Of a DNA stretch of 64,000 nt, positions 1 to 64,000 are shown in pieces; position 1 is the first letter of the stretch, and each line of letters opens with the position of its first letter. Made by a program: the position numbers and the translations under genes. The notes under the pieces were generated by a model. It did not search any database, was not told the DNA's origin, and saw only the letters and a program-made list of their open reading frames with translations. This DNA comes from Flavobacterium fluvii (lineage in GTDB: Bacteria; Bacteroidota; Bacteroidia; Flavobacteriales; Flavobacteriaceae). The stretch lies in assembly GCF_900129545.1 (NCBI RefSeq), contig NZ_FQWB01000004.1, forward strand, positions 186,001 to 250,000, given 5' to 3'.

Positions 1-181
1 TGGTCAACGAAGAATTGATTCCTTCCACGTGCATGCTTTCCGTTTTCACGGATTGGTCTCCGAAACAGCGTACTTCAACTTGGGCCAACTTGGCCAATTC
101 TTGGCTTAAAAAATCGATGTGTACGCCGGCTCCACCGTAAATATTGGGTGGGAATTCATTGGTAAAAAGTGCTATTTTCAT
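1..181 (-). CDS. GlgA-type glycosyltransferase, N-terminal fragment (cut by window edge)
   Basis: Only the first 60 codons are in the window; the gene continues past base 1. The ATG is the complement of 179-181. The protein begins MKIALFTNEFPPNIYGGAG, followed by VHIDFLSQELAK. The E-(F/Y)-PP-x-(I/V)-YGGAGVH signature is typical of GT4/GT5 glycogen-synthase-like glycosyltransferases (GlgA, actinobacterial GlgA/GlgM type), where this glycine-rich loop binds the ADP-glucose donor. The donor and product cannot be assigned from this fragment. The adjacent patatin gene lies 52 bases downstream of the start on the same strand, so this gene is the next one read after it and could be co-transcribed. 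Confidence in the family is good; the symbol is left blank because only the N-terminus is visible. Confidence 0.7.
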   Translation of the reverse strand, partial: MKIALFTNEFPPNIYGGAGVHIDFLSQELAKLAQVEVRCFGDQSVKTESMHVEGINSSLT

Positions 182-233
182 CTTTCTTTTTTTTTATTTT
201 TAATGATAGGGTTCCCAGCAAAAAGTATTGATT

Positions 234-2489
234 TTAGAAAACGAATCCAATTTTAACGTGTGTGTAAACTTTTCCTATTTCCGGTGAATACATGGTTGTT
301 AGCTCCATTGGCATAAAGCCTAAATTATAGCCCAATCCCAACGAAAAACCATTAATTGACTTTACCGTATTTGAATCCCAGGCTTTGTTTAAAGTACTGA
401 AATTGTAGATTCCCGTGTTGGCTCTACCCATCAGGAATAAACTACCCATAATATTATATTGCATTCCCAACATTCCCGAGGCGGTAGAACTGGAGTTGAT
501 TTGCTCTTCATTGAGACCTGCAAACGTGATTTGCTGTCTAAATAATTGCTGTATTCCTCCCATATAAAAGTTGTCAATTATAAATCCTTGAGAGCGCAAA
601 CACACTCCAGATTGCAAGGTATAAAATAAAGTCCATTTTTTGTCCAATGGGTGAAATTGGGTAAAGTTCAGCATAAATTTGTAATAATCGGCAGCATTAT
701 TGTACAGGCTCGAAATATCTTCTGTTGTGCCACCTGCCAACGTATGATCAACTTGAGCTTTTCTTCCGAAAACAACGCCAGCCTGAACAGTAAAAAGATG
801 TCCACGGGTAGGAAAATTAACCCTGTCGGTGGTGATGGATTCCGAGGCCAAGTAGGCAAAATAGTTGCTCACGTAACCTTCATAAGAATTGTCGCCATCC
901 ACGTCTGGAGAAAAATCATTTCTCTGATGGTTGATTCCTGCCGTCAAACTCCAATCGTTTGTCATGACCCTGGTGTAATTAAGATCAAACTGCGAATACC
1001 GAACACCATACACGGATACTTTCTGTGCATCGTTGTATATATTCATGGGAAGGTTTTGCCGCTCCCAACTCAGGTTTATAAAATTATTTGCTTTTGTGCC
1101 AAAAATCTGTTTGTGTTCCAATAATACCCTGAAATTCTCGCCTATTGCAAATTTCGCCATGGTACGCGATTTTTTCAGCAACAAATCTCTCGTGGTAAGA
1201 TTGAGCAATAATGCTGCCCCCGTAAACGAATGGAACGACAATCCCACTTTCATCTGGGTTAGCAGTTTTTCATGCACTTTACAGATTAATATTGCGTGTC
1301 CCTCAGTCGTTGGTTCCAATGAATAATAGATGTTGTCATAATAACGGCTCGCAAAAGCTTTTCTGAAACCATCGTTTATTTGTTTGGCCGTATAGGCATT
1401 TCCAGGTTTTATACTGAGTTTTTGCAACAAATAGTCTGTATTTGTTTTTTCTATTCCTTCGTATTTAATTTCATCTATGGTAATGGATTCCACTTTAGGC
1501 AAACGACCGTAGGGATCATAAACTACGGGATATTTTGCATTTAAAGAATCGGCAAGACGTTTGAAATAAGGATAATACAATTTTCCTACTTGGTTTCCAA
1601 TATCCATAATGGAATCGGTGGCATCAAAGCTGCCGGCACTGTATTTTTCCAAATGCGGTTCAATGACAAGATTACAGAGTTTTTTTTCTTCGACCAAATC
1701 ATCTGCGTCCCGATATTGGGTAATTTGGTAAAAAACATCCAACACGTCATCCAATTTATCGATATCCGGAAGACCCGTAAACAGGTTTACCCCAATGACA
1801 ATGTCGGCTCCCATTTCTTTAATATCCTTAACCGGAAAGTTTCTCACGATACCACCATCCACGAGCTTGGTCTTTTCATAATCGACAGCCGTAAATACGC
1901 TGGGAATCGCCATACTCGAACGCACGGCCGTAACGATGTCTCCTTTGGAAAGAACCACGGCTTTACCATTGGATAAATCAACTGCAATACATTTAAAGGG
2001 AATGTTAAACTTTGAAAAATCCTTGATGTTGTAAACCGGCAAAAACATGTCGTTCAGGGTAAGCCAAAGTTCCTGTGAATCGATTAAGCCTGTCGAAAAT
2101 TGGGGCTTGTATTTTTTAATCCCTATTTCTGCAGCATATTGACCGAACTCGTCTTTCTCGTCAATGCTGACATCTGTATAAATGGGTTTGCCACTCAATA
2201 ATTCATCCCAATTCAGTTTTTTGGTTATCTTTTCAACGTCTTTTCCTGAATAACCTGTGGCATACATGGCACCAATAATACTCCCCATGCTGGTTCCCGT
2301 CACATAATCTATTTTAAGTCCTGCACTGTCGATTGCCTTTAAAACACCAATATGCGCAATACCTTTGGCACCTCCTCCACTTAAAACCAATCCAACTTTT
2401 GGACGTTGTGCCCATAGAGAATTTGAGAAAAGCAGCATTAAACAGGAACAAATTAGCAATCTTTTTAGAGGTTGGAAGTTGGTTTTCAT
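234..2489 (-). CDS. Patatin-like phospholipase with C-terminal outer-membrane barrel
   Basis: 751 residues. A signal peptide (about residues 1-27, ending LWAQ) is followed by a patatin domain. The oxyanion loop SGGGAKG lies near residues 38-43, the nucleophile Ser67 is in GTSMGS, and the partner Asp211 is in DGG, giving a complete Ser-Asp dyad. The segment from about 325 to 400 resembles a POTRA domain (TIDEIKYEGIEKTNTDYLL). The remainder is a D15/BamA-like beta barrel ending in an aromatic residue (KIGFVF). This passenger-POTRA-barrel order is that of PlpD-type (type Vd) autotransporters, although many Bacteroidota versions probably stay anchored. Predicted role: lipolytic acyl hydrolase displayed at the outer membrane; the substrate is unknown. 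A -7 box lies 85 bases upstream. Confidence 0.88.
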   Translation of the reverse strand: MKTNFQPLKRLLICSCLMLLFSNSLWAQRPKVGLVLSGGGAKGIAHIGVLKAIDSAGLKIDYVTGTSMGSIIGAMYATGYSGKDVEKITKKLNWDELLSGKPIYTDVSIDEKDEFGQYAAEIGIKKYKPQFSTGLIDSQELWLTLNDMFLPVYNIKDFSKFNIPFKCIAVDLSNGKAVVLSKGDIVTAVRSSMAIPSVFTAVDYEKTKLVDGGIVRNFPVKDIKEMGADIVIGVNLFTGLPDIDKLDDVLDVFYQITQYRDADDLVEEKKLCNLVIEPHLEKYSAGSFDATDSIMDIGNQVGKLYYPYFKRLADSLNAKYPVVYDPYGRLPKVESITIDEIKYEGIEKTNTDYLLQKLSIKPGNAYTAKQINDGFRKAFASRYYDNIYYSLEPTTEGHAILICKVHEKLLTQMKVGLSFHSFTGAALLLNLTTRDLLLKKSRTMAKFAIGENFRVLLEHKQIFGTKANNFINLSWERQNLPMNIYNDAQKVSVYGVRYSQFDLNYTRVMTNDWSLTAGINHQRNDFSPDVDGDNSYEGYVSNYFAYLASESITTDRVNFPTRGHLFTVQAGVVFGRKAQVDHTLAGGTTEDISSLYNNAADYYKFMLNFTQFHPLDKKWTLFYTLQSGVCLRSQGFIIDNFYMGGIQQLFRQQITFAGLNEEQINSSSTASGMLGMQYNIMGSLFLMGRANTGIYNFSTLNKAWDSNTVKSINGFSLGLGYNLGFMPMELTTMYSPEIGKVYTHVKIGFVF

Positions 2490-2573
2490 TTGGCTTGTAT
2501 TTGAAATTTGAATTGGTTTCCAAAATCATTTTTTGAAAAGTTGCTCCAAGAACCAGGGACGATTATGACGATT

Positions 2574-2581
2574 CAAAAATA
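2574..2581 (-). promoter_or_regulatory. Candidate -7 box (TATTTTTG) of the patatin gene
   Basis: On the minus strand this reads TATTTTTG, matching the Bacteroidetes TAnnTTTG consensus, about 85 bases upstream of the patatin start. No TTTG -33 box is seen at the usual spacing, so this is a moderate-to-weak call. Confidence 0.35.
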
Positions 2582-2680
2582 ATTTAAGTAAATATATATG
2601 ATTTAACTGATATAGAAAATATTTATTAACCACTATTTTCATGGATGTACAACTCACCTATTCACTTTCGACAAGTCATA

Positions 2681-2708
2681 AAAAAAACCGGAAATCTCTT
2701 TCCGGTTT
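2681..2708 (-). terminator. Rho-independent terminator of the msr gene
   Basis: A perfect 10-bp stem (AAACCGGAAA, loop of 4, TTTCCGGTTT). On the minus strand it is followed by a run of T. It lies 19 bases past the stop of the methionine sulfoxide reductase gene. Confidence 0.85.
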
Positions 2709-2726
2709 ACAGTTCAATCCTGATTT

Positions 2727-3833
2727 TTATTTTTTTAATCGTGCCTTGAAAATCTTTTCAAATTTTTCTAATTTCGGCTGGATGACCATTTGGCAATAGG
2801 GTGCCTCTTGATTCTTTTCGTAATAATTTTGATGGTAATCTTCCGCCACGTAAAACTTTGCAAGCGGCTCCAATGTGGTCACGATTGGATTGTTATATAC
2901 TTTTTCGGCATTCAACTGATCTATGATGGACTTGGCAGCTTTTTTCTGCACTTCATCTTTATACATAATTACCGAGCGGTATTGGGTTCCCACATCCGCA
3001 CCTTGTCGATTGAGGGTTGTCGGGTCGTGAACGGTAAAAAACACCTGGAATATTTCGTCAAGATTGGTCTTGGTTTTGTCATACGTAATTTGCACCACTT
3101 CGGCATGCCCTGTCGTTCCGGAGCAAACTTCGTCGTAAGTGGGATCTGCAATTTTCCCACCAGAAAATCCCGAAACCACTGATTTCACTCCGTCCAAATT
3201 TTCGTAAACCGCTTCGACACACCAGTAACAACCACCACCAAGCGTGATGGTTTCCAAATTGTTTTTGTTTCCGTTTTGTGTTATTGCATTTTCTGGAACA
3301 AAATCCAATGCAATGGAATTCATGCAATATCTTTTGCCTGTTGGCGCTGGCCCATCATCAAAAAGATGTCCTAAATGTCCGTCACATCTGCCACAAAGCG
3401 CTTCTATTCTTCTCATTCCATAGGAGTTGTCTTCTTTGTACACCACGCTGTTTTTGTTTTCTTGTTCAAAAAAACTGGGCCAACCGCAACTACTGGCAAA
3501 TTTCTGGTCGGATCTAAACAATTTGTTGCCACAAGCCGCACAATAATAAGTTCCTTTCGCCTCAGAATCCCAAAGTTTTCCCGTGAAGGCCCTTTCGGTA
3601 TCGGCATTTCTTGAAACGGCATACAAATCGGGCGACAACACCTTTTTCCATTCGGCATCAGTGACGTTCAGTTTGGTGGTGTCGGTATTGGAATAATAAG
3701 GGTTTCCGGGTTTGCTGATCGTGTTTTCCATAGCTGTTGAATTTGGAGTTATTGGTGTTTTTTGGGTCGATTGTCCACACGCATTTAAAGCGAATAAAGA
3801 CAATATCATCAAATAATTAAAAATGTTTTTCAT
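2727..3833 (-). CDS. msrBA: Bifunctional methionine sulfoxide reductase MsrB-MsrA, lipoprotein
   Basis: 368 residues. It reduces both epimers of methionine sulfoxide and probably repairs envelope proteins. The start chosen is the ATG at 3833, because it begins a lipoprotein signal (MKNIFNYLMILSLF... LNAC, Cys19). A longer reading to 3914 would bury that signal. The MsrB domain comes first: zinc-binding pairs CAAC and CGRC, and catalytic Cys in RYCMNS. The MsrA domain follows, with catalytic GGGCYWCVE and the C-terminal DYHQNYY motif. The order MsrB then MsrA is reversed from the PilB-type MsrA-MsrB arrangement. The gene is divergent from idi and ends at a strong terminator. Periplasmic face or outer-membrane attachment is inferred from the lipobox. 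Confidence 0.93.
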   Translation of the reverse strand: MKNIFNYLMILSLFALNACGQSTQKTPITPNSTAMENTISKPGNPYYSNTDTTKLNVTDAEWKKVLSPDLYAVSRNADTERAFTGKLWDSEAKGTYYCAACGNKLFRSDQKFASSCGWPSFFEQENKNSVVYKEDNSYGMRRIEALCGRCDGHLGHLFDDGPAPTGKRYCMNSIALDFVPENAITQNGNKNNLETITLGGGCYWCVEAVYENLDGVKSVVSGFSGGKIADPTYDEVCSGTTGHAEVVQITYDKTKTNLDEIFQVFFTVHDPTTLNRQGADVGTQYRSVIMYKDEVQKKAAKSIIDQLNAEKVYNNPIVTTLEPLAKFYVAEDYHQNYYEKNQEAPYCQMVIQPKLEKFEKIFKARLKK

Positions 3834-3975
3834 GGTAACCTTCTTTAGATTATGGAGTAAATTTACAATAGATATACACAAGAAATTGCAGTATGGATCG
3901 GAAAAATATTTCATTTAAGGAAAGTTTAACGATTGTTGAAATTCCAAAAAGTCGGAGTTCCCAATTCTTTTTTTG

Positions 3976-3983
3976 TATTTTTG
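3976..3983 (+). promoter_or_regulatory. -7 box (TATTTTTG) of idi
   Basis: Exact TAnnTTTG match ending 17 bases before the ATG at 4001. A transcript from here would exclude the upstream in-frame ATG at 3893, supporting the shorter protein. No clear -33 box. Confidence 0.5.
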
Positions 3984-4000
3984 GCAAGCTAAAATTGATT

Positions 4001-4528
4001 ATGAAAGAAGAGAATGTAATATTGGTAAACCAAAATGACGAGCAAATTGGCTTGATGCCCAAATTGGAAGCACACGAAAAAGCAGTTTTGCACCGGGCAT
4101 TTTCGGTTTTTGTATTGAATGACCAGAATGAAATTATGTTGCAGCAACGAGCGCAGCACAAATACCATTCCCCATTATTGTGGACAAATACCTGTTGCAG
4201 CCATCAACGCGACGGCGAAACCAATCTTCAGGCGGGAAATCGCAGATTATATGAAGAAATGGGTTTTGGAACCGAATTGAAGGAATTGTTCCATTTTATA
4301 TACAAAGCCCCGTTCGACAACGGTTTGACCGAGCACGAACTCGACCACGTCATGATAGGTAATTATAATGGGGAGCCAAAAATAAACCCGGAGGAAGTGG
4401 AAAGCTGGAAATGGATGGGTATCGAAGAAGTGCAAAAAGACATGCAATCGCATCCAGAAATATACACCGTTTGGTTCAAAATTATTTTTGACGAGTTTTA
4501 CCATTTCTTGGAAGAACACACAATTTAA
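4001..4528 (+). CDS. idi: Isopentenyl-diphosphate delta-isomerase, type I
   Basis: 175 residues, Nudix-fold enzyme that interconverts isopentenyl and dimethylallyl diphosphate in isoprenoid synthesis; cytoplasmic. Visible signatures are TNTCCSHQ with the catalytic Cys, the Nudix-like segment AGNRRLYEEMGFG, and EHELDHV with the catalytic Glu. The length agrees with bacterial type I enzymes. An in-frame ATG at 3893 would add 36 residues with no homology to the family, and it lies upstream of the -7 box at 3976, so the ATG at 4001 (MKEENVILVNQ) is preferred. A short spacer of 51 bases with small direct repeats (GATAGCAGA words) separates it from the next gene, so the two are probably co-transcribed. 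Confidence 0.93.
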   Translation: MKEENVILVNQNDEQIGLMPKLEAHEKAVLHRAFSVFVLNDQNEIMLQQRAQHKYHSPLLWTNTCCSHQRDGETNLQAGNRRLYEEMGFGTELKELFHFIYKAPFDNGLTEHELDHVMIGNYNGEPKINPEEVESWKWMGIEEVQKDMQSHPEIYTVWFKIIFDEFYHFLEEHTI

Positions 4529-4579
4529 GATAGCAGATTTGAGATAGCAGAATGCAGAAATTCAAAATCTAACTTTACC

Positions 4580-4990
4580 ATGAGAGTAACCATATCCAGA
4601 AAAGCACATTTCAACGCAGCCCATCGATTGTATCGAAAAGATTGGACTTTCGAACAAAACGATGCCGTTTTTGGCAAATGCAACAATCCCAATTTCCACG
4701 GACACAACTACGAATTAATCGTTAGCGTGACCGGAAAAATAAACCCGGAAACCGGCTACGTGATGGATGTCAAGGATTTGAGCGACTTGATTTTTGAAGA
4801 AGTAGAGAAACCTTTTGACCATAAAAACCTGAATCTGGATGTTGCCGAATTTGAAAACCTGAATCCCACTGCCGAAAACATAGTGGTCGTAATTTGGAAT
4901 AAAATCAGGAAAAGAATAAAACCCGAATTGGATTTAGAAATAACTCTTTATGAGACGCCACGTAATTTTGTAACCTATAAGGGAGAATAA
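4580..4990 (+). CDS. 6-pyruvoyl/6-carboxy-tetrahydropterin synthase family (QueD-like)
   Basis: 136 residues. T-fold enzyme acting on 7,8-dihydroneopterin triphosphate. Zinc-ligand histidines are in FNAAH and HGHNY, and the catalytic Cys is in FGKCNNPNFHGHNY. The GKCNNPN form resembles eukaryotic-type PTPS as much as QueD, so whether it serves queuosine (carboxy-product) or another pterin pathway cannot be settled from sequence alone. Its stop codon overlaps the start of the peroxiredoxin gene (TAATG), which implies translational coupling. Confidence 0.85.
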   Translation: MRVTISRKAHFNAAHRLYRKDWTFEQNDAVFGKCNNPNFHGHNYELIVSVTGKINPETGYVMDVKDLSDLIFEEVEKPFDHKNLNLDVAEFENLNPTAENIVVVIWNKIRKRIKPELDLEITLYETPRNFVTYKGE

Positions 4991-5460
4991 TGGCACTGCA
5001 ACTGGGAGACAAAATCCCCGATTTTTCGGCAAAAGACAGCAATGGAAACGATTTTGACAGCGCTTCAATCGTGGGCAAAAAAGCAGTTGTGATTTATTTT
5101 TATCCCAAAGACAACACTCCGGGTTGCACCGCCCAAGCCTGCAGTTTCAGGGATCAGTACGAAGATTTCAAGGATTTGGGTGCAGAAGTTATCGGAATCA
5201 GCAGCGACAGTATTACTTCGCACGAAAAATTTGTCCAACAATACAAATTGCCTTTTATTCTGCTTTCGGACAACGACAAGAAAATCAAGAAGTTGTTTGG
5301 AGTCAAACCAGACTTATTAGGTTTAATTCCCGGAAGAGTGACTTATGTGGCAGACAAAAACGGAATCATCCAATTGATTTTTGACAGCATGAACGCCACG
5401 AATCATATTCCGAAGGCATTGGAAACCATTAAAAAAATGATGTCACAAAACCCAAAATAG
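4990..5460 (+). CDS. bcp: Thioredoxin-dependent peroxiredoxin, BCP/PrxQ type
   Basis: 156 residues. Reduces hydrogen peroxide and organic hydroperoxides using thioredoxin. The peroxidatic Cys and resolving Cys sit in PGCTAQAC, the five-residue spacing of atypical 2-Cys PrxQ/BCP proteins. The family pattern YFYPKDNTPGCT is intact, as is the later LLSDND segment. No signal peptide, so cytoplasmic. The ATG overlaps the stop of the upstream pterin-synthase gene by one base. Confidence 0.93.
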   Translation: MALQLGDKIPDFSAKDSNGNDFDSASIVGKKAVVIYFYPKDNTPGCTAQACSFRDQYEDFKDLGAEVIGISSDSITSHEKFVQQYKLPFILLSDNDKKIKKLFGVKPDLLGLIPGRVTYVADKNGIIQLIFDSMNATNHIPKALETIKKMMSQNPK

Positions 5461-5479
5461 CATCCTAAAATCATTACTT

Positions 5480-5487
5480 TAATTTTG
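5480..5487 (+). promoter_or_regulatory. -7 box (TAATTTTG) of manA
   Basis: Exact TAnnTTTG match between the peroxiredoxin stop and the manA start, 55 bases before the ATG. No good -33 box is visible. Confidence 0.4.
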
Positions 5488-5542
5488 CCTTCACAATTCA
5501 TTTTAAATGAACTTTGGCCAACACACTTGAAAAAACATAAAA

Positions 5543-6505
5543 ATGAAACTATACCCATTACAATTCGAACCCATTTTAAAAGAAAGAATCTGGGGAGGAG
5601 AGAAACTAAAAACCATTCTAAACAAACCGATTACTTCGAAAATAACCGGCGAAAGCTGGGAATTGTCAACCGTTGAAGGCGACGTGAGCATTATTGCAAA
5701 CGGGGAACACAAAGGAAAATCATTGACGGAATTAATCAATGACAATCCGGACGAAATTCTTGGAACCGAAGTGCACCAGCAATTCGGGAAACAATTTCCT
5801 TTGCTTTTCAAATACCTTGATGCTCGCGAAGACTTGTCTATCCAGGTGCATCCCAATGACGAATTGGCAAAAAAGCGTCACAATTCTTTTGGCAAGACCG
5901 AAATGTGGTACGTGATGCAAGCGGATAAAAATTCCCGAATAATTGTTGGTTTCAAGGAAAATTCCAACGCCGAAGACTATTTGGAAAATCTGAAAAACAA
6001 AACACTTCTTTCCATTCTTGACGACGTAAAAGTGGAAGAAGGCGATGTTTTCTTTCTGGAAACCGGAACCGTTCACGCCATCGGTGCTGGACTTGTCATA
6101 GCCGAAATACAACAAACATCGGACATCACGTATCGTTTGTATGATTTTGAACGAGTGGATGCTGCCGGGAATCAAAGAGAATTACACGTAGATCTGGCTT
6201 TGGACGCCATCAATTACAACAAAGTGGACACCCACAAAAAATACGACAGAACACCAAACCAATCAAATGAGGTGGTGGATTGTCCTTATTTCACGACCAA
6301 TTTCCTGCCTTTGGACGGAGAAATTCCAGTGGACAAAACAGGAAACACCTTCACGGCCTATATGTGTGTTGACGGCAGTTTTGAATTGGAATGCGAAGAC
6401 ACAAAATACCAGTATAAAAAAGGAGACACTATTTTAATTCCTGCCGCCTTGAAGACATTCATTCTCAATGGAAAAGCTTCAATTTTAGAAATTTACATTT
6501 CATAA
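5543..6505 (+). CDS. manA: Mannose-6-phosphate isomerase, class I
   Basis: 320 residues, a usual length for short bacterial class I PMIs. Zinc-dependent interconversion of mannose-6-P and fructose-6-P, supplying GDP-mannose for surface polysaccharides or allowing mannose use. Cupin zinc ligands are visible in IQVHPND (Gln, His), GKTEMWYV (Glu) and HAIGAG (His). The N-terminal ERIWGG motif is typical. The ATG at 5543 is the first in-frame start that gives this N-terminus. It stands alone behind its own -7 box. Confidence 0.93.
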   Translation: MKLYPLQFEPILKERIWGGEKLKTILNKPITSKITGESWELSTVEGDVSIIANGEHKGKSLTELINDNPDEILGTEVHQQFGKQFPLLFKYLDAREDLSIQVHPNDELAKKRHNSFGKTEMWYVMQADKNSRIIVGFKENSNAEDYLENLKNKTLLSILDDVKVEEGDVFFLETGTVHAIGAGLVIAEIQQTSDITYRLYDFERVDAAGNQRELHVDLALDAINYNKVDTHKKYDRTPNQSNEVVDCPYFTTNFLPLDGEIPVDKTGNTFTAYMCVDGSFELECEDTKYQYKKGDTILIPAALKTFILNGKASILEIYIS

Positions 6506-6624
6506 ATGTAAATTTTTATTTTTTAGCGGTCATTTATGGTATCGCCCTTTTACTTATTCGTGTTTGTTTGCAACAAACTTGTTGTTTGTGGCGATTTCAT
6601 AGTCGGTAATAGAAAGATTATGTG

Positions 6625-6632
6625 TACTTTTG
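6625..6632 (+). promoter_or_regulatory. -7 box (TACTTTTG) of the 89-residue protein gene
   Basis: Exact TAnnTTTG match ending 27 bases before the ATG at 6660. An upstream in-frame ATG at 6630 overlaps this box, so it cannot be used from this promoter. Confidence 0.5.
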
Positions 6633-6659
6633 CAATCGCAAATTAAAATTAAAAATAAA

Positions 6660-6929
6660 ATGGCAAACGTTAAGAATTTAAAAAAAGACATCAACTACGT
6701 TTTAGGAGATATTATTGAAGCGGTTTACTTGTTTGAAATCACGACTTCTGGAAAACCAACTGAAGAAACCAATGCTTTGATCGACGAGGCAATCGCCGCT
6801 TTTGATGCTTTAATCACAAAAGTAAACACCAAGAACGTTGAAAATAAAAAAGCACATTTCAAACAAATCAATGTTGAATTGGAACAAACTGCAAATCAAT
6901 TGATTGCTAAAATCAACGGATTGCAATAA
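6660..6929 (+). CDS. Small helical protein of unknown function (89 residues)
   Basis: Begins MANVKNLKKDINYVLGDIIE. It has no signal peptide, no transmembrane segment and no Cys. It looks entirely alpha-helical, with a lysine-rich start, an acidic middle (PTEETNALIDEAIAAFD) and an amphipathic C-terminus (FKQINVELEQTANQLIAKI). I recognise the pattern as a small conserved flavobacterial hypothetical, without a known function. The start at 6660 is chosen because the -7 box overlaps the alternative ATG at 6630. Composition and codon use look like a real, possibly well-expressed gene (many AAA/GAA/ATC codons, no rare runs). It is followed by a hairpin and then the tRNA gene. Confidence 0.8.
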   Translation: MANVKNLKKDINYVLGDIIEAVYLFEITTSGKPTEETNALIDEAIAAFDALITKVNTKNVENKKAHFKQINVELEQTANQLIAKINGLQ

Positions 6930-6944
6930 AAAAAAGCAATAAAA

Positions 6945-6982
6945 AAGGTTGAATTTATTTTGGAAAATTAAAATTCAACCTT
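6945..6982 (+). terminator. Hairpin after the small protein gene
   Basis: Perfect 12-bp inverted repeat (AAGGTTGAATTT / AAATTCAACCTT) with a 14-base loop, 16 bases after the stop codon. No strong T-run follows, so intrinsic termination is uncertain. The loop contains the TTTG -33 element of the tRNA promoter. Confidence 0.45.
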
Positions 6983-6989
6983 ATATTTG
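6959..6989 (+). promoter_or_regulatory. Promoter of tRNA-Thr (TTTG-N19-TATATTTG)
   Basis: TTTG at 6959-6962 and TATATTTG at 6982-6989, separated by 19 bases. This is the best match in the window to the flavobacterial sigma-A consensus. It ends 15 bases before the tRNA 5' end. Confidence 0.75.
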
Positions 6990-7004
6990 CACCCGTAATA
7001 CGTC

Positions 7005-7078
7005 GCCAGCGTAGCTCAGTTGGCTAGAGCAGCTGATTTGTAATCAGCAGGTCGTGGGTTCGAGTCCCTCCGCCGGCT
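7005..7078 (+). tRNA. tRNA-Thr, anticodon TGT
   Basis: A cloverleaf can be drawn. Acceptor GCCAGCG pairs with CGCCGGC. The D-arm begins with GCTC, with the loop containing AGTTGG. Anticodon stem GCTGA/TCAGC with loop TTTGTAA places TGT at 7039-7041 (reads ACA, Thr). The T-loop is TTCGAGT and the discriminator is T. CCA is not encoded. Two imperfections: A4-C69 in the acceptor and U-U at the second T-stem pair. Confidence 0.95.
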
Positions 7079-7085
7079 CCTTAAG

Positions 7086-7117
7086 AAAACCATCTAACGA
7101 AAGTTAGGTGGTTTTTT
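7086..7117 (+). terminator. Terminator of the tRNA-Thr gene
   Basis: 13-bp stem (AAAACCATCTAAC with a GAAA loop and GTTAGGTGGTTTT) running directly into a T-run. Strong intrinsic terminator 8 bases after the tRNA. Confidence 0.9.
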
Positions 7118-7241
7118 GTTTTTAGCACATTTTGGGATCAATCCGAATCAGAATGGATCAATCCCAAAACCTGTGGAGCGATAAAAATTAAGCATAAATA
7201 TTAGCGGATCAAGTCTGCAAGGTTGTAGTATCTATTCATTA

Positions 7242-7299
7242 ACCACAAATTGCACAAATTTTCACAAATTAATTTGTGAAAATTTGTGCAATTTGTGGT
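7242..7299. repeat. Perfect 58-bp palindrome built of CACAAATT words
   Basis: Two 29-base arms with no spacer, centred at 7270/7271 and identical on both strands. Each arm contains three CACAAATT words. It lies in the 372-base gene-free stretch between the tRNA terminator and cysK; no gene is seen in that stretch. Confidence 0.95.
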
Positions 7300-7370
7300 C
7301 AAAATATTTTTAGAAGCTAAAGCGAATAGCTTTGTATGACTATCCGTGATTAATACCAAACTAATAAAAT

Positions 7371-7450
7371 TTGCCACAGATTAAAGGGATTCCCACGGAT
7401 TCTCTCAAATATTAAAAAAATCTGTGCTAATCTGTGTAATCTGTGGCCAA
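7371..7450. repeat. Imperfect inverted repeat of CACAGATT words
   Basis: Outer arms TTGCCACAGATTA and TAATCTGTGGCCAA, with further CACGGATT/AATCTGTG words inside. Same architecture as the palindrome at 7242 and the elements near 58050 and 60013. It sits just past the cysK stop and could also act as a transcription end for cysK. Confidence 0.8.
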
Positions 7451-7489
7451 TAAAAAAGGTTTCGTATGTTTTGCGGAAATCAGAAAGTG

Positions 7490-8398
7490 TTAAAACAAAT
7501 CATCTACCGAAAGGTATCTTTCTCCCGTATCGTAATTAAAGGACAGAATTACTGCATCTGCTGGGATTTCAGCAAGTTTCTTGGAAACGGCAGCAAGAGA
7601 AGCTCCTGTTGAAATACCGGAAAAAATTCCTTCTTCCTTGGTTAATCTTAAAGCAAAAGAATAAGCCTCGTCTTTTTCGACAGCAATAATTTCGTCTACA
7701 TATTCCCCATTAAAGACTTCAGGGATGAATCCGGCTCCAATACCCTGAATAGGATGAGGAGAAGGTAAACCACCGCCTAAAACAGGCGATAAAGCAGGTT
7801 CAACAGCATAAGTTTTTAGATTGGGGAAGTGTTGTTTCAATATTTTGGAAACACCAGTGATATGACCTCCAGTTCCAACACCGGTAATAAGGTAATCAAT
7901 CCCCTCCGGAAAATCTTTCAAAATTTCTTGGGCCGTGGTTCTTTCGTGCACTTCAACATTGGCTGGATTGGTAAATTGTGATGGCATAAACGAATTTGGG
8001 GTAGCTTCCGTCAGTTCTATTGCTTTTGCAACCGCTCCCGAAGTTCCTTTTTCTTTTGGCGTCAAGACAAATTCAGCACCATAGGCATTCATTATTTTTC
8101 TTCTTTCGACACTCATTGATTCGGGCATAACCAAAATAACCTTGTATCCTTTTACGGCGGCCACCAATGCCAATCCAATTCCGGTATTTCCTGAAGTAGG
8201 TTCTATAATTGTGGTATCGGGGTTCAAAAGTCCCTTTTTCTCGGCGTCTTCAATCATCGCCAAAGCGATTCTGTCTTTGATGCTGGCTCCTGGATTTGAT
8301 CTTTCCAGTTTAATCCAAACTTGATGTGAATTAAAAAGTTTATTCAATTTTACGTGAGGGGTGTTTCCTATCGTCTCTAGAATGTTTTGAAATTTCAT
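7490..8398 (-). CDS. cysK: Cysteine synthase (O-acetylserine sulfhydrylase)
   Basis: 302 residues, matching the usual length. PLP enzyme making cysteine from O-acetylserine and sulfide. The PLP lysine is Lys41 in NPGASIKDR. The substrate loop is [11 protein letters not shown], the phosphate-binding loop is GTGGHITG, and SGISTGAS is the late PLP-contact motif. It ends with [12 protein letters not shown], the typical C-terminal signature of CysK/CysM proteins. It could be the CysK or the CysM isozyme; CysK is more likely. No partner genes are adjacent, so it is probably monocistronic. Confidence 0.93.
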
Positions 8399-8755
8399 GA
8401 TATGGTATATGTATGTTGTTTATTAAATGGAGTAAAATGAGTTTTGGAAAAGAATTGTTATTCTTCTAATTTATTTCATTTTTCACGAGAGCATTTTGCA
8501 ATGACTTTTGCTAAATTACTAAAAAAACCAAGACAAATAGACCATAATGAAGACAAACACACCAATTTGTTTTTAGCCACAAATTACATTAATTCATTGT
8601 CTTTTTTTAACGGGACAACACGGGTTTTATCTATTAACTCAAATAGATTTATGGTAATTCACAACTTATTCTTACTCGGATTTACACCATAAAAAAATCC
8701 CGAATTGCTTCGGGATTCAATTTTACAAATTAGTGTAAAGGTATTTAGTTAAATT
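8399..8755. other. Gene-free stretch between cysK and the SusD gene
   Basis: 357 bases. Apart from the terminator at 8691-8717 I see no supported gene. An 82-codon plus-strand frame at 8444-8692 lacks a recognisable start context or domain and has a composition like non-coding DNA. A degenerate CCACAAATTACATTAATT word near 8578 belongs to the same repeat vocabulary as the palindrome at 7242. Confidence 0.7.
8691..8717 (-). terminator. Terminator of the FAS1/SusCD operon
   Basis: 9-bp stem AATCCCGAA / TTCGGGATT with a 4-base loop. On the minus strand it is followed by seven T. It lies 39 bases past the last SusD stop. Confidence 0.9.
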
Positions 8756-10513
8756 TTATTTCCAATCAAAAGGCAAATACCAATTGTTGACATTCAACAA
8801 CTTGGAACGTACTGCGCCAGCATTGGAATTTCCTTCTTTGCTCAATTTTTCATAAACCTTGTCTGCCAAAAATGAAGGGTCATTTCGGCGTAAAGCCACA
8901 CGAACCAAGTCTTCCCAACGACTACCTTCATAAGCTAAATCTAAAGCTGCTTCCCTGATAATATTATCTTCTGTAGTAATCACGTTATCTCCAATTGCTC
9001 CAGCAACGACTAAATTGCCACGCCCTCTAATTCCACCACCACGATACCAATTGTCTCTATATCTAGGGTAATCACCCGAACGAGCGTCAAAATCATAAGG
9101 AAAAGCTTCAAAAGTACGCATGGCATTTGTTACATCATCTTTACTACCATCGAGAGCAAGAGGGTTGTAAGCACTACCTATACCAAAATTTAATATTCCA
9201 AAGGCAATTTTTTGATGATTATCCCTGTTGGCCGCTTCTGCATATCTCAAATGCAATTTTTCAGCACGATATAAAAACCAATCCCCATCCTTTTTAAACG
9301 GATCTGCAGCAGATACAGCTTGATATTTGTATAGATACTTCATGATTACAGGGTCTCCTCCTACCATATTGTAAGTGAATTTTGTACCACGTGCATCATA
9401 AGGAATACCATTACGTTGCATTTGACTATTCCATAGATCGATAGAGCTTTGCGATGGTTTTGCCAAATATTTACCAGAATTTTTTGAAAACAAGTCAATA
9501 AAAGGATTTGCAGGAGCAAACTTACTGTCAAATGGCAATGACCAAATCCATTCCGTATTCCATACTACATCTCTACTTCTAGCAAAAATAGATCTCCATC
9601 CTTGAGTGTCAGTATTATACAAAGAACCAACATCGCTTCCAAGTGCATATCGAACAAGAAAATCGACATTACCGCTACCGGCAAAGAGACTTAAGCGGTA
9701 AGACTCGTATTTCTCCGTATCATTGGCACTAAGAGAAGCTGATTCCAGTACTTTTTTATAATGTGAAGCTGCCGCCAAATAATTCCCTTTCCAAAGTTGT
9801 AAATCACCTATCAAACATTCTTTATTGATAAATAATTTTTTTGTATAATAACCATCAACGGTGATCAACATACTACTTTGTGCATCATAGATCTCTTTAT
9901 AATTTAATCCTTCGGTAAAAGTCACCAATTTGTCTACAAGTTCGGTAAACGGAATTCTTGGATATTTGCTCATATTTTTAACATCCTCCAAAGTGGCAAT
10001 AGGCTCCGTGATATAAGGAACACTTCCAAAGTGTATTCCCAATTGCAAATAAACCCATGAACGAATACATCCCACATCGGCATAACGCTGATCGTATTGA
10101 GATTGTGTAAATTTCTTTTCAGCCAACATGATATCGAAATTTTTAAGGACATCATTACAGTTTTGAATCACCTCATAAAAAAGTTTTGGATTGGCATACG
10201 GATTGTCAACCGAAACATTATGTTGCGAAAGTTCTTTCAAATATGGGTTGGAATTGCGTGTTATCGTCATCAAGTCGGCACGCATTTCGTTAAGAATAAC
10301 ATGTTGTTCCGCAAGACCCATAAATTTGCCATATATGCCTATTACAGCGGCATCGGCATCATATACGTTACGATATACCTGATCCCCCGAAAGCCTGTCC
10401 TCAGGTTCCACATCCAGATAGTCCGAGCAAGAACCCAGGCTAAATAGCAGCACCATAACCGATACTATGGACAGGATGCGTTTTGTTGTTTTTGTATTAA
10501 TTGTTGTTATCAT
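8756..10513 (-). CDS. SusD/RagB-family surface lipoprotein (second pair)
   Basis: 585 residues. The lipoprotein signal ends LGSC at Cys29, followed by SDYLDVEPEDRL, the standard SusD N-terminus. The TPR-like helical part and the C-terminal SusD domain are present, with the usual ending NVNNWYLPFDWK. SusD proteins cap the SusC channel and capture ligand at the cell surface. This is the last gene of the seven-gene operon, 28 bases after its SusC partner, and is followed by a terminator. The ligand is unknown: no carbohydrate-active enzyme is nearby, so a non-glycan ligand should not be excluded. Confidence 0.93.
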   Translation of the reverse strand: MITTINTKTTKRILSIVSVMVLLFSLGSCSDYLDVEPEDRLSGDQVYRNVYDADAAVIGIYGKFMGLAEQHVILNEMRADLMTITRNSNPYLKELSQHNVSVDNPYANPKLFYEVIQNCNDVLKNFDIMLAEKKFTQSQYDQRYADVGCIRSWVYLQLGIHFGSVPYITEPIATLEDVKNMSKYPRIPFTELVDKLVTFTEGLNYKEIYDAQSSMLITVDGYYTKKLFINKECLIGDLQLWKGNYLAAASHYKKVLESASLSANDTEKYESYRLSLFAGSGNVDFLVRYALGSDVGSLYNTDTQGWRSIFARSRDVVWNTEWIWSLPFDSKFAPANPFIDLFSKNSGKYLAKPSQSSIDLWNSQMQRNGIPYDARGTKFTYNMVGGDPVIMKYLYKYQAVSAADPFKKDGDWFLYRAEKLHLRYAEAANRDNHQKIAFGILNFGIGSAYNPLALDGSKDDVTNAMRTFEAFPYDFDARSGDYPRYRDNWYRGGGIRGRGNLVVAGAIGDNVITTEDNIIREAALDLAYEGSRWEDLVRVALRRNDPSFLADKVYEKLSKEGNSNAGAVRSKLLNVNNWYLPFDWK

Positions 10514-10541
10514 CTGTATGTTATTTCTGTGGTGTAAATAA

Positions 10542-13500
10542 TTAAAGTCCTAAACGTAGTCCCAACTGGAATGTTCTGTACTGAGGAGCCAAACCAATAT
10601 CGGTTCCTTGACCAAATATAGAGGATGTAGCGCTAAATTCAGGGTCAAATCCAAGATAATCAGTTACCGTAAACAAGTTGTTGGCTGTGGCATAAATCTT
10701 GATGGCTTTGATATAATTCATTTTCTCGACATTAAAATCATATCCCAATACCAAACTTTTCAATCTTAAATAAGAACCGTCTTCAATCCATCTGTCTGAA
10801 AACTCGGCATTCCCCATTGGATCTCCCCAAGTTGCTTTCGGCATGTCGGTTACTTGACCTTCAGTTCTCCAACGATTTTGTACGGCAATGCTTTGGTTTT
10901 CATAACCACTCATTTTTTCAAGATTGTAACGTACTCCATTATAAATGTCGTTACCTACCGAGAAATTAAACAAACCTTGAAGACTGAAACGTTTATATGT
11001 GAAATTGGTAGAAATACTTCCGGTTACGTCCGGGTTTGGATTACCAATCACCACACGGTCTTTATCATCAACAACTTTGTCTCCATTAGTGTCTGTATAT
11101 CGCATATCTCCACCTTTAAATGGAACTAATTCACCATTAGGCATACGACGAGACAATCCAGCTGCTTGGGCATCTGTCGTTGTGGAATACACTCCATTCG
11201 TTTGCAACCCATAGAATAAATTAGCATCCTGTCCAACCGATGTAATATATGTGGCTCCTCCAAATTGAGTAAAAATATCTCCGCTAGGCAAGCTCTGTAC
11301 TCTATTGGTATAACTAGCCAATTTCACCCCTAAATCAAAAGTGAAATCAGGACTATTAACGATACGGGAGCTCACTGCCAATTCAGCTCCGAAAGTTCTC
11401 ATGGAACCACTATTCGAAACTACATAATCAAAACCACTTGCCGTATTGATTGATTCGTACACAATCATGTTATCCGTTCTATTGGAATAAAGATCCGAAG
11501 AAATATTTAGACGTTCATTCAACAAACCAAAGTCAAAACCCACGTTGAATTTTTTCACGGTTTCCCATTCCAAGTTTGGATTTCCAATGTTGCCACGTAC
11601 TAACCCCTGCATACCCAATAAATTTTGAGAAACATAATAAGTTTGTGCTGTATAATTTCCTACATCATCATTACCACTAGTACCATAACCAGCTCTAAGC
11701 TTTAAATAATCAATACCTTTCACGTTTTTCATAAAGCCTTCAGATGACACTAACCAAGCTCCAGTTATGGAAGTCATCAATGCAAATTTTTCTGATCCAT
11801 TTGATGCATCGTCACCAAATCTACTTGATCCGTCCACCGCATAACTTGTTGTAAAGAAATATTTGTCACGATAATTGTATTCCGCATTGGCATAAATATT
11901 CAACCACTTCCATTCTCCCAAAGAACCTCCTACATGACGTAGCAAGTTAGATCCTGCTCCTACGGTAGTAAAATCATCCGTAGAAGAATTGTAACCCAAC
12001 CCTAAATCACTTTCTGATTTACTACTTTGACTTCTAAGCCCAAAACGAACATTCAAACTATTGTCATCCTTGAATTTCTTGGCATAATCTGCATACGTAT
12101 CCGAAAAAATACTGTTATACGATTGAACTTCACTTCCTGAACGGTTACCAGCAATGGCAGTAGGAAGCACAATATCAGCTACTCCTAGATCTGGAATAAA
12201 GAAGCTTTCACGTTCTTTGTTGAAGGTTATACCAATAAGGGTGTTTAAATTCCAATCCTTGTTTAAAGCATAATTGAATTTAAAATTTCCGAAGAAACGG
12301 TAATTGTTGTTCGTTCCAAAACCTTTACTCAAAATCGCATTTGGGTTACTTACATTAAAATAATCCACGTCTGCCAAATTAGGAGATACTTCACCGGCAT
12401 CATCAACAACATGATGTGTCAAGAAAGGTGATTTAGTAAGTGCCAAATAGATAGGGCTCGTTTTATAAGCAAAACCTTGATCCCATTGATCCGAGATATT
12501 ATTGACAAAAGAGAGGTTGGCATCCATCGTCAGTCTTTGTGTCAACCTTAAAACTGCATTCAAACGGGTGCTATAACTTGTTGATTCGGTTTTATCCACG
12601 GTACCTTTACTATTTAGATAACCTACAGACAAACCAAACTTCGCAATCTCGTCACCTCCACGAATTTTAAGGAAGTAATTTTGGTTTACACTTGATTTAA
12701 AAACTTGGTCTTGCCAATTTGTATCATTGTGGTATTTATAATATCCCGCAGAACCCTCTGTATCATTCATGTATGGCAAGGCGCCAATCTGTTGTTGTGA
12801 CAGACCACGACTCGCTTCCAATTGGGAAAGGTGGGTACGATAAGCATCAGAACCCAACAATGGCAACTGATCTGGAGTCTGGTTTACTCCTCCGTACATG
12901 GTAAAGTCAATTTTGGTTGACAATTCGGTAGCACGAGTAGTCGTAATATTGATCACTCCATTACCTCCTTTTGTACCATAAAGCGAAGAACCATCTTTAA
13001 TAATAGTAACATCCTCAATATCTTTAACATCAATATTGGTCAAAGGTGATGACATATTGTTTTGAACGATTCCTGAGCCATAATCTTCATCATCGTAAAT
13101 CATTCCATCCACGACGATCAAAGGTTTGTTGGTGGCATACAATGAATTAAAACCACGTATTGTCATATAAGAACCAGTTCCTGGCGTTCCAGAACTTCTT
13201 ATAGCCGTCAATCCTGCCACTTTCCCTTGAAGAAAACCTCCAATAGATTCATTCACGGGACTTGACCACTGACCTTTCTCGAAATTCACTACACTGGTTG
13301 CATTGGTGTTATCATACTGCATTTTATCTCCAGAAGGTAAATTAGCCACTTCATATGAAGGAGCATAATTAGGCTCATAGAGGTAAATTTCAATTTCTGA
13401 TTTTTGCTGTTTCAAAGCATATACTTTAGTCTGATAATTTTCACCACTAATTTTAAGTTTCGCATCTAGATTTGGGACTTTAACTTCAAAGCTTCCGTCA

Positions 13501-13742
13501 TTATTCGTAATAGCGGCCGAAAAACCTTCAACAGCCACATTTATTCCTGATAGACCCACTTTGTTTTTTGCGCTTTTAACAACACCTTTAACCTTGATTC
13601 CTTTTGCGTTTTTGGAAGTGGAGGTTGGAATTGCTTTTACTGTCACAGTCGAATCCTGAACAGCCTGCGCGAACAACTGCATACTAAGACTTCCCGCAAA
13701 GAACAGGCTTACCACACAGCTTATTTTTAAATTGTTTAACAT
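10542..13742 (-). CDS. SusC/RagA-family TonB-dependent transporter (second pair)
   Basis: 1066 residues. Signal peptide ends near LFAQ (residue 26). A carboxypeptidase-D-like regulatory domain follows at about 47-125 (KGIKVKGVVKS... NNDGSFEVKVP). The plug is at about 150-290 and contains GFLQGKVAGL, MTIRGFNSL and PLIVVDGMIYDDED. The 22-strand barrel ends RTFQLGLRLGL. It imports a ligand across the outer membrane using TonB energy, with the adjacent SusD as lid. The regulatory domain is more diverged from the consensus than in the first SusC of this operon. Spacing is 21 bases after the upstream FAS1 gene and 28 before susD. Confidence 0.94.
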   Translation of the reverse strand: MLNNLKISCVVSLFFAGSLSMQLFAQAVQDSTVTVKAIPTSTSKNAKGIKVKGVVKSAKNKVGLSGINVAVEGFSAAITNNDGSFEVKVPNLDAKLKISGENYQTKVYALKQQKSEIEIYLYEPNYAPSYEVANLPSGDKMQYDNTNATSVVNFEKGQWSSPVNESIGGFLQGKVAGLTAIRSSGTPGTGSYMTIRGFNSLYATNKPLIVVDGMIYDDEDYGSGIVQNNMSSPLTNIDVKDIEDVTIIKDGSSLYGTKGGNGVINITTTRATELSTKIDFTMYGGVNQTPDQLPLLGSDAYRTHLSQLEASRGLSQQQIGALPYMNDTEGSAGYYKYHNDTNWQDQVFKSSVNQNYFLKIRGGDEIAKFGLSVGYLNSKGTVDKTESTSYSTRLNAVLRLTQRLTMDANLSFVNNISDQWDQGFAYKTSPIYLALTKSPFLTHHVVDDAGEVSPNLADVDYFNVSNPNAILSKGFGTNNNYRFFGNFKFNYALNKDWNLNTLIGITFNKERESFFIPDLGVADIVLPTAIAGNRSGSEVQSYNSIFSDTYADYAKKFKDDNSLNVRFGLRSQSSKSESDLGLGYNSSTDDFTTVGAGSNLLRHVGGSLGEWKWLNIYANAEYNYRDKYFFTTSYAVDGSSRFGDDASNGSEKFALMTSITGAWLVSSEGFMKNVKGIDYLKLRAGYGTSGNDDVGNYTAQTYYVSQNLLGMQGLVRGNIGNPNLEWETVKKFNVGFDFGLLNERLNISSDLYSNRTDNMIVYESINTASGFDYVVSNSGSMRTFGAELAVSSRIVNSPDFTFDLGVKLASYTNRVQSLPSGDIFTQFGGATYITSVGQDANLFYGLQTNGVYSTTTDAQAAGLSRRMPNGELVPFKGGDMRYTDTNGDKVVDDKDRVVIGNPNPDVTGSISTNFTYKRFSLQGLFNFSVGNDIYNGVRYNLEKMSGYENQSIAVQNRWRTEGQVTDMPKATWGDPMGNAEFSDRWIEDGSYLRLKSLVLGYDFNVEKMNYIKAIKIYATANNLFTVTDYLGFDPEFSATSSIFGQGTDIGLAPQYRTFQLGLRLGL

Positions 13743-13763
13743 ATCTATTTTTATAAAATATTA

Positions 13764-15239
13764 TTATTTAACTTGAGGAACAAATTTCAAATAGTCAAGG
13801 CTAAGAGAGTTATTCCCGGCAACACCGGTATTGACAGCAGTTAGTGAAATCAAATTGAGATCACCTGCTTGTGTCAATGTAATTTCTCCTAAATAAACTT
13901 CATTATAATTAAGAAGCTCTACATTTGTGTAAGGAAAAGTTGCCCAAGCACCAACCACATCATACTTTGTACCCGTTAGCACCAGTTTTCCACCTATGCG
14001 GAGCGACTGCTGGAAAACGTTGGTTTGAGTATTTATGGCTCTCCAATACACTTTGTAGGTAGTGGTAAAAAAATCTTTATCTCCATAGAACAGCATAAAC
14101 GATGACACATCTTTTGGTGGTGCGACATAGACATCATTGAAACGTGTTATCCCATCTGGTTCTATTCTATCGCGTTTAGAAATATAAGTACTTGATCCAT
14201 TGAGATATCCCGTACTTTTTTCTCCTTCTATTTTTTTGGTCAATAAACGTTTTGCAACAGGAACATCCACTTTTTTCATTATATAAACTATACCATTGCT
14301 CAAGCGTATTGGCTGTCCAACAATTTGCGTTTTGTCTATGGGAACTTCAACCCCGAATCTTGAAGTCAAAGTGGCCGGCAATTTATCCAGTTCATACTTT
14401 TTACCAAAAGCCAAATCTCTCAATGTGAAATATTTTGAATAAATGGCTGTAGAATCTATAGCTGGATTATTGGTTTTCTTGATCAAATAAGGTTTCATCT
14501 TGTCCACTTCGGTATTGTACCCAGCATCCTCCATTAAAAATAATGTATAGGAGTTTTTCTCGTTGTTCAGGTTGTACACATTTCTTAAATAAGAATTGGT
14601 CAAGGAATCGGAATAAACTCCAGGGACTGCATTTTTTTTGGCATCAATATCAGAAGTATAGATACTAAATTCTTTTAAACTCAATAAATAATCACTCATT
14701 GCAGAAGCTCCCGCTTTTGAATTGACATATTGCCAAATGTTCATTTTAGGAGTAAGTACTTTATCAATAACGTGAAACACTCCATTGGCCGCATAATGGT
14801 CTGCAGAGATAATCGTCGCATCATCAATCATGGTACTTCCCTTGAATACCAAGTATTTGGAGCCGGACATTTTTATTTGCGTTTCCTGCGTACCTCTCAC
14901 AGAAGAAAAAGCAGTCAAGGCAATATGATTGCCAACAAATTCCTTTAGTGCATCAGGATTATTCAAGATGGCACTATCCACCAAGGCCATGGCCTCATTG
15001 GTAGGAACAAAAACGGTGTATGTTTTTGAAGCTGCCAAAATCTTGTCGTATCCCGTTTCGACCAATAATTTTGTAAACTGTGATGTTCCAGCCGTATTAG
15101 TTATGGCCACGTCCAGGGTAACTTTTAGGTTGGCATCGTCAATATCCTGACGCTCATCCCAAGGACTGGAACATGAGATCAAGGCTATGGTCAGTACACC
15201 AACCAACAGCCTTTTATAATTTAATTTTAATAAACTCAT
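13764..15239 (-). CDS. FAS1 (fasciclin) domain lipoprotein, 491 residues
   Basis: The start is taken at ATG 15239, giving MSLLKLNYKRLLVGVL and a lipobox ending LISC (Cys23). A longer frame to 15290 would overlap the preceding gene and displace the signal. A first FAS1 domain shows the H1 motif YTVFVPTNEAM and the H2 motif NGVFHVIDKVL. A second, degenerate FAS1-like domain has YTLFLMEDAGY and NGIVYIMKKV. The C-terminal 150 residues look like a beta-sandwich (alternating hydrophobics, no catalytic motif), similar in placement to the C-terminal part of the 595-residue neighbour. Likely a surface adhesin or ligand-binding accessory of the SusCD pair that follows. Function not established. Confidence 0.85.
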   Translation of the reverse strand: MSLLKLNYKRLLVGVLTIALISCSSPWDERQDIDDANLKVTLDVAITNTAGTSQFTKLLVETGYDKILAASKTYTVFVPTNEAMALVDSAILNNPDALKEFVGNHIALTAFSSVRGTQETQIKMSGSKYLVFKGSTMIDDATIISADHYAANGVFHVIDKVLTPKMNIWQYVNSKAGASAMSDYLLSLKEFSIYTSDIDAKKNAVPGVYSDSLTNSYLRNVYNLNNEKNSYTLFLMEDAGYNTEVDKMKPYLIKKTNNPAIDSTAIYSKYFTLRDLAFGKKYELDKLPATLTSRFGVEVPIDKTQIVGQPIRLSNGIVYIMKKVDVPVAKRLLTKKIEGEKSTGYLNGSSTYISKRDRIEPDGITRFNDVYVAPPKDVSSFMLFYGDKDFFTTTYKVYWRAINTQTNVFQQSLRIGGKLVLTGTKYDVVGAWATFPYTNVELLNYNEVYLGEITLTQAGDLNLISLTAVNTGVAGNNSLSLDYLKFVPQVK

Positions 15240-15279
15240 TTTTTCTTGATTAAGTTTGTACATGTACACTTTTATAATT

Positions 15280-17067
15280 TTAATAACCACTATTACTGTT
15301 ATCGCCTTTTGTGGCCTCTTCTCTTTGAATTAAACCATCTCCATTAGCATCTCCATTAGGATCTTTAATACCCGTTTTAATACCTTTTTTAAATTTCGGC
15401 CATATTTGATCAATGTCAACAGGACGGAATTCGATCAAGTCAATCCTGTCTGCGTCAGCACTACCACTACTTGTACCAGCATCAGTATTAAATTTAATTA
15501 AATGTCTTCCAGTTGTCGTTACTTCAACAATACCTACCAGTCTAGAAACCATCGCGTCACCCTTAACAAATGGAAATATATGACGTTTGTAGCCTTGCGA
15601 CTCATACACCCTGTCCACAATACCCGTTGCAACAACAGAAGGATCATTTGGGAATTCTTTCATATTGAGAATCCTGGAGGTTTGCTCTCCATTAAAAAAC
15701 ACCTTAGTATTTGAAGATCCACTTGCGTGTGCACGATAGGACACCCATATTTTATAACGTCCCTTAATAATTACCGGAGTTTTATATTCTATATCATTCA
15801 GACCTCCCGAACCAGTACGAAAACGGGTAGCTCTTATTAAATCCCCATTAACCGCTCCACCATAATTATTCCAATCCAGGGTATATGTTTTACTTCCTGT
15901 CCAGGTAATATCAGCAAATCCTCCTGGTGGAATACCAAAAGATGCTCCCGTGGATTTTCTATAATTAGCCACATTTGCCGCAAATTCTGGTTGATCGCAT
16001 ACATCAAAATAAACCGGCGAAGGAAGACGTTTTTTAATAGTGAAGTGTCCATCCACATAATGCAATACTCCATTGGAAGTAGTAACATCACTAGGTGCCC
16101 TCAATATGGGAACACCTTCTTCAAGTATTCCATTGAAAACATCACGATTCAAATAGATGACGTCTTTTATTAATTTGGAACTAATCACCTCAAGAGGCGC
16201 TTTGGTTACAAAAACCGGTGTAGTTGCCAAATCGGCCAAGTAATTTAATTGAGGCACTACATGATATTGCACAAACAAGTTCAAACTATCTGCTGGATTC
16301 ATAGGATCTGTTGATTTGCTGTATCTTGCTTTCAAATCAGCCAAACTATTAAAACCTGCTTTAGTGAACACATCGTTGGTTTGCGCCAATACGGTCAAAT
16401 GACTGCCTATTTTACTGGCATCATAAGTAAGTGGTTGATTTAATTTGTCATACCATCCAGTGGCTTTTAAAACTTCGGTAAACAAAGAAAGATTTACATC
16501 AGCTTCAATGGTTTGCGCCAAGGTCTTGTCGGCCACACGCAACACTTTGTCAATAACATGAACAACACCATTCCCCAACTCTAGGTTAGAAGCTACGATA
16601 TTCGCTGTTTTATTGATTGTTATACTGGAAACCCCATTGATGTTGGCTGCTCCAGTTATTAGATACTGGCCATACATAGTTGGTGTTGCTATCTTACCAT
16701 CGGTAAAAAGGGTTGTATTGATTCTCGCATCCAAAATATGCAGTTTGGCTATATTTTGCAAGTCCGCCAATGGCACATCTTTCAATGAATTGGCACCTAC
16801 ATCCTTCAAATATTGTTTCACTGCTTCATTGGTTGGAAGAAACATGGTATAGGTACCATAAGTATTCATGAATGAAGCATAGTTGGTAATATCCAAAATT
16901 TCCAAGAACATGGAATAATCCTGATTGGCTCTTAAATATTCGGTAATATTAAGAGTTTCGTCGGTAGTCTGTTTGATCTCTACTTGAGTACAGTTCTGAA
17001 AAACTAAAGCGGTCAAAAACACTAAAGCAAGTTTCAGGAGGCTAGGCAATCTTAATAATTTTTTCAT
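15280..17067 (-). CDS. FAS1 domain lipoprotein with EF-hand-like tail, 595 residues
   Basis: Lipoprotein signal ends FQNC (Cys26). Two FAS1 domains: the first with YTMFLPTNEAV and NGVVHVIDKVL, the second with LTVLAQTNDVF and NGVLHYVDGHF. A beta-rich region of about 180 residues follows, then a charged Ca-loop-like tail (DPNGDANGDGLIQREE), which has the D-x-N-x-D-G-x-I spacing of an EF-hand or dockerin half-site. Only one such loop is present, so a full dockerin is not supported. It sits 14 bases after SusD and 40 before the next FAS1 gene. Probably a surface-exposed binding protein; the ligand is unknown. Confidence 0.87.
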   Translation of the reverse strand: MKKLLRLPSLLKLALVFLTALVFQNCTQVEIKQTTDETLNITEYLRANQDYSMFLEILDITNYASFMNTYGTYTMFLPTNEAVKQYLKDVGANSLKDVPLADLQNIAKLHILDARINTTLFTDGKIATPTMYGQYLITGAANINGVSSITINKTANIVASNLELGNGVVHVIDKVLRVADKTLAQTIEADVNLSLFTEVLKATGWYDKLNQPLTYDASKIGSHLTVLAQTNDVFTKAGFNSLADLKARYSKSTDPMNPADSLNLFVQYHVVPQLNYLADLATTPVFVTKAPLEVISSKLIKDVIYLNRDVFNGILEEGVPILRAPSDVTTSNGVLHYVDGHFTIKKRLPSPVYFDVCDQPEFAANVANYRKSTGASFGIPPGGFADITWTGSKTYTLDWNNYGGAVNGDLIRATRFRTGSGGLNDIEYKTPVIIKGRYKIWVSYRAHASGSSNTKVFFNGEQTSRILNMKEFPNDPSVVATGIVDRVYESQGYKRHIFPFVKGDAMVSRLVGIVEVTTTGRHLIKFNTDAGTSSGSADADRIDLIEFRPVDIDQIWPKFKKGIKTGIKDPNGDANGDGLIQREEATKGDNSNSGY

Positions 17068-17081
17068 GTCTTAGTTTTTAA

Positions 17082-18587
17082 TTATTTATAAAATGGATTT
17101 TGTACTAATGCTTTATTGGTAAAAAGTTCATTCGTGTTAATAGGCAAATAATGACTATTTGGATCTTTCAATTTTGCAATAATCGACTGTTGTTTGTCTA
17201 CCGGGGCTGTAGCTATGGCCAAATCAATCAACAATTGTTTACGTTCGTAATTATTGGCACGGGCAATACGCAATACATCATACCAACGTTTTCCTTCAAA
17301 AGCAAATTCTCGAGCACGTTCTGCCAAGATAAAATCGATGATACCATTTGTGTCTCCTTCACCAGGACTCATATCCGTTTCATCAAGAGCCCAACGTTTT
17401 AATCGAAGATCCGTAATAATGGTAATTGCATCTTTACCTTGTCCCAATCTTGCCAATGCTTCGGCTTGCATCAACAATACATCCGAATAACGATAAACAA
17501 ACCAGTGTGTATTTGAATCCTGCAACTGTTTTAATTCACCACCATCAAAGCGTGTAAACTTGATAATTTCACCCGTTGCCCCGAATAATGATGCATAATT
17601 TCCACGAACATCTCTTCTACCGATAGGATCGTTGACATCATATCCATAAACCTCATCCATCATTAGTGAATAAGCTTTAAATTGCGGTCTTTGAAAAAAG
17701 ATGCTATAAAATGGTCCTGTATTGGCTGAGGTATATTGAAATTCAAAGATGCCTTCAGACGAATTTCCATTGGAATAAATTGTATTAAACCAAGTAGCCG
17801 AATTATTGGATTCCACCAACTTGTATTTACCGGAATTAATCACCTTTTTTGTTGCATCAAGTGCTTCTTGATAACTTTCTGTCCACAAATACACATCTGC
17901 CTGCATTGTATTTATCGTATATTTCGTAATACGCCCTTTGTTCGAAGCATTGTTTCCATAATCTTCCACGGCATATTCTTCAGCCAATTTCAAATCTTTG
18001 ATGACCTGTGCAAAAACATCTGCTTGCTTTGAGACAGGTATTTGAAAATTATCCTTATCAGAAAGTGTGGCTGTCAATTTCAATGGCACATCTTTAAAGG
18101 TACGCGCCAAAGTAAAGTACATATATGCCCTGATGGCCAATGCCTCTGAAACAAAATGATTTAATTGGTCTTGAGTCAAGGTTGGGTCCTCATTTTTAAC
18201 CGCTGGTGCCAAATCAATTACCGTATTGCAATAATTGATGGTTCTATAAAAGATGGACCAGTCCGTCAAAGCATTGGATGGAAGAACATTGGTTTCTAGA
18301 ATATCTCTTTCATCTTCGGTGGCAAAAACCCCCTCGACAACCATGCCTCCCCTTAATTCACCATGCATGAACAAGTATTGGGTCATCGAGAAATCGTCCA
18401 CGCCAGGAGGCGAGTTCAACAATGAGGAATAAATCCCAATTACTGCTGCCTGAATATCCTCCTTGGTTTTCCAGAATTCATCACGCACAATCCCGTCTTG
18501 AGGACGTAAATCTAAATAATCGTCGCACGAACTTGCCGAAACGAAAAGTACAAAGATTGCTAATATTGTTTTTATTTTAGTTTGCAT
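17082..18587 (-). CDS. SusD/RagB-family surface lipoprotein (first pair)
   Basis: 501 residues. Lipobox ASSC with Cys21, then DDYLDLRPQDGI. The SusD-like N-terminal domain (DEFWKTKEDIQAAVIGIY) and the C-terminal RagB/SusD domain with RAREFAFEGKRWYDVLR are clear, and the ending NTNELFTNKALVQNPFYK is typical. This second signature is better conserved than in the other SusD of the operon, so the two pairs are not a recent duplication. It follows its SusC partner by 17 bases and precedes a FAS1 gene by 14. Confidence 0.94.
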   Translation of the reverse strand: MQTKIKTILAIFVLFVSASSCDDYLDLRPQDGIVRDEFWKTKEDIQAAVIGIYSSLLNSPPGVDDFSMTQYLFMHGELRGGMVVEGVFATEDERDILETNVLPSNALTDWSIFYRTINYCNTVIDLAPAVKNEDPTLTQDQLNHFVSEALAIRAYMYFTLARTFKDVPLKLTATLSDKDNFQIPVSKQADVFAQVIKDLKLAEEYAVEDYGNNASNKGRITKYTINTMQADVYLWTESYQEALDATKKVINSGKYKLVESNNSATWFNTIYSNGNSSEGIFEFQYTSANTGPFYSIFFQRPQFKAYSLMMDEVYGYDVNDPIGRRDVRGNYASLFGATGEIIKFTRFDGGELKQLQDSNTHWFVYRYSDVLLMQAEALARLGQGKDAITIITDLRLKRWALDETDMSPGEGDTNGIIDFILAERAREFAFEGKRWYDVLRIARANNYERKQLLIDLAIATAPVDKQQSIIAKLKDPNSHYLPINTNELFTNKALVQNPFYK

Positions 18588-18604
18588 AATCTAATATTTT
18601 ATTT

Positions 18605-21600
18605 TTAAAAACGAGTTGAAACACCAAATGTAAAACGTTGTGTAGGTGGCGTGGAAGCATTGTCGATAGCCATACCGAATGGTCCTGACCCCATACCCAC
18701 CTCAGGATCTTGTCCACGATAATTTGTCCAAGTGTACAAGTTGTCACCCGTTACATAAAAACCTAAATCATCCACATTCAATTTCTTCAACATATTCTTT
18801 CCTACATTATAACGAAAGGTAACCGAACGAAGACGCAAGAAAGAAGCATCCTCCACATAACGGTCAGAACCCAACCAGTTATATCCTGCACCAAAAACCG
18901 CTCTAGGCATATCAGTAACATCACCCGGATTACGCCATCTAGACAAAACCGCCGTACTTTGATTGCTGTATCCACTCATATTGGTCGTTTTCATGTCTGT
19001 TCCGTTAACAATGTCATAATTCATGCGGTAGTTAAAGAAAAGCAATAATCTAAACTGATTGTTAAAGGTTATGTTCGGACCAAATCCCCCGGTAATTTTA
19101 GGGTTACTGTTTCCTAAATACACCACGTCACGGCTGTCTATATTACCATCTTTATTGATGTCCTCATAAATGGCATCTCCAGGTTGGAATACATAATCCG
19201 TATTAGGATAATTAAAACGCATCAAGACTTCTTGACCATTAGGTCCCAGAATGACATTTCCGTTGGCATCTTTGGCCTTTGTTGCTTCAAGATCTGTATA
19301 AACCCCCTTGAATTTATAACCATAAAATGAACCAAAAGGATTATCCACTTGAAGGAAACGTTTGAATTCTCCGTTTTTATCGGTGTTCCCACTTTCAGAT
19401 GGGTAAAATTCCGATATTTCCGTAATCATGTTCTCATTGCTGGCAATGTTGAAATTGAAATCCACTTTCCATTTACCCGATTTGTAAGGGGTGGTATTAA
19501 GACCAATCTCCCATCCTTGGTTTTTCATGGTTCCCGCATTTTGATCGGAAATAGTATTGTACCCTGAAAGTGAACTTACCTCAATATTTGGGTAAAGCAG
19601 ATCTTCGGTAATATTTTGATATAAATCGACATCCAAGGACACGCGTTTTTTAAACAATTGCAAGTTAAACCCAATGTTTTTACCCGTTAATGTCTCCCAA
19701 CGCAAATTGGTCAACTCCATATTTACAGGAATAACTCCATTCATGTCCAAGTACGAAGTTTCATAATTATCATACACGTTAAAATAACGATAATCATAAC
19801 GAGGCGCTCTACCTGATTTACCATAACTAATTCTAAAACTCAAATCATCCACATAATCCAAGTTCTTCATGAATGACTCCCCTGAAACTCTCCAACGGGC
19901 AGACACGGAAGGAAATAAACCATATCTGTTTTCAGGACCAAATTTTGAATTACCATCTGCACGCAAACCAACATTCACGATATAACGATCCAACAAACCG
20001 TATTGGGCACTCAATAACGAACCTACACTTCTGGACTGACTGCTATTGGTATACAATTGCAATTCCGAGTTTTGTGTTCTCGATGGATTCGATGGATCCG
20101 TTAATATGGATGAAGCCGTATTTGATGTTAATGCCCTGTGCGAGGCATAACGGGAGTCATTTGTTTGCAACGACAAGATAGTCATTAAGCTATGTTTTTC
20201 ACCTAACTGCGGCGTATAAACAATATTTGTCTTTGTAATGATACTGGAAGAATCACCATCAGAATCAGAAGCCCTGTTCACCACTGTTTCCGTAAAAGGA
20301 CGTCCGGTGGCATTTTGTGGCAAGAAGTCTTTCGTCTTGGTACTGTTGTAATCAAATTGCAAATCAAAGGTAGACATTAATGTCCTTGGAATGATATCCA
20401 CATTCACGTTAAAGTGTGGAACAATACGTTGCGTTATTTGATCATTAATTGCATACTCCGCCAAGGCAACCGGATTATACGTGCCTGGATAAGTACCCTG
20501 AACGTTTGATGGTGGAGAGAAATAATTTGGAGTAAGTTCTCCCATTTCATTATACTCATAAATGCTCATGTTCGGCATTTTCACATAAGCAACACCTCTT
20601 AATTTGTCTTGGTTATCTTTAGTATTCACATAATTACGTTTGGTGTAGGAGTGTGAGTAGGACAAATCCGTTTTAAATTTAATACGACTGGAAACCCTGT
20701 AATCCAAGTTCAATCTGGTACTGATCCTTTCCAACCCAGTCCCAATTGTTACCCCTCTGGAATTAAAATAGCTCACGGAAGTATAGTAACTTGCTTTTTC
20801 CCCTCCTCCTGACAGAGCAAGGTTGTGTTCATTCGTCAAACCGGTTTGACTGATGGCATCAATCCAATCGGTGTTTTGACTATAGTTTTTATAAAAATAA
20901 ACATCTTGAGGATCGTACTGAAATTCTTTTACATTCAAAGTATTCAAAGGCACCCCATTTCTGTTCATGAATTCTTCAGGAATCAATTGTGAATATTGAT
21001 CTCCATTCAACATTGGAATAGTAGGAGGCAACTTGGCATAACTCCCTTTATAAGTATAGGTGATTTTTGGAGCACTTACTCCTCCACGTTTAGTGGTAAT
21101 CAATATAACCCCACTGGCCGCTTTAGATCCCCATACCGCTGTTGCGGCTGCATCTTTCAAAATAGTAATCGTTTCAATGTCGGTAGGTGCAATATTCAAT
21201 AATGCGGCATACCCTTGATCATCAGCACTACCAAAGTTGAAATCTTCCGGAATTGTGGTTTCGTATGGCATACCATCTACCACTACCAAGGGTTCAGAAG
21301 AACCAGAAATGGAAGAAGTACCACGAATACGGATTTGCATTCCAGCACCTGGATCTCCACTTGTGGCCGTAATGTCAACCCCTGCCATACGTCCTTGCAA
21401 AGCCTCATCAATAGATGCCGCTTGGGTATAGGCCAAATCTGCAGCATTAATGGTAACCGAACTGGTCGTTCTATCACGATCGGCAATATTCATCAAACCT
21501 GAATTGCCCTTTTTTTCAGACGTAATAACAATCTCCTTCAATGACTCCGTACTGGAAACCAATTTTATTTTAATAGTCTCACGACCATTGATCGGCACCG

Positions 21601-21880
21601 TTTGGGATTTATATCCAATGGTTGAAATAAACAACTTGTTGTTGGGATTTTTAACACGTATCGCAAAATTCCCGTCGATATCCGTAATCACCCCTGTTAC
21701 GGTACGACCCTCCACGTCTTGTTCTACAACAGTAGCACCTGGTATAGATAAATTATCGCCTGAATCGACTATCTGGCCGCGTACCAATAACGCTTTGCTT
21801 TGAGCCAAAGCAGGTAACGTTGCCAATAAAACAAAGGCAATTGTAAAACTGTAAAATATATTTTTAATTAGTTGTCTCAT
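18605..21880 (-). CDS. SusC/RagA-family TonB-dependent transporter (first pair)
   Basis: 1091 residues. The signal peptide ends ALAQ (residue 27). A canonical carboxypeptidase-D-like domain (VRGQIVDSGDNLSIPGATV, TDIDGNFAI) precedes the plug, which holds LQGRMAGVDI, IRIRGTSS, PLVVVDGMPYE and TITILKDAAATAVWGSKAASG. The barrel ends TFGVSTRF with the final aromatic expected for BAM-dependent insertion. Transports an unknown ligand together with the SusD encoded 17 bases downstream. It starts 14 bases after the large FAS1 lipoprotein gene, which heads the operon. Confidence 0.95.
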   Translation of the reverse strand: MRQLIKNIFYSFTIAFVLLATLPALAQSKALLVRGQIVDSGDNLSIPGATVVEQDVEGRTVTGVITDIDGNFAIRVKNPNNKLFISTIGYKSQTVPINGRETIKIKLVSSTESLKEIVITSEKKGNSGLMNIADRDRTTSSVTINAADLAYTQAASIDEALQGRMAGVDITATSGDPGAGMQIRIRGTSSISGSSEPLVVVDGMPYETTIPEDFNFGSADDQGYAALLNIAPTDIETITILKDAAATAVWGSKAASGVILITTKRGGVSAPKITYTYKGSYAKLPPTIPMLNGDQYSQLIPEEFMNRNGVPLNTLNVKEFQYDPQDVYFYKNYSQNTDWIDAISQTGLTNEHNLALSGGGEKASYYTSVSYFNSRGVTIGTGLERISTRLNLDYRVSSRIKFKTDLSYSHSYTKRNYVNTKDNQDKLRGVAYVKMPNMSIYEYNEMGELTPNYFSPPSNVQGTYPGTYNPVALAEYAINDQITQRIVPHFNVNVDIIPRTLMSTFDLQFDYNSTKTKDFLPQNATGRPFTETVVNRASDSDGDSSSIITKTNIVYTPQLGEKHSLMTILSLQTNDSRYASHRALTSNTASSILTDPSNPSRTQNSELQLYTNSSQSRSVGSLLSAQYGLLDRYIVNVGLRADGNSKFGPENRYGLFPSVSARWRVSGESFMKNLDYVDDLSFRISYGKSGRAPRYDYRYFNVYDNYETSYLDMNGVIPVNMELTNLRWETLTGKNIGFNLQLFKKRVSLDVDLYQNITEDLLYPNIEVSSLSGYNTISDQNAGTMKNQGWEIGLNTTPYKSGKWKVDFNFNIASNENMITEISEFYPSESGNTDKNGEFKRFLQVDNPFGSFYGYKFKGVYTDLEATKAKDANGNVILGPNGQEVLMRFNYPNTDYVFQPGDAIYEDINKDGNIDSRDVVYLGNSNPKITGGFGPNITFNNQFRLLLFFNYRMNYDIVNGTDMKTTNMSGYSNQSTAVLSRWRNPGDVTDMPRAVFGAGYNWLGSDRYVEDASFLRLRSVTFRYNVGKNMLKKLNVDDLGFYVTGDNLYTWTNYRGQDPEVGMGSGPFGMAIDNASTPPTQRFTFGVSTRF

Positions 21881-21894
21881 TTTATTCGGTAAAT

Positions 21895-24117
21895 TTAAGG
21901 TAATAGGTAATTGTCCACTAAATGAATTAAGGACCTGTCTGCCAAATTGTTGCTACTAGCCAGAATAAACTTGGCAGCTGCATTGTTTCCTGAATTGTCT
22001 TTAAATGACAAGGTTCCAGCAGCACTTGTTACTTCAACATAGGTTTTGTCTCCTTTTGTATCCTTTCTCAAAGTTTCTTGTTGCCCTGTTATAAACCCAT
22101 CATTTGAAACCGTTTTATTATTTATGATATGATAGCGAATAAAATCGGCAACTAAATCTTTTTCTCCTTGCGTCTGACTTGCTGCAAGAGGTGATGCCGG
22201 AAGTACTTTAGCCGCAACCGCTCTTGCAATTGCCGCTTTATTAGGCACTATGAAAGTATAAGAGCTTCCCAAAGCCACACCTTCAATTTTTCCCGTGCTT
22301 GCGGTGTAAATAGTGGAGTTTTTCAAATATTGAAAAAAAGCATCAAACTCCGTATTAGTTGCCGCTAAACGCTCAATTGCCTTTCCTTGTAATTCAAGAG
22401 AAAATTCCGGGAACCTGTCAACATAATACGCTATCCCGTTTTGTTGCACTTCTTTACCTATCACGTTAACAGCAGGTGCACCACCCGATGCAATAGGCAC
22501 AAAATTTCCTGCTGCATAAATCTTGTTGTTGCTCCATTTTATGTATTCCCCAGGAAGTTCTTCATCCCCGGTACGAATAATTCCAGAAGTAGTTGCAATA
22601 TTATCCAACTCCCCTTTTGGAGTTTGCACAATGCAATTGTAAAAAAGTCTCAACAATTGATTTTTTACTCCTGTACCTTGTGTGGCAGTTCCATTTGCAG
22701 GATTAACCCATCTCCATTCTCCCCTTATACTGTCAAAACTATAACCAAGACTTCTCAATATATCATCAGACGGCAAAAAGATGGTGTACTTTTTATTGAT
22801 GTTACTAATCATTTCTTTGTAACCAGAACCTTCATTAAATATCTTGGTTGCATAAGTATATTTAGGATCCAAATAAGCCGAAGTGTACACACTGTAAAAT
22901 AAATTTGATTTTTGAACTTTGTTGGCGCCATAAAAGAATCCGTTGCTCAAAACTTTTTTATCCGTAATGTCAGTGTTAAAATCAAATTTCAACTCCTCTC
23001 CCAAAGCATTAACATAATCATCTTTCAAGGTTGGCCAAACTGCAGATTGTACCATATGGGCATTAACCAAATCTTGAAAAACATATATAGGCAGTTTTTC
23101 AACAGCAGAGTAGTTCTTAAGCAACACTGTATTTACAAAAGTCTGAAATGCCGCATTTTCAGGAACAATCATGGTATAGGCATCCGCTTGACCATCATTA
23201 TCCTCCGCTTTCATGTAATTTTCATTATTAGGCGCAAATTTCAAAGTAGGATCATACATTTTAACAAAAACATCATCCGTTTTCTTGGTATAATTACGAT
23301 AAGCCGTGGTAGCCTGCTGATTAAAATCATAACGAACCAAATTCTTTTCAATAACATCACGAAAGAGACTGTAATTAGGGTTTTGTTCTAGATACTGGTC
23401 TATATTCAAAGGAGGAAGATTTACTTTATCCAACTCATGAATTACCCCATTTTCAGCAATGATATCCGCCTCGGTTACTTTTGAATCCAAAACATTGAAT
23501 CCTGTATATTCTGCAGTAGGATAGAAATAGTTGAAATCACCAGCACTTAAGCGTTTTGACGCAAAATATTCATTCGTGAAATAAGTGACATACTTATTAT
23601 TGTTGTCTCCAGCAACATATAGGGCAGAGCCATTGCGGTTCGTACCTACAATTACTTTCGGCTGGCCATTTACAATTTTAGATTGAAACCCGTCATAAAA
23701 TGCAGTTCTTCTTCTATAAGCATTATCTACTACCCATCCTTTACTGGATTGATAATCCGATAACTTCTCTTCTCTAAAAGCATTATATATAAGAGCGAAT
23801 TTCACAATTTTGGCAGCAGTGATTGAATCAACTTTACTCACGTCCGAGAAACCTTTTTCTTGAAAAAACTTTGTGAAGGCTTCATCATTGGGAGCCATCA
23901 TGGTCCAATATCCTGCTTTACTCAAGATATCTTTGTAACCTGCTTTTTGTATTAAAGCCGTCAGGCTTTTGAAATTACCGCGCGCCTCCAACTGTTGGTA
24001 AATTGGATCTTCAAGACCTGCAGGACGTTCATAGTACGGATCCAGCTCTTGACTACAACTGGCAAAGAGAGCCAGTAGTGGAAGGACAAACAAATAATAG
24101 TGAATTTTTTTCTTCAT
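21895..24117 (-). CDS. Multi-FAS1 lipoprotein, 740 residues, first gene of the operon
   Basis: Lipoprotein signal ends FASC (Cys21). Four FAS1-like units can be recognised by their H1-type motifs: WTMMAPNDEAF, YTMIVPENAAF, YTIFLPSDDIL and YTFIVPNKAAI, with H2-type NGVIHELDKV after the first and LIHLVDNYLLP at the very C-terminus. FAS1 domains are extracellular adhesion/binding modules. Being first in a SusCD operon and lipidated suggests a surface-exposed partner of the transporter. It is larger than typical bacterial FAS1 proteins. No enzymatic motif seen. Confidence 0.85.
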   Translation of the reverse strand: MKKKIHYYLFVLPLLALFASCSQELDPYYERPAGLEDPIYQQLEARGNFKSLTALIQKAGYKDILSKAGYWTMMAPNDEAFTKFFQEKGFSDVSKVDSITAAKIVKFALIYNAFREEKLSDYQSSKGWVVDNAYRRRTAFYDGFQSKIVNGQPKVIVGTNRNGSALYVAGDNNNKYVTYFTNEYFASKRLSAGDFNYFYPTAEYTGFNVLDSKVTEADIIAENGVIHELDKVNLPPLNIDQYLEQNPNYSLFRDVIEKNLVRYDFNQQATTAYRNYTKKTDDVFVKMYDPTLKFAPNNENYMKAEDNDGQADAYTMIVPENAAFQTFVNTVLLKNYSAVEKLPIYVFQDLVNAHMVQSAVWPTLKDDYVNALGEELKFDFNTDITDKKVLSNGFFYGANKVQKSNLFYSVYTSAYLDPKYTYATKIFNEGSGYKEMISNINKKYTIFLPSDDILRSLGYSFDSIRGEWRWVNPANGTATQGTGVKNQLLRLFYNCIVQTPKGELDNIATTSGIIRTGDEELPGEYIKWSNNKIYAAGNFVPIASGGAPAVNVIGKEVQQNGIAYYVDRFPEFSLELQGKAIERLAATNTEFDAFFQYLKNSTIYTASTGKIEGVALGSSYTFIVPNKAAIARAVAAKVLPASPLAASQTQGEKDLVADFIRYHIINNKTVSNDGFITGQQETLRKDTKGDKTYVEVTSAAGTLSFKDNSGNNAAAKFILASSNNLADRSLIHLVDNYLLP

Positions 24118-24189
24118 TTGGTATTAACTTATAATGGTGAACAAATATTTATACTTTCTTTAACTTTTATTTACAATCTATTAACTTTC

Positions 24190-24197
24190 CAAATTTA
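24190..24197 (-). promoter_or_regulatory. Candidate -7 box (TAAATTTG) of the FAS1/SusCD operon
   Basis: On the minus strand TAAATTTG matches TAnnTTTG, 73 bases upstream of the first start codon. The normal -33 position lacks TTTG; a direct repeat of CTATCCTG (24217-24224 and 24227-24234) occupies it instead. Confidence 0.4.
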
Positions 24198-24216
24198 TGT
24201 GTTCAAACAGGTACCT

Positions 24217-24234
24217 CTATCCTGTCCTATCCTG
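24217..24234. repeat. Direct repeat CTATCCTG x2, 10-base period
   Basis: CTATCCTG at 24217-24224 and again at 24227-24234, one helical turn apart, covering the place where the -33 element of the operon would be. Possible activator site. Confidence 0.6.
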
Positions 24235-25079
24235 CTTTTTTTTATTTTTTACATTATTAAAAATAAATAACGCTTTAATTATTAATTCCACACAAAACCA
24301 ACCTTTATCTCAACAATACCATCAACCCCTTTGTTAACAGGGCTCTATTCTTATTATATTGAAAATCAAAGTGCACAAATCACACTTTAAAAACAATTTA
24401 ACATTTATTTAGTAATTAAGAAGAAAAAAGTGTCAACCACCATCAAATGGAAATTCCATTAAACAAAAACCGAGAGCGTATTCTTAAACCCCTTAAACTT
24501 TGAATTGCCAACCAATTAAAAAATACCTGTCTTTGAATGAATGACCAATATATTCTCTTATCCCAACATATTCCATTGCTGGGCAAGGGAGGAGTGAATA
24601 AATATCATAGACAACAAGGAGAAACCCAAAAAGCTTATTCCATAAAAAAATGAATATTAATTTACACATTCCAAAAATATTTACTTAATATTTTAGCACT
24701 ATTCCGCTTCTTCCTATTCTTTTTTCTGCTTAATCGTTAAAGCAAAAAAAACAAACAAAATAAACAGCATCATTATGGTTGTTTTCGATTTTCGACCATT
24801 ACATTATGTAGTCTACTAAACATATATAAACTCAGGTTATTAAAATCCGCGATAAAACAACTTATGCATTTACCTTGTAATTTCATCGCATTTGTTTTCC
24901 TAAAAACAAAAGAGCTACTTCCATTTTAACACAAAAAAACCTGTTTTTTTTTTCAACCAAGCTTTACCAGACTCAATTATCTTTAATTAAACCATAAAAA
25001 ATAACTTACAAAAATATTTTAATTTGTGTATTTTATCGCTTTTTTATGCATTTAAACGATATATTGACAAAAAAAATAG

Positions 25080-25087
25080 TATGTTTG
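25080..25087 (+). promoter_or_regulatory. -7 box (TATGTTTG) of the first giant surface-protein gene
   Basis: Exact TAnnTTTG match, 126 bases before the ATG at 25214. A TTG 13 bases upstream is too close to be a standard -33 element. Confidence 0.4.
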
Positions 25088-25213
25088 AAGTCTAAATAAG
25101 TTTTTTAAACCAAAATTCAGATTTAGCATAAATACAAGATATTGAATCACTTAAAAAGTTGGGCATTACTTTACGACAAAGAAATATTCATCGATTTTTT
25201 ATCCGAAAAACCT

Positions 25214-28200
25214 ATGAGGAAAACTACTTTTTTAAAAAAAATATTTATACTAATCCCCTTCTTGCTTTGCAGCTTTTTGGGGGTGGCTCAAACACAAGCC
25301 CCTACTTCTCCACAAGTTAACTTTTTGCAAAGAACTGCCTCTGCCACGCCTACCCAAAAAGTATATAACGTCAAGGGTGATTTTACTATGTTGGGCAACA
25401 CAAACTTGACTCTTGTTACCCCATCTAACACCAACAATAACGAAGGAAATGCGATGAAATACGTCGATATTGATGGCGATCCCACTACTTTGAATTCTTC
25501 CATGGCTACTCTTGAACTTTCCAATGGAGGCGAAAATAGCGCCAACCCAAATTGCTCTACCGTTCTTTTTGCAGGTTTATATTGGACCGGAAAATCAGAC
25601 GATAACAATGAAACATTTTCCTTTGGCACAAATATTTCAAATAATTCCACGGTTGCTAACACAAACTACACAATGACCGTATCAAGAGGAGGAACTGGTG
25701 GTCCACCCAGTAATTATTATCCGATTTACACTTTCACTGGTAATAGTCATACTTACGCTTTTAGTTTTACCAATAATAATTCAGGTTCTTCAATTGTTAC
25801 ACTTAGCATTGATAATGGCGCATCATCCAACATTCCCGTTACATACAATTCCGGAATAGCAACATTTACTACGCCTTATACATCAAATGTTACTTACGGT
25901 GCACAATTTACCATTAATAGTTTGACAAGGGACACCCAAAAAAACAAAACTGAACCTGAATATCAATCTAGTAGTTCTGCGAACGTTTCTAACCCTCTTA
26001 CAAAAAACTACAACAAAAAAGTAGTCTCTTTAAAAGGTCCCGGTGATTCAAATTATACCACCATAACAGGAAATTCACAAATTCGTTTCCCAGGAGCTTC
26101 CGACAGTGGGATTTTCATTGGTTACCAAGAAATAACCAATTATGTGAAAGCACACGGACCAGGAGCTTATACCGTTGCCGACATCGCCCTGAAAGAAGGA
26201 ACAAATTCTAGTCCCGGTTTTTCGGGAGGTTGGTCAATGGTCGTTATATATGAAAACCCTATAATGAAAAGTCGAGCCGTAACCCTTTTTGACGGCTATG
26301 CTTATGTAAACGGACAGCTTGCCGCAGCCGCTCCTTATACTGCTCAGGGAGAATATGGAACAATTCCCATTTCAGGATTCACGACAGTTGGTTCAGGACC
26401 AGTAAACATGAAACTGGGTGTCATGGCAGCCGAAGGTGATGTTGCCACCAACTCGGGAAGTGATTATCTGGCAGTACAAAAATTAAATGCAGATCCAGCA
26501 GTCTACAACACCACCAACTATTTAACATTAAACCATGCGGGCAATACAACCACAAACTTTTTTAATTCCTCCATATACCCAATTCCGACAGGCGGCACTA
26601 CAAATAGTAATCCCAATTTAGTAAATAATACGGGAGTTGACTTTAGCATGTTTACCATTCCGAATGTTGGAAATGCAGTCATAGGCAACAACCAGACCTC
26701 TACTACTTTCAGGTTTGGATCCACATACGAAGTATATACTATTTTCGGATTTGCAATGTCCGTAGATGCTTATATTCCGGAACCCAAGGGATTAACCAGC
26801 GTAACATCCATCAATAACGTTCCAAACCCTCCAGTTTTAAGTGCATTGCCGGGGCAATCCATTAATTATTCTCTCAGCATTACCAATGAAGGTACTGAAG
26901 CCACGAATAATACAATAGTTGCAATTCCAATTCCCACAACCGCAATTTTTAATACCGGAGCAACAATTACTTACCATACCTACAACGGTTTTACCACGTC
27001 TAATGTTCCCTATTTTGATTCAGCAACAAATAAAATCATCTGGAATTTAGGTACATTACCCATAACCGCTAACCATCCTGAATATATCTATGCCGATTTA
27101 AGTTTTACCCTCAATGTCACAACAGATTGCGCCATTATATTAAGTGCCGGTTGCAGCCCCGAGGTTTCTCTGGAAACAGGCACCATAACAGGTACGGGAG
27201 CCACCTCAGGATCTTCATTTACGAAATATTTTTTTCAAGGCTATGACACGAGTACTTGTCATTTGCCCATAAGTGGCTCGATAAAAGTAGCCATAGACGC
27301 AAGCTCTTGCTTGTCCAGTATGGCTGGTCCTGATCAATTGGCTTCTTGTGGCGGGGAATATGCTACATTAGGAGCATCAACAGCAAAAGCAGGATCATGG
27401 TCTATTGTTAGCAGTCCTGCTGGTGGTGGAGAAATTTTTTCTGACATCACAAGTCCAACCTCATCATTTTACAGCCCTAATCTTGGAGCATACACTTTAA
27501 GATGGACTACAACTTGCAACACCACAGATGATGTCGTGGTTACTTTTTTGCTTTGCAATGTCGTCAATTTTGACGGAGTCGATGACAACATCAATTTTAA
27601 AAACAACCATAATTTAAACAGCGGTAATTTTAGTTTGGAAATATGGGTAAAATCAAATGCAACCAACGCCAACACTCAAACCATAATTTCAAAACACCTT
27701 AGTCCAACTGCAATTGACGGCTATGATTTAAGATTGGTAAACAACCTCATCTCATTCAATTGGAATAATAATTCCATTATCGCCACACATGCAATTGACA
27801 CAAACCGATGGTATCATGTTGCGGTCACTTTCGACGGAACCAACTATAAATTGTACATTGACGGAATATTGGAAAAAACTGCTGCAGGCGTAAATCCCAC
27901 ATTGAACAGTGTTGATTCTATTTTGGGTGCGATGAGTCAAAACACCAACACACCCTACAATTATTACTATGGTTATGCAGATGAATTCCGTGTGTGGAAT
28001 GTTTCGTTGACAGTTGATCAAATTCGTCAAATGATGAATCAGGAAATCATAAATGATGGCAGTAACAATGTAAAAGGCGCAATAATACCTAAAAACATCA
28101 GCGGATTAAGTTGGACTAATTTGACTGGTTATTATCAAATGAATCGAGCAAGCGATATCAGCAATGGTTATTTAGTGGATAAATCCGGTAACACCATAAA

Positions 28201-30097
28201 AGTAAATGGTAAATTGAAAGGTATTTTAATTCAAGAACCCGATACTGCCCCACTTCCTTACACCTCTGGCACTAATGGCAGCTGGGAAACAGATGGTTCT
28301 TGGACCAACTATCCCGTTTGGGATGTACCCAATAGTTACGGTCTAGACGGCACAACAAAAATAGATTGGAATATCGTTAAAACATCACATAATATTACTT
28401 CCAATGGCAACAAGACTGTTTTGGGATTATTGGTAAACAGTAGTACATTAAGCGCAGCCAATAATTCAAAAATTGAGGTTTCCAGTTATCTAAAACTAGA
28501 TGGAAAAATAGATTTGGCAGGAATGTCACAGTTAGTACAAACTGCCAATAGCGACCTGGACGAAACAAGTACCGGATCTATCGAAAGAGACCAACAAGGA
28601 CAGTCCAATCTTTACAATTACAACTATTGGTGTTCGCCGGTAAACCCAATAAATACGACAGCTAACAATACCAATTACACCGTTGGCGGGATATTAAAAG
28701 ACGGAACTACAACTACACCACAAAACATCACTTGGGTTGGTGGTTATGATGGCGCTCCCACATCTCCAATAAGTTTGGCAAGATACTGGCTGTATACCTT
28801 TGATAATTATGCAAATGAATATGCCAATTGGAATCAAATACGGGAAACCGACCCAATACGAGTGGGTCAAGGGTTTACAATGAAAGGAAGCAGAACTGGA
28901 ACTGGGACCCAAAATTATACTTTTGTTGGAAAACCAAATAACGGAACAATCGCTACAAATACTGTAGGTAGCGATCAATTATTGCTGACCGGAAACCCTT
29001 ATCCATCAGCATTGGATGCAACAGCATTTATAAATGACAATTCAAGTTCTATTGATGGCACCTTATATTTCTGGGAACATTACACCAGCAACAACACCCA
29101 TGTTTTAAGAGATTATCAAGGTGGTTATGCAGAAAGAAATTTAACTGGAGGAGTAGCTCCTACAGCATCGGGAGTCGATTTCATTAGCCAAGCAGGAACG
29201 CCGTCAAGAGGAATTCCCAACCGATATATTCCGGTGGGACAAGGCTTTTTTGTAAATGGAAAAATAGGTTCTGGAGGCACGGTCAATTTCAATAATAGTC
29301 AAAGATCTTTTCATAAAGAAGATGATGCTTCAAATTCCAATGTGATGTATAAAACCCGAGCCGGTAAAAACATCTCTCCAAACAATGATAATGACCCAGT
29401 TACAGACAACAATAATTATCAAAAAATTCGTTTGGGATTCAATTCTCATAACGATTATCACAGACAAGTACTGTTAGGATTTATGAACGAGAAAGCTAGC
29501 AGTGAAATGGATTATGGATATGATGGATTAAATATGGATGATTTCCCTAACGATATGTACTTTTTGGCTGGAGAAAACCAATTGGTAATTCAAGGTGTGG
29601 GTTTTTTTGATGAAAATACCTCCCTTCCTATTGGAGTGAAAACAGATGCCGAAGGCAAAGTATCCTTCACCATTGATGATTTGGAAAACATGCCAACTGG
29701 ACAGAGCATTTTCATTTATGACAATGTTTTAGACAGTTACAACGACATTAGGGAACAAGCCTATGAAGTTGTTTTACCAGCCGGTACAAATGATTCCCGC
29801 TTCTCGCTTCGATTTAAAGACAAAACCCTAAACGTGAAACAGAATTCGATCAATGGTATCAAAATCGCACATATTCAAAATGGAAACATACTTGTAATAA
29901 ACAATAACTCATTGGATATCACGGTTGAAAAAGTGACTCTTTACAATATCCTTGGTCAATCCATTTCCTCTTGGAAAATTGAAAATCAAGATCAACAAAA
30001 TATTCGAATTCCACTAAAAAACATAAGTTCTGGAATATATATTGCCAAAGTGAAAACTGCCAATGGCGACATTACCCAAAAAATTATTGTTCCTTAA
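25214..30097 (+). CDS. Giant T9SS-secreted surface protein with LamG domain (1627 residues)
   Basis: The start is ATG 25214, which begins the signal peptide MRKTTFLKKIFILIPFLL ending near GVAQ; an upstream TTG frame to 25142 adds nothing recognisable. The N-terminal 500 residues carry the pattern VLFAGLYWTG, YTVADIALKEG, GGWSMVVIYENP and AVTLFDGYAYV found in large flavobacterial surface proteins. A DUF11/CARDB-like unit (GQSINYSLSITNEG) follows. A LamG/concanavalin-like domain (NFDGVDDNINF, RWYHVAVTFDG, DEFRVWN) lies at about 27560-28050. The C-terminal half is shared with the next gene, and the end is a type A T9SS sorting tail (TLYNILGQSIS, SSGIYIAKVKT, KIIVP). Likely adhesin or polysaccharide-binding protein exported by T9SS and attached to the cell surface or released. 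Confidence 0.88.
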   Translation: MRKTTFLKKIFILIPFLLCSFLGVAQTQAPTSPQVNFLQRTASATPTQKVYNVKGDFTMLGNTNLTLVTPSNTNNNEGNAMKYVDIDGDPTTLNSSMATLELSNGGENSANPNCSTVLFAGLYWTGKSDDNNETFSFGTNISNNSTVANTNYTMTVSRGGTGGPPSNYYPIYTFTGNSHTYAFSFTNNNSGSSIVTLSIDNGASSNIPVTYNSGIATFTTPYTSNVTYGAQFTINSLTRDTQKNKTEPEYQSSSSANVSNPLTKNYNKKVVSLKGPGDSNYTTITGNSQIRFPGASDSGIFIGYQEITNYVKAHGPGAYTVADIALKEGTNSSPGFSGGWSMVVIYENPIMKSRAVTLFDGYAYVNGQLAAAAPYTAQGEYGTIPISGFTTVGSGPVNMKLGVMAAEGDVATNSGSDYLAVQKLNADPAVYNTTNYLTLNHAGNTTTNFFNSSIYPIPTGGTTNSNPNLVNNTGVDFSMFTIPNVGNAVIGNNQTSTTFRFGSTYEVYTIFGFAMSVDAYIPEPKGLTSVTSINNVPNPPVLSALPGQSINYSLSITNEGTEATNNTIVAIPIPTTAIFNTGATITYHTYNGFTTSNVPYFDSATNKIIWNLGTLPITANHPEYIYADLSFTLNVTTDCAIILSAGCSPEVSLETGTITGTGATSGSSFTKYFFQGYDTSTCHLPISGSIKVAIDASSCLSSMAGPDQLASCGGEYATLGASTAKAGSWSIVSSPAGGGEIFSDITSPTSSFYSPNLGAYTLRWTTTCNTTDDVVVTFLLCNVVNFDGVDDNINFKNNHNLNSGNFSLEIWVKSNATNANTQTIISKHLSPTAIDGYDLRLVNNLISFNWNNNSIIATHAIDTNRWYHVAVTFDGTNYKLYIDGILEKTAAGVNPTLNSVDSILGAMSQNTNTPYNYYYGYADEFRVWNVSLTVDQIRQMMNQEIINDGSNNVKGAIIPKNISGLSWTNLTGYYQMNRASDISNGYLVDKSGNTIKVNGKLKGILIQEPDTAPLPYTSGTNGSWETDGSWTNYPVWDVPNSYGLDGTTKIDWNIVKTSHNITSNGNKTVLGLLVNSSTLSAANNSKIEVSSYLKLDGKIDLAGMSQLVQTANSDLDETSTGSIERDQQGQSNLYNYNYWCSPVNPINTTANNTNYTVGGILKDGTTTTPQNITWVGGYDGAPTSPISLARYWLYTFDNYANEYANWNQIRETDPIRVGQGFTMKGSRTGTGTQNYTFVGKPNNGTIATNTVGSDQLLLTGNPYPSALDATAFINDNSSSIDGTLYFWEHYTSNNTHVLRDYQGGYAERNLTGGVAPTASGVDFISQAGTPSRGIPNRYIPVGQGFFVNGKIGSGGTVNFNNSQRSFHKEDDASNSNVMYKTRAGKNISPNNDNDPVTDNNNYQKIRLGFNSHNDYHRQVLLGFMNEKASSEMDYGYDGLNMDDFPNDMYFLAGENQLVIQGVGFFDENTSLPIGVKTDAEGKVSFTIDDLENMPTGQSIFIYDNVLDSYNDIREQAYEVVLPAGTNDSRFSLRFKDKTLNVKQNSINGIKIAHIQNGNILVINNNSLDITVEKVTLYNILGQSISSWKIENQDQQNIRIPLKNISSGIYIAKVKTANGDITQKIIVP

Positions 30098-30615
30098 AAC
30101 AGGATAAATTGAAAATTAAAAAATCCATAAAAAAACTTTCTTTCCCTCTTCTTTCTTAAATACATCAAATCATTAAAAATCAACAACTTATGTTTTATTT
30201 TATTTATTTATAAAACAGGATTAAATGATTTCTAAAATAAAAATTTAACAGTATAAATACCTAAAACCAATAAATAAATATCTATTTTAACATTTTTACA
30301 AAATAAAACACATTGATTTAAAGTGTTTTACAAATTTAAATCAAAAAGCAAACAAGAGAAAAATACAAATCCTATTTTACCCAAAAAAGCTTCTTTTTGG
30401 GGTAAAAAACAATCAAAAAACTGGATTTAAACAAAAATTAAAAAAATATTATATCAAAAAAAGTATTTTATCGATTAAACAAATCCGTTAATCGGAATAA
30501 CAATTTAATTTGTTAATATATTTTCTTAAATACCTAATTTTGAAATAAGTATACATTAAAAAATACCACAAAAAAATCTAAACAGTAGATTTTTTAATTT
30601 TAAAATGTAAACACT
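30098..30615. other. 518-base AT-rich spacer between the giant genes
   Basis: No gene. An imperfect hairpin at 30375-30405 (TTTTACCC arm, loop GCTTC, GGGGTAAAA arm) is not followed by a T-run. The promoter at 30509-30542 serves the downstream gene. Confidence 0.6.
30509..30542 (+). promoter_or_regulatory. Promoter of the HYR-repeat protein (TTTG-N22-TAATTTTG)
   Basis: TTTG at 30509-30512 and TAATTTTG at 30535-30542, 73 bases before the start codon. Spacing is at the long end of the accepted range. It suggests that this gene is transcribed separately from the preceding giant gene. Confidence 0.5.
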
Positions 30616-33600
30616 ATGAAGAAAAACTACTTTTTTATATTTATATTATTTTTCAGTTATTCTTTTGGTTATAGTCAAAATATTGGCGATTTCCAATCAA
30701 AGAACATAGGAGCATCAATCTGGAACAACACTTCATCTTGGGAAACTTGGGATGGAAGTTTGTGGACTTCCACCTCTTCCTATCCAGGTCAAAACCCAGG
30801 AACTTACACCGTAACTATTTCAAACAATACTACAATTACAATTCCTTCTGATTTATCAACAACTTCAATGGGTGACTTGATTGTAAATGGCACATTGGTT
30901 TTGGGCAATGGTACATCCAATCAACATATCACGACATTATCAACAAAATTACTTACCATAAACCCGACAGGAGCCCTAACATTCTCTGGACCTAAAGTGA
31001 GGTTAATTTTACCAGCTTCGGATGCCGTTATAATAATTGGCCCTTCTGGAACCATAAATGGTAGTTGCACCAATAATGATGAAATTTTTATAGACACAAA
31101 CAAATATGCCACTTGTGTTGGTTCAGGATCTAATACCTATTCCTTTGGAGAACTTATTGCAGCTGGCGGATCCGTAAATGCCAAAATAACCAACCCTGCT
31201 ACTAATTCAGTTGTTCCTGGTTGTACCCTAATCAATTTAACTGGAGGATATGATGGCACAGAAAACAATGTGACCTACCAATGGAAAGTTAGAGACCCTA
31301 ATGGATCAACAACAACCATAAATTCAGGAAGCTTGATTGATGCAACAGTATCTACATCAACTTCATTTACCCCTAGTTTATCAGGGGAACATTTAGTTTC
31401 ATTGGAAGTTACAACTTCATCATTGGCAACTAATGTAGAAACAAGAATTTTCAATGTTGTTGATACTACCAATCCAACAATAACGGCTCCTGCAAACATT
31501 GCCACAACCACCAACACGGCTTGCACCACAACTGGAGTCGCTCTTGGAACACCAACAACTAATGACAATTGTTCCGTGGCAAGCGTGACAAACAATGCTC
31601 CTGCCGCCTTCCCTTTGGGAAACACAACCGTGACTTGGACGGTAACCGATGCTGCCGGAAATTCCGCAACGGCAAATCAAACCGTGACCGTAACCGACAA
31701 CATCAATCCGACAATTACCGCTCCTGCAAACATTGCCTCGACCACCAACACGGCTTGCACCGCAACTGGAGTGGCTCTCGGAACACCAACAACTGGAGAT
31801 AATTGTTCCGTGGCAAACGTAACCAACAATGCTCCTGCCGCCTTCCCATTGGGAAACACAACCGTGACTTGGACAGTAACCGATGCTGCCGGAAATTCCG
31901 AAACGGCAAATCAAACCGTGACCGTAACCGACAACATCAATCCAACAATTACCGCTCCGGCAACTGTAAACACAACCACCAACACGGCTTGCACCGCAAC
32001 TGGAGTCGCTCTTGGAACGCCAACAACTAATGACAATTGTTCCGTGGCAAACGTAACCAACAATGCTCCTGCCGACTTCCCATTGGGAAACACAACCGTG
32101 ACTTGGACGGTAACCGATGCTGCCGGAAATTCCACAACGGCAAATCAAACCGTGACCATAACCGACAACATCAATCCAACAATTACCGCTCCAGCAACTG
32201 TAAACACAATTACCAACACGGCTTGCACCGCAACTGGAGTCGCTCTTGGAACACCAACAACTGGAGATAATTGTTCCGTGGCAAACGTAACCAACAATGC
32301 TCCTTCCGCCTTCCCATTAGGAAACACAACCGTGACTTGGACGGTAACCGATGCTGCCGGAAATTTCACAACGGCAAACCAAACAGTAACCGTAACCGAC
32401 AATATCAATCCAACAATTACCGCTCCGACAACTGTAAACACAACTACCAACACGGCTTGCACCGCAACTGGAGTAGCTATTGGAACACCAATCACCGCCG
32501 ACAATTGTTCCGTGGCAAACGTAACCAACAATGCTCCTGCCGCCTTCCCTTTAGGAAACACAACCGTGACTTGGACAGTAACCGATGCTGCCGGAAATTT
32601 CACAACGGCAAACCAAACCGTAACCGTGACCGACAATATTCTACCGACAATTACCGCTCCGGCAACTGTAAATACAACCACCAACACGGCTTGCACCGCA
32701 ACTGGAGTCGCTCTTGGAACACCAACAACTGGAGATAATTGTTCCGTGGCAAGCGTAACCAACAATGCTCCTGCCACCTTCCCTTTAGGAAACACAACCG
32801 TGACCTGGACGGTAACCGATGCTGCCGGAAATTCCGCAACGGCAAACCAAACCGTGACCGTAACCGACAATATTCTACCGACAATTACCGCTCCGGCAAA
32901 CATTTCCTCGACCACCAACACGGCTTGCACCGCAACTGGAGTAGCTCTTGGAACACCAACAACTAATGACAATTGTTCCGTGGCAAACGTAACCAACAAT
33001 GCTCCTTCCGCCTTCCCTTTAGGAAACACAACCGTGACTTGGACAGTAACCGATGCTGCCGGAAATTCCACAACGGCAAATCAAACCGTGACCATAACCG
33101 ACAACATCAATCCAACAATCACTGCACCTTCAGCCACTACAGGCACAACCAATGTCGGATGCACCTCAACCAACGTGGTTTTGGGCACACCAATCACTGC
33201 AGATAATTGTTCCGTGGCAAGCGTAACAAACAATGCTCCTACCGCCTTCCCATTAGGAAACACAGCCGTGACTTGGACAGTAACCGATGCTGCCGGAAAT
33301 ACCGCAACGACAAACCAAACCGTGACCGTGACCGACAATATTCTTCCAACAATCACTGCTCCATCAGCCACTACAGGCACAACCAATGTCGGATGTACCT
33401 CAACAAATGTGGTTTTGGGAACACCAACAACTAATGACAATTGTTCCGTGGCAAGCGTAACAAACAATGCTCCTACCGCCTTCCCATTAGGAAACACAGC
33501 CGTGACTTGGACAGTAACCGATGCAGCAGGAAATACAGCAACGGCAAACCAAACCGTGACCGTGACCGACAATATTGTTCCAACAATAACCGCTCCATCA

Positions 33601-36600
33601 GCCACTACAGGCACAACCAATGTCGGATGTACCTCAACAAATGTGGTTTTGGGAACGCCAACAACTAATGACAATTGTTCCGTAGCTTCGGTAACGAATA
33701 ATGCTCCTGCTGCCTTTCCATTAGGAATCACAACCGTGACTTGGACAGTGACCGATGGATCTGGAAGAACAGCCACGGCAAACCAAACCGTGACCGTTAC
33801 AGACAATATTAATCCGACAATAACAGCACCCGCAGCTGTAAACGCAACCACCAACACGGCTTGCACTGCAACCGGAGTCACTCTCGGAACTCCAACCACC
33901 GCCGATAATTGTTCCGTGGCAAGCGTGACAAACAATGCCCCCGCAGCCTTCCCATTAGGAATCACAACCGTGACTTGGACGGTAACCGATGCTGCCGGAA
34001 ATTTCACAACGGCAAACCAAACCGTAACCGTGACCGACAATATTCTACCGACAATTACCGCTCCGGCAACTGTAAACACAACTACCAACACGGCTTGCAC
34101 CGCAACTGGAGTCGCTCTTGGAACACCAACAACTGGAGATAATTGTTCCGTGGCAAGCGTAACCAACAATGCTCCTGCCGCCTTCCCATTAGGAAACACA
34201 ACCGTGACCTGGACAATAATCGATGGATCTGGAAGAACTGCCACTGCAACCCAAACCGTGATCGTAACCGACAACATCAATCCAACAATTACTGCACCTT
34301 CAGCCACTACAGGCACAACCAATATTGGATGCACCTCAACCAACGTGGTTTTAGGCACACCAATCACTGCGGATAATTGTTCCGTGACTTCGGTAACCAA
34401 TAATGCTCCTGTTGCCTTTCCATTAGGAAACACAACCGTGACCTGGACAGTGACCGATGGATCTGGAAGAACTGCCACAGCCACTCAAACCGTAACCGTA
34501 ACCGATAATGTAAATCCCACAATAAGTTGTCCAGCAAATATTTCTCAAAATGTTGGGACGGGAACTTGTACAGCAAGCATAACTACAACAAATCCAACAA
34601 CGGCAGACAATTGTTCCATAACAAAATTGACTTGGGCTTTGACTGGAGCTACTGTTGCCAGTTCAGCAGCCACAGGCATTAACAATATTGGCACAAGAGC
34701 ATTCAACTTGGGAATCACAACCGCTACTTATACTATAACAGATGCCGCAAACAACACCGCAACTTGTTCTTTCACAATAACGGTTACAGACAATATCAAT
34801 CCAACAATTACTTGTCCGGCAAATATTTCTCAAAATGTTGGGGTGGGAACTTGTACAGCAAGCATAACTACAACAAATCCGACCACTGCAGACAATTGTT
34901 CTGTAACAAAATTGACTTGGGCTTTGACTGGAGCTACAGTTGCCAATTCTGCAGCCACAGGAATCAATAATTTAGGAACACAGGTATTCAACTTAGGAGC
35001 TACTACTATTACATACACAGTATCTGATGCGGCAAACAACAGTATTAGTTGTTCATACACTGTAACTATAACTGACAATATCAATCCAACAATCACTGCT
35101 CCTTCAGCCACAACAGGCACAACCAATACTGGATGCACCTCAACTAACGTGGTTTTGGGAACGCCAACAACTAATGACAATTGTTCAGTAACAAGTGTAA
35201 CAAACAATGCTCCTGCCGCCTTCCCATTAGGAATCACAACCGTGACTTGGACAGTGACCGATGGATCTGGAAGAACAGCCACGGCAAACCAAACCGTGAC
35301 CGTTACAGACAATATTAATCCGACAATAACAGCACCCGCAGCTGTAAACGCAACCACCAACACGGCTTGCACTGCAACCGGAGTCACTCTCGGAACTCCA
35401 ACCACCGCCGATAATTGTTCCGTGGCAAGCGTAACAAACAACCATCCATCGACAACCTATCCGTTGGGAAGCACGATAGTAATTTGGACAGTGACTGATG
35501 GATCCGGAAGAACCGCAACGGCAAACCAAACCGTAAACGTAACCGACAATATCAATCCAACAATTACTTGTCCAACAAATATAACTGCAAATACAAGTGC
35601 TTCTTGTACTGCCAGTGTGGTTACACCAACTCCAACCACGGCCGACAACTGTTCCGTAACAAAATTGACCTGGACATTAACCGGTGCAACTATTGCCAGT
35701 TCAGCGACAACTGGAATAAACAATTTAGGAACCAAAGTATTTAATTTAGGAATCACTACCGCAACATACCGAGTAGAAGATGCAGCCGGCAACTTTACCA
35801 CTTGTTCATTTACGGTTACGGTTATCGACAATATAGCACCAACAGTAACCTTGTCAAATGTAACAGCACAATGTTCTATTACATTAACCGCCCCAACAGC
35901 CTCAGACAACTGTGCCGGAACAGTTACCGGAACAACAAATGATGCAATAACCTATTATACTGAAGGAACATATGTTGTCACTTGGGTTTTCAATGATGGC
36001 AATGGCAATGTTACCACAAGAACCCAAAATGTAACCATTGATGACACAATTGCGCCAGTAGCAAATCTGGCAAGTTTGCCAACATTAAATATTTCAGGTT
36101 GCCAAATAGATACTTTAACACCTCCAACGGCAACTGATAATTGCCGAGGAACAATCACTGGCACAACAACTCAATTGCCAATTACGACCCAAGGAAATAC
36201 AGCTGTTACTTGGACTTATAATGATAGTAACGGAAACATAACAACACAAACACAAAATATAGTACTGACTGCACCTCCAATTTCTGGAGGTAATTTGGCA
36301 GGATTTATTTCTACCATAGTTCCTTCAATGACTCCAAGTGACAACATTGCCATCACTTCTTGCCCTGATGAAGAAAACCCAATAAGAATAAATTTATCGA
36401 ATCAAATAGGCTCAATTGTCCGTTGGGAAAAATTTGAAGCTGGAGATACAGCATGGAGTATTATTGCCAATACCAATAATTTTTATGATATCGTCTTTAA
36501 TTTCAGCAACACTAAATCTACTTTGTTCAGGGTGCTAATTCAGGTAGGAAACTGTACGAGATATTCCAATATTGTAAATGTACACGCCATTCCTCCAGAT

Positions 36601-39600
36601 GTTCCTCCTATATTAGACCAAAATAGTTTCAATATATGTCTAAACAACAGCGTTACTTTAGTGGCACGTAGTGGATATACTTCTACTGTTGATGTTGGAG
36701 ATGGAGGAGATTTCAACAGTGGACAATTTCCAGACAAATGGGATCCTACCCAATGGAAAATAGACGGAGAAGTCGCAGGTGCTCAATGGACCGCAGCAGG
36801 AAACAACACCAAATTCAATAATTGGTCTGGAACCAACAATCATCCCGTTGGAACATTGTACAAAATCGAATACAATTCCAATGATTTGAAATTTGGAATA
36901 GCCCATGGTAATTTCAATAGTGCAGCTTACATTGCTGATTTTGGAGTAGGCCCAACAACTTTGGAAACACCAATTTTTAGCCTTGTAGGATTAAAAACTG
37001 CCGCAGTTCAATTTGACCAAGCCTATAACCTTCACGCTGGTGATTATGCCAAGCTGGAATTGTCGTTAGACGGTGGATTAACCTATACCGTGGTATTACA
37101 AAATTTAATGGGAACTAGTCCTCAGGCTAAATCTTGGGCTCCCGTTCCCTATCCATACCAAGCACCAAAATCCAATAATTCCACCACCACTTATTTTAAT
37201 TTTCAAAACGACAACTCCTCTTTTGACATCTCTGAATATATTGGAAACACCAACGTCAGGGTCAAGTGGACCTTTTTTGGAACAACCGATGAAAGTACTT
37301 GGGCAATTGACAACATCACCATTCCGGTTAGACCTTATACCGATATCATAGAATGGACTGATGGCCTTGGAACACCCGGAGAGTACATCATAAGAGATCA
37401 ATTGGCAGCTGCATACACTTTTACTCCTTCTGCACCCGGTGTTCACCAATATGGTGCAACATCCTTGATTAATGGATGCAGGGCCTATGATCCAGATGGA
37501 ACAGCAATTGCAACTGTAAAAGTTAATTATGCCTACGCTGGCCAAGCAATTGCATATACCAATGCTGAATGTGGAGAAAGAACAGTTCAGCTCAATGCAT
37601 ACGACAACACAAAATCAGCGGACTTGAACAAGGCCAACGGTGCTTACCCATTGGCCCTAAATACTTTTAGCGATGATCCAGGCACGGGCGAAACAGGAAA
37701 ATGGTCTGTTTTTTCAACAACAAATACCTGTGGAACCTATAGTTTTTCGGAGATATCCAGTCCAACCTCTACATTTTCAGGAGATGCAGGAGTTTATATT
37801 TTGAGATGGAAACTAGACGTTTCGGGTTGTTATAGTGATGTTCAAGTAACATTGACTAACTGTAATGTTGTCGATTTTGACGGCACCAATGATTATGTAA
37901 CTTTTAAAAACAATTACGGCTTGGTTACTGATTTTAGTATCGAAGTTTGGGTAAAACCAAATCCACAACCTGCAAACCCATTAAGCAACATACAAACAAT
38001 CCTTTCCAAACGAAATGCAAATAATCTTATCAATGGTTACGATTTGAGACTAACCGGTACCACATTGTCTTTTAATTGGAATAGTGGCAGCCAAATAGTT
38101 TCTCCCTTCCCATTGACAACCAGTAGATGGTACCACGTTGCCGTTACCCGAAATAGCGGAATTTATAGATTATATGTGGACGGAATTGAAGTAGTAAATG
38201 CTGCTGGTTCTGCACCTATAGTTAACACTTCTGACTGTATCGCTGGTGCCATGGATCAAACAGGTAGCGCTCCAAACAGACCCGTAAATTATTTTTCAGG
38301 TTGGTTGGATGAATTACGAATCTGGAATACAGGCTTGACTCCTGACCATATCCGTCAAATGATGAACCAACAAATTATCAATAACAGTACTGCCGTCAGA
38401 GGAGAAATAATACCCCTTGACGTTAAAGGTCCTGATGCCAATAAAGATGGAATTGATGACCAACCTCTACTTTGGGCCAATTTATTAGGCTATTATCGCA
38501 TGAACCAAATAGCTTGTGGTTATCTTAACCCTTTTGGAGGAAAAGGAGTTGATGGCAAATTAAGAAACATCACTAGTTCACAAGAAGAAACCGCTCCTTT
38601 GCCTTATACCTCAATTAGGGATGGTAATTGGACAGATAGAGGCACTGGAACAACTCCATGGAAATATGGCGATTCTGTCTGGGATTATCCAAACAGCATT
38701 GGTTACAATGGGACTCCGATAGACTGGAATATTGTACAAACAGCTCACAACATCAATTCAGGAAACAAAGACATTACCGTTTTAGGCTTAATTTCAACTG
38801 CGGGGAAATTAACCATTGCAGACCCTGTTGCTACCGCTCCTATCGAAAACAATGATGGTCAAAGTCTATGGATTACCCATTATCTAAAATTGAACGGGAC
38901 AATTGATCTAGTGGGAGAATCACAATTGTTGCAAAAAAGATATTTACCAACCCAATTCATCGAAAGCACTTTGGATGTAACCAGTTCAGGATACATTGAA
39001 CGTGACCAACAAGGGAAAAAAAATAGTTTCAATTATAATTATTGGTCCTCGCCTGTAAGCAACATTCAAGGAATAATCAACAATACGACCTACTCGCCAG
39101 CAAGTGTTTTGAGAGACGGAACAATTTCTTCGACACCCAAAAATATAACTTTTGGAGATGGAGCCTTTTTTGCCGATGGAACTTTGTCAAATCCTATCCT
39201 GACAAGCAACCGTTGGATATGGTCCTACAATTCTAAAACACTTGAATCGAATACCGAATGGCAAGATTATTACCAATGGAACTATATTGGAAACACTGGT
39301 CTTTTAAAAACGGGGGAAGGTTTTACCATGAAAGGAACTGGTGGAATTGCGGCAATTGATGCATTGCAAAACTATGTTTTTGTCGGAAAACCCAATAACG
39401 GAGATATTGCGCTACCATTGCCTTATGACCAAACCTATTTAGTAGGAAACCCATATCCATCCGCCCTCGATGCCGATGAATTTATTTTGGATAATTTGGC
39501 CGGCAGAGCTGGCGTCAATGTTTTCAATGGTGCCCTTTATTTCTGGGATCATTTCGGACTATCCAACAATCATAACCTTGCTGAATATGAAGGTGCTTAT

Positions 39601-40566
39601 GCCACTTACACCTTAATTGGAGGAGTAAAAGGCATCGCAACCTCTACTTTAACATCTACTGGAACTGGTTCAAAAGTACCGCAGCGATACATTCCTGTGG
39701 GACAAGGATTTTTTGTGGATGCTTACTTGGATCCTGCCCTGTCAGGAACCCAAACAACAGTTAGTGGAGGAACCCTGAATTTCAAAAACAGCCAACGCGT
39801 ATTTATGCGAGAAAGCACTCCAACATCAGTTTTTATGAAAACAAGGGCAAGTACCAAAACAACAAACGCCACAAAACCAAAAATTAGATTGGGCTTCGAC
39901 TCCTCTGTTGAAGCGCATCGACAACTATTGGTTGGTGTCGATACTAACACAACCGATCTCTTTGACTTAGGCTACGATGCTCCTATGTTTGACACCAATG
40001 AAAATGACATGTTCTGGAAAATCAACGACAGTCAATTCGTGATTCAAGGGGTACCTGATTTCAATACTAGCCGAATAATTCCTTTAGGCTTGGTCGTTGC
40101 AAATGAAGGCGAGGTAACCATAAAAATTGACGAAACAGAAAACGTTCCTTCCAGCACCCAAATTTATTTACACGATGCCGAAAAAGGAATTTATCACGAC
40201 CTTAAAAACAACTCTTTTAAAACAGCTCTTGCAACAGGAAACTACGACAATCGTTTCTCGTTGACATTTGAAAGTTTAGCGGCTACAACCACGCTCGACG
40301 TTGCTGAAAACGATTCAAATGATGGAATTATAGTCTTGTTCTCCAACAATTACAAAATTTTGATCATCAAGAACAACATTCCTGACTCAACGGTAAACGC
40401 AGTTTCTCTTTACAATATGCTAGGCCAGTTCATTTCAGATTTTGATGTTAAAGACAAGGAACAAACCAATATCCAGATTCCAATAAAAAACTTGCCATCT
40501 GGAATATATATCGTAAAAACAAAAACTTCAAAAGGCGAAAGCAGCAAAAAAATAATCGTGAATTAA
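30616..40566 (+). CDS. Giant T9SS-secreted protein with about 20 HYR repeats and LamG domain (3316 residues)
   Basis: Signal peptide MKKNYFFIFILFFSYSFG, ending near YSQ. Residues 30-280 form a beta-rich head. From residue 285 about 20 HYR-type Ig-like repeats follow: units 1-13, 16 and 17 are 78-79 residues, units 14, 15 and 18 are about 95, and 19-20 are divergent. Each unit has NPTITAP, DNCSV, FPLGNT and VTWTVTD landmarks. After the array come a jelly-roll/MAM-like segment (36660-37340), a LamG domain (DFDGTNDYVTF, RWYHVAVTRNS, DELRIWN), a region shared with the preceding gene (RDQQGKKNSF, GFTMKGTG, VGNPYPSALDA, RYIPVGQGFFV) and a type A T9SS tail (SLYNMLGQFIS, SGIYIVKTKTS, KIIVN). Predicted extended surface stalk presenting a lectin-like tip; adhesion is inferred, not shown. 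Confidence 0.9.
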   Translation: MKKNYFFIFILFFSYSFGYSQNIGDFQSKNIGASIWNNTSSWETWDGSLWTSTSSYPGQNPGTYTVTISNNTTITIPSDLSTTSMGDLIVNGTLVLGNGTSNQHITTLSTKLLTINPTGALTFSGPKVRLILPASDAVIIIGPSGTINGSCTNNDEIFIDTNKYATCVGSGSNTYSFGELIAAGGSVNAKITNPATNSVVPGCTLINLTGGYDGTENNVTYQWKVRDPNGSTTTINSGSLIDATVSTSTSFTPSLSGEHLVSLEVTTSSLATNVETRIFNVVDTTNPTITAPANIATTTNTACTTTGVALGTPTTNDNCSVASVTNNAPAAFPLGNTTVTWTVTDAAGNSATANQTVTVTDNINPTITAPANIASTTNTACTATGVALGTPTTGDNCSVANVTNNAPAAFPLGNTTVTWTVTDAAGNSETANQTVTVTDNINPTITAPATVNTTTNTACTATGVALGTPTTNDNCSVANVTNNAPADFPLGNTTVTWTVTDAAGNSTTANQTVTITDNINPTITAPATVNTITNTACTATGVALGTPTTGDNCSVANVTNNAPSAFPLGNTTVTWTVTDAAGNFTTANQTVTVTDNINPTITAPTTVNTTTNTACTATGVAIGTPITADNCSVANVTNNAPAAFPLGNTTVTWTVTDAAGNFTTANQTVTVTDNILPTITAPATVNTTTNTACTATGVALGTPTTGDNCSVASVTNNAPATFPLGNTTVTWTVTDAAGNSATANQTVTVTDNILPTITAPANISSTTNTACTATGVALGTPTTNDNCSVANVTNNAPSAFPLGNTTVTWTVTDAAGNSTTANQTVTITDNINPTITAPSATTGTTNVGCTSTNVVLGTPITADNCSVASVTNNAPTAFPLGNTAVTWTVTDAAGNTATTNQTVTVTDNILPTITAPSATTGTTNVGCTSTNVVLGTPTTNDNCSVASVTNNAPTAFPLGNTAVTWTVTDAAGNTATANQTVTVTDNIVPTITAPSATTGTTNVGCTSTNVVLGTPTTNDNCSVASVTNNAPAAFPLGITTVTWTVTDGSGRTATANQTVTVTDNINPTITAPAAVNATTNTACTATGVTLGTPTTADNCSVASVTNNAPAAFPLGITTVTWTVTDAAGNFTTANQTVTVTDNILPTITAPATVNTTTNTACTATGVALGTPTTGDNCSVASVTNNAPAAFPLGNTTVTWTIIDGSGRTATATQTVIVTDNINPTITAPSATTGTTNIGCTSTNVVLGTPITADNCSVTSVTNNAPVAFPLGNTTVTWTVTDGSGRTATATQTVTVTDNVNPTISCPANISQNVGTGTCTASITTTNPTTADNCSITKLTWALTGATVASSAATGINNIGTRAFNLGITTATYTITDAANNTATCSFTITVTDNINPTITCPANISQNVGVGTCTASITTTNPTTADNCSVTKLTWALTGATVANSAATGINNLGTQVFNLGATTITYTVSDAANNSISCSYTVTITDNINPTITAPSATTGTTNTGCTSTNVVLGTPTTNDNCSVTSVTNNAPAAFPLGITTVTWTVTDGSGRTATANQTVTVTDNINPTITAPAAVNATTNTACTATGVTLGTPTTADNCSVASVTNNHPSTTYPLGSTIVIWTVTDGSGRTATANQTVNVTDNINPTITCPTNITANTSASCTASVVTPTPTTADNCSVTKLTWTLTGATIASSATTGINNLGTKVFNLGITTATYRVEDAAGNFTTCSFTVTVIDNIAPTVTLSNVTAQCSITLTAPTASDNCAGTVTGTTNDAITYYTEGTYVVTWVFNDGNGNVTTRTQNVTIDDTIAPVANLASLPTLNISGCQIDTLTPPTATDNCRGTITGTTTQLPITTQGNTAVTWTYNDSNGNITTQTQNIVLTAPPISGGNLAGFISTIVPSMTPSDNIAITSCPDEENPIRINLSNQIGSIVRWEKFEAGDTAWSIIANTNNFYDIVFNFSNTKSTLFRVLIQVGNCTRYSNIVNVHAIPPDVPPILDQNSFNICLNNSVTLVARSGYTSTVDVGDGGDFNSGQFPDKWDPTQWKIDGEVAGAQWTAAGNNTKFNNWSGTNNHPVGTLYKIEYNSNDLKFGIAHGNFNSAAYIADFGVGPTTLETPIFSLVGLKTAAVQFDQAYNLHAGDYAKLELSLDGGLTYTVVLQNLMGTSPQAKSWAPVPYPYQAPKSNNSTTTYFNFQNDNSSFDISEYIGNTNVRVKWTFFGTTDESTWAIDNITIPVRPYTDIIEWTDGLGTPGEYIIRDQLAAAYTFTPSAPGVHQYGATSLINGCRAYDPDGTAIATVKVNYAYAGQAIAYTNAECGERTVQLNAYDNTKSADLNKANGAYPLALNTFSDDPGTGETGKWSVFSTTNTCGTYSFSEISSPTSTFSGDAGVYILRWKLDVSGCYSDVQVTLTNCNVVDFDGTNDYVTFKNNYGLVTDFSIEVWVKPNPQPANPLSNIQTILSKRNANNLINGYDLRLTGTTLSFNWNSGSQIVSPFPLTTSRWYHVAVTRNSGIYRLYVDGIEVVNAAGSAPIVNTSDCIAGAMDQTGSAPNRPVNYFSGWLDELRIWNTGLTPDHIRQMMNQQIINNSTAVRGEIIPLDVKGPDANKDGIDDQPLLWANLLGYYRMNQIACGYLNPFGGKGVDGKLRNITSSQEETAPLPYTSIRDGNWTDRGTGTTPWKYGDSVWDYPNSIGYNGTPIDWNIVQTAHNINSGNKDITVLGLISTAGKLTIADPVATAPIENNDGQSLWITHYLKLNGTIDLVGESQLLQKRYLPTQFIESTLDVTSSGYIERDQQGKKNSFNYNYWSSPVSNIQGIINNTTYSPASVLRDGTISSTPKNITFGDGAFFADGTLSNPILTSNRWIWSYNSKTLESNTEWQDYYQWNYIGNTGLLKTGEGFTMKGTGGIAAIDALQNYVFVGKPNNGDIALPLPYDQTYLVGNPYPSALDADEFILDNLAGRAGVNVFNGALYFWDHFGLSNNHNLAEYEGAYATYTLIGGVKGIATSTLTSTGTGSKVPQRYIPVGQGFFVDAYLDPALSGTQTTVSGGTLNFKNSQRVFMRESTPTSVFMKTRASTKTTNATKPKIRLGFDSSVEAHRQLLVGVDTNTTDLFDLGYDAPMFDTNENDMFWKINDSQFVIQGVPDFNTSRIIPLGLVVANEGEVTIKIDETENVPSSTQIYLHDAEKGIYHDLKNNSFKTALATGNYDNRFSLTFESLAATTTLDVAENDSNDGIIVLFSNNYKILIIKNNIPDSTVNAVSLYNMLGQFISDFDVKDKEQTNIQIPIKNLPSGIYIVKTKTSKGESSKKIIVN
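33718..33926 (+). repeat. 209-bp segment identical to 35224-35432
   Basis: Base-by-base comparison shows no difference over 209 positions, covering the end of HYR unit 10 and the first half of unit 11. The copy is 1506 bases downstream in units 16-17. Recent duplication or gene conversion. Confidence 0.92.
35224..35432 (+). repeat. Second copy of the 209-bp identical segment
   Basis: Partner of 33718-33926. Identity breaks on the left at a T/C difference and on the right at a G/A difference, then the units diverge (NNHPSTTYPLG in unit 17). Confidence 0.92.
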
Positions 40567-40650
40567 CTTGATTAATACTGAAATCTTAAAACTCATTTTT
40601 GTAAAATTAATTAACTATTTTTAGCAGATTACCATATTTTACAAACAAGA

Positions 40651-40678
40651 AACGTCCCGAGAAATCGAGACGTTTTTT
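40651..40678 (+). terminator. Terminator after the HYR-repeat gene
   Basis: AACGTC-C-CGA, GAAA loop, TCG-A-GACGTT followed by TTTTTT. One C-A mismatch in the stem. It lies 85 bases past the stop and 21 before the hisS stop, so it may serve both convergent genes. Confidence 0.8.
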
Positions 40679-40698
40679 CGTTTATATAAAATTGAAGC

Positions 40699-42297
40699 TT
40701 ACAACAAAGCCTTTTTCAAACCATCAAAATCAAGTAAAACCTGTTCGCCGGAAACTAAATTCTTCAAAGCAAATTTCCCTTCATTCATTTCAGATTCACC
40801 AACGATAACAGCATAAGGAATTCCGCGTTTGTCTGCATGTTGAAACTGTTTTCCCACCTTTACATTATCAGGATACAATTCTACTTTTACTCCAAAACTT
40901 CTCAATTGAGTGATGGCTTTCATCGAATAAAAAGCTTCTTTTTCTCCATAATTGATAAACAAGGCTTTTGATGTAGAAGTCACTGTTTCTGGGAATAAAT
41001 TCAATTCTTCGATAACCAGATAAATTCGGTCTAGACCAAAAGAAATCCCTACTCCGCTCATATCTTTCAAACCGAAAATTCCAGTCAAATCATCATATCT
41101 TCCGCCACCTCCGATAGAACCCATCGAAACGGTTTTTGGTGCAGCAACTTCAAAAATAGCTCCTGTATAGTAATTCAATCCGCGAGCCAAAGTCACATCT
41201 AAATCTAAAACTGCTTTATTCAAACCAAGGTTGGTCACGTTGTCACAAATAAATCGCAACTCTTCAACCCCTTTCAATCCTTCTTCAGATTCCGCCAATA
41301 AAGCAGAAAGTTTTTCTATTTTTTCCGAAATGGTTCCAGTGAAACTGAATAAAGGCTGTACTTTTTCTATTGCTGATTCTGCAATGCCTTTTTCAATCAT
41401 TTCCTTTTTCACACCATCCTCGCCTATTTTATCAAGCTTGTCCAAAGCCACCGTAAAATCGATTAATTTATCTTTGGCGCCAATAACTTCGGCAATTCCC
41501 GAAAGGATTTTGCGGTTGTTGATTTTAATGGTCACGCCTTCCAAGCCCAATTGTGTAAAAACCGAATCGTACAATTGCACCAATTCTACTTCTTGCCACA
41601 AGGATTTCGAACCCACCACATCGGCATCGCATTGGAAAAACTCCCTGAAACGCCCCTTTTGAGGACGATCGGCACGCCAAACGGGTTGTATCTGGTATCT
41701 TTTGAATGGAAACTCAATTTCGCTTTGGTGTTGTACCACGTATCTTGCAAAAGGAACGGTCAAATCATAACGCAACGCTTTTTCGGAAATAATAGGAGTT
41801 AATTTTGAAGATATCTTTTCTGTTAAATGAACATTTAAGAACTTATTTAATTGATTTTCTAAAGCATCTAAATCGGATTCTTCTTGATCTCCTTCTAAAT
41901 AAAATACTATTGCCTCTCTTATATTGTTATTTTCAGAAAGAAAATCTTGAATATCTTTAGGAAAACTAGCCGAAATCTTGTTTTTTCCTACCTCTTTAGT
42001 TTTATCATAAAGATTTTGAAAATAATTTTTAAGTTTTTTTTCTTCATCTTTAAATGTAACTAAAACATTTTCATTGAAATATTTACCCGAATTCAAAATC
42101 TTGAAAATTAATCGATCGCCTTCTTCCCCGTATTTTCCCATCAGGGTTTCGGAGTTTTCGAACGAAGGAGTTTCTATCGGTTGGAAACCAAATTTTTCGA
42201 AATTGCTTTTTATGGTTGCGATGATATATTGACGTTTTGCCACCTCGGCAGGTGAAAAATCTCTTGTCCCTTTTGGAATGCTTGGTTTTGATGCCAT
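40699..42297 (-). CDS. hisS: Histidyl-tRNA synthetase with AT-rich insertion
   Basis: 532 residues; class II synthetase charging tRNA-His. Motif 2 ([13 protein letters not shown]), the histidine-A motif ([14 protein letters not shown]) and motif 3 ([19 protein letters not shown]) are intact, so the enzyme should be active. Bacteroidota HisRS usually has roughly 455-460 residues. Here, after [12 protein letters not shown] (residue 71) and before [14 protein letters not shown], about 92 residues replace the usual short linker. The extra part is Lys/Glu/Asn/Phe-rich, and its DNA (about 41809-42084) is clearly more AT-rich than the flanks. The frame is continuous, so this is an insertion within the catalytic domain, not a pseudogene. 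Confidence 0.95.
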
Positions 42298-42473
42298 TTT
42301 TTATTTACAATATTTGATTTATGATTTACGAAATTATTTATGTTTTTGGCAAAATCCCAAATCGTAAATCGCAAATCGTAAATTGGGTACAAATATCTTG
42401 TTTTTAAAATAAATATCCCATCTTCTAAAGTAAACTTGTAACAAAAATTGTAATTTCGTGTCAAATAGGCACT

Positions 42474-43715
42474 ATGTTTAAACTATTTCGAGAAAACGTC
42501 CGAATTGCTACAGGTTCCATCAGAACCCAATTGTTGCGCACCATTCTTACCGTGTTGATTATTGCCATAGGAATTACCGCCTTGGTAGGAATCCTAACTG
42601 TAGTTTCAGCTTTGGAAAACACATTGTCCTCTGATTTTGCTTCGATGGGAGCCAATACGTTCAATATTAATCAATACGAAAATAACTCTCGAAGACGTGG
42701 CGGCGGAGAAAGAGAAATCATAAATCCCATTATTTCTTATCCTGAAGTAGTAGCTTTCAAAAACAAATACAAATATCCTTTTACCGAAACTTCGGTTTCT
42801 TTTACGGCCACTTCAACAGCTGAAATCAAATACGAATCCCAGAAAACCGACCCAGAAAACACGATAGTTGGTGTTGACGAATATTTTATGACCAACTCGG
42901 GTTTAGAAACCAGTTCAGGGAGGAATTTCACTGGTTTTGACATCCAAAACAACACATATAATTGCATTGTAGGTTCCGATTTTCAAAAAGGATTGTTGAA
43001 GGACGTAAACCCGATAGACAAAATAATTTCGATTCGTGGCGCCAAGTTTAAAGTTATTGGAGTGTTGAAAGAAAAAGGCTCCACCTTTGGCAACAGCCAG
43101 GATTTAAGGGTATTAATCCCCGTTCAAGTGGCGCGTTCCCTGTTTACCGCACCCAATATAAATTACACGATAAGCGTAATGGTCGCCCAGAAAGAAATGC
43201 TGGATCAAGCCATTGACGACGCCAACAACACGATGCGCAGAGTTCGCAAATTGAATCCCGTACAAGACAATAATTTTTCCGTCGTGAGAAGCGACGATTT
43301 GATCAACAGAATTCTCAGTATTACCCAATATTTGGGAATTGCTTCATGGATCATCGGCATCATCACGGTTCTCGGATCGTCTATCGCCTTGATGAACATC
43401 ATGATTGTTTCGGTTACGGAACGCACCCGAGAAATTGGCGTTAGAAAAGCATTGGGAGCCAAAAAAAGAACCATTGCTTTCCAATTTTTCATAGAAACGT
43501 TGCTTATTGGTCAACTCGGTGGTTTGGCAGGAATTATTTTCGGAATTTCGATTGGTTATGCCTTGGCAACAGCAATGGATTTCTCTTTTGTAATTCCTTG
43601 GGGTGCAATCATGTCGGCTTTTATTACCAGTTTTGTCGTGGCCTTAGTTTCTGGTTTGTATCCAGCCGTCAAGGCCGCAAAACTAGACCCAATTGAAGCA
43701 TTGCGATACGAGTAG
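42474..43715 (+). CDS. MacB-type ABC transporter permease (FtsX fold)
   Basis: 413 residues. One N-terminal transmembrane helix (TILTVLIIAIGITALVGIL), a periplasmic MacB-like domain (about 50-275), and three C-terminal helices. It shows the FtsX/MacB signature MNIMIVSVTERTREIGVRKALGA and ends PAVKAAKLDPIEALRYE. No ATPase gene is adjacent, so the nucleotide-binding partner is encoded elsewhere. Substrate class for such permeases includes lipoproteins, antibiotics and peptides; it cannot be specified here. A weak TAATTTCG resembles a -7 box just upstream. Divergent from hisS across a spacer with repeated TCGTAAATC words. Confidence 0.88.
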   Translation: MFKLFRENVRIATGSIRTQLLRTILTVLIIAIGITALVGILTVVSALENTLSSDFASMGANTFNINQYENNSRRRGGGEREIINPIISYPEVVAFKNKYKYPFTETSVSFTATSTAEIKYESQKTDPENTIVGVDEYFMTNSGLETSSGRNFTGFDIQNNTYNCIVGSDFQKGLLKDVNPIDKIISIRGAKFKVIGVLKEKGSTFGNSQDLRVLIPVQVARSLFTAPNINYTISVMVAQKEMLDQAIDDANNTMRRVRKLNPVQDNNFSVVRSDDLINRILSITQYLGIASWIIGIITVLGSSIALMNIMIVSVTERTREIGVRKALGAKKRTIAFQFFIETLLIGQLGGLAGIIFGISIGYALATAMDFSFVIPWGAIMSAFITSFVVALVSGLYPAVKAAKLDPIEALRYE

Positions 43716-43727
43716 ATTTACAATGTT

Positions 43728-43758
43728 CGATATTTGATATACGATAAATCAAATATCG
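43728..43758. repeat. 11-bp inverted repeat between convergent genes
   Basis: CGATATTTGAT at 43728-43738 and ATCAAATATCG at 43748-43758, loop of 9. It lies between the convergent ABC permease and prmC stops. May act as a bidirectional transcription end, but no T-run is present. Confidence 0.6.
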
Positions 43759-43764
43759 TATATC

Positions 43765-44625
43765 TCAAATCACACCTTTCATCATCCTGTCATTACCGTA
43801 AATATCTTTACGTAATTCAATGTTTTTGAAATCCATTTTTTCAAGCAACTCCATCATTTCTTTACCAAGATATTGATTGATTTCGAAGAATAATTGTCCA
43901 TTTGGAGACAAGTTTTTTTGGGCCAATTCGGCAATTTTTCTATAAAAAACAAGTGCATCATTATCTTCGACAAATAGTGCCAAATGCGGTTCGTTGTCCA
44001 AAACATTTTTCTTGATTTCCTGTTTTTCCAATTCTCGAACATAAGGGGGATTCGAAACAATGATGTCGAATTGCTGTCCCAAATCTTCGGTTTCAAGAAT
44101 GTTTTTTTCAATAAAAGTAACATTCACTGCATTGATTTTGGCGTTTTTTTGGGCTGTGGCCAATGCTTTTTCGGAAACATCAATCGCAAAAACTTGGGCG
44201 TTAAGGATATTTTTTGCCAAAGCAATGGCGATGCAGCCACTTCCTGTTCCAATATCCAGAATTTTAACCTTCTTGTCATTGCGAGGAACGAAGTAATCTC
44301 CAATAATCCATTCGACCAATTCCTCCGTTTCCGGTCTTGGAATCAACACGTTTTCATTGACTTCAAATTCCAAACCATAAAAACTGGTTTTCCCCAACAA
44401 GTATTGGATAGGTATTTCTTGTTTTAATTCCTCCAAAATAGAATTCCAAACTTGAATTTCTTCATTGGAAAAAGTCAAATCAGAATTCAAGGCCAAATCA
44501 ATTCTCTTCAATTGTTTTTTCTCTTCCAAAATCAAATAGAAAAAACTCTCCGCTTCGCCAGCATCGTAAATTGCCGAAAGTTCTTGAATGAATTGGATTC
44601 TGTAATCTTTTATTTTCGTACTCAT
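43765..44625 (-). CDS. prmC: Peptide chain release factor N5-glutamine methyltransferase
   Basis: 286 residues, usual length. Methylates the GGQ glutamine of release factors using S-adenosylmethionine. The N-terminal helical domain recognises RF (QYLLGKTSFYGLEFEV), followed by the RPETEELVEW motif, SAM-binding ILDIGTGSGCIAIALAK and the catalytic NPPY in VSNPPYV. The start codon lies 3 bases after the stop of the upstream GNAT gene, so the two form an operon. Confidence 0.94.
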   Translation of the reverse strand: MSTKIKDYRIQFIQELSAIYDAGEAESFFYLILEEKKQLKRIDLALNSDLTFSNEEIQVWNSILEELKQEIPIQYLLGKTSFYGLEFEVNENVLIPRPETEELVEWIIGDYFVPRNDKKVKILDIGTGSGCIAIALAKNILNAQVFAIDVSEKALATAQKNAKINAVNVTFIEKNILETEDLGQQFDIIVSNPPYVRELEKQEIKKNVLDNEPHLALFVEDNDALVFYRKIAELAQKNLSPNGQLFFEINQYLGKEMMELLEKMDFKNIELRKDIYGNDRMMKGVI

Positions 44626-44628
44626 AAG

Positions 44629-45117
44629 TTAAATTAATTCCTTCAACATCCACACCGGGCAAGAAACGTGACCCGTACTTCCCATTGGCGAACAAATGTA
44701 GTCAAAACCCACTTTCTTGTAGAGCTTCTGGGCATCGTGCATAAAAGGCATCGTTTCGAGATAACATTTTTCGAAACCGAAATCCTTGGCTGCCTGTAAA
44801 CATTTTTCCATCATTAGGCTTCCAATTCCCAAACCACGAGCTTCTGGCAAGAAATACATTTTTTGCAATTCACAGATGGTTTCTGCTTCTTTTTCCAATG
44901 GTGCCATTCCTGCTCCACCAATAATTTTACCATTGTTTTCAACCACATAATAAACCGATTTCGGCTTATTGTATTCCTCAAACATTAAATCCAAATACGG
45001 ATCGGCATAAGCAGTACCCACTTTTGGGATATTCAATTCGTCAAAAACGGTTCGTATTAATTGGGCAACCGCTTGATTGTCTTTCTTTTCTATTTTTCTG
45101 ATACTCCAATTTTCCAT
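44629..45117 (-). CDS. GNAT family N-acetyltransferase
   Basis: 162 residues. The acetyl-CoA-binding motif A is seen as FLPEARGLGIGSLMM (the R/Q-x-x-G-x-G/A pattern), with the strand-4 bulge GGAGMAPLEKE before it and YKKVGF near the end. Substrate unknown; the set of residues resembles small-molecule or amino-acid acetyltransferases. It heads the operon with prmC and is preceded by a complete promoter. Confidence 0.88.
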   Translation of the reverse strand: MENWSIRKIEKKDNQAVAQLIRTVFDELNIPKVGTAYADPYLDLMFEEYNKPKSVYYVVENNGKIIGGAGMAPLEKEAETICELQKMYFLPEARGLGIGSLMMEKCLQAAKDFGFEKCYLETMPFMHDAQKLYKKVGFDYICSPMGSTGHVSCPVWMLKELI

Positions 45118-45144
45118 TTTTTTGAAATGCTGGTTTTAATGATA

Positions 45145-45178
45145 CAAAAATAGTTATTGTTTATTGCATTAATCCAAA
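45145..45178 (-). promoter_or_regulatory. Promoter of the GNAT-prmC operon (TTTG-N22-TATTTTTG)
   Basis: On the minus strand, TTTG at 45178-45175 and TATTTTTG at 45152-45145. The -7 box ends 27 bases upstream of the GNAT start. Confidence 0.6.
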
Positions 45179-45211
45179 GATTCAAAACTAAATCCTAAAC
45201 TCAAAAATTAC

Positions 45212-45219
45212 TACTTTTG
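45212..45219 (+). promoter_or_regulatory. -7 box (TACTTTTG) directly before ribD
   Basis: Exact TAnnTTTG match that ends only 5 bases before the GTG start of ribD, implying an mRNA with almost no leader. Confidence 0.5.
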
Positions 45220-45224
45220 TATTT

Positions 45225-46268
45225 GTGAAAACCAATGAAAAATACATCCGCCGTTGCATTGAATTAGCCCAAAATGGCTTGGGAACAACTTACCCCAATC
45301 CAATGGTGGGGAGCGTTATTGTACATGACGGCAAAATCATAGGCGAAGGCTGGCACAAAAAATCAGGTGAACCACACGCCGAAGTCAATGCCATAAATTC
45401 CGTAAAAGACAAATCGCTGTTGAAAAAATCAACCATTTACGTGAGTTTGGAACCTTGCAGCCATTTCGGAAAAACTCCTCCTTGTTGCAATTTGATTATT
45501 GAAAACAACATTCCAAATGTAGTTATTGGAACCGTTGACCCCAACATAAAAGTAGCTGGAAACGGTATCAAAAAATTAATGGAAGCTGGCATAAACGTCA
45601 CCGTTGGTGTCCTCGAAAACGAATGCAACGAGCTGAACAAACGCTTTTTTACTTTCCACGAAAAGAAAAGACCTTATATCATCTTGAAATGGGCGGAAAG
45701 CCAGGATGGTTTTATTGCTCCTTTATCAAAATCAGAACAAAAACCAGTCTGGATCACCAATGAATTTTCACGACAATTAGTGCACAAATGGAGAAGCGAA
45801 GAACAAGCCATTTTGGTGGGAACCAATACCGTTATTGACGACAATCCAAAGTTGGACGTAAGGGATTGGACAGGAAAAAATCCTGCCAGAATTGTTTTGG
45901 ATCAAAATAATCGGATTCCAAAAGACAGCCACATCTTCAACAATCAAGTCAAAACCATTGTTTTTTCGAAATCTAACACCTCAATTAACAAAGAAAATAG
46001 TAACTTTGAAGTAATTGATTTTGGACAAAACATAGGCCAACAAATAATTGATGTTTTATATCGACACCAAATCCAATCTATTATCATAGAAGGCGGCAGA
46101 GAAACCTTGCAGACTTTTATTGACGGAAACTTTTGGGATGAAGCACGAATATTCATTGGAGACAATTCCTTTGAAAAGGGAACAAAAGCCCCAATTATAG
46201 CTTTAAAAAATAGTACAAAATATGCTGTTGGAAACGACACACTCATAATATCTAGAAACCATGATTAA
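45225..46268 (+). CDS. ribD: Riboflavin biosynthesis deaminase/reductase RibD
   Basis: 347 residues. Bifunctional diaminohydroxyphosphoribosylaminopyrimidine deaminase and 5-amino-6-(5-phosphoribosylamino)uracil reductase. The deaminase zinc site is HAEVNAI plus PCSHFGKTPPC. The reductase domain follows from about residue 150 (ILKWAESQDGFIA, EEQAILVGTNTVIDDNP, IIIEGGRETL). The start is a GTG: there is an in-frame TAA just upstream, and no earlier usable ATG keeps the EKYIRRCIELA N-terminus. The -7 box sits 5 bases in front. The 3' end overlaps the HAD gene by 8 bases. Confidence 0.94.
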   Translation: MKTNEKYIRRCIELAQNGLGTTYPNPMVGSVIVHDGKIIGEGWHKKSGEPHAEVNAINSVKDKSLLKKSTIYVSLEPCSHFGKTPPCCNLIIENNIPNVVIGTVDPNIKVAGNGIKKLMEAGINVTVGVLENECNELNKRFFTFHEKKRPYIILKWAESQDGFIAPLSKSEQKPVWITNEFSRQLVHKWRSEEQAILVGTNTVIDDNPKLDVRDWTGKNPARIVLDQNNRIPKDSHIFNNQVKTIVFSKSNTSINKENSNFEVIDFGQNIGQQIIDVLYRHQIQSIIIEGGRETLQTFIDGNFWDEARIFIGDNSFEKGTKAPIIALKNSTKYAVGNDTLIISRNHD

Positions 46269-46869
46269 TACCATCATTTTTGATTTTGGAGACATTTTTA
46301 TCAATTTAGATAAACAAGCCACTATTGACGCCCTGAAAAAATTAGGATTAAAGGAATGGAATGAGGAATTGGATCGATTAAACATACAATTTGAAAAAGG
46401 TCAAATCTCAAGAGAAGATTTCCTTTTGGGCTTTCAAAGACAAATACCAAATGCTTCCATTGACCAAATTTTGGAGGCTTGGAATGCCATTCTTCTGGAT
46501 TTCCCTTTGCAACGATTGGAATTTCTGCAAAAACTTTCAAAAAAATACCGCCTGTTTTTATTAAGCAACACCGATTCCATCCATATAGATACTTTCGAAA
46601 AAGAAAACGGCATTTCTTTTTACAGTGATTTTTACCAATGTTTTGAAAAAGTCTATTTTTCCTTTGAAATGGGAATGAGAAAACCCGATGCCGAAATTTA
46701 CAATTACCTGATAGACAACCACGAATTATCAGCAAAACACACTTTATTCGTTGACGACAAAAAAGAAAATACCGATGCCGCACTCCTGTTGGGGCTTCAC
46801 GTCTGGAATTTGCAAGTGGGCCAGGAAGACGTCGTGAATTTATTTTCAAGAAAAGAACTGCCTCTTTGA
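46261..46869 (+). CDS. HAD-superfamily hydrolase (YihX-like)
   Basis: 202 residues. The nucleophile Asp is in FDFGDIF; the usual second Asp (DxD) is a Gly here, as in the YihX/alpha-D-glucose-1-phosphatase branch (FDLGNV). Motif II LLSNTD, motif III MRKPDAEIY and motif IV FVDDKKENTDAA are all present, so it should be a phosphatase. It overlaps ribD by 8 bases. Because the RibD product must be dephosphorylated before RibE/RibH, this could supply that phosphatase, but that is inference from position only. Confidence 0.85.
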   Translation: MINTIIFDFGDIFINLDKQATIDALKKLGLKEWNEELDRLNIQFEKGQISREDFLLGFQRQIPNASIDQILEAWNAILLDFPLQRLEFLQKLSKKYRLFLLSNTDSIHIDTFEKENGISFYSDFYQCFEKVYFSFEMGMRKPDAEIYNYLIDNHELSAKHTLFVDDKKENTDAALLLGLHVWNLQVGQEDVVNLFSRKELPL

Positions 46870-46872
46870 TAA

Positions 46873-47481
46873 ATGGCAATGAAAGACACCTACAAAACTA
46901 TTGCTTCCCCTTCACCTGAAATTTTATTTAAAGAAAAGAGCAGCAAATTCTTTGGCTATGCTTTTCCCATTGAGTCTGAAGAGCAAGTAAAACCCATTAT
47001 CGACAGTTTGCGCAAAGAACATCCTCACGCCGTTCATTATTGTTATGCGTATCAAATAGGTGCCGAAAAAATAGTGTACAGGGCAAATGATGATGGGGAA
47101 CCAAGCAACAGTGCCGGAGCCCCAATTTATGGTCAAATCCAGTCATTTGGAATTACCAACATATTGATTGTTGTTGTCCGGATTTTTGGAGGCATCAAAT
47201 TGGGCGTTGGTGGATTGATTGCTGCTTATAAAACTGCAGCACAAATGACTCTCGAAACATCCGAAATCATCGAAAAAACAATCGACATTCATTATCTGTT
47301 ATCATTCGATTACAAGAACATCAATAAAGTGATGCGCGTGGTGAAGGATAAAAATGTGGAAATAGTGAACCAAAAAATGGAAATGAGTTGCGAAATCGAA
47401 ATCGTGACCCGAAAAAAAAATGCCGAAATGATATTCGACATCTTTAATTCCATGTTTGAAATAGAAATAAAACCGGTCTGA
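46873..47481 (+). CDS. YigZ/IMPACT family protein
   Basis: 202 residues. UPF0029 N-terminal domain with the signature NDDGEPSNSAGAPI and RIFGGIKLGVGGLI, and a small C-terminal DUF1949-like domain. IMPACT proteins in eukaryotes modulate GCN2; the bacterial function is not established. It follows the HAD gene by 3 bases, so it is the third gene of the ribD unit. Confidence 0.9.
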   Translation: MAMKDTYKTIASPSPEILFKEKSSKFFGYAFPIESEEQVKPIIDSLRKEHPHAVHYCYAYQIGAEKIVYRANDDGEPSNSAGAPIYGQIQSFGITNILIVVVRIFGGIKLGVGGLIAAYKTAAQMTLETSEIIEKTIDIHYLLSFDYKNINKVMRVVKDKNVEIVNQKMEMSCEIEIVTRKKNAEMIFDIFNSMFEIEIKPV

Positions 47482-47535
47482 AATAATCTCAAAAAAGACA
47501 GTTATTTTTCATTATTTCGCAACGAATAGACAACT

Positions 47536-47940
47536 CTATTCCATTCTATTCAAAAGCTCTAAAAGATATAAAGGAGGAGCAATAGGTCTTCCTGTTTTCA
47601 TGTCCATAAAAACCAAAACCGAGTTGCCAGTTGTTAATAACTCTTCCTTCTCGTTATAGAGTTCGTAGTCAAATTCAATCCTGACGGACGTCTGTTTTTT
47701 CAAGATCGTTTTTAAAGTCAAAAGTTCGTCGTACCGAGCTGATTTTTTGTAATTCATGGTCAAGGAAACCACAGGAAGCATAATGCCGCTTTCTTCCATC
47801 CATCTATACGAAATCCCTTTGTTTCTAAGCCATTCAACCCTTCCCACTTCAAAATACTGGGCATAATTTCCGTGATAAACGACCCTCATTTGGTCTGTTT
47901 CTGAATAACGAACACGTATTTGAACTTGATGACAATTCAT
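47536..47940 (-). CDS. Acyl-CoA thioesterase, YbgC/4HBT type
   Basis: 134 residues. Hot-dog fold. The N-terminal pattern RYSETDQMRVVYHGNYAQYF has the 4HBT Asp and the VVYHxNY motif, and the rest (LTLKTILKKQTSVRIEFDYEL) fits YbgC. Hydrolyses short- to medium-chain acyl-CoAs; in proteobacteria YbgC is linked to Tol-Pal, but no Tol genes are here. Convergent with yigZ; divergent from dnaA. Confidence 0.9.
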   Translation of the reverse strand: MNCHQVQIRVRYSETDQMRVVYHGNYAQYFEVGRVEWLRNKGISYRWMEESGIMLPVVSLTMNYKKSARYDELLTLKTILKKQTSVRIEFDYELYNEKEELLTTGNSVLVFMDMKTGRPIAPPLYLLELLNRME

Positions 47941-48020
47941 TATTTATTTATTAAAAATTTTAGCCTCATACAATATTTTTTTATAAAATTTACATGCGAA
48001 ATATTTTTTTTTAGGGATTT

Positions 48021-48029
48021 TTATTCACA
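48021..48029 (+). promoter_or_regulatory. DnaA box (TTATTCACA) upstream of dnaA
   Basis: Exact match to TTATNCACA, 87 bases before the dnaA start, in an AT-rich spacer of 176 bases. A single perfect box favours autoregulation over an origin. Confidence 0.6.
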
Positions 48030-48116
48030 TATTTGTTACCCTGAAAAGAAGGTAAAAAACCACCACCTTTTTCATCAAATAATCGATTACCCAAATAAAA
48101 TAATTTAACCAAATAT

Positions 48117-49544
48117 ATGAACAAAACTGCTCAATCAGTATGGGAAAACTGCCTGTCTTTCATAAAAGACAACATTCAAGATCAAGCCTACAAAACTTGG
48201 TTTGAACCAATCAAATCAGTTGAACTTACCGATAACGCACTTTATATTCAAGTTCCAAGTAAATTTTTCTACGAATGGCTGGAAGAACACTACGTTAAAT
48301 TATTGAAAGTAGCATTAACCAAAGAACTCGGTAAAAATGCAAAGTTACTCTATAAAATCAAAATGGAAAACACTTATGGCAATAAACAACCGTTTACGGA
48401 ACAATTGCCTAGTGCCAATCGCGCACCCATGAAACCGCAAGACGTGGATGCACCATACAAAAACCTTAATCCAGAACTGAGAAATCCGTTCGTGATTCCT
48501 GGAATTCGAAATTTAAAAATCGAATCACAGTTGAATCCAAATTACAGTTTCGACAATTTTTTGGAAGGAGATTCCAACAGACTGGCTCGTTCAGCAGGTA
48601 TGGCCGTGGCCAATAAACCTGGCGGAACTTCCTTTAATCCGTTATTAATTTTTGGCGGTGTTGGTTTAGGAAAAACACATTTGGCACACGCCATTGGTGT
48701 TGAAATCAAAGACAAATATCCCGAAAAAACGGTTTTATATATTTCGGCAGAAATTTTCACGCAACAATATATTGATTCGGTCAAGAAGAACAACAGGAAT
48801 GATTTCATTCATTTCTACCAACTGATTGACGTTTTAATTATTGACGACGTTCAATTTTTGTCCGGAAAATCAGGAACTCAGGACGTGTTTTTCCACATAT
48901 TCAACTATTTGCACCAAAACGGAAAACAGGTAATTTTGACTTCAGACAAAGCTCCTGTAGATATGCAAGACATTGAACAACGTTTATTGTCTCGTTTCAA
49001 ATGGGGTCTTTCGGCGGAACTACACCAACCTGATTACGAAACCAGAATTTCTATCTTGAAAAATATTTTATATCGGGACGGAGTTGAAATTCCTGAAGAA
49101 ATCATAGAATATGTTGCCCGGAATATCAAATCGAACGTAAGAGAATTGGAAGGCGCCATCATTTCCCTGATCGCACAATCCTCTTTCAATAAAAAAGAAG
49201 TAACGCTTGAACTAGCCAAAAGCGTTGTCGAAAAATTCGTCAAGAATGTAAAAAGAGAAATTTCCATCGATTACATTCAAAAAATTGTCTCCGATTATTT
49301 TCAACTGGATGTAGAAACACTTCAATCCAAAACCAGAAAAAGACATATTGTTCAAGCCCGTCAATTAGCCATGTTTTTCGCAAAGAAATTCACGAAAGCT
49401 TCTTTGGCAAACATCGGTTCTCAAATAGGCGATCGCGATCACGCCACCGTATTGCATGCGTGCAAAACCGTTGATAATTTAGTTGCCACCGACAAACAAT
49501 TCAAAAAATTTGTCGAAGATATCAATAAAAAATTAACGTTATAA
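48117..49544 (+). CDS. dnaA: Chromosomal replication initiator protein DnaA
   Basis: 475 residues. Domain I is at the N-terminus (SVWENCLSFIKDNIQDQAYKTW trimmed in description), followed by a flexible linker. The AAA+ domain has Walker A GGVGLGKTHLAHA, Walker B LIIDDVQFLSGK and the sensor/arginine region DIEQRLLSRFKWGL. Domain IV ends with the DNA-binding signature GDRDHATVLHACK. All functional motifs are intact. Seven bases separate it from the phosphatase gene, so they are likely co-transcribed. A DnaA box lies upstream. Confidence 0.97.
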   Translation: MNKTAQSVWENCLSFIKDNIQDQAYKTWFEPIKSVELTDNALYIQVPSKFFYEWLEEHYVKLLKVALTKELGKNAKLLYKIKMENTYGNKQPFTEQLPSANRAPMKPQDVDAPYKNLNPELRNPFVIPGIRNLKIESQLNPNYSFDNFLEGDSNRLARSAGMAVANKPGGTSFNPLLIFGGVGLGKTHLAHAIGVEIKDKYPEKTVLYISAEIFTQQYIDSVKKNNRNDFIHFYQLIDVLIIDDVQFLSGKSGTQDVFFHIFNYLHQNGKQVILTSDKAPVDMQDIEQRLLSRFKWGLSAELHQPDYETRISILKNILYRDGVEIPEEIIEYVARNIKSNVRELEGAIISLIAQSSFNKKEVTLELAKSVVEKFVKNVKREISIDYIQKIVSDYFQLDVETLQSKTRKRHIVQARQLAMFFAKKFTKASLANIGSQIGDRDHATVLHACKTVDNLVATDKQFKKFVEDINKKLTL

Positions 49545-49551
49545 GCGCATT

Positions 49552-50019
49552 ATGCCCGTAAAGATTTTGATGGTTTGTCTAGGCAATATTTGCCGTTCTC
49601 CATTAGCCGAAGGAATATTGGCATCCAAACTCCCAAAAGATAAATTCAAGGTAGACTCTGCAGGAACAGGTTCTTGGCATGTTGGCCGCCAGCCTGACGA
49701 GCGTTCGATTATTACTGCCAAAAAAAACAACATAGACATCTCATCTCAAAAAGGGCGACAATTTGCAATTCGCGATTTTGATACTTTCGACTACATTTAT
49801 GTCATGGACAATTCCAATTACAATGATGTCGTATTTCTTGCCAAAACACCAGAACATAGAAACAAAGTACAGCTCATTTTGAACGAATTATTTCCAGGCG
49901 AAAATGTAGATGTTCCCGATCCTTACTATGGCTTAGCCAACGGATTCGACAAGGTTTATAAAATGCTCGATCAAGCTTGCGATGTAATTGCCCATAAGCT
50001 AATCGAAAAACACGCTTAA
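49552..50019 (+). CDS. Low-molecular-weight protein tyrosine phosphatase
   Basis: 155 residues. The P-loop CLGNICRSP (C-x5-R-S) near the N-terminus and the general-acid loop VPDPYYG are both intact, as in Wzb/Ptp-type enzymes. Often dephosphorylates tyrosine kinases controlling exopolysaccharide export, but neighbours here are dnaA and a methylase-like gene, so its target is unknown. Starts 7 bases after dnaA. Confidence 0.93.
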   Translation: MPVKILMVCLGNICRSPLAEGILASKLPKDKFKVDSAGTGSWHVGRQPDERSIITAKKNNIDISSQKGRQFAIRDFDTFDYIYVMDNSNYNDVVFLAKTPEHRNKVQLILNELFPGENVDVPDPYYGLANGFDKVYKMLDQACDVIAHKLIEKHA

Positions 50020-50069
50020 TTACTTATTTTAATCTTAATTGATCATTAAGATTCATAAAATCAAGACCA

Positions 50070-50795
50070 ATGAAACCAAACCTTTCTTTAGGAAAACTCT
50101 ATTTGATTCCAACCACTTTAGGAGAAGAAGGCGACCCCAACGATGTTTTGCCCCAAACCATAAAAAGAAGCATTGATTTCATTGACGATTACATTGTGGA
50201 AAACGAAAAAACGGCTCGTAAATTCATAAAAAACATTCAACCGCAAAAAGTTCAAGCTACATTAAGATTGAGTTCCCTGAACAAACACACCGAAGTTTCA
50301 GAACACTCCAAAATGCTGCAACCTTGCTTAGAAGGAAAAAATGTGGGTTTGATGAGCGAAGCCGGTTGCCCTGGAGTTGCCGACCCTGGAGCCGTGATTG
50401 TAAAATTGGCTCACGAAAAAGGAATTCAAGTGGTGCCACTTGTTGGCCCATCTTCTATTTTATTGGCGATTATGGCGTCTGGAATGAATGGCCAAAGTTT
50501 CGCGTTCAATGGTTACATTCCCATTGATAAAGCCGAAAAAAAAACAGCCTTGAAAAATTTGGAAAAATTGTCGCAAGACAAAAATCAATCCCAAATATTT
50601 ATTGAAACTCCATATAGAAACAACAAAATGCTGGAGGACATCATTCAAGCCTTAAATCCATCGACTTATATTTGTGTTGCAACTGATATCACCTTGCCAA
50701 CAGAATTCATCAAAACGATGAGAGCGGCAGATTGGAAAAAAGTAAAAGTTGATTTACACAATCGCCCCACTATTTTCATCATCCACAAAATGTAA
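50070..50795 (+). CDS. Tetrapyrrole-methylase-family SAM-dependent methyltransferase (RsmI-related)
   Basis: 241 residues. N-terminal GKLYLIPTTLGEEGD differs from the RsmI consensus (ATPIGNLxD), but LMSEAGCPGVADPGA and VPLVGPSSILLAIMASGM match the SAM-binding and active-site segments of the family. IFIETPYRNNKML matches the RsmI-type C-terminal part. It is a divergent paralogue; RsmI-type 2'-O-methylation of 16S rRNA cannot be assumed. Ends at a strong terminator. Confidence 0.82.
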   Translation: MKPNLSLGKLYLIPTTLGEEGDPNDVLPQTIKRSIDFIDDYIVENEKTARKFIKNIQPQKVQATLRLSSLNKHTEVSEHSKMLQPCLEGKNVGLMSEAGCPGVADPGAVIVKLAHEKGIQVVPLVGPSSILLAIMASGMNGQSFAFNGYIPIDKAEKKTALKNLEKLSQDKNQSQIFIETPYRNNKMLEDIIQALNPSTYICVATDITLPTEFIKTMRAADWKKVKVDLHNRPTIFIIHKM

Positions 50796-50817
50796 GACCA
50801 ACAGAATTCTTATCACA

Positions 50818-50856
50818 AAGGCTCTCCAAAATTGATTTTGAGAGCCTTTTTTTTTA
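50818..50856 (+). terminator. Terminator of the dnaA-phosphatase-methylase unit
   Basis: 9-bp stem AAGGCTCTC / GAGAGCCTT with additional inner A-T pairing, followed by eight or more T. Strong intrinsic terminator. Confidence 0.92.
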
Positions 50857-50872
50857 TGTAAACACGACATAA

Positions 50873-52003
50873 TTAACGATTCCAACTTGTGCCAAAAACA
50901 ATGTAATACGCCCATTCTTCTGGGCCACGAGCCACATCGATTCCCATTCGCAATTTAAGTTTTCTTGCGATTAAATACCTTGCCCCCATTCCTCCAGAAG
51001 CTTTCCAAGAAGAATCCTCAAACTCGCTTTGCTTTGAAAAAGCGTTGGCAACACCTCCAAAAGCGACCAAACTATATCGACTGGTAAAATCCCATCTCCA
51101 CTCAGTTTCTGCGAGAGCTATCACATCTCCTTGATAACGCATCACGGGTATTCCCCTCATATTGATGTAAGGCAACATATAAAATGGCGCATCTCCAAAA
51201 ATCTGCTGGTATTCGAGCCTGAATGAAGAAGTAATATTCTTTGATACAGGAATATATCCAAATCCAGCTGTATTAATCAAAACATAATTATAATCACTGC
51301 CTAAAAAATCTTCAGAAGCACCAACCAAACTATTCAGCCAAAAACCTTTATTGGGTGTAAAAACATTGTCCCGCTTATCATAATCCACCAGTAAACCCAA
51401 TCGGCTTATGACACTATTTACTTCTTTTGGAGTATTGAAATCAACGTTTGTATTTTTGAGCTCTGTTTTCAGGAAAAGGTAATCCAATCCTGCGTACCAT
51501 GAACTTCTATTGATTTGCTTGACAAGATGAGCACTAAAAGGTATCGTTTTCATATTGAACTCGAAAGAACGTTCGCCAAGGTTTGGAAAATTTCTGTAAA
51601 AATCAAGATTAACATTGGCTAATCCACCAACCACGCGATAATTTGCCCTCCACTTTTTTATAGCTCCCATCGTAAAGCCTCCAACAAGCCAAGTGCCGTT
51701 GGCCGTATAACCTCCAGCTCCTCCATAAATATGCGGCTTTACACGAGTTTTTACCAGTTTGCCATCAATAGAATCCAAATAAGGAGTGTTGGGTTGAATA
51801 AAAGCGGCAGCCACCAATCCACCAATACCGCCAAGGGCCGGTTCAGTAATCACTACAGGTATCGGTATAAATCCTTTGGCCGTAATTACCCAATCACTCA
51901 AATCCAACTTATTATCCAGAGAGTCTTTAAAAGAAACTTTCTGCTGTGCTTGCACTAAAAAAGTGCCTAAGCCAAAACAAACAACGAAATAAAATGATTT
52001 CAT
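50873..52003 (-). CDS. BamA/D15-like outer-membrane beta-barrel protein
   Basis: 376 residues from ATG 52003, chosen because it begins a clean signal peptide (MKSFYFVVCFGLGTFLV, ending VQAQ); a longer frame to 52045 would place that in the interior. No POTRA domain is seen. The protein resembles the bacterial surface antigen (D15) barrel alone: many alternating aromatic strands, YDKRDNVFTPNKGFWL, the RGIPVMRYQGD segment matching the (V/I)RG(F/Y/I) loop, and an arginine C-terminus (TSWNR). Likely outer-membrane porin-like or accessory assembly factor; function not known. Confidence 0.8.
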   Translation of the reverse strand: MKSFYFVVCFGLGTFLVQAQQKVSFKDSLDNKLDLSDWVITAKGFIPIPVVITEPALGGIGGLVAAAFIQPNTPYLDSIDGKLVKTRVKPHIYGGAGGYTANGTWLVGGFTMGAIKKWRANYRVVGGLANVNLDFYRNFPNLGERSFEFNMKTIPFSAHLVKQINRSSWYAGLDYLFLKTELKNTNVDFNTPKEVNSVISRLGLLVDYDKRDNVFTPNKGFWLNSLVGASEDFLGSDYNYVLINTAGFGYIPVSKNITSSFRLEYQQIFGDAPFYMLPYINMRGIPVMRYQGDVIALAETEWRWDFTSRYSLVAFGGVANAFSKQSEFEDSSWKASGGMGARYLIARKLKLRMGIDVARGPEEWAYYIVFGTSWNR

Positions 52004-52182
52004 TTTTGATATTTTGATAGCAAGAATTTTAACTGATAATTTCATTTGAAATCATGCACAATGAAACGACATAATGCTTTAAAGTGCAGATTCAAAAAGA
52101 ATTACAGCCATTCACCCTATAGTTAATATCGATAAATTTACAGAAATAATTTGTATTGCATTAAAATTTTGAGAGAATTCTT

Positions 52183-52232
52183 AAAAAACAAAAACCTTTT
52201 GATTTGGAAAAACATCCAAGTCAAAAGGTTTT
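52183..52232 (-). terminator. Terminator of the lysozyme-like gene
   Basis: 17-bp stem with arms 52191-52207 and 52216-52232, loop of 8, one T-G pair. On the minus strand it runs into TTTGTTTTTT. It lies 60 bases beyond the stop. Confidence 0.75.
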
Positions 52233-52292
52233 GTCTTTAATCAATTATTTTGTTTTTATTTTATAATGCAAAAATAATTTGTTCCAAACAAA

Positions 52293-52931
52293 CTACATCA
52301 TCACTGTTGCATTACTATCAGCCACGATTCCAGAAGTTTCATAACCCCCAAAATCTCTCATATAAGATCGTATTGAAGTACCGTAAGCATCTTTAAAATA
52401 ACGGCTTCCTTTATATCTAAAAAACTTTTTCACCGAACCTACTCCACCAAGATGTGCCGCAGCCAATATTCCAGATTCAGTAATTTGAATACCTGCAACA
52501 ATTTTTCCTTCGTATTTTTCGATAATGTTTTTCAATTCCGATTTATTTTTGGACAGAAGAGCCACAAAAGCTTTTTCCTGCATTCTTGGGCTGTTCAAAA
52601 ACTGCCTGCTGTCGTGAATTCCAACTGTTTTCAAGGTTTCCTTACCAAACTGGTATTTACCCAAATACCCCAGAGAATTTACTTTTTTGTATTTTCCTTG
52701 TGATTCTTTGAAAGCAATGGCTTCTTTGTAACCAATAAAGAATTTTCCCGTATAAGGAACACTTGAATCAGTATAATCGTTTTGTTTTTGGGAGGGAAAT
52801 AAGTAGTGAGTCGCATCGGAGTCATTCACAAGAAACCATTCGTCGGTATCTAAATCTGAAGGTTTAAAACCCGAGCTTAAAAAGGAAATAATAATAGTCA
52901 AACTTGTATAAAAAGACCACTTGTTTATCAT
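52293..52931 (-). CDS. Secreted lysozyme-like / peptidoglycan hydrolase family protein
   Basis: 212 residues. ATG 52931 is chosen because the promoter -7 box (52987-52980) lies inside the longer frame that begins at 53012. The N-terminus MINKWSFYTSLTIIISFL is a signal peptide. The core AIAFKESQGKYKKVNSLGYLGKYQFG resembles the lysozyme-fold region of transglycosylases, with Glu in FKES as the likely acid and GYLGKYQFG as the following conserved loop. I recognise this as a flavobacterial family often annotated as peptidoglycan-binding; no LysM is visible. Predicted periplasmic cell-wall enzyme. Confidence 0.72.
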   Translation of the reverse strand: MINKWSFYTSLTIIISFLSSGFKPSDLDTDEWFLVNDSDATHYLFPSQKQNDYTDSSVPYTGKFFIGYKEAIAFKESQGKYKKVNSLGYLGKYQFGKETLKTVGIHDSRQFLNSPRMQEKAFVALLSKNKSELKNIIEKYEGKIVAGIQITESGILAAAHLGGVGSVKKFFRYKGSRYFKDAYGTSIRSYMRDFGGYETSGIVADSNATVMM

Positions 52932-52979
52932 AAATTGTTTTTCTTCAAAACGCTGTCCCGTCTTGAAATTTCTGCGGTG

Positions 52980-53012
52980 CAAATATACAATAAAAAATAC
53001 AAATCCTGACAA
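52980..53012 (-). promoter_or_regulatory. Promoter of the lysozyme-like gene (TTG-N22-TATATTTG)
   Basis: On the minus strand, TATATTTG at 52987-52980 and TTG at 53012-53010. It ends 48 bases upstream of the chosen start. Confidence 0.5.
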
Positions 53013-53030
53013 TCAGTTAGTTATGGATAT

Positions 53031-53945
53031 TTAAAAATACAAGGCATAAAATTTGAATCCTTGCTGAGGCGAGTATTCAAGGGTCGGTGCGGGGATTTTG
53101 ACCGTATTTAAAACCGAAAAAATGGTCTTCAAAAAGTGGGATTTTGAGTTTATTTTTGTCAAATCTAAATCCAAACTAAGGTAAAATTGTCTAAATTTTA
53201 ACGGTTTTGAAAGAAAAATAAGCGGGTTTATGCCCTCATTTTCGCCAATCATTCCTTCGGCTCCATAACCCAAAGCAAGATTCAACCACTTCGGAATTTT
53301 TGATTTTTTGGCAAAAGAATGCAAATTAGCCGAAAACCAATACGTCTGTCCGTTGTAATCTTTCAGAATTTGTTCCTGGGTTGTACTTCCCAACAAATCG
53401 GGTCTATAATCGGAATATTTTGTTTTGTGATAAGAGAATTTCGGAACAATACGTTGCTCTTTCCAAATCAACTCTTGCGAAACGTACAAAGCCGTTCCTG
53501 CAGCATTGGCAACAACATCTCCCATCGATGCTCCCCATTCGGCAGAAAAACCGTCCATAACCTCAACAGCCGTTAGAAATACGAATCCTAAACTGGCGCC
53601 ATAAATCAATTGATTTTTCTTGTTGACTCCACTCCAATTCAGGGTTTCCGCACCAAATCGTCCAATTTGATACGAAGAATAAAGATGTCCCAATTTGTCC
53701 ATCTGCATCCACTCGGAATTATCATTTATAAAATGAAAATCGGATTTGGGATAATCGGCATACCAAAGCTGGTTCAGTCCAATCAAAGCTCCGGACGCCA
53801 ATACTGCTTCAGTAACAAACACAGAGTTCTGTCTTTTCTTGTTTAGGGAATCGGATGGTTTGAAGAAATTATCGAATGAGTTTTGCGCCAAAACACTTTG
53901 GAACACTAGAAAAAATAAAAAACAGTATAGCCTTTTATACTCCAA
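53031..53945 (-). CDS. DUF2279 (YfiM-like) membrane-associated protein
   Basis: 304 residues if it starts at the TTG at 53945, two bases after the mltG stop. This gives the N-terminus EYKRLYCFLFFLVFQSVLAQ, a plausible signal peptide. A second TTG at 53978 would overlap mltG by 31 bases. The DUF2279 core MDKLGHLYSSYQIGRFGAE and WGASMGDVVANAAGT is clear. E. coli YfiM belongs to the same family but its function is unknown. C-terminal strands (LSLDLDLTKIN, FKFYALYF ending in Phe) could be barrel-like. Last gene of the dapF-GNAT-mltG unit. Confidence 0.8.
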   Translation of the reverse strand: MEYKRLYCFLFFLVFQSVLAQNSFDNFFKPSDSLNKKRQNSVFVTEAVLASGALIGLNQLWYADYPKSDFHFINDNSEWMQMDKLGHLYSSYQIGRFGAETLNWSGVNKKNQLIYGASLGFVFLTAVEVMDGFSAEWGASMGDVVANAAGTALYVSQELIWKEQRIVPKFSYHKTKYSDYRPDLLGSTTQEQILKDYNGQTYWFSANLHSFAKKSKIPKWLNLALGYGAEGMIGENEGINPLIFLSKPLKFRQFYLSLDLDLTKINSKSHFLKTIFSVLNTVKIPAPTLEYSPQQGFKFYALYF

Positions 53946-53947
53946 AA

Positions 53948-54988
53948 TTATCTTGCTACTCCCTGACTGTTGATCCAATCTGAATATTTCTTGGCATTCA
54001 CGTTGTGCTCTGGTAAAGTAGCGGCAAATTCGTGATAGCCAAAACGATCCACACTGGCGCAGAAATAAATAAAGTCGTGTTTTTCTGGATTCAGAACAGC
54101 ATCCAAAGCGGTGATATCCGGCATTGCAATAGGTCCTGGAGGAAGACCAATCACTTTATAAGTATTGTAAGGCGAATTCAAAAACAAGTCATTATAAAAA
54201 ACCCTCTTGATTACTTGGTCAAAATCATTGTCTTTCTTTTTTATGGCAAAAATCACGGTTGGATCAGCTTGAAGCGGCATTCCAAGTCTCAATCTGTTTA
54301 AATAAACCCCTGCAATTCTTGGTCTTTCGTCTTTTTTAACCGATTCTTTGTGCACTATCGAGGCCAAAATCGTTGCTTCAACTGGTGTTAAACCTTGTTT
54401 TTCAGCTTTAGCCATTCGTTCCTTGCTCCAGAAATTATGGTATTCCTTGATCATTTTATCACGGAATTTCTCGGCAGTAATATTCCAATACACTTCATGT
54501 GTATTAGGAATAAACATTACGAATACATTCTCGTCGGTAAAACCATTTTCTTTCAGAAAAACAGAATCTTTGAAAATATTCATCAAAGTCAAACTATCTG
54601 GCTCTATTTGAGAACTCACTCGCTGGGCAAAGTTCTCCAAACGTTCCTGATTGTTAAAAGCCAGCTTCACGGGAACATTGCTTCGCATCGCTTTCACCAA
54701 TTCATAACTGTTCATTCCTTTGGTGAATAAAAAACGCCCTGGTTTTACATTTTCTGGATAGCTTCTTTTATTGGCCACCATTTCAAAACGATTCATATTC
54801 TCAACAAAAGGTTCCAATATTTTTTTGACATCTTCATAAGTAGAACCTGTTGGCACAAAAACATAAACTTCGTTTTGTGAAAACTTGGTGTTTTTAGAAA
54901 AAATTTGATTGGCAAGTATCCCTCCATAAATCAGTAATCCTGATATTAATACGACAGATGCTATTGTGATGTTCTTTTTTAAATTCAA
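53948..54988 (-). CDS. mltG: Endolytic transglycosylase MltG
   Basis: 346 residues. One N-terminal transmembrane helix (TIASVVLISGLLIYGGI), a LysM-like/accessory region, and the YceG catalytic domain with ASIVHKES (conserved Glu), PRIAGVYLNRLRLGM, LQADPTVIFA, SPYNTYKVIGLPPGPI and the terminal NxxxH-type EHNVNAKKYSDW. Cleaves nascent peptidoglycan strands and sets their length. Located 11 bases after the GNAT gene in a unit with dapF, which fits cell-wall metabolism. Confidence 0.95.
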   Translation of the reverse strand: MNLKKNITIASVVLISGLLIYGGILANQIFSKNTKFSQNEVYVFVPTGSTYEDVKKILEPFVENMNRFEMVANKRSYPENVKPGRFLFTKGMNSYELVKAMRSNVPVKLAFNNQERLENFAQRVSSQIEPDSLTLMNIFKDSVFLKENGFTDENVFVMFIPNTHEVYWNITAEKFRDKMIKEYHNFWSKERMAKAEKQGLTPVEATILASIVHKESVKKDERPRIAGVYLNRLRLGMPLQADPTVIFAIKKKDNDFDQVIKRVFYNDLFLNSPYNTYKVIGLPPGPIAMPDITALDAVLNPEKHDFIYFCASVDRFGYHEFAATLPEHNVNAKKYSDWINSQGVAR

Positions 54989-54999
54989 AACTGAAAATT

Positions 55000-55533
55000 T
55001 TAAAGTTGATGATTAATTAATTGAAAAACAGCCTCGTCTTTATACTCTCCATTGACTAAATTCCAATCTTTCTTCGTGCCTATTTTTTGAAATCCAAATT
55101 TAGAAAAAAGAGCCATACTCGCAACATTTTCGGTGCCAATATTTGCATATAATTGATGCAGGTTCAAATGATAAAAAGCATATCGAATTAACAACTCCAA
55201 AGCTTCGGAACCAATATTCTGCCTTCTGTTTTCTATTCCCTGAATTACGATGCCAATTCCTGCCCTATTATTCTTGGGGTCAAAATCAAACAAATCAATT
55301 AATCCAAGTGCCGGAAAATCCTCATCCTGACAAATCGCCAATCTCAGTTGTTTGGCTTCATATATATCCTGATGCGCGTTTTCAAGGTATTGCTTCACCA
55401 AAAACCGACTGTAAGGCGTTTGGGTATTGCTTACTTCCCAAATACTTTGGTCATTTTCCATAGCATAAACAAACTCCAAATCATTGGGTTCTAATGCACG
55501 GAGGTAGATGTTTTCGCCTTTTAGAGTTATCAT
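55000..55533 (-). CDS. GNAT acetyltransferase, RimJ/RimL type
   Basis: 177 residues. N-terminal IYLRALEPNDLEFVY is the RimJ/RimL-like start. The acetyl-CoA site appears as ENRRQNIGSEALELLIRYAF (the Q/R-x-x-G-x-G/A region is imperfect: RRQNIGSEA), then NIGTENVASMALFSKFGF. Substrate unknown; ribosomal-protein or amino-acid acetylation is possible. Follows dapF by 6 bases. Confidence 0.88.
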   Translation of the reverse strand: MITLKGENIYLRALEPNDLEFVYAMENDQSIWEVSNTQTPYSRFLVKQYLENAHQDIYEAKQLRLAICQDEDFPALGLIDLFDFDPKNNRAGIGIVIQGIENRRQNIGSEALELLIRYAFYHLNLHQLYANIGTENVASMALFSKFGFQKIGTKKDWNLVNGEYKDEAVFQLINHQL

Positions 55534-55539
55534 TCCGGT

Positions 55540-56322
55540 TTATATTTCAATCACTCCTTTAAACACAAATTTTGCCGGACCAATCAAGAAAACATTGGTA
55601 AACAAATCACTGATTTTATCAAAAGAAACGGCTAATTTTCCGCCTTCCACGTTCAAATTAATGGAAGAAGCATTGGTTTGTCCCGTGGCATTCATTGCAA
55701 TGGCAACCGCCGTGGCTCCCGTTCCGCAAGCCAAAGTTTCATCCTCAACCCCTCTTTCGTAGGTGCGAAGGGAGAAAGTATCTTCATTGACTTTTTTTAC
55801 AAAATTGATGTTACTTCCTTCTTTTCCATATAAAGGCCCATAACGAAGAGCAGCTCCGTTTTCTTTTACGTTATAATGTTCCAAATCTTCCACCAATTGC
55901 ACGTGATGTGGCGAACCCGTATTCATAAAAGTATAATCGCTTTCTTTTTTTATATCGGCAACATCAATCATCTGCAAAGAAACGATTCCATCATTGGCAA
56001 CGGTAGCGTGATGCAAACCATCGGTAGCAATAAACGTTGTTTTATCGGCAATCACGTTCAAATCTTTGGCGAAAGCCACTAAACAGCGACCACCATTACC
56101 ACACATAGAACTGGTGTTTCCGTCGGAATTGTAATAGACCATTTTGAAATCGGTCTCGGTGTCGTTTTCCAACAGAATAAGTCCATCGGCACCTATTCCG
56201 AAACGTCTGTCGCACAAACGGGCAACAAGTTGTACATTTTCCTTTGGAAAAAACCCGGAGCGATTGTCAATCATTACAAAATCGTTTCCTGTTCCCTGAT
56301 ATTTATAGAATTCTAATTGCAT
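55540..56322 (-). CDS. dapF: Diaminopimelate epimerase
   Basis: 260 residues. Converts LL- to meso-diaminopimelate for lysine and peptidoglycan. Both catalytic cysteines are visible: MCGNGGRC (first) and LACGTGATA (second), with the conserved NDFVMIDNR and RRFGIGADG loops. First gene of the unit dapF - GNAT - mltG - DUF2279, with a -7 box 21 bases upstream. Confidence 0.96.
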   Translation of the reverse strand: MQLEFYKYQGTGNDFVMIDNRSGFFPKENVQLVARLCDRRFGIGADGLILLENDTETDFKMVYYNSDGNTSSMCGNGGRCLVAFAKDLNVIADKTTFIATDGLHHATVANDGIVSLQMIDVADIKKESDYTFMNTGSPHHVQLVEDLEHYNVKENGAALRYGPLYGKEGSNINFVKKVNEDTFSLRTYERGVEDETLACGTGATAVAIAMNATGQTNASSINLNVEGGKLAVSFDKISDLFTNVFLIGPAKFVFKGVIEI

Positions 56323-56342
56323 TATTTATGTATTAAGAGTTA

Positions 56343-56350
56343 CAAAAGTA
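56343..56350 (-). promoter_or_regulatory. -7 box (TACTTTTG) of the dapF operon
   Basis: Exact TAnnTTTG on the minus strand, ending 20 bases upstream of the dapF start. No convincing -33 box. Confidence 0.5.
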
Positions 56351-56380
56351 CAAATAGATTTCAAAATATTAGGTTAATTT

Positions 56381-56505
56381 CCACCGCAAAGACACGAAGG
56401 CACAAAGTTTTAATTTTAAAAAAAACTATTAATTCACTAATTCATAGAAATAAACCATCATATATCTTATTTGACTTTTTTCTTTGCGCCTTTGCTTCTT
56501 CGTGG
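56381..56505. repeat. Inverted repeat of CGCAAAGACACGAAGG type
   Basis: Left arm 56381-56407 (CCACCGCAAAGACACGAAGG then CACAAAG) and right arm 56482-56505 (CTTTGCGCC, TTTGCTTCTTCGTGGC). Arms are complementary with a few mismatches, separated by about 74 AT-rich bases. It occupies most of the 302-base gap between dapF and htrA; no gene is seen there. Confidence 0.8.
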
Positions 56506-56624
56506 CAAGAAAACGCAAAATATTAATGATACGTTAAAGATTGTTAACCGAGCGTTAAACTGTTTTTTTGAAATTTCAAATTTTATAATTTTACGTAGTA
56601 AATTCTTTAAATAACTATAAAACC

Positions 56625-58022
56625 ATGAAACGATTTTCAAGCCTATTTTTAGTGTCATTGTTAAGTGGAGCCGTAACTTTAGGTTCTTACAAATTGTTAT
56701 TTGACGACAATGGCTATTTTTCAAAAAACAAATCCATAACCACTTTAGCTCCCGATTCGTATGGTCGAACAGTGGGCTTATCGGCAGAAACCGTTGATTT
56801 TACCGAAGCTGCCGACAAAACCATTCACACCGTGGTTCACGTAAAAAATGTTTCCCGAACAACCGTTTCTAATCCTATTTTAGAATATTTTTATGGTTTT
56901 AGAGGAGGTCAACAGCAAGAACAAGTGGGGACAGGTTCCGGCGTAATCATTTCGGAAGACGGTTATATCGTGACCAACAACCACGTGATAAAAGATGCCT
57001 CGGAAATAGAAATCACGCTCAACAACAAGAAATCGTATCCCGCAAAACTCATCGGAACCGATTCGAAAATGGATATTGCCTTATTAAAAATAAATGCCGA
57101 CGAGAAACTGCCTTACACCACCTTTGCCAATTCTGATTCGGTAAAAATTGGCGAATGGGTTTTGGCCGTTGGAAATCCCTACAACTTGACCTCGACCGTG
57201 ACGGCGGGAATTATTTCGGCCAAAGCCAGAAATCTGGACACCAGCGGAATCCAGTCGTTCATCCAAACCGATGCCGCCGTAAACCCCGGAAACAGTGGTG
57301 GTGCCTTGGTCAATACCCGTGGCGAATTGATCGGAATCAACACGATGATTTCGTCTCCAACAGGCAGTTATGCCGGTTATTCCTTTGCAATTCCATCCAA
57401 CAATGCCAAAAAAATTATCGATGATTTAATTGAATTTGGAAACGTGCAAAGAGGCGTTCTTGGTGTTAAAGGAGGCGAATTGAATGGAGAAGTTTCAAAA
57501 AAATTGGGAGTTAAAGATACTCAAGGTTTCTACATAGATGAAGTACAGAAAAATTCGGGTGCCGAAAAAGCCGGAATGCAAAAAGGAGACATCATCATCA
57601 AATTGGACAACCAAAATATCTCAACCTATGCCGATCTTTCGGGTTACATCAACACCAAAAGACCAAACGACAAAGTGCAAGTGACCTACATCAGGGAAGG
57701 GAAAAACAAAGTGGTTCCAGTCACTCTAAGCAAAAACGAGTTTTTCAACATGGAATTCAAAGGTTTGGAATTAGAAAATATTGATGCTGCTGACAAAAAA
57801 AGGTTCCATCTGGATGGTGGTGCAAGAATCAAATCCATTACCAATGAAAACTTGAAACAATACGAAGAAGACCTCAAAGGAAACATTATCCTGAGCATCG
57901 ACAATGTCAAAATTAAAGACATCGAATCAGCTTCCAAACTTTTGAACAAAAAAGCCGAAAACCAAAGCGTTCAAATGGAAATGATCAATAAACGAGGAGA
58001 AATCATTCGAATCATAATTTAG
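56625..58022 (+). CDS. HtrA/DegP-family periplasmic serine protease
   Basis: 465 residues. N-terminal signal or anchor (FSSLFLVSLLSGAVTLGSY), trypsin-like domain with the triad His (TNNHVI), Asp (KMDIALLK) and Ser (NPGNSGGALV), then PDZ1 (about 275-370, GVLGVKGGELNG, AGMQKGDIIIKLD) and a second, shorter PDZ (about 380-465). Degrades or refolds misfolded envelope proteins under stress. DegP versus DegQ cannot be told apart from sequence here. Confidence 0.95.
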   Translation: MKRFSSLFLVSLLSGAVTLGSYKLLFDDNGYFSKNKSITTLAPDSYGRTVGLSAETVDFTEAADKTIHTVVHVKNVSRTTVSNPILEYFYGFRGGQQQEQVGTGSGVIISEDGYIVTNNHVIKDASEIEITLNNKKSYPAKLIGTDSKMDIALLKINADEKLPYTTFANSDSVKIGEWVLAVGNPYNLTSTVTAGIISAKARNLDTSGIQSFIQTDAAVNPGNSGGALVNTRGELIGINTMISSPTGSYAGYSFAIPSNNAKKIIDDLIEFGNVQRGVLGVKGGELNGEVSKKLGVKDTQGFYIDEVQKNSGAEKAGMQKGDIIIKLDNQNISTYADLSGYINTKRPNDKVQVTYIREGKNKVVPVTLSKNEFFNMEFKGLELENIDAADKKRFHLDGGARIKSITNENLKQYEEDLKGNIILSIDNVKIKDIESASKLLNKKAENQSVQMEMINKRGEIIRIII

Positions 58023-58049
58023 AAACCCTCAACTAGGTTAAAAAAACAG

Positions 58050-58097
58050 GCCGCAGATTCGCAGATTTTTTTTAATTAATCTAGCGGAATCTGCGGC
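58050..58097. repeat. 11-bp inverted repeat between htrA and the Lrp gene
   Basis: GCCGCAGATTC at 58050-58060 and GAATCTGCGGC at 58087-58097. It lies between convergent stops and belongs to the CACAGATT-type repeat family. It may end transcription from both sides. Confidence 0.75.
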
Positions 58098-58104
58098 TAA
58101 CTTT

Positions 58105-58563
58105 TTAAATAGGCAAAACAGTCGTGCTCTTTACTTCCGAAATAATAAAAAAACTGTTAATCAGGGAAACCTCGGGTAAAATCGACAACTTTTTTTGATG
58201 AAAATTGTGATAGCTTTCCATATCGGGCAAGATGATTTTGAGCATATAATCGAAACTTCCCGAAATAAAATTACATTCGACCACTTCCGGCATGTTCATG
58301 ATGGATTGATTGAATCCTGCCGAAACATCGTAGGTTTGTTTGACCAACGTCACTTGACAATACACCATCAGGTTATTGCCTAATTTCTTCTTGTTCAAAA
58401 TCGAAACATATTTCTCGATAATACCCTCCTTTTCCAAACGCTTCACGCGATCGTGAACCGGCGTAAGCGAAAGATTGATTTTATTGGCTATGTCCTTCAG
58501 CGTCAGATGCGCATCCACTTGAAGGAGACGCAGGATTTTTTTGTCGGTTTCGTCTAAAATCAT
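58105..58563 (-). CDS. Lrp/AsnC-family transcriptional regulator
   Basis: 152 residues from ATG 58563 (MILDETDKKILRLLQVDAH), preferred over an upstream ATG at 58575 because it gives the family N-terminus. The helix-turn-helix is DIANKINLSLTPVHDRVKRLEKEGII. The RAM ligand-binding domain follows with VVECNFISGSFDYMLKI. Divergent from alanine dehydrogenase across 211 bases. In several bacteria an Lrp/AsnC regulator next to ald responds to alanine, which suggests but does not prove that it controls ald here. Confidence 0.93.
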   Translation of the reverse strand: MILDETDKKILRLLQVDAHLTLKDIANKINLSLTPVHDRVKRLEKEGIIEKYVSILNKKKLGNNLMVYCQVTLVKQTYDVSAGFNQSIMNMPEVVECNFISGSFDYMLKIILPDMESYHNFHQKKLSILPEVSLINSFFIISEVKSTTVLPI

Positions 58564-58726
58564 AACAATAAACATTTAATTTGTTATATTTAAAACATTT
58601 GAAATCAGATATTTTTTCGTTTTGGAAAGACAAAAAGCTATCGATTCAGAAATATTTTATGTAAAAATACCAAATAAAACTGTTATTTTCTTAATTCAAA
58701 CCCATTCAACCTAATATTTTCTTTCT

Positions 58727-58757
58727 ATTGTAAATTTGTATATATTTTCAATACAAT
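58727..58757. promoter_or_regulatory. Candidate operator: ATTGTA-N19-TACAAT at the ald promoter
   Basis: Inverted repeat with arms 58727-58732 and 58752-58757 spanning the ald -7 box. The position suits regulator binding, perhaps the Lrp protein, but short arms make chance possible. Confidence 0.3.
58731..58738 (+). promoter_or_regulatory. -7 box (TAAATTTG) of ald
   Basis: Exact TAnnTTTG match, 36 bases before the chosen ATG at 58775. An in-frame ATG at 58736 overlaps the box and is rejected as start. Confidence 0.55.
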
Positions 58758-58774
58758 CACTAAACCAGACTATT

Positions 58775-59905
58775 ATGATCATTGGAATCCCGAAAGAAAT
58801 CAAAAACAACGAAAATCGTGTGGCGCTAACCCCAGCCGGAGTAGCCGAATTCAAAAAACACGGACATCGTGTATATGTGCAAAAAAGCGCAGGAGAGAAC
58901 AGCGGTTTTAGCGACAAAGACTATGCCGAAGCTGGAGCCGAACTATTGCCGACCATTGAAGCCGTTTATGACATTGCCGAAATGATTATCAAGGTAAAAG
59001 AACCCATTGCCTCAGAATACCCGCTTATCAAAAAAGACCAATTACTATTTACCTATTTCCACTTTGCTTCTTCCGAGCCATTGACTTATGCGATGATGGA
59101 ACGCGAAGCAGTTTGCTTGGCTTATGAAACGGTTGAAAAACCAGATCGTAGTTTGCCATTATTGGTACCAATGTCCGAAGTGGCAGGAAGAATGTCTATT
59201 CAGGAAGGAGCCAAATATCTGGAAAAACCGATGAAAGGAAAAGGAATTCTTCTTGGAGGAGTTCCCGGAGTTGCGCCAGCAAAAGTAGTCGTTTTAGGTG
59301 GCGGAATCGTTGGAACTCAAGCTGCAAAAATGGCCGCTGGATTTGGTGCCCAAGTAACCATAATGGACGTGAGTTTACCACGTTTGCGTTATTTGTCTGA
59401 CGTGATGCCAGCCAATGTGACGACTCTTATGTCAAACCATTACAACATTCGCGAAGCCATTGCCCAAGCCGATTTGGTTATTGGAGCAGTTTTGATTCCT
59501 GGTGCCAAAGCGCCACATTTAATCACTCGCAACATGTTAAAACTAATGGCTCCCGGAACCGTGGTAGTTGACGTTGCCGTTGACCAAGGAGGTTGCATCG
59601 AAACTTGTTCCCCAACAACACACGAAAATCCAACTTTCATCATCGACGACATTGTTCACTATTGCGTGGCAAATATGCCGGGTGCCGTTCCTTATACTTC
59701 CACATTGGCGTTGACCAATGCCACTTTGCCTTATGCTTTGCAATTGGCCAACAAAGGATGGAAAAAAGCTTGCGCCGAGAATGAAGAATTGAAAAAAGGA
59801 CTCAATGTTGCCAATGGCAAGATTGTCTATAAAGGTGTTGCCGATGCTTGGAACTTGCCTTTTGAAGATGTAGAAACCGCTTTGGAAGATCTTGTTTATG
59901 CGTAA
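58775..59905 (+). CDS. ald: Alanine dehydrogenase
   Basis: 376 residues. NAD-dependent interconversion of L-alanine and pyruvate plus ammonia. Begins MIIGIPKEIKNNENRVALTP, the standard N-terminus of the AlaDH/PNT family, with Arg and Lys for pyruvate binding. The Rossmann segment VVVLGGGIVGTQAAKMA is intact, and HFASSEPLT and GGCIETCSPTTHENP match AlaDH. The ATG at 58775 is chosen over 58736 because the latter overlaps the -7 box. Ends at a strong terminator. Confidence 0.95.
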   Translation: MIIGIPKEIKNNENRVALTPAGVAEFKKHGHRVYVQKSAGENSGFSDKDYAEAGAELLPTIEAVYDIAEMIIKVKEPIASEYPLIKKDQLLFTYFHFASSEPLTYAMMEREAVCLAYETVEKPDRSLPLLVPMSEVAGRMSIQEGAKYLEKPMKGKGILLGGVPGVAPAKVVVLGGGIVGTQAAKMAAGFGAQVTIMDVSLPRLRYLSDVMPANVTTLMSNHYNIREAIAQADLVIGAVLIPGAKAPHLITRNMLKLMAPGTVVVDVAVDQGGCIETCSPTTHENPTFIIDDIVHYCVANMPGAVPYTSTLALTNATLPYALQLANKGWKKACAENEELKKGLNVANGKIVYKGVADAWNLPFEDVETALEDLVYA

Positions 59906-59956
59906 TTTCATTAGCATCAAGAATTAAGTTTCAAGACTTGATTCCTATATAAACAG

Positions 59957-59992
59957 AAATCCGTCAAGTTTTATAACGAGACGGATTTTTTT
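59957..59992 (+). terminator. Terminator of ald
   Basis: AAATCCGTC at 59957-59965 pairs with GACGGATTT at 59980-59988, then a T-run. Confidence 0.85.
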
Positions 59993-59999
59993 ATTGTTT

Positions 60000-60161
60000 T
60001 TGGCACACTGATGACACAGATGGTGCGGATTATCACGGATTTAAATTCTATCGGCGGAAATCCGTTTCATCCGTGTTATCTGTGGCCTGTTTTTTAATTA
60101 CTTAAGCAACACTATTCTTTCGTTTTAGTAAATAATTGGCACGCAGATTTACGCAGATTTT
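60000..60161. repeat. CACAGATT/CACGGATT repeat cluster between ald and the permease
   Basis: An inverted repeat with arms near 60013-60041 (GACACAGAT, CACGGATTT) and 60058-60087 (AAATCCGT, CCGTG, ATCTGTG), plus a lone half-element at 60138-60161 (GGCACGCAGATTTACGCAGA). After it come short AACTGAATACTGA-type words up to 60200. No gene in this gap. Confidence 0.75.
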
Positions 60162-60201
60162 ATGAGTTACAAACTGAACACTAAAAACTGAATACTGACC
60201 A

Positions 60202-61611
60202 CTACTCTTTCGGTTTCGTCAAATAGTACACCGGAATTCCCGTCAGCATAATCAAGACGCCCCAACCGCAAGTCGAGAATTTAGTCAGCAATAAAGATAT
60301 GGATACCGCCGAAGCAATAATGATGTACAAAAACGGCAAGAAAGGGTAACCAAAAGCTTTATATGGTCTTTCTGCATCCGGCATTTTCTTGCGCAGAATA
60401 AATATTCCGTAGATGGTCAAAATGTAAAATATCAATACAATGATGACCACATAATCCAACAAATCCCCATATTTTCCTGTCAAACACAAAACCGAAGCCC
60501 AGATACATTGTACCCATAAAGCCCAAGCCGGAACACTGGCATCGTTCAAAGTTGCCGCTTTTTTAAGAAACAAACCATCTTTTGCCATAGTGTAATATAC
60601 TCTGGCTCCCGCCATAATCAAACCATTGTTGCAGGCAAAAGTCGAAATCATGATCATTACGGCAATAATAATCGTCCCCATATCGCCAAAAGTATGTTGC
60701 GAAGCGGCTACCGCAACCCTGTCCGAAGGAACTGTGGCTATTTCTTGAAGCGGCATCACGGCCAAATACATCAAATTGGCAAGAATATAAATGATGGTCA
60801 CGATGAAAGTTCCCAAAAACAAACTCAATCCCACATTACGCTTTGGATTCTTGATTTCGCCGGCAATAAAAGTCACGCCAACCCAAGCATCACTTGAAAA
60901 TAACGAACCCACCATCGCTGCAGACACACCGGCAATCAAAGCCGTTCCGCCAATTGGCATCCAAGAGCCGCCGTCCACATCAAAGGAACGAGGACTCCAA
61001 GCATCGGCCCAGTTGGCATTCCAAATTTCTGCTTTGGCAGCCAAGAGGAAACCGAAAACAATCAAACCAAACAAAGACAGAATTTTGATAATTGTCAAGA
61101 TTGTTTGCATTATTTTACTGTTTTTCACCCCACGACTATTGACGTAAGTCAACAGAACAATGGTAATTATGGAAACAATTTGGGCTGCATTCAATTGGAA
61201 AGAACCTATTTCATACAAAATATTTTCATTGCTCAAAGAGGGAATGATATAAGCCGAAAATTTCGAAAACCCCACACCCACCGCGGCAATAGTTCCCGTT
61301 TGAATCACCGCAAAGAAACTCCAACCGTAGAGAAAAGCAATCAGCTTGTTGTAAGCTTCCTTGAGGTACACGTATTGTCCGCCCGCTTTGGGAAACATTG
61401 CGCTCAACTCGCCATAACTCACGGCGGCAATCATCGTGATTAATCCAGAAACAAGCCAAATCAAGGTCAGCCATCCTGCTGAACCCACCTGTCTGGCGAT
61501 GTCCGAGCTTACAATAAATATCCCCGAACCTATCATCGAGCCCACCACGAGCATTGTTCCGTCCAGTAATCCGAGTTCTCTTTTAAAATGGTCTTGACTG
61601 TGGTCTTGCAT
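60202..61611 (-). CDS. APC-superfamily amino-acid permease
   Basis: 469 residues with about 12 transmembrane helices. The first unwound helix GSMIGSGIFIVSSDIA is the APC substrate-site signature, and GGQYVYLKEAYNKLIAFLYGW is the typical TM3 segment. GAT/LAT-type permeases carry neutral amino acids. Its neighbour is ald, though convergent to it and separated by repeats, so a role in alanine uptake is only suggested. Confidence 0.93.
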   Translation of the reverse strand: MQDHSQDHFKRELGLLDGTMLVVGSMIGSGIFIVSSDIARQVGSAGWLTLIWLVSGLITMIAAVSYGELSAMFPKAGGQYVYLKEAYNKLIAFLYGWSFFAVIQTGTIAAVGVGFSKFSAYIIPSLSNENILYEIGSFQLNAAQIVSIITIVLLTYVNSRGVKNSKIMQTILTIIKILSLFGLIVFGFLLAAKAEIWNANWADAWSPRSFDVDGGSWMPIGGTALIAGVSAAMVGSLFSSDAWVGVTFIAGEIKNPKRNVGLSLFLGTFIVTIIYILANLMYLAVMPLQEIATVPSDRVAVAASQHTFGDMGTIIIAVMIMISTFACNNGLIMAGARVYYTMAKDGLFLKKAATLNDASVPAWALWVQCIWASVLCLTGKYGDLLDYVVIIVLIFYILTIYGIFILRKKMPDAERPYKAFGYPFLPFLYIIIASAVSISLLLTKFSTCGWGVLIMLTGIPVYYLTKPKE

Positions 61612-61697
61612 ATTATTTTGGTTTTGTTTTTTTGGTTGGCTAAAGATATACTTTTTTTGGAAATAGCCGAATAGTTGGTTTTAAATTAGAAAATTAG

Positions 61698-61732
61698 TTT
61701 GAATGGTTTGTAGTCTATTTTTTATATCTTTG
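61698..61732 (+). promoter_or_regulatory. Candidate promoter of the Mrr-type gene
   Basis: TTTG at 61698-61701 and TATCTTTG at 61725-61732 (gap 23). It ends 98 bases before the start; the leader contains short inverted words (ACCTG at 61737-61741, CAGGT at 61764-61768). Confidence 0.45.
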
Positions 61733-61830
61733 AAAGACCTGCCTTAGACTAAGCTTACTCAATCAGGTAGGATTGTGTAGAGATTGTCAAACTAGTATAA
61801 AACTCAAAACAAACTGAACAAACAATAAAA

Positions 61831-62694
61831 ATGGATAAACATTTTAAATATAAATACGACGACCTATTTAATCCGCTCATCAAAGCACTCAAGAAATTAG
61901 GAGGTTCAGGTTCTATAAGCGAAATTGAGGAAGAAGTTGCTCAAATGTTGAAGTTGAGCGAAGATGAAATAAATGAAATTCATCGTGAAAGCACGACAAA
62001 AATTGCTTATCGCCTTGCATGGGCTCGAAATTACTTAAAAAGATATGGTATACTTGACAACTCTTCACGTGGGATTTGGGCGCTTACAGAAAAAGGACAG
62101 AAAACAGAAGAAGTTGACAAAGAAAAGGTAAAAAGAACAGTAGTTAAAATAGATAAAGAAGAAAGAAATAAAAAACCTAAAAAAGAAGTTGACGAACCTC
62201 AAGTAGAAATTACTACTGAAGAAATAGAAGAGTTTGGTTGGCAAGATAAACTGATAAAAATATTACGTGAAATAAAACCTGACCAATTCGAACGACTTTG
62301 TCAAAGATTATTAAGGGAATTAGGTTTTATAAATGTTGAAGTTACTGGTCGAACAAATGACGGTGGAATTGATGGGAAAGGAATATTTAAAATTGGAAGT
62401 GTTTTATCATTTCACGTTGTATTCCAAGCCAAAAGATATCAGGGTTCCGTATCTTCTTCAACCATTCGTGATTTTCGCGGAGCAATGAGCGGAAGAGCTG
62501 ATAAAGGACTAATATTAACGACAGGAAGTTTTACACGTGAAGCGAAAAAAGAAGCGGTAAGAGATGGAGCAATTCCAATCGACTTGATTGATGGAAATGA
62601 ATTTTCAGAAAGATTAAAAATGCTCAACCTTGGAGTTGATGTTGAAATGGTAGAAGAAGTAAAAATAAAATCCGATTGGTTTAAAAACATATAA
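61831..62694 (+). CDS. Mrr-type restriction endonuclease (orphan)
   Basis: 287 residues. An N-terminal winged-helix domain (Mrr_N; SISEIEEEVAQML... YLKRYGILDNSSRGIWALTEKG) is followed by a charged linker and a C-terminal Mrr_cat PD-(D/E)xK nuclease. Active-site residues are seen in GRTNDGGIDGKGIF (Asp) and VVFQAKRYQG (Q-x-K). IRDFRGAMSGRADKGLILTTG is the typical following helix. Mrr enzymes cut methylated foreign DNA; no methyltransferase or specificity gene is nearby. Immediately followed by a GC-rich inverted repeat. Likely an accessory defence gene. Confidence 0.9.
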   Translation: MDKHFKYKYDDLFNPLIKALKKLGGSGSISEIEEEVAQMLKLSEDEINEIHRESTTKIAYRLAWARNYLKRYGILDNSSRGIWALTEKGQKTEEVDKEKVKRTVVKIDKEERNKKPKKEVDEPQVEITTEEIEEFGWQDKLIKILREIKPDQFERLCQRLLRELGFINVEVTGRTNDGGIDGKGIFKIGSVLSFHVVFQAKRYQGSVSSSTIRDFRGAMSGRADKGLILTTGSFTREAKKEAVRDGAIPIDLIDGNEFSERLKMLNLGVDVEMVEEVKIKSDWFKNI

Positions 62695-62709
62695 AACTCT
62701 TCTTCCCTC

Positions 62710-62808
62710 GCTAGCGCTAGCGTCCCGCTCGTGCCCACAAACAAAAGCAATTAAAACAAAGACTGATAAATAAATTGGAATGGACACGAGCGGGACGCTC
62801 GCGCTAGC
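62710..62808. repeat. GC-rich inverted repeat, 28-bp arms
   Basis: Arms 62710-62737 and 62781-62808 are complementary at 26 of 28 positions (shared core AGCGTCCCGCTCGTG), around a 43-base AT-rich loop. Very GC-rich in an AT-rich genome. Located 15 bases after the Mrr stop and 37 before the next start. REP/BIME-like; might also act as a transcription barrier. Confidence 0.9.
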
Positions 62809-62845
62809 AGAAGCTTTTAATAAAAAAACAATAAATAGAAAATAT

Positions 62846-63235
62846 ATGATTCTAAAAACTAACATTAAATTTATTGTCGGGCTTATTTTATTGATAAACC
62901 TTTCAACATTTGCACAAGAAAAAAAATGTTCTGATTTTAAGACTGGCAATTTCAAATACTCTAAACAAGAGTATAAAAAATATAAAGTTACAAGATATAA
63001 TTCAATTCAAATTGAAACAGACACTACAACTGGAGTTAAAATGGAAGGTTCCATAAGTTGGAAATCGGATTGCGAATATGAACTCACATATACAAAAGTA
63101 AGTGAACCAAAATACGCCAAAGCAATTGGTCAGAAATTAAAAGTAGAAATAATAAAAATTACCGGAAATACAATCCTATGTAAAAGTGAAGGTGGCGGGG
63201 TAACGCTAGAAATAGAAATGATCAAAACTGATTAA
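62846..63235 (+). CDS. Small secreted protein of unknown function (129 residues)
   Basis: The ATG at 62846 starts a signal peptide (MILKTNIKFIVGLILLINL, then STFAQ). Upstream in-frame codons from 62780 lie inside the GC-rich repeat and are not a real N-terminus. The mature part begins EKKCSDFKTGNFKY and contains YKVTRYNSIQIET, ISWKSDCEYELTYTK and a Gly-rich end; the conserved Cys pair (CSDF, SDCEY) may form a disulphide. I recognise this as a flavobacterial family sometimes labelled DNA topoisomerase IV in databases, which the sequence does not support. A lipocalin-like beta fold is possible. Role unknown. Confidence 0.75.
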   Translation: MILKTNIKFIVGLILLINLSTFAQEKKCSDFKTGNFKYSKQEYKKYKVTRYNSIQIETDTTTGVKMEGSISWKSDCEYELTYTKVSEPKYAKAIGQKLKVEIIKITGNTILCKSEGGGVTLEIEMIKTD

Positions 63236-63273
63236 AAATAATTCTCAACAGCAAAAAACTCAAAATTAAATCT

Positions 63274-64000
63274 TTACAACACCCGATTCACCTGAACCAA
63301 ATTCTTCTGGTAATAGGATTCTTTGGTAGAAGAAATAATCACGCCACCGTGAGTTGCAGAATGGATGAATTTAATTTCGCCCTCCAGAACTTCGACCACC
63401 ATTCCCACGTGGTTGATTCTCCCTCTTCCATTGGTTTTGAAAAAAATCAAATCGCCTTTTTGGGCATTTTCGGTCTCAATTTTCGAACCGTATGAAGCCA
63501 TTTCTATGGATGATCTCGGCAACTTGATATCGTAACTACCAAAAGTATAACACATCAATCCGGAACAATCAAAACCTTCTGTCGTGGTTCCGCCAGAGCG
63601 ATACCGTGTCCCGATATTTTCGGAAGCTTTCGAAATCAATTGATCCACAAAAGCAGCATCGTAAACTCGGTTTGTATTGCTATTCAAATCCTTGTTTTCT
63701 GGTTCATCGTTGACCTTGACAACAAGCGGTTCAACAACAGGAACAGATGTTTCCACCGCTTTAGAACTGCGAATTTTGAGTACGGAGCCAACCAGTAATT
63801 TTTTTGCAATATTGGGGTTTTGTTTTTCCAATTCGGCAACCGTGAGACCATATTGTTTGGCAATTCCGTACTTGGTTTCTTTTGGCAAAACCTCGTGGGT
63901 TGTTTCGGTTTCCGGCTTCTTGTCCTCAACAACCACTTGTGGTGCGACAGCAATGTCTTTTTCGGTTTTAATTTCTTTTTTCTCTACCTTTTTTTCCTCT
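63274..64000 (-). CDS. LysM + NlpC/P60 cell-wall hydrolase, 5' end cut by window edge
   Basis: The frame stays open to base 64000, so the true start lies outside; the visible GTG at 63936 is not taken as the start. A basic Lys/Glu-rich linker (EEKKVEKKEIKTEKD) precedes a LysM unit (THEVLPKETKYGIAKQYG, VAELEKQNPNIAKKL). The NlpC/P60 domain has the catalytic Cys in FDCSGLM, His in NHVGMVVE and the third residue in HSATHGGV. It should cut peptide stems in peptidoglycan (gamma-D-Glu-diaminopimelate type). Convergent with the small secreted protein gene. Confidence 0.92.
   Translation of the reverse strand, partial: EEKKVEKKEIKTEKDIAVAPQVVVEDKKPETETTHEVLPKETKYGIAKQYGLTVAELEKQNPNIAKKLLVGSVLKIRSSKAVETSVPVVEPLVVKVNDEPENKDLNSNTNRVYDAAFVDQLISKASENIGTRYRSGGTTTEGFDCSGLMCYTFGSYDIKLPRSSIEMASYGSKIETENAQKGDLIFFKTNGRGRINHVGMVVEVLEGEIKFIHSATHGGVIISSTKESYYQKNLVQVNRVL

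Follow-up and report, generated by a model that had tools for sequence, protein, structure and literature searches.

A conserved fasciclin-SusCD gene set of Flavobacterium fluvii as a probable surface uptake core for rhamnogalacturonan-I

Seven adjacent genes in a 64,000-nucleotide stretch of the Flavobacterium fluvii genome (hereafter the window; assembly GCF_900129545.1, contig NZ_FQWB01000004.1, positions 186,001 to 250,000) encode three lipoproteins with fasciclin (FAS1) domains and two SusC/SusD pairs, and together probably form an outer-membrane core for the capture and uptake of rhamnogalacturonan-I (RG-I), the pectin backbone, detached from its enzymes. Since many other Bacteroidota carry this set with its gene order unchanged, it is a kind of machine already known, with unusual fasciclin parts. 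What is new is the FAS1 nature of the likely surface glycan-binding proteins, the fixed cassette found phylum-wide and its enzyme-free form.

Organization of the gene set

In the list of open reading frames, the minus-strand order from 24117 to 8756 is FAS_A, SusC1, SusD1, FAS_B, FAS_C, SusC2 and SusD2. The set opens with FAS_A (21895..24117), a 740-residue lipoprotein with four FAS1 units, followed by the SusC/RagA TonB-dependent transporter SusC1 (18605..21880, 1091 residues; NCBIfam TIGR04056, 733 bits, cut-off 368) and the SusD/RagB lipoprotein SusD1 (17082..18587, 501 residues; SusD_RagB, E 3.1e-29). FAS_B (15280..17067, 595 residues) carries two FAS1 units and a DUF5108-related C-terminal domain, and FAS_C (13764..15290) is a lipoprotein with two FAS1 units and a predicted C-terminal domain resembling carbohydrate-binding modules (CBMs) of families 6, 35 and 36. 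FAS_C would be 508 residues long if started at GTG, but an in-frame ATG at 15239 is the likelier start. A second transporter unlike the first, SusC2 (10542..13742, 1066 residues; TIGR04056, 613 bits), and a divergent SusD lipoprotein, SusD2 (8756..10513, 585 residues; SusD-like_3, E 6.6e-8; SusD_RagB, E 6.4e-6), complete the set. With FAS_C taken from its ATG, the intergenic gaps are 14, 17, 14, 40, 21 and 28 bases, in agreement with the 14–40 bases of the preliminary description. The single terminator given there corresponds to a terminator-like hairpin with a T tail on the minus strand directly after SusD2 (8718-8695), which with 10 pairs has the most among the sites listed, although such sites show no excess across the region (11, against a shuffle mean of 12.0). 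Some 80 bases upstream of FAS_A there is a -7-like TAAATTTG box, with no -33 box at the usual distance from it; the Bacteroidota promoter pattern matches 13 times in the window (6.7 expected), and none of these matches falls just upstream of FAS_A. The only RNA family found in the window is a tRNA-Thr.

The 27 window proteins scanned include no glycan-degrading enzyme or regulator next to the set, and a search of its flanks with 21 reference proteins covering RG-I and sugar genes gave no match, which bears out the earlier remark that CAZymes and a regulator are missing alongside. A complete polysaccharide utilisation locus (PUL) has both linked to it; the set is therefore classed as an uptake core. 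A phosphomannose isomerase gene lies at 5543-6505 of the window.

Conservation of the cassette in Bacteroidota

The preliminary description supposed that similar gene sets might exist in other Bacteroidota, and a gene-neighbourhood comparison agrees: all seven genes keep their order and strand in 49 of 50 complete loci, which include named representatives of four NCBI orders in the phylum. Because loci were chosen for holding a match to FAS_A, FAS_B or FAS_C, this count measures how often the remaining genes follow. Lowest pairwise identities across loci range from 15 to 33%, depending on the protein, and the seven proteins give distance matrices that correlate with one another at 0.93-0.97.

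Neighbourhoods were taken, by match list, for 16 of 17 genomes (the window's included, G031 left out), 8 of 8, 8 of 23 and 12 of 14, and two more (G259 and G399) were added from the FAS_C matches; in the 23-genome FAS_A list many matches are partial, and 15 genomes were left out of the comparison. L053 was too short to enter the starting collection of 54 loci; of these, L044, the same contig as G640, was dropped from the order count and kept among the 22 Flavobacterium loci considered below. Outside the 50 stand OWN2 and L042, which have FAS_B without the others, and G1269, where the contig ends after four genes; L047 and L048 are near-identical. The FAS_C threshold in the order count was 40 bits, which admits the divergent locus G874 (43 bits). 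Full-length FAS_C was found in 8 of 144 matching genomes, the own genome included, and the remaining FAS_C matches, among those listed, cover the N-terminal FAS1 part only.

Protein families and predicted structures

Pfam assigns Fasciclin (PF02469) to three of the proteins with 95.4, 90.8 and 77.4 bits against a cut-off of 22, in four stretches of FAS_A (E 3.8e-27), two of FAS_B (E 1e-25) and one of FAS_C (E 1.4e-21), as well as SusD families to two proteins and a TonB plug to two. All five non-SusC proteins of the window have a lipobox-like cysteine, as had been proposed, that of FAS_B in the non-canonical FQNC. Across the compared loci, a simple pattern devised for this analysis finds such a cysteine in FAS_A (46/51), FAS_B (52/53), FAS_C (50/50), SusD1 (51/51) and SusD2 (50/50), and in SusC1 and SusC2 at 1/51 and 6/50 loci. 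The two SusCD pairs are indeed unlike: a PDB sequence search yields 31 relatives for SusD1 at E<=0.001 and none for SusD2 at E<=0.01, and either SusC gives a much better score against its own family than against that of its partner, so that a recent tandem duplication was rejected.

For the fasciclin proteins, PDB sequence searches returned general FAS1 relatives only, the nearest solved structures being periostin and TGFBIp. In the FAS_C model (mean pLDDT 81.4), the first FAS1 unit resembles FAS1-4 of TGFBIp (Z 18.8, rmsd 1.4 over 124 residues), a second FAS1 unit is visible in the model only, and residues ~310-467 resemble CBM6 (Z 13.2, rmsd 2.5 over 124 residues) and, at Z 11-12, CBM36 and CBM35. 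FAS_C is thus predicted to consist of two FAS1 domains and a CBM6/35-like domain. Since the modelled end domain also resembles a Cry toxin sandwich domain (Z 11), its fold alone is no proof of sugar binding. A motif E-G/A-E in FAS_C occurs at just 33 of 50 loci. The FAS_B model is too weak (mean pLDDT 65) to support domain claims by itself. By sequence, DUF5108 is detected in the window's FAS_B under the cut-off (E 1.9e-4), and the G874 relative of FAS_B contains FAS1 (E 1.5e-20) together with DUF5108 at 63.7 bits, above the cut-off of 27.4.

Genes for RG-I degradation near the module

A locus was counted as positive when any of 15 RG-I reference genes was found close to the module (phmmer E<=1e-15). 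By this measure, RG-I genes occur at all four named Pedobacter/Pararcticibacter loci, at 11 of the 13 loci in family f18, at all three named Bacteroidales/Marinilabiliales loci, at 4 of the 8 in the order of G918 and at 6 of 22 Flavobacterium loci. None was found at the other 16 Flavobacterium loci, which include the window's and three with flanks of just 3-4 kb, nor at G309b, G1424, G874, G1249, G1140, G1238 and the single Galbibacter locus, nor at G1269, which has hardly any flank. The single RG-I match of G005 may be a general dehydrogenase. In representative neighbourhoods, Pfam identifies GH106, GH88, GDSL and SASA esterases, the lyases PL11 and PL4, GH28, RhaT and an aldolase/dehydrogenase fusion, and GH88/105 and rhamnose genes are likewise among the RG-I genes beside many loci. 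Six of the 22 Flavobacterium loci are flanked by genes that we take to be xylulokinase-like, four of them also by presumed xylose isomerase-like genes, and one of the six (G464) by a sulfatase; these xylose-type genes and the sulfatase go beyond what RG-I alone needs.

The window's own genome encodes RG-I lyases and rhamnosidases at other sites. One contig (C26) carries a paralogue of FAS_B, 72% identical, clustered with PL11, GH2, a SASA esterase and a hybrid two-component regulator; this locus and L042 are the two at which FAS_B stands amid RG-I genes without the other six.

Within Flavobacterium, PL11 is present in all 19 module genomes (18 seen complete, G031 as FAS_B and FAS_C only) and in 3 of 21 module-free genomes, hand-picked by size and completeness (Fisher p 1.2e-8), and GH106 in 19 of 19 and 10 of 21. 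General CAZyme richness as the source of the PL11 link was set aside by a GH92 control, which shows no link (16/19 against 19/21). Mapped onto an rpoB tree, presence or absence of the module requires 10 changes; across 7 independent pairs, PL11 follows the module 5.3 times on average and opposes it 0 times, the figures for GH92 being 1.0 and 0.7. Shared descent as a cause is weakened by this test, whose median p of 0.06 misses 0.05.

Relation to known glycan uptake systems

Sus-type glycan uptake systems share with the window a SusC barrel, a SusD lid and accessory surface lipoproteins, but here three FAS1 lipoproteins are fixed in place, and neither an enzyme nor a regulator was found linked to the set. 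The closest parallel is an RG-I PUL of B. thetaiotaomicron, BT4145-83, listed for RG-I in a published table (PMC3243724). In the relevant part of a review (PMC8002723), BT4164/65 and BT4168/69 are named as RG-I importers and BT4167 as an RG-I surface glycan-binding protein. By published locus tags, two SusCD pairs there flank BT4166 and BT4167, and the window follows this BT4164-BT4169-type order, SusC-SusD-protein-surface glycan-binding protein-SusC-SusD. A gene list lends further likeness, giving for BT4164-69 SusC, a DUF5108 protein, hypothetical proteins and a TonB receptor, its excerpt placing the DUF5108 protein in the run rather than at a named gene (PMC10434189). The preliminary description had named a characterised locus of the same order and ligand as something that would refute it, and the B. 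thetaiotaomicron locus, as far as the cited excerpts describe it, is such a locus in part: the likeness consists of locus-tag order, the DUF5108 family name and the divergent G874 locus (FAS_C 43 bits), and the B. thetaiotaomicron core sits amid lyases, hydrolases and HTCS regulators, whereas the window core stands alone. Periostin, TGFBIp and fasciclin I have the FAS1 fold in common with the window proteins, which differ from them in being bacterial lipoproteins inside a SusCD operon and in the CBM-like end domain modelled for FAS_C. Our literature search found no paper tying fasciclin to SusC/SusD or to the BT4145-BT4183 locus; in the available text of one article that mentions SusC, SusD and fasciclin (PMC10199937), the last appears once, in the reference list.

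A model for RG-I uptake and its alternatives

The RG-I gene context, the PL11 link, the C26 paralogue cluster and the predicted fold of FAS_C together indicate that the fasciclin proteins are most likely surface glycan-binding proteins whose partner enzymes are encoded elsewhere. We hypothesize that FAS_A, FAS_B and FAS_C are surface lipoproteins and that FAS_C, and probably FAS_B, would grip RG-I by the CBM-like domain at their C-terminus, the FAS1 units serving as a scaffold or a second binding surface. The chain would be cut by lyases encoded elsewhere (PL11 and others), the oligosaccharides imported through two SusD lids and two SusC barrels using TonB energy, and their breakdown finished by periplasmic GH106, GH88/105 and GH28 and by rhamnose catabolism. 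What the analysis establishes directly is the order of the genes and how widely it is kept, the families of their products, the statistical association with RG-I genes and the fold predicted for FAS_C; surface exposure, binding, the ligand, assembly and a division of labour between the SusCD pairs are all things that we infer. The surface capture-and-uptake machine proposed in the preliminary description is thereby supported, while its suggestion that fasciclins take the place of enzymes or surface glycan-binding proteins is not: RG-I lyases and rhamnosidases are present elsewhere in the genome and adjoin the module in many relatives, and FAS_C (CBM6/35-like model domain) and FAS_B (DUF5108) are most likely such binding proteins themselves. 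The ligand, left blank in that description, is now pointed to by the context and by the order-matched B. thetaiotaomicron locus, and its assignment to RG-I stays an inferred one.

In Flavobacterium, the same machine might serve another acidic glycan bearing rhamnose or xylose, such as xylogalacturonan or a sulfated, ulvan-like polymer of algae, with the RG-I enzymes as fellow travellers. The presumed xylulokinase and xylose isomerase genes beside 6 and 4 of the 22 Flavobacterium loci, the G464 sulfatase and the small number of these loci with RG-I genes nearby would fit such a ligand, which we nevertheless regard as unlikely given the presence of PL11 in every module genome against 3 of 21 others, the company that the own-genome FAS_B paralogue keeps with PL11, the RG-I genes at 15 of the 17 loci that family f18 and named Pedobacter/Pararcticibacter contribute, and the order-matched B. 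thetaiotaomicron locus, described for RG-I in the part of the review cited (PMC8002723).

The FAS1 domain is chiefly familiar as a component of adhesion proteins. This background, with periostin and TGFBIp as nearest solved structures, would suit adhesins or structural spacers that bind no glycan and leave all recognition to the SusCD pairs. Such a role is quite improbable in view of the CBM6/35-like end domain predicted for FAS_C, the occurrence of FAS_B alone amid RG-I genes at C26 and L042, and BT4167, which sits at the matching place and is called an RG-I surface glycan-binding protein in the cited section of the review (PMC8002723). That the seven genes are a chance run acting separately, for which only the absence of an adjoining enzyme or regulator speaks, is hardly conceivable and is refuted by the identical order in 49 of 50 complete loci.

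On this reading, a conserved set containing three fasciclin proteins of unknown role gains a likely ligand and mechanism, pectin uptake in the gut and in the environment would be tied to one cassette, and FAS1 plus a CBM-like domain is suggested as the make-up of the reported RG-I surface glycan-binding protein. More tentatively, and with some doubt on our part, the FAS1 domains themselves may recognise RG-I beyond the CBM-like ends, the three FAS1 lipoproteins joining two unlike SusCD pairs into a single complex at the surface. If so, bacteria would use an adhesion fold as a pectin receptor, in a fixed cassette found through Bacteroidota.

A conserved seven-gene set

Seven minus-strand open reading frames run from 24117 to 8756 in the order FAS_A-SusC1-SusD1-FAS_B-FAS_C-SusC2-SusD2 (three fasciclin, or FAS1, lipoproteins and two SusC/SusD uptake pairs), with intergenic gaps of 14-40 bases, given an ATG start for FAS_C at 15239. 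A strong terminator-like hairpin follows at the 3' end. Domain searches of the window proteins bore out the domains that the preliminary description had assigned to all seven, and the gene set that it had recognized is real and strongly conserved, with order and strand kept in 49 of 50 complete loci; the single exception is genome G1433, where FAS_B precedes FAS_A. No glycan-degrading enzyme or regulator adjoining the operon was found by scanning 27 window proteins or by a reference-gene search of the flanks. The 20 other window proteins scanned are for the most part housekeeping, together with two large secreted repeat proteins. Divergent from the operon lie genes for a 1651-aa laminin-G protein (25142-30097) and a 3316-aa protein containing 14 HYR stretches (30616-40566), both carrying a Por secretion tail.

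The seven genes occur in identical order in 12 named loci, from Flavobacteriales (Flavobacterium, Galbibacter), Sphingobacteriales (Pedobacter, Pararcticibacter), Bacteroidales (one MAG) and Marinilabiliales (Plebeiobacterium, a Marinilabiliaceae strain), and in many further genomes. The nearest named locus, L041 from a Flavobacterium MAG, has a FAS_B 88% identical to that of the window; in these two alignment rows only, FAS_B closes with a DxNxDG-type, dockerin- or EF-hand-like tail (window 15283-15363). Across the compared loci, minimum pairwise identity is 15-33% according to protein, and the distance matrices of the seven show correlations of 0.93-0.97.

The distribution across genomes is patchy. 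Counting the window's own genome, full-length FAS_C is found in 17 of 299 Flavobacterium genomes and FAS_A in 8 of the 395 from the class (G874, a genome with a divergent locus, by partial match); in the order of genome G309, FAS_A is found in 14 of 248. On an rpoB tree that comprises 40 Flavobacterium genomes plus an outgroup, the module label requires 10 changes. Genome G640, of the window's own genus Flavobacterium, and F. cellulosilyticum (L044) represent the same contig, with identical SusC1. A quick tree built on four module proteins clusters the module of genome G1094 with loci of family f18, while the genome itself belongs to the order of genome G918, a hint of transfer or of a mixed assembly. 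One f18 genome, G309, holds two complete modules (L144-L147). In five loci (L051, L052, L054, L203-L206) a protein of ~920-990 aa lies 3' of the module; a Por secretion tail is present in the one of them that was scanned.

Rhamnogalacturonan-I genes near the module and in the same genomes

Neighbours of the module in relatives, classed by Pfam on representatives, include GH106 rhamnosidase, GH88, GH28, GH2 and GH43 enzymes, GDSL and SASA esterases, the rhamnogalacturonan lyases PL11 and PL4, a RhaT rhamnose symporter, an aldolase/dehydrogenase fusion, a sugar isomerase and an FGGY kinase. Some of these genes we take to be GH105, CE12, RhaD, RhaI and RhaK. At least one of 15 rhamnogalacturonan-I (RG-I) references lies nearby in 15 of the 17 loci from family f18 and the named Pedobacter and Pararcticibacter, in 7 of 12 loci from the order of G918, the named Bacteroidales and Marinilabiliales and G874, and in 6 of 22 Flavobacterium loci; none of the 15 was found near the single Galbibacter module. 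In six Flavobacterium loci (L157-L158, L138-L139, L163-L164, L165-L166, L043 and L045, the first four from genomes G464, G005, G550 and G561) the module is adjoined by what is presumably a xylulokinase-like gene, and in the four with long flanks by a presumed xylose isomerase-like gene as well.

In Flavobacterium the enzymes are mostly separated from the core, yet retained in the genomes. PL11 is present in 19/19 genomes with the module versus 3/21 without (Fisher p 1.2e-8), and GH106 in 19/19 versus 10/21 (p 1.9e-4), whereas the control family GH92 shows no link (16/19 versus 19/21, p 0.65). When kinship is allowed for, an average of 5.3 of the 7 independent pairs have PL11 tracking the module and none has it going the opposite way; the median p is 0.06, in a test that lacks power. 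The window's own genome carries, on contig C26, a FAS_B paralogue 72% identical to the window's FAS_B, in the company of GH2 enzymes, a hybrid two-component regulator, a SASA esterase and a PL11 lyase. This paralogue (L009 8117-9829; L156) stands without the other six genes, and another SusCD pair is near.

Likeness to the RG-I locus of Bacteroides thetaiotaomicron

Going by published locus tags and roles, the window gene order agrees with the B. thetaiotaomicron RG-I locus. RG-I is tabled as the substrate of BT4145-83 (PMC3243724), which contains two HTCS regulators (PMC3878776). BT4164-69 are given as SusC, a DUF5108 protein, hypothetical proteins and a TonB receptor (PMC10434189), and a review names BT4164/65 and BT4168/69 as RG-I importers and BT4167 as the RG-I surface glycan-binding protein (PMC8002723). 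BT4163-BT4165 appear in a vesicle-cargo table with the substrate given as 'Unknown' (PMC13088901). By position, BT4163 might, at a guess, be the counterpart of FAS_A. In the divergent locus of G874, FAS_B scores above cut-off for both FAS1 and DUF5108, a link between FAS_B and the DUF5108 protein. In the literature searched, which included few subscription papers, no paper was found that describes the accessory proteins of this system as FAS1 proteins.

Possible role of the fasciclin proteins

The predicted FAS_C model is fairly good (mean pLDDT 81.4). The first FAS1 unit resembles TGFBIp FAS1-4 (Z 18.8, rmsd 1.4), and residues 5-306 track the FAS1 tandem of periostin/TGFBIp, with a large rmsd of 10-11. 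Residues 310-467 of the model resemble CBM6 (Z 13.2, rmsd 2.5), CBM36 and CBM35, and also a Cry toxin sandwich domain (Z 11). Foldseek matches include a CBM35 complexed with delta-4,5-anhydrogalacturonic acid, the sugar left by pectin lyases, the likeness being at fold level only. At the end of FAS_C, a D-Y-(L/I/F)-(K/R) motif is conserved in 45 of 50 proteins. The weak FAS_B model gives FAS1 and CBM35-like fold matches. We infer that FAS_C and FAS_B are probably surface glycan-binding proteins, with FAS_A a further putative surface partner.

Most likely, the seven-gene set serves as the uptake core of a system for RG-I; its enzyme-free state is a trait of this lineage, not of the system.
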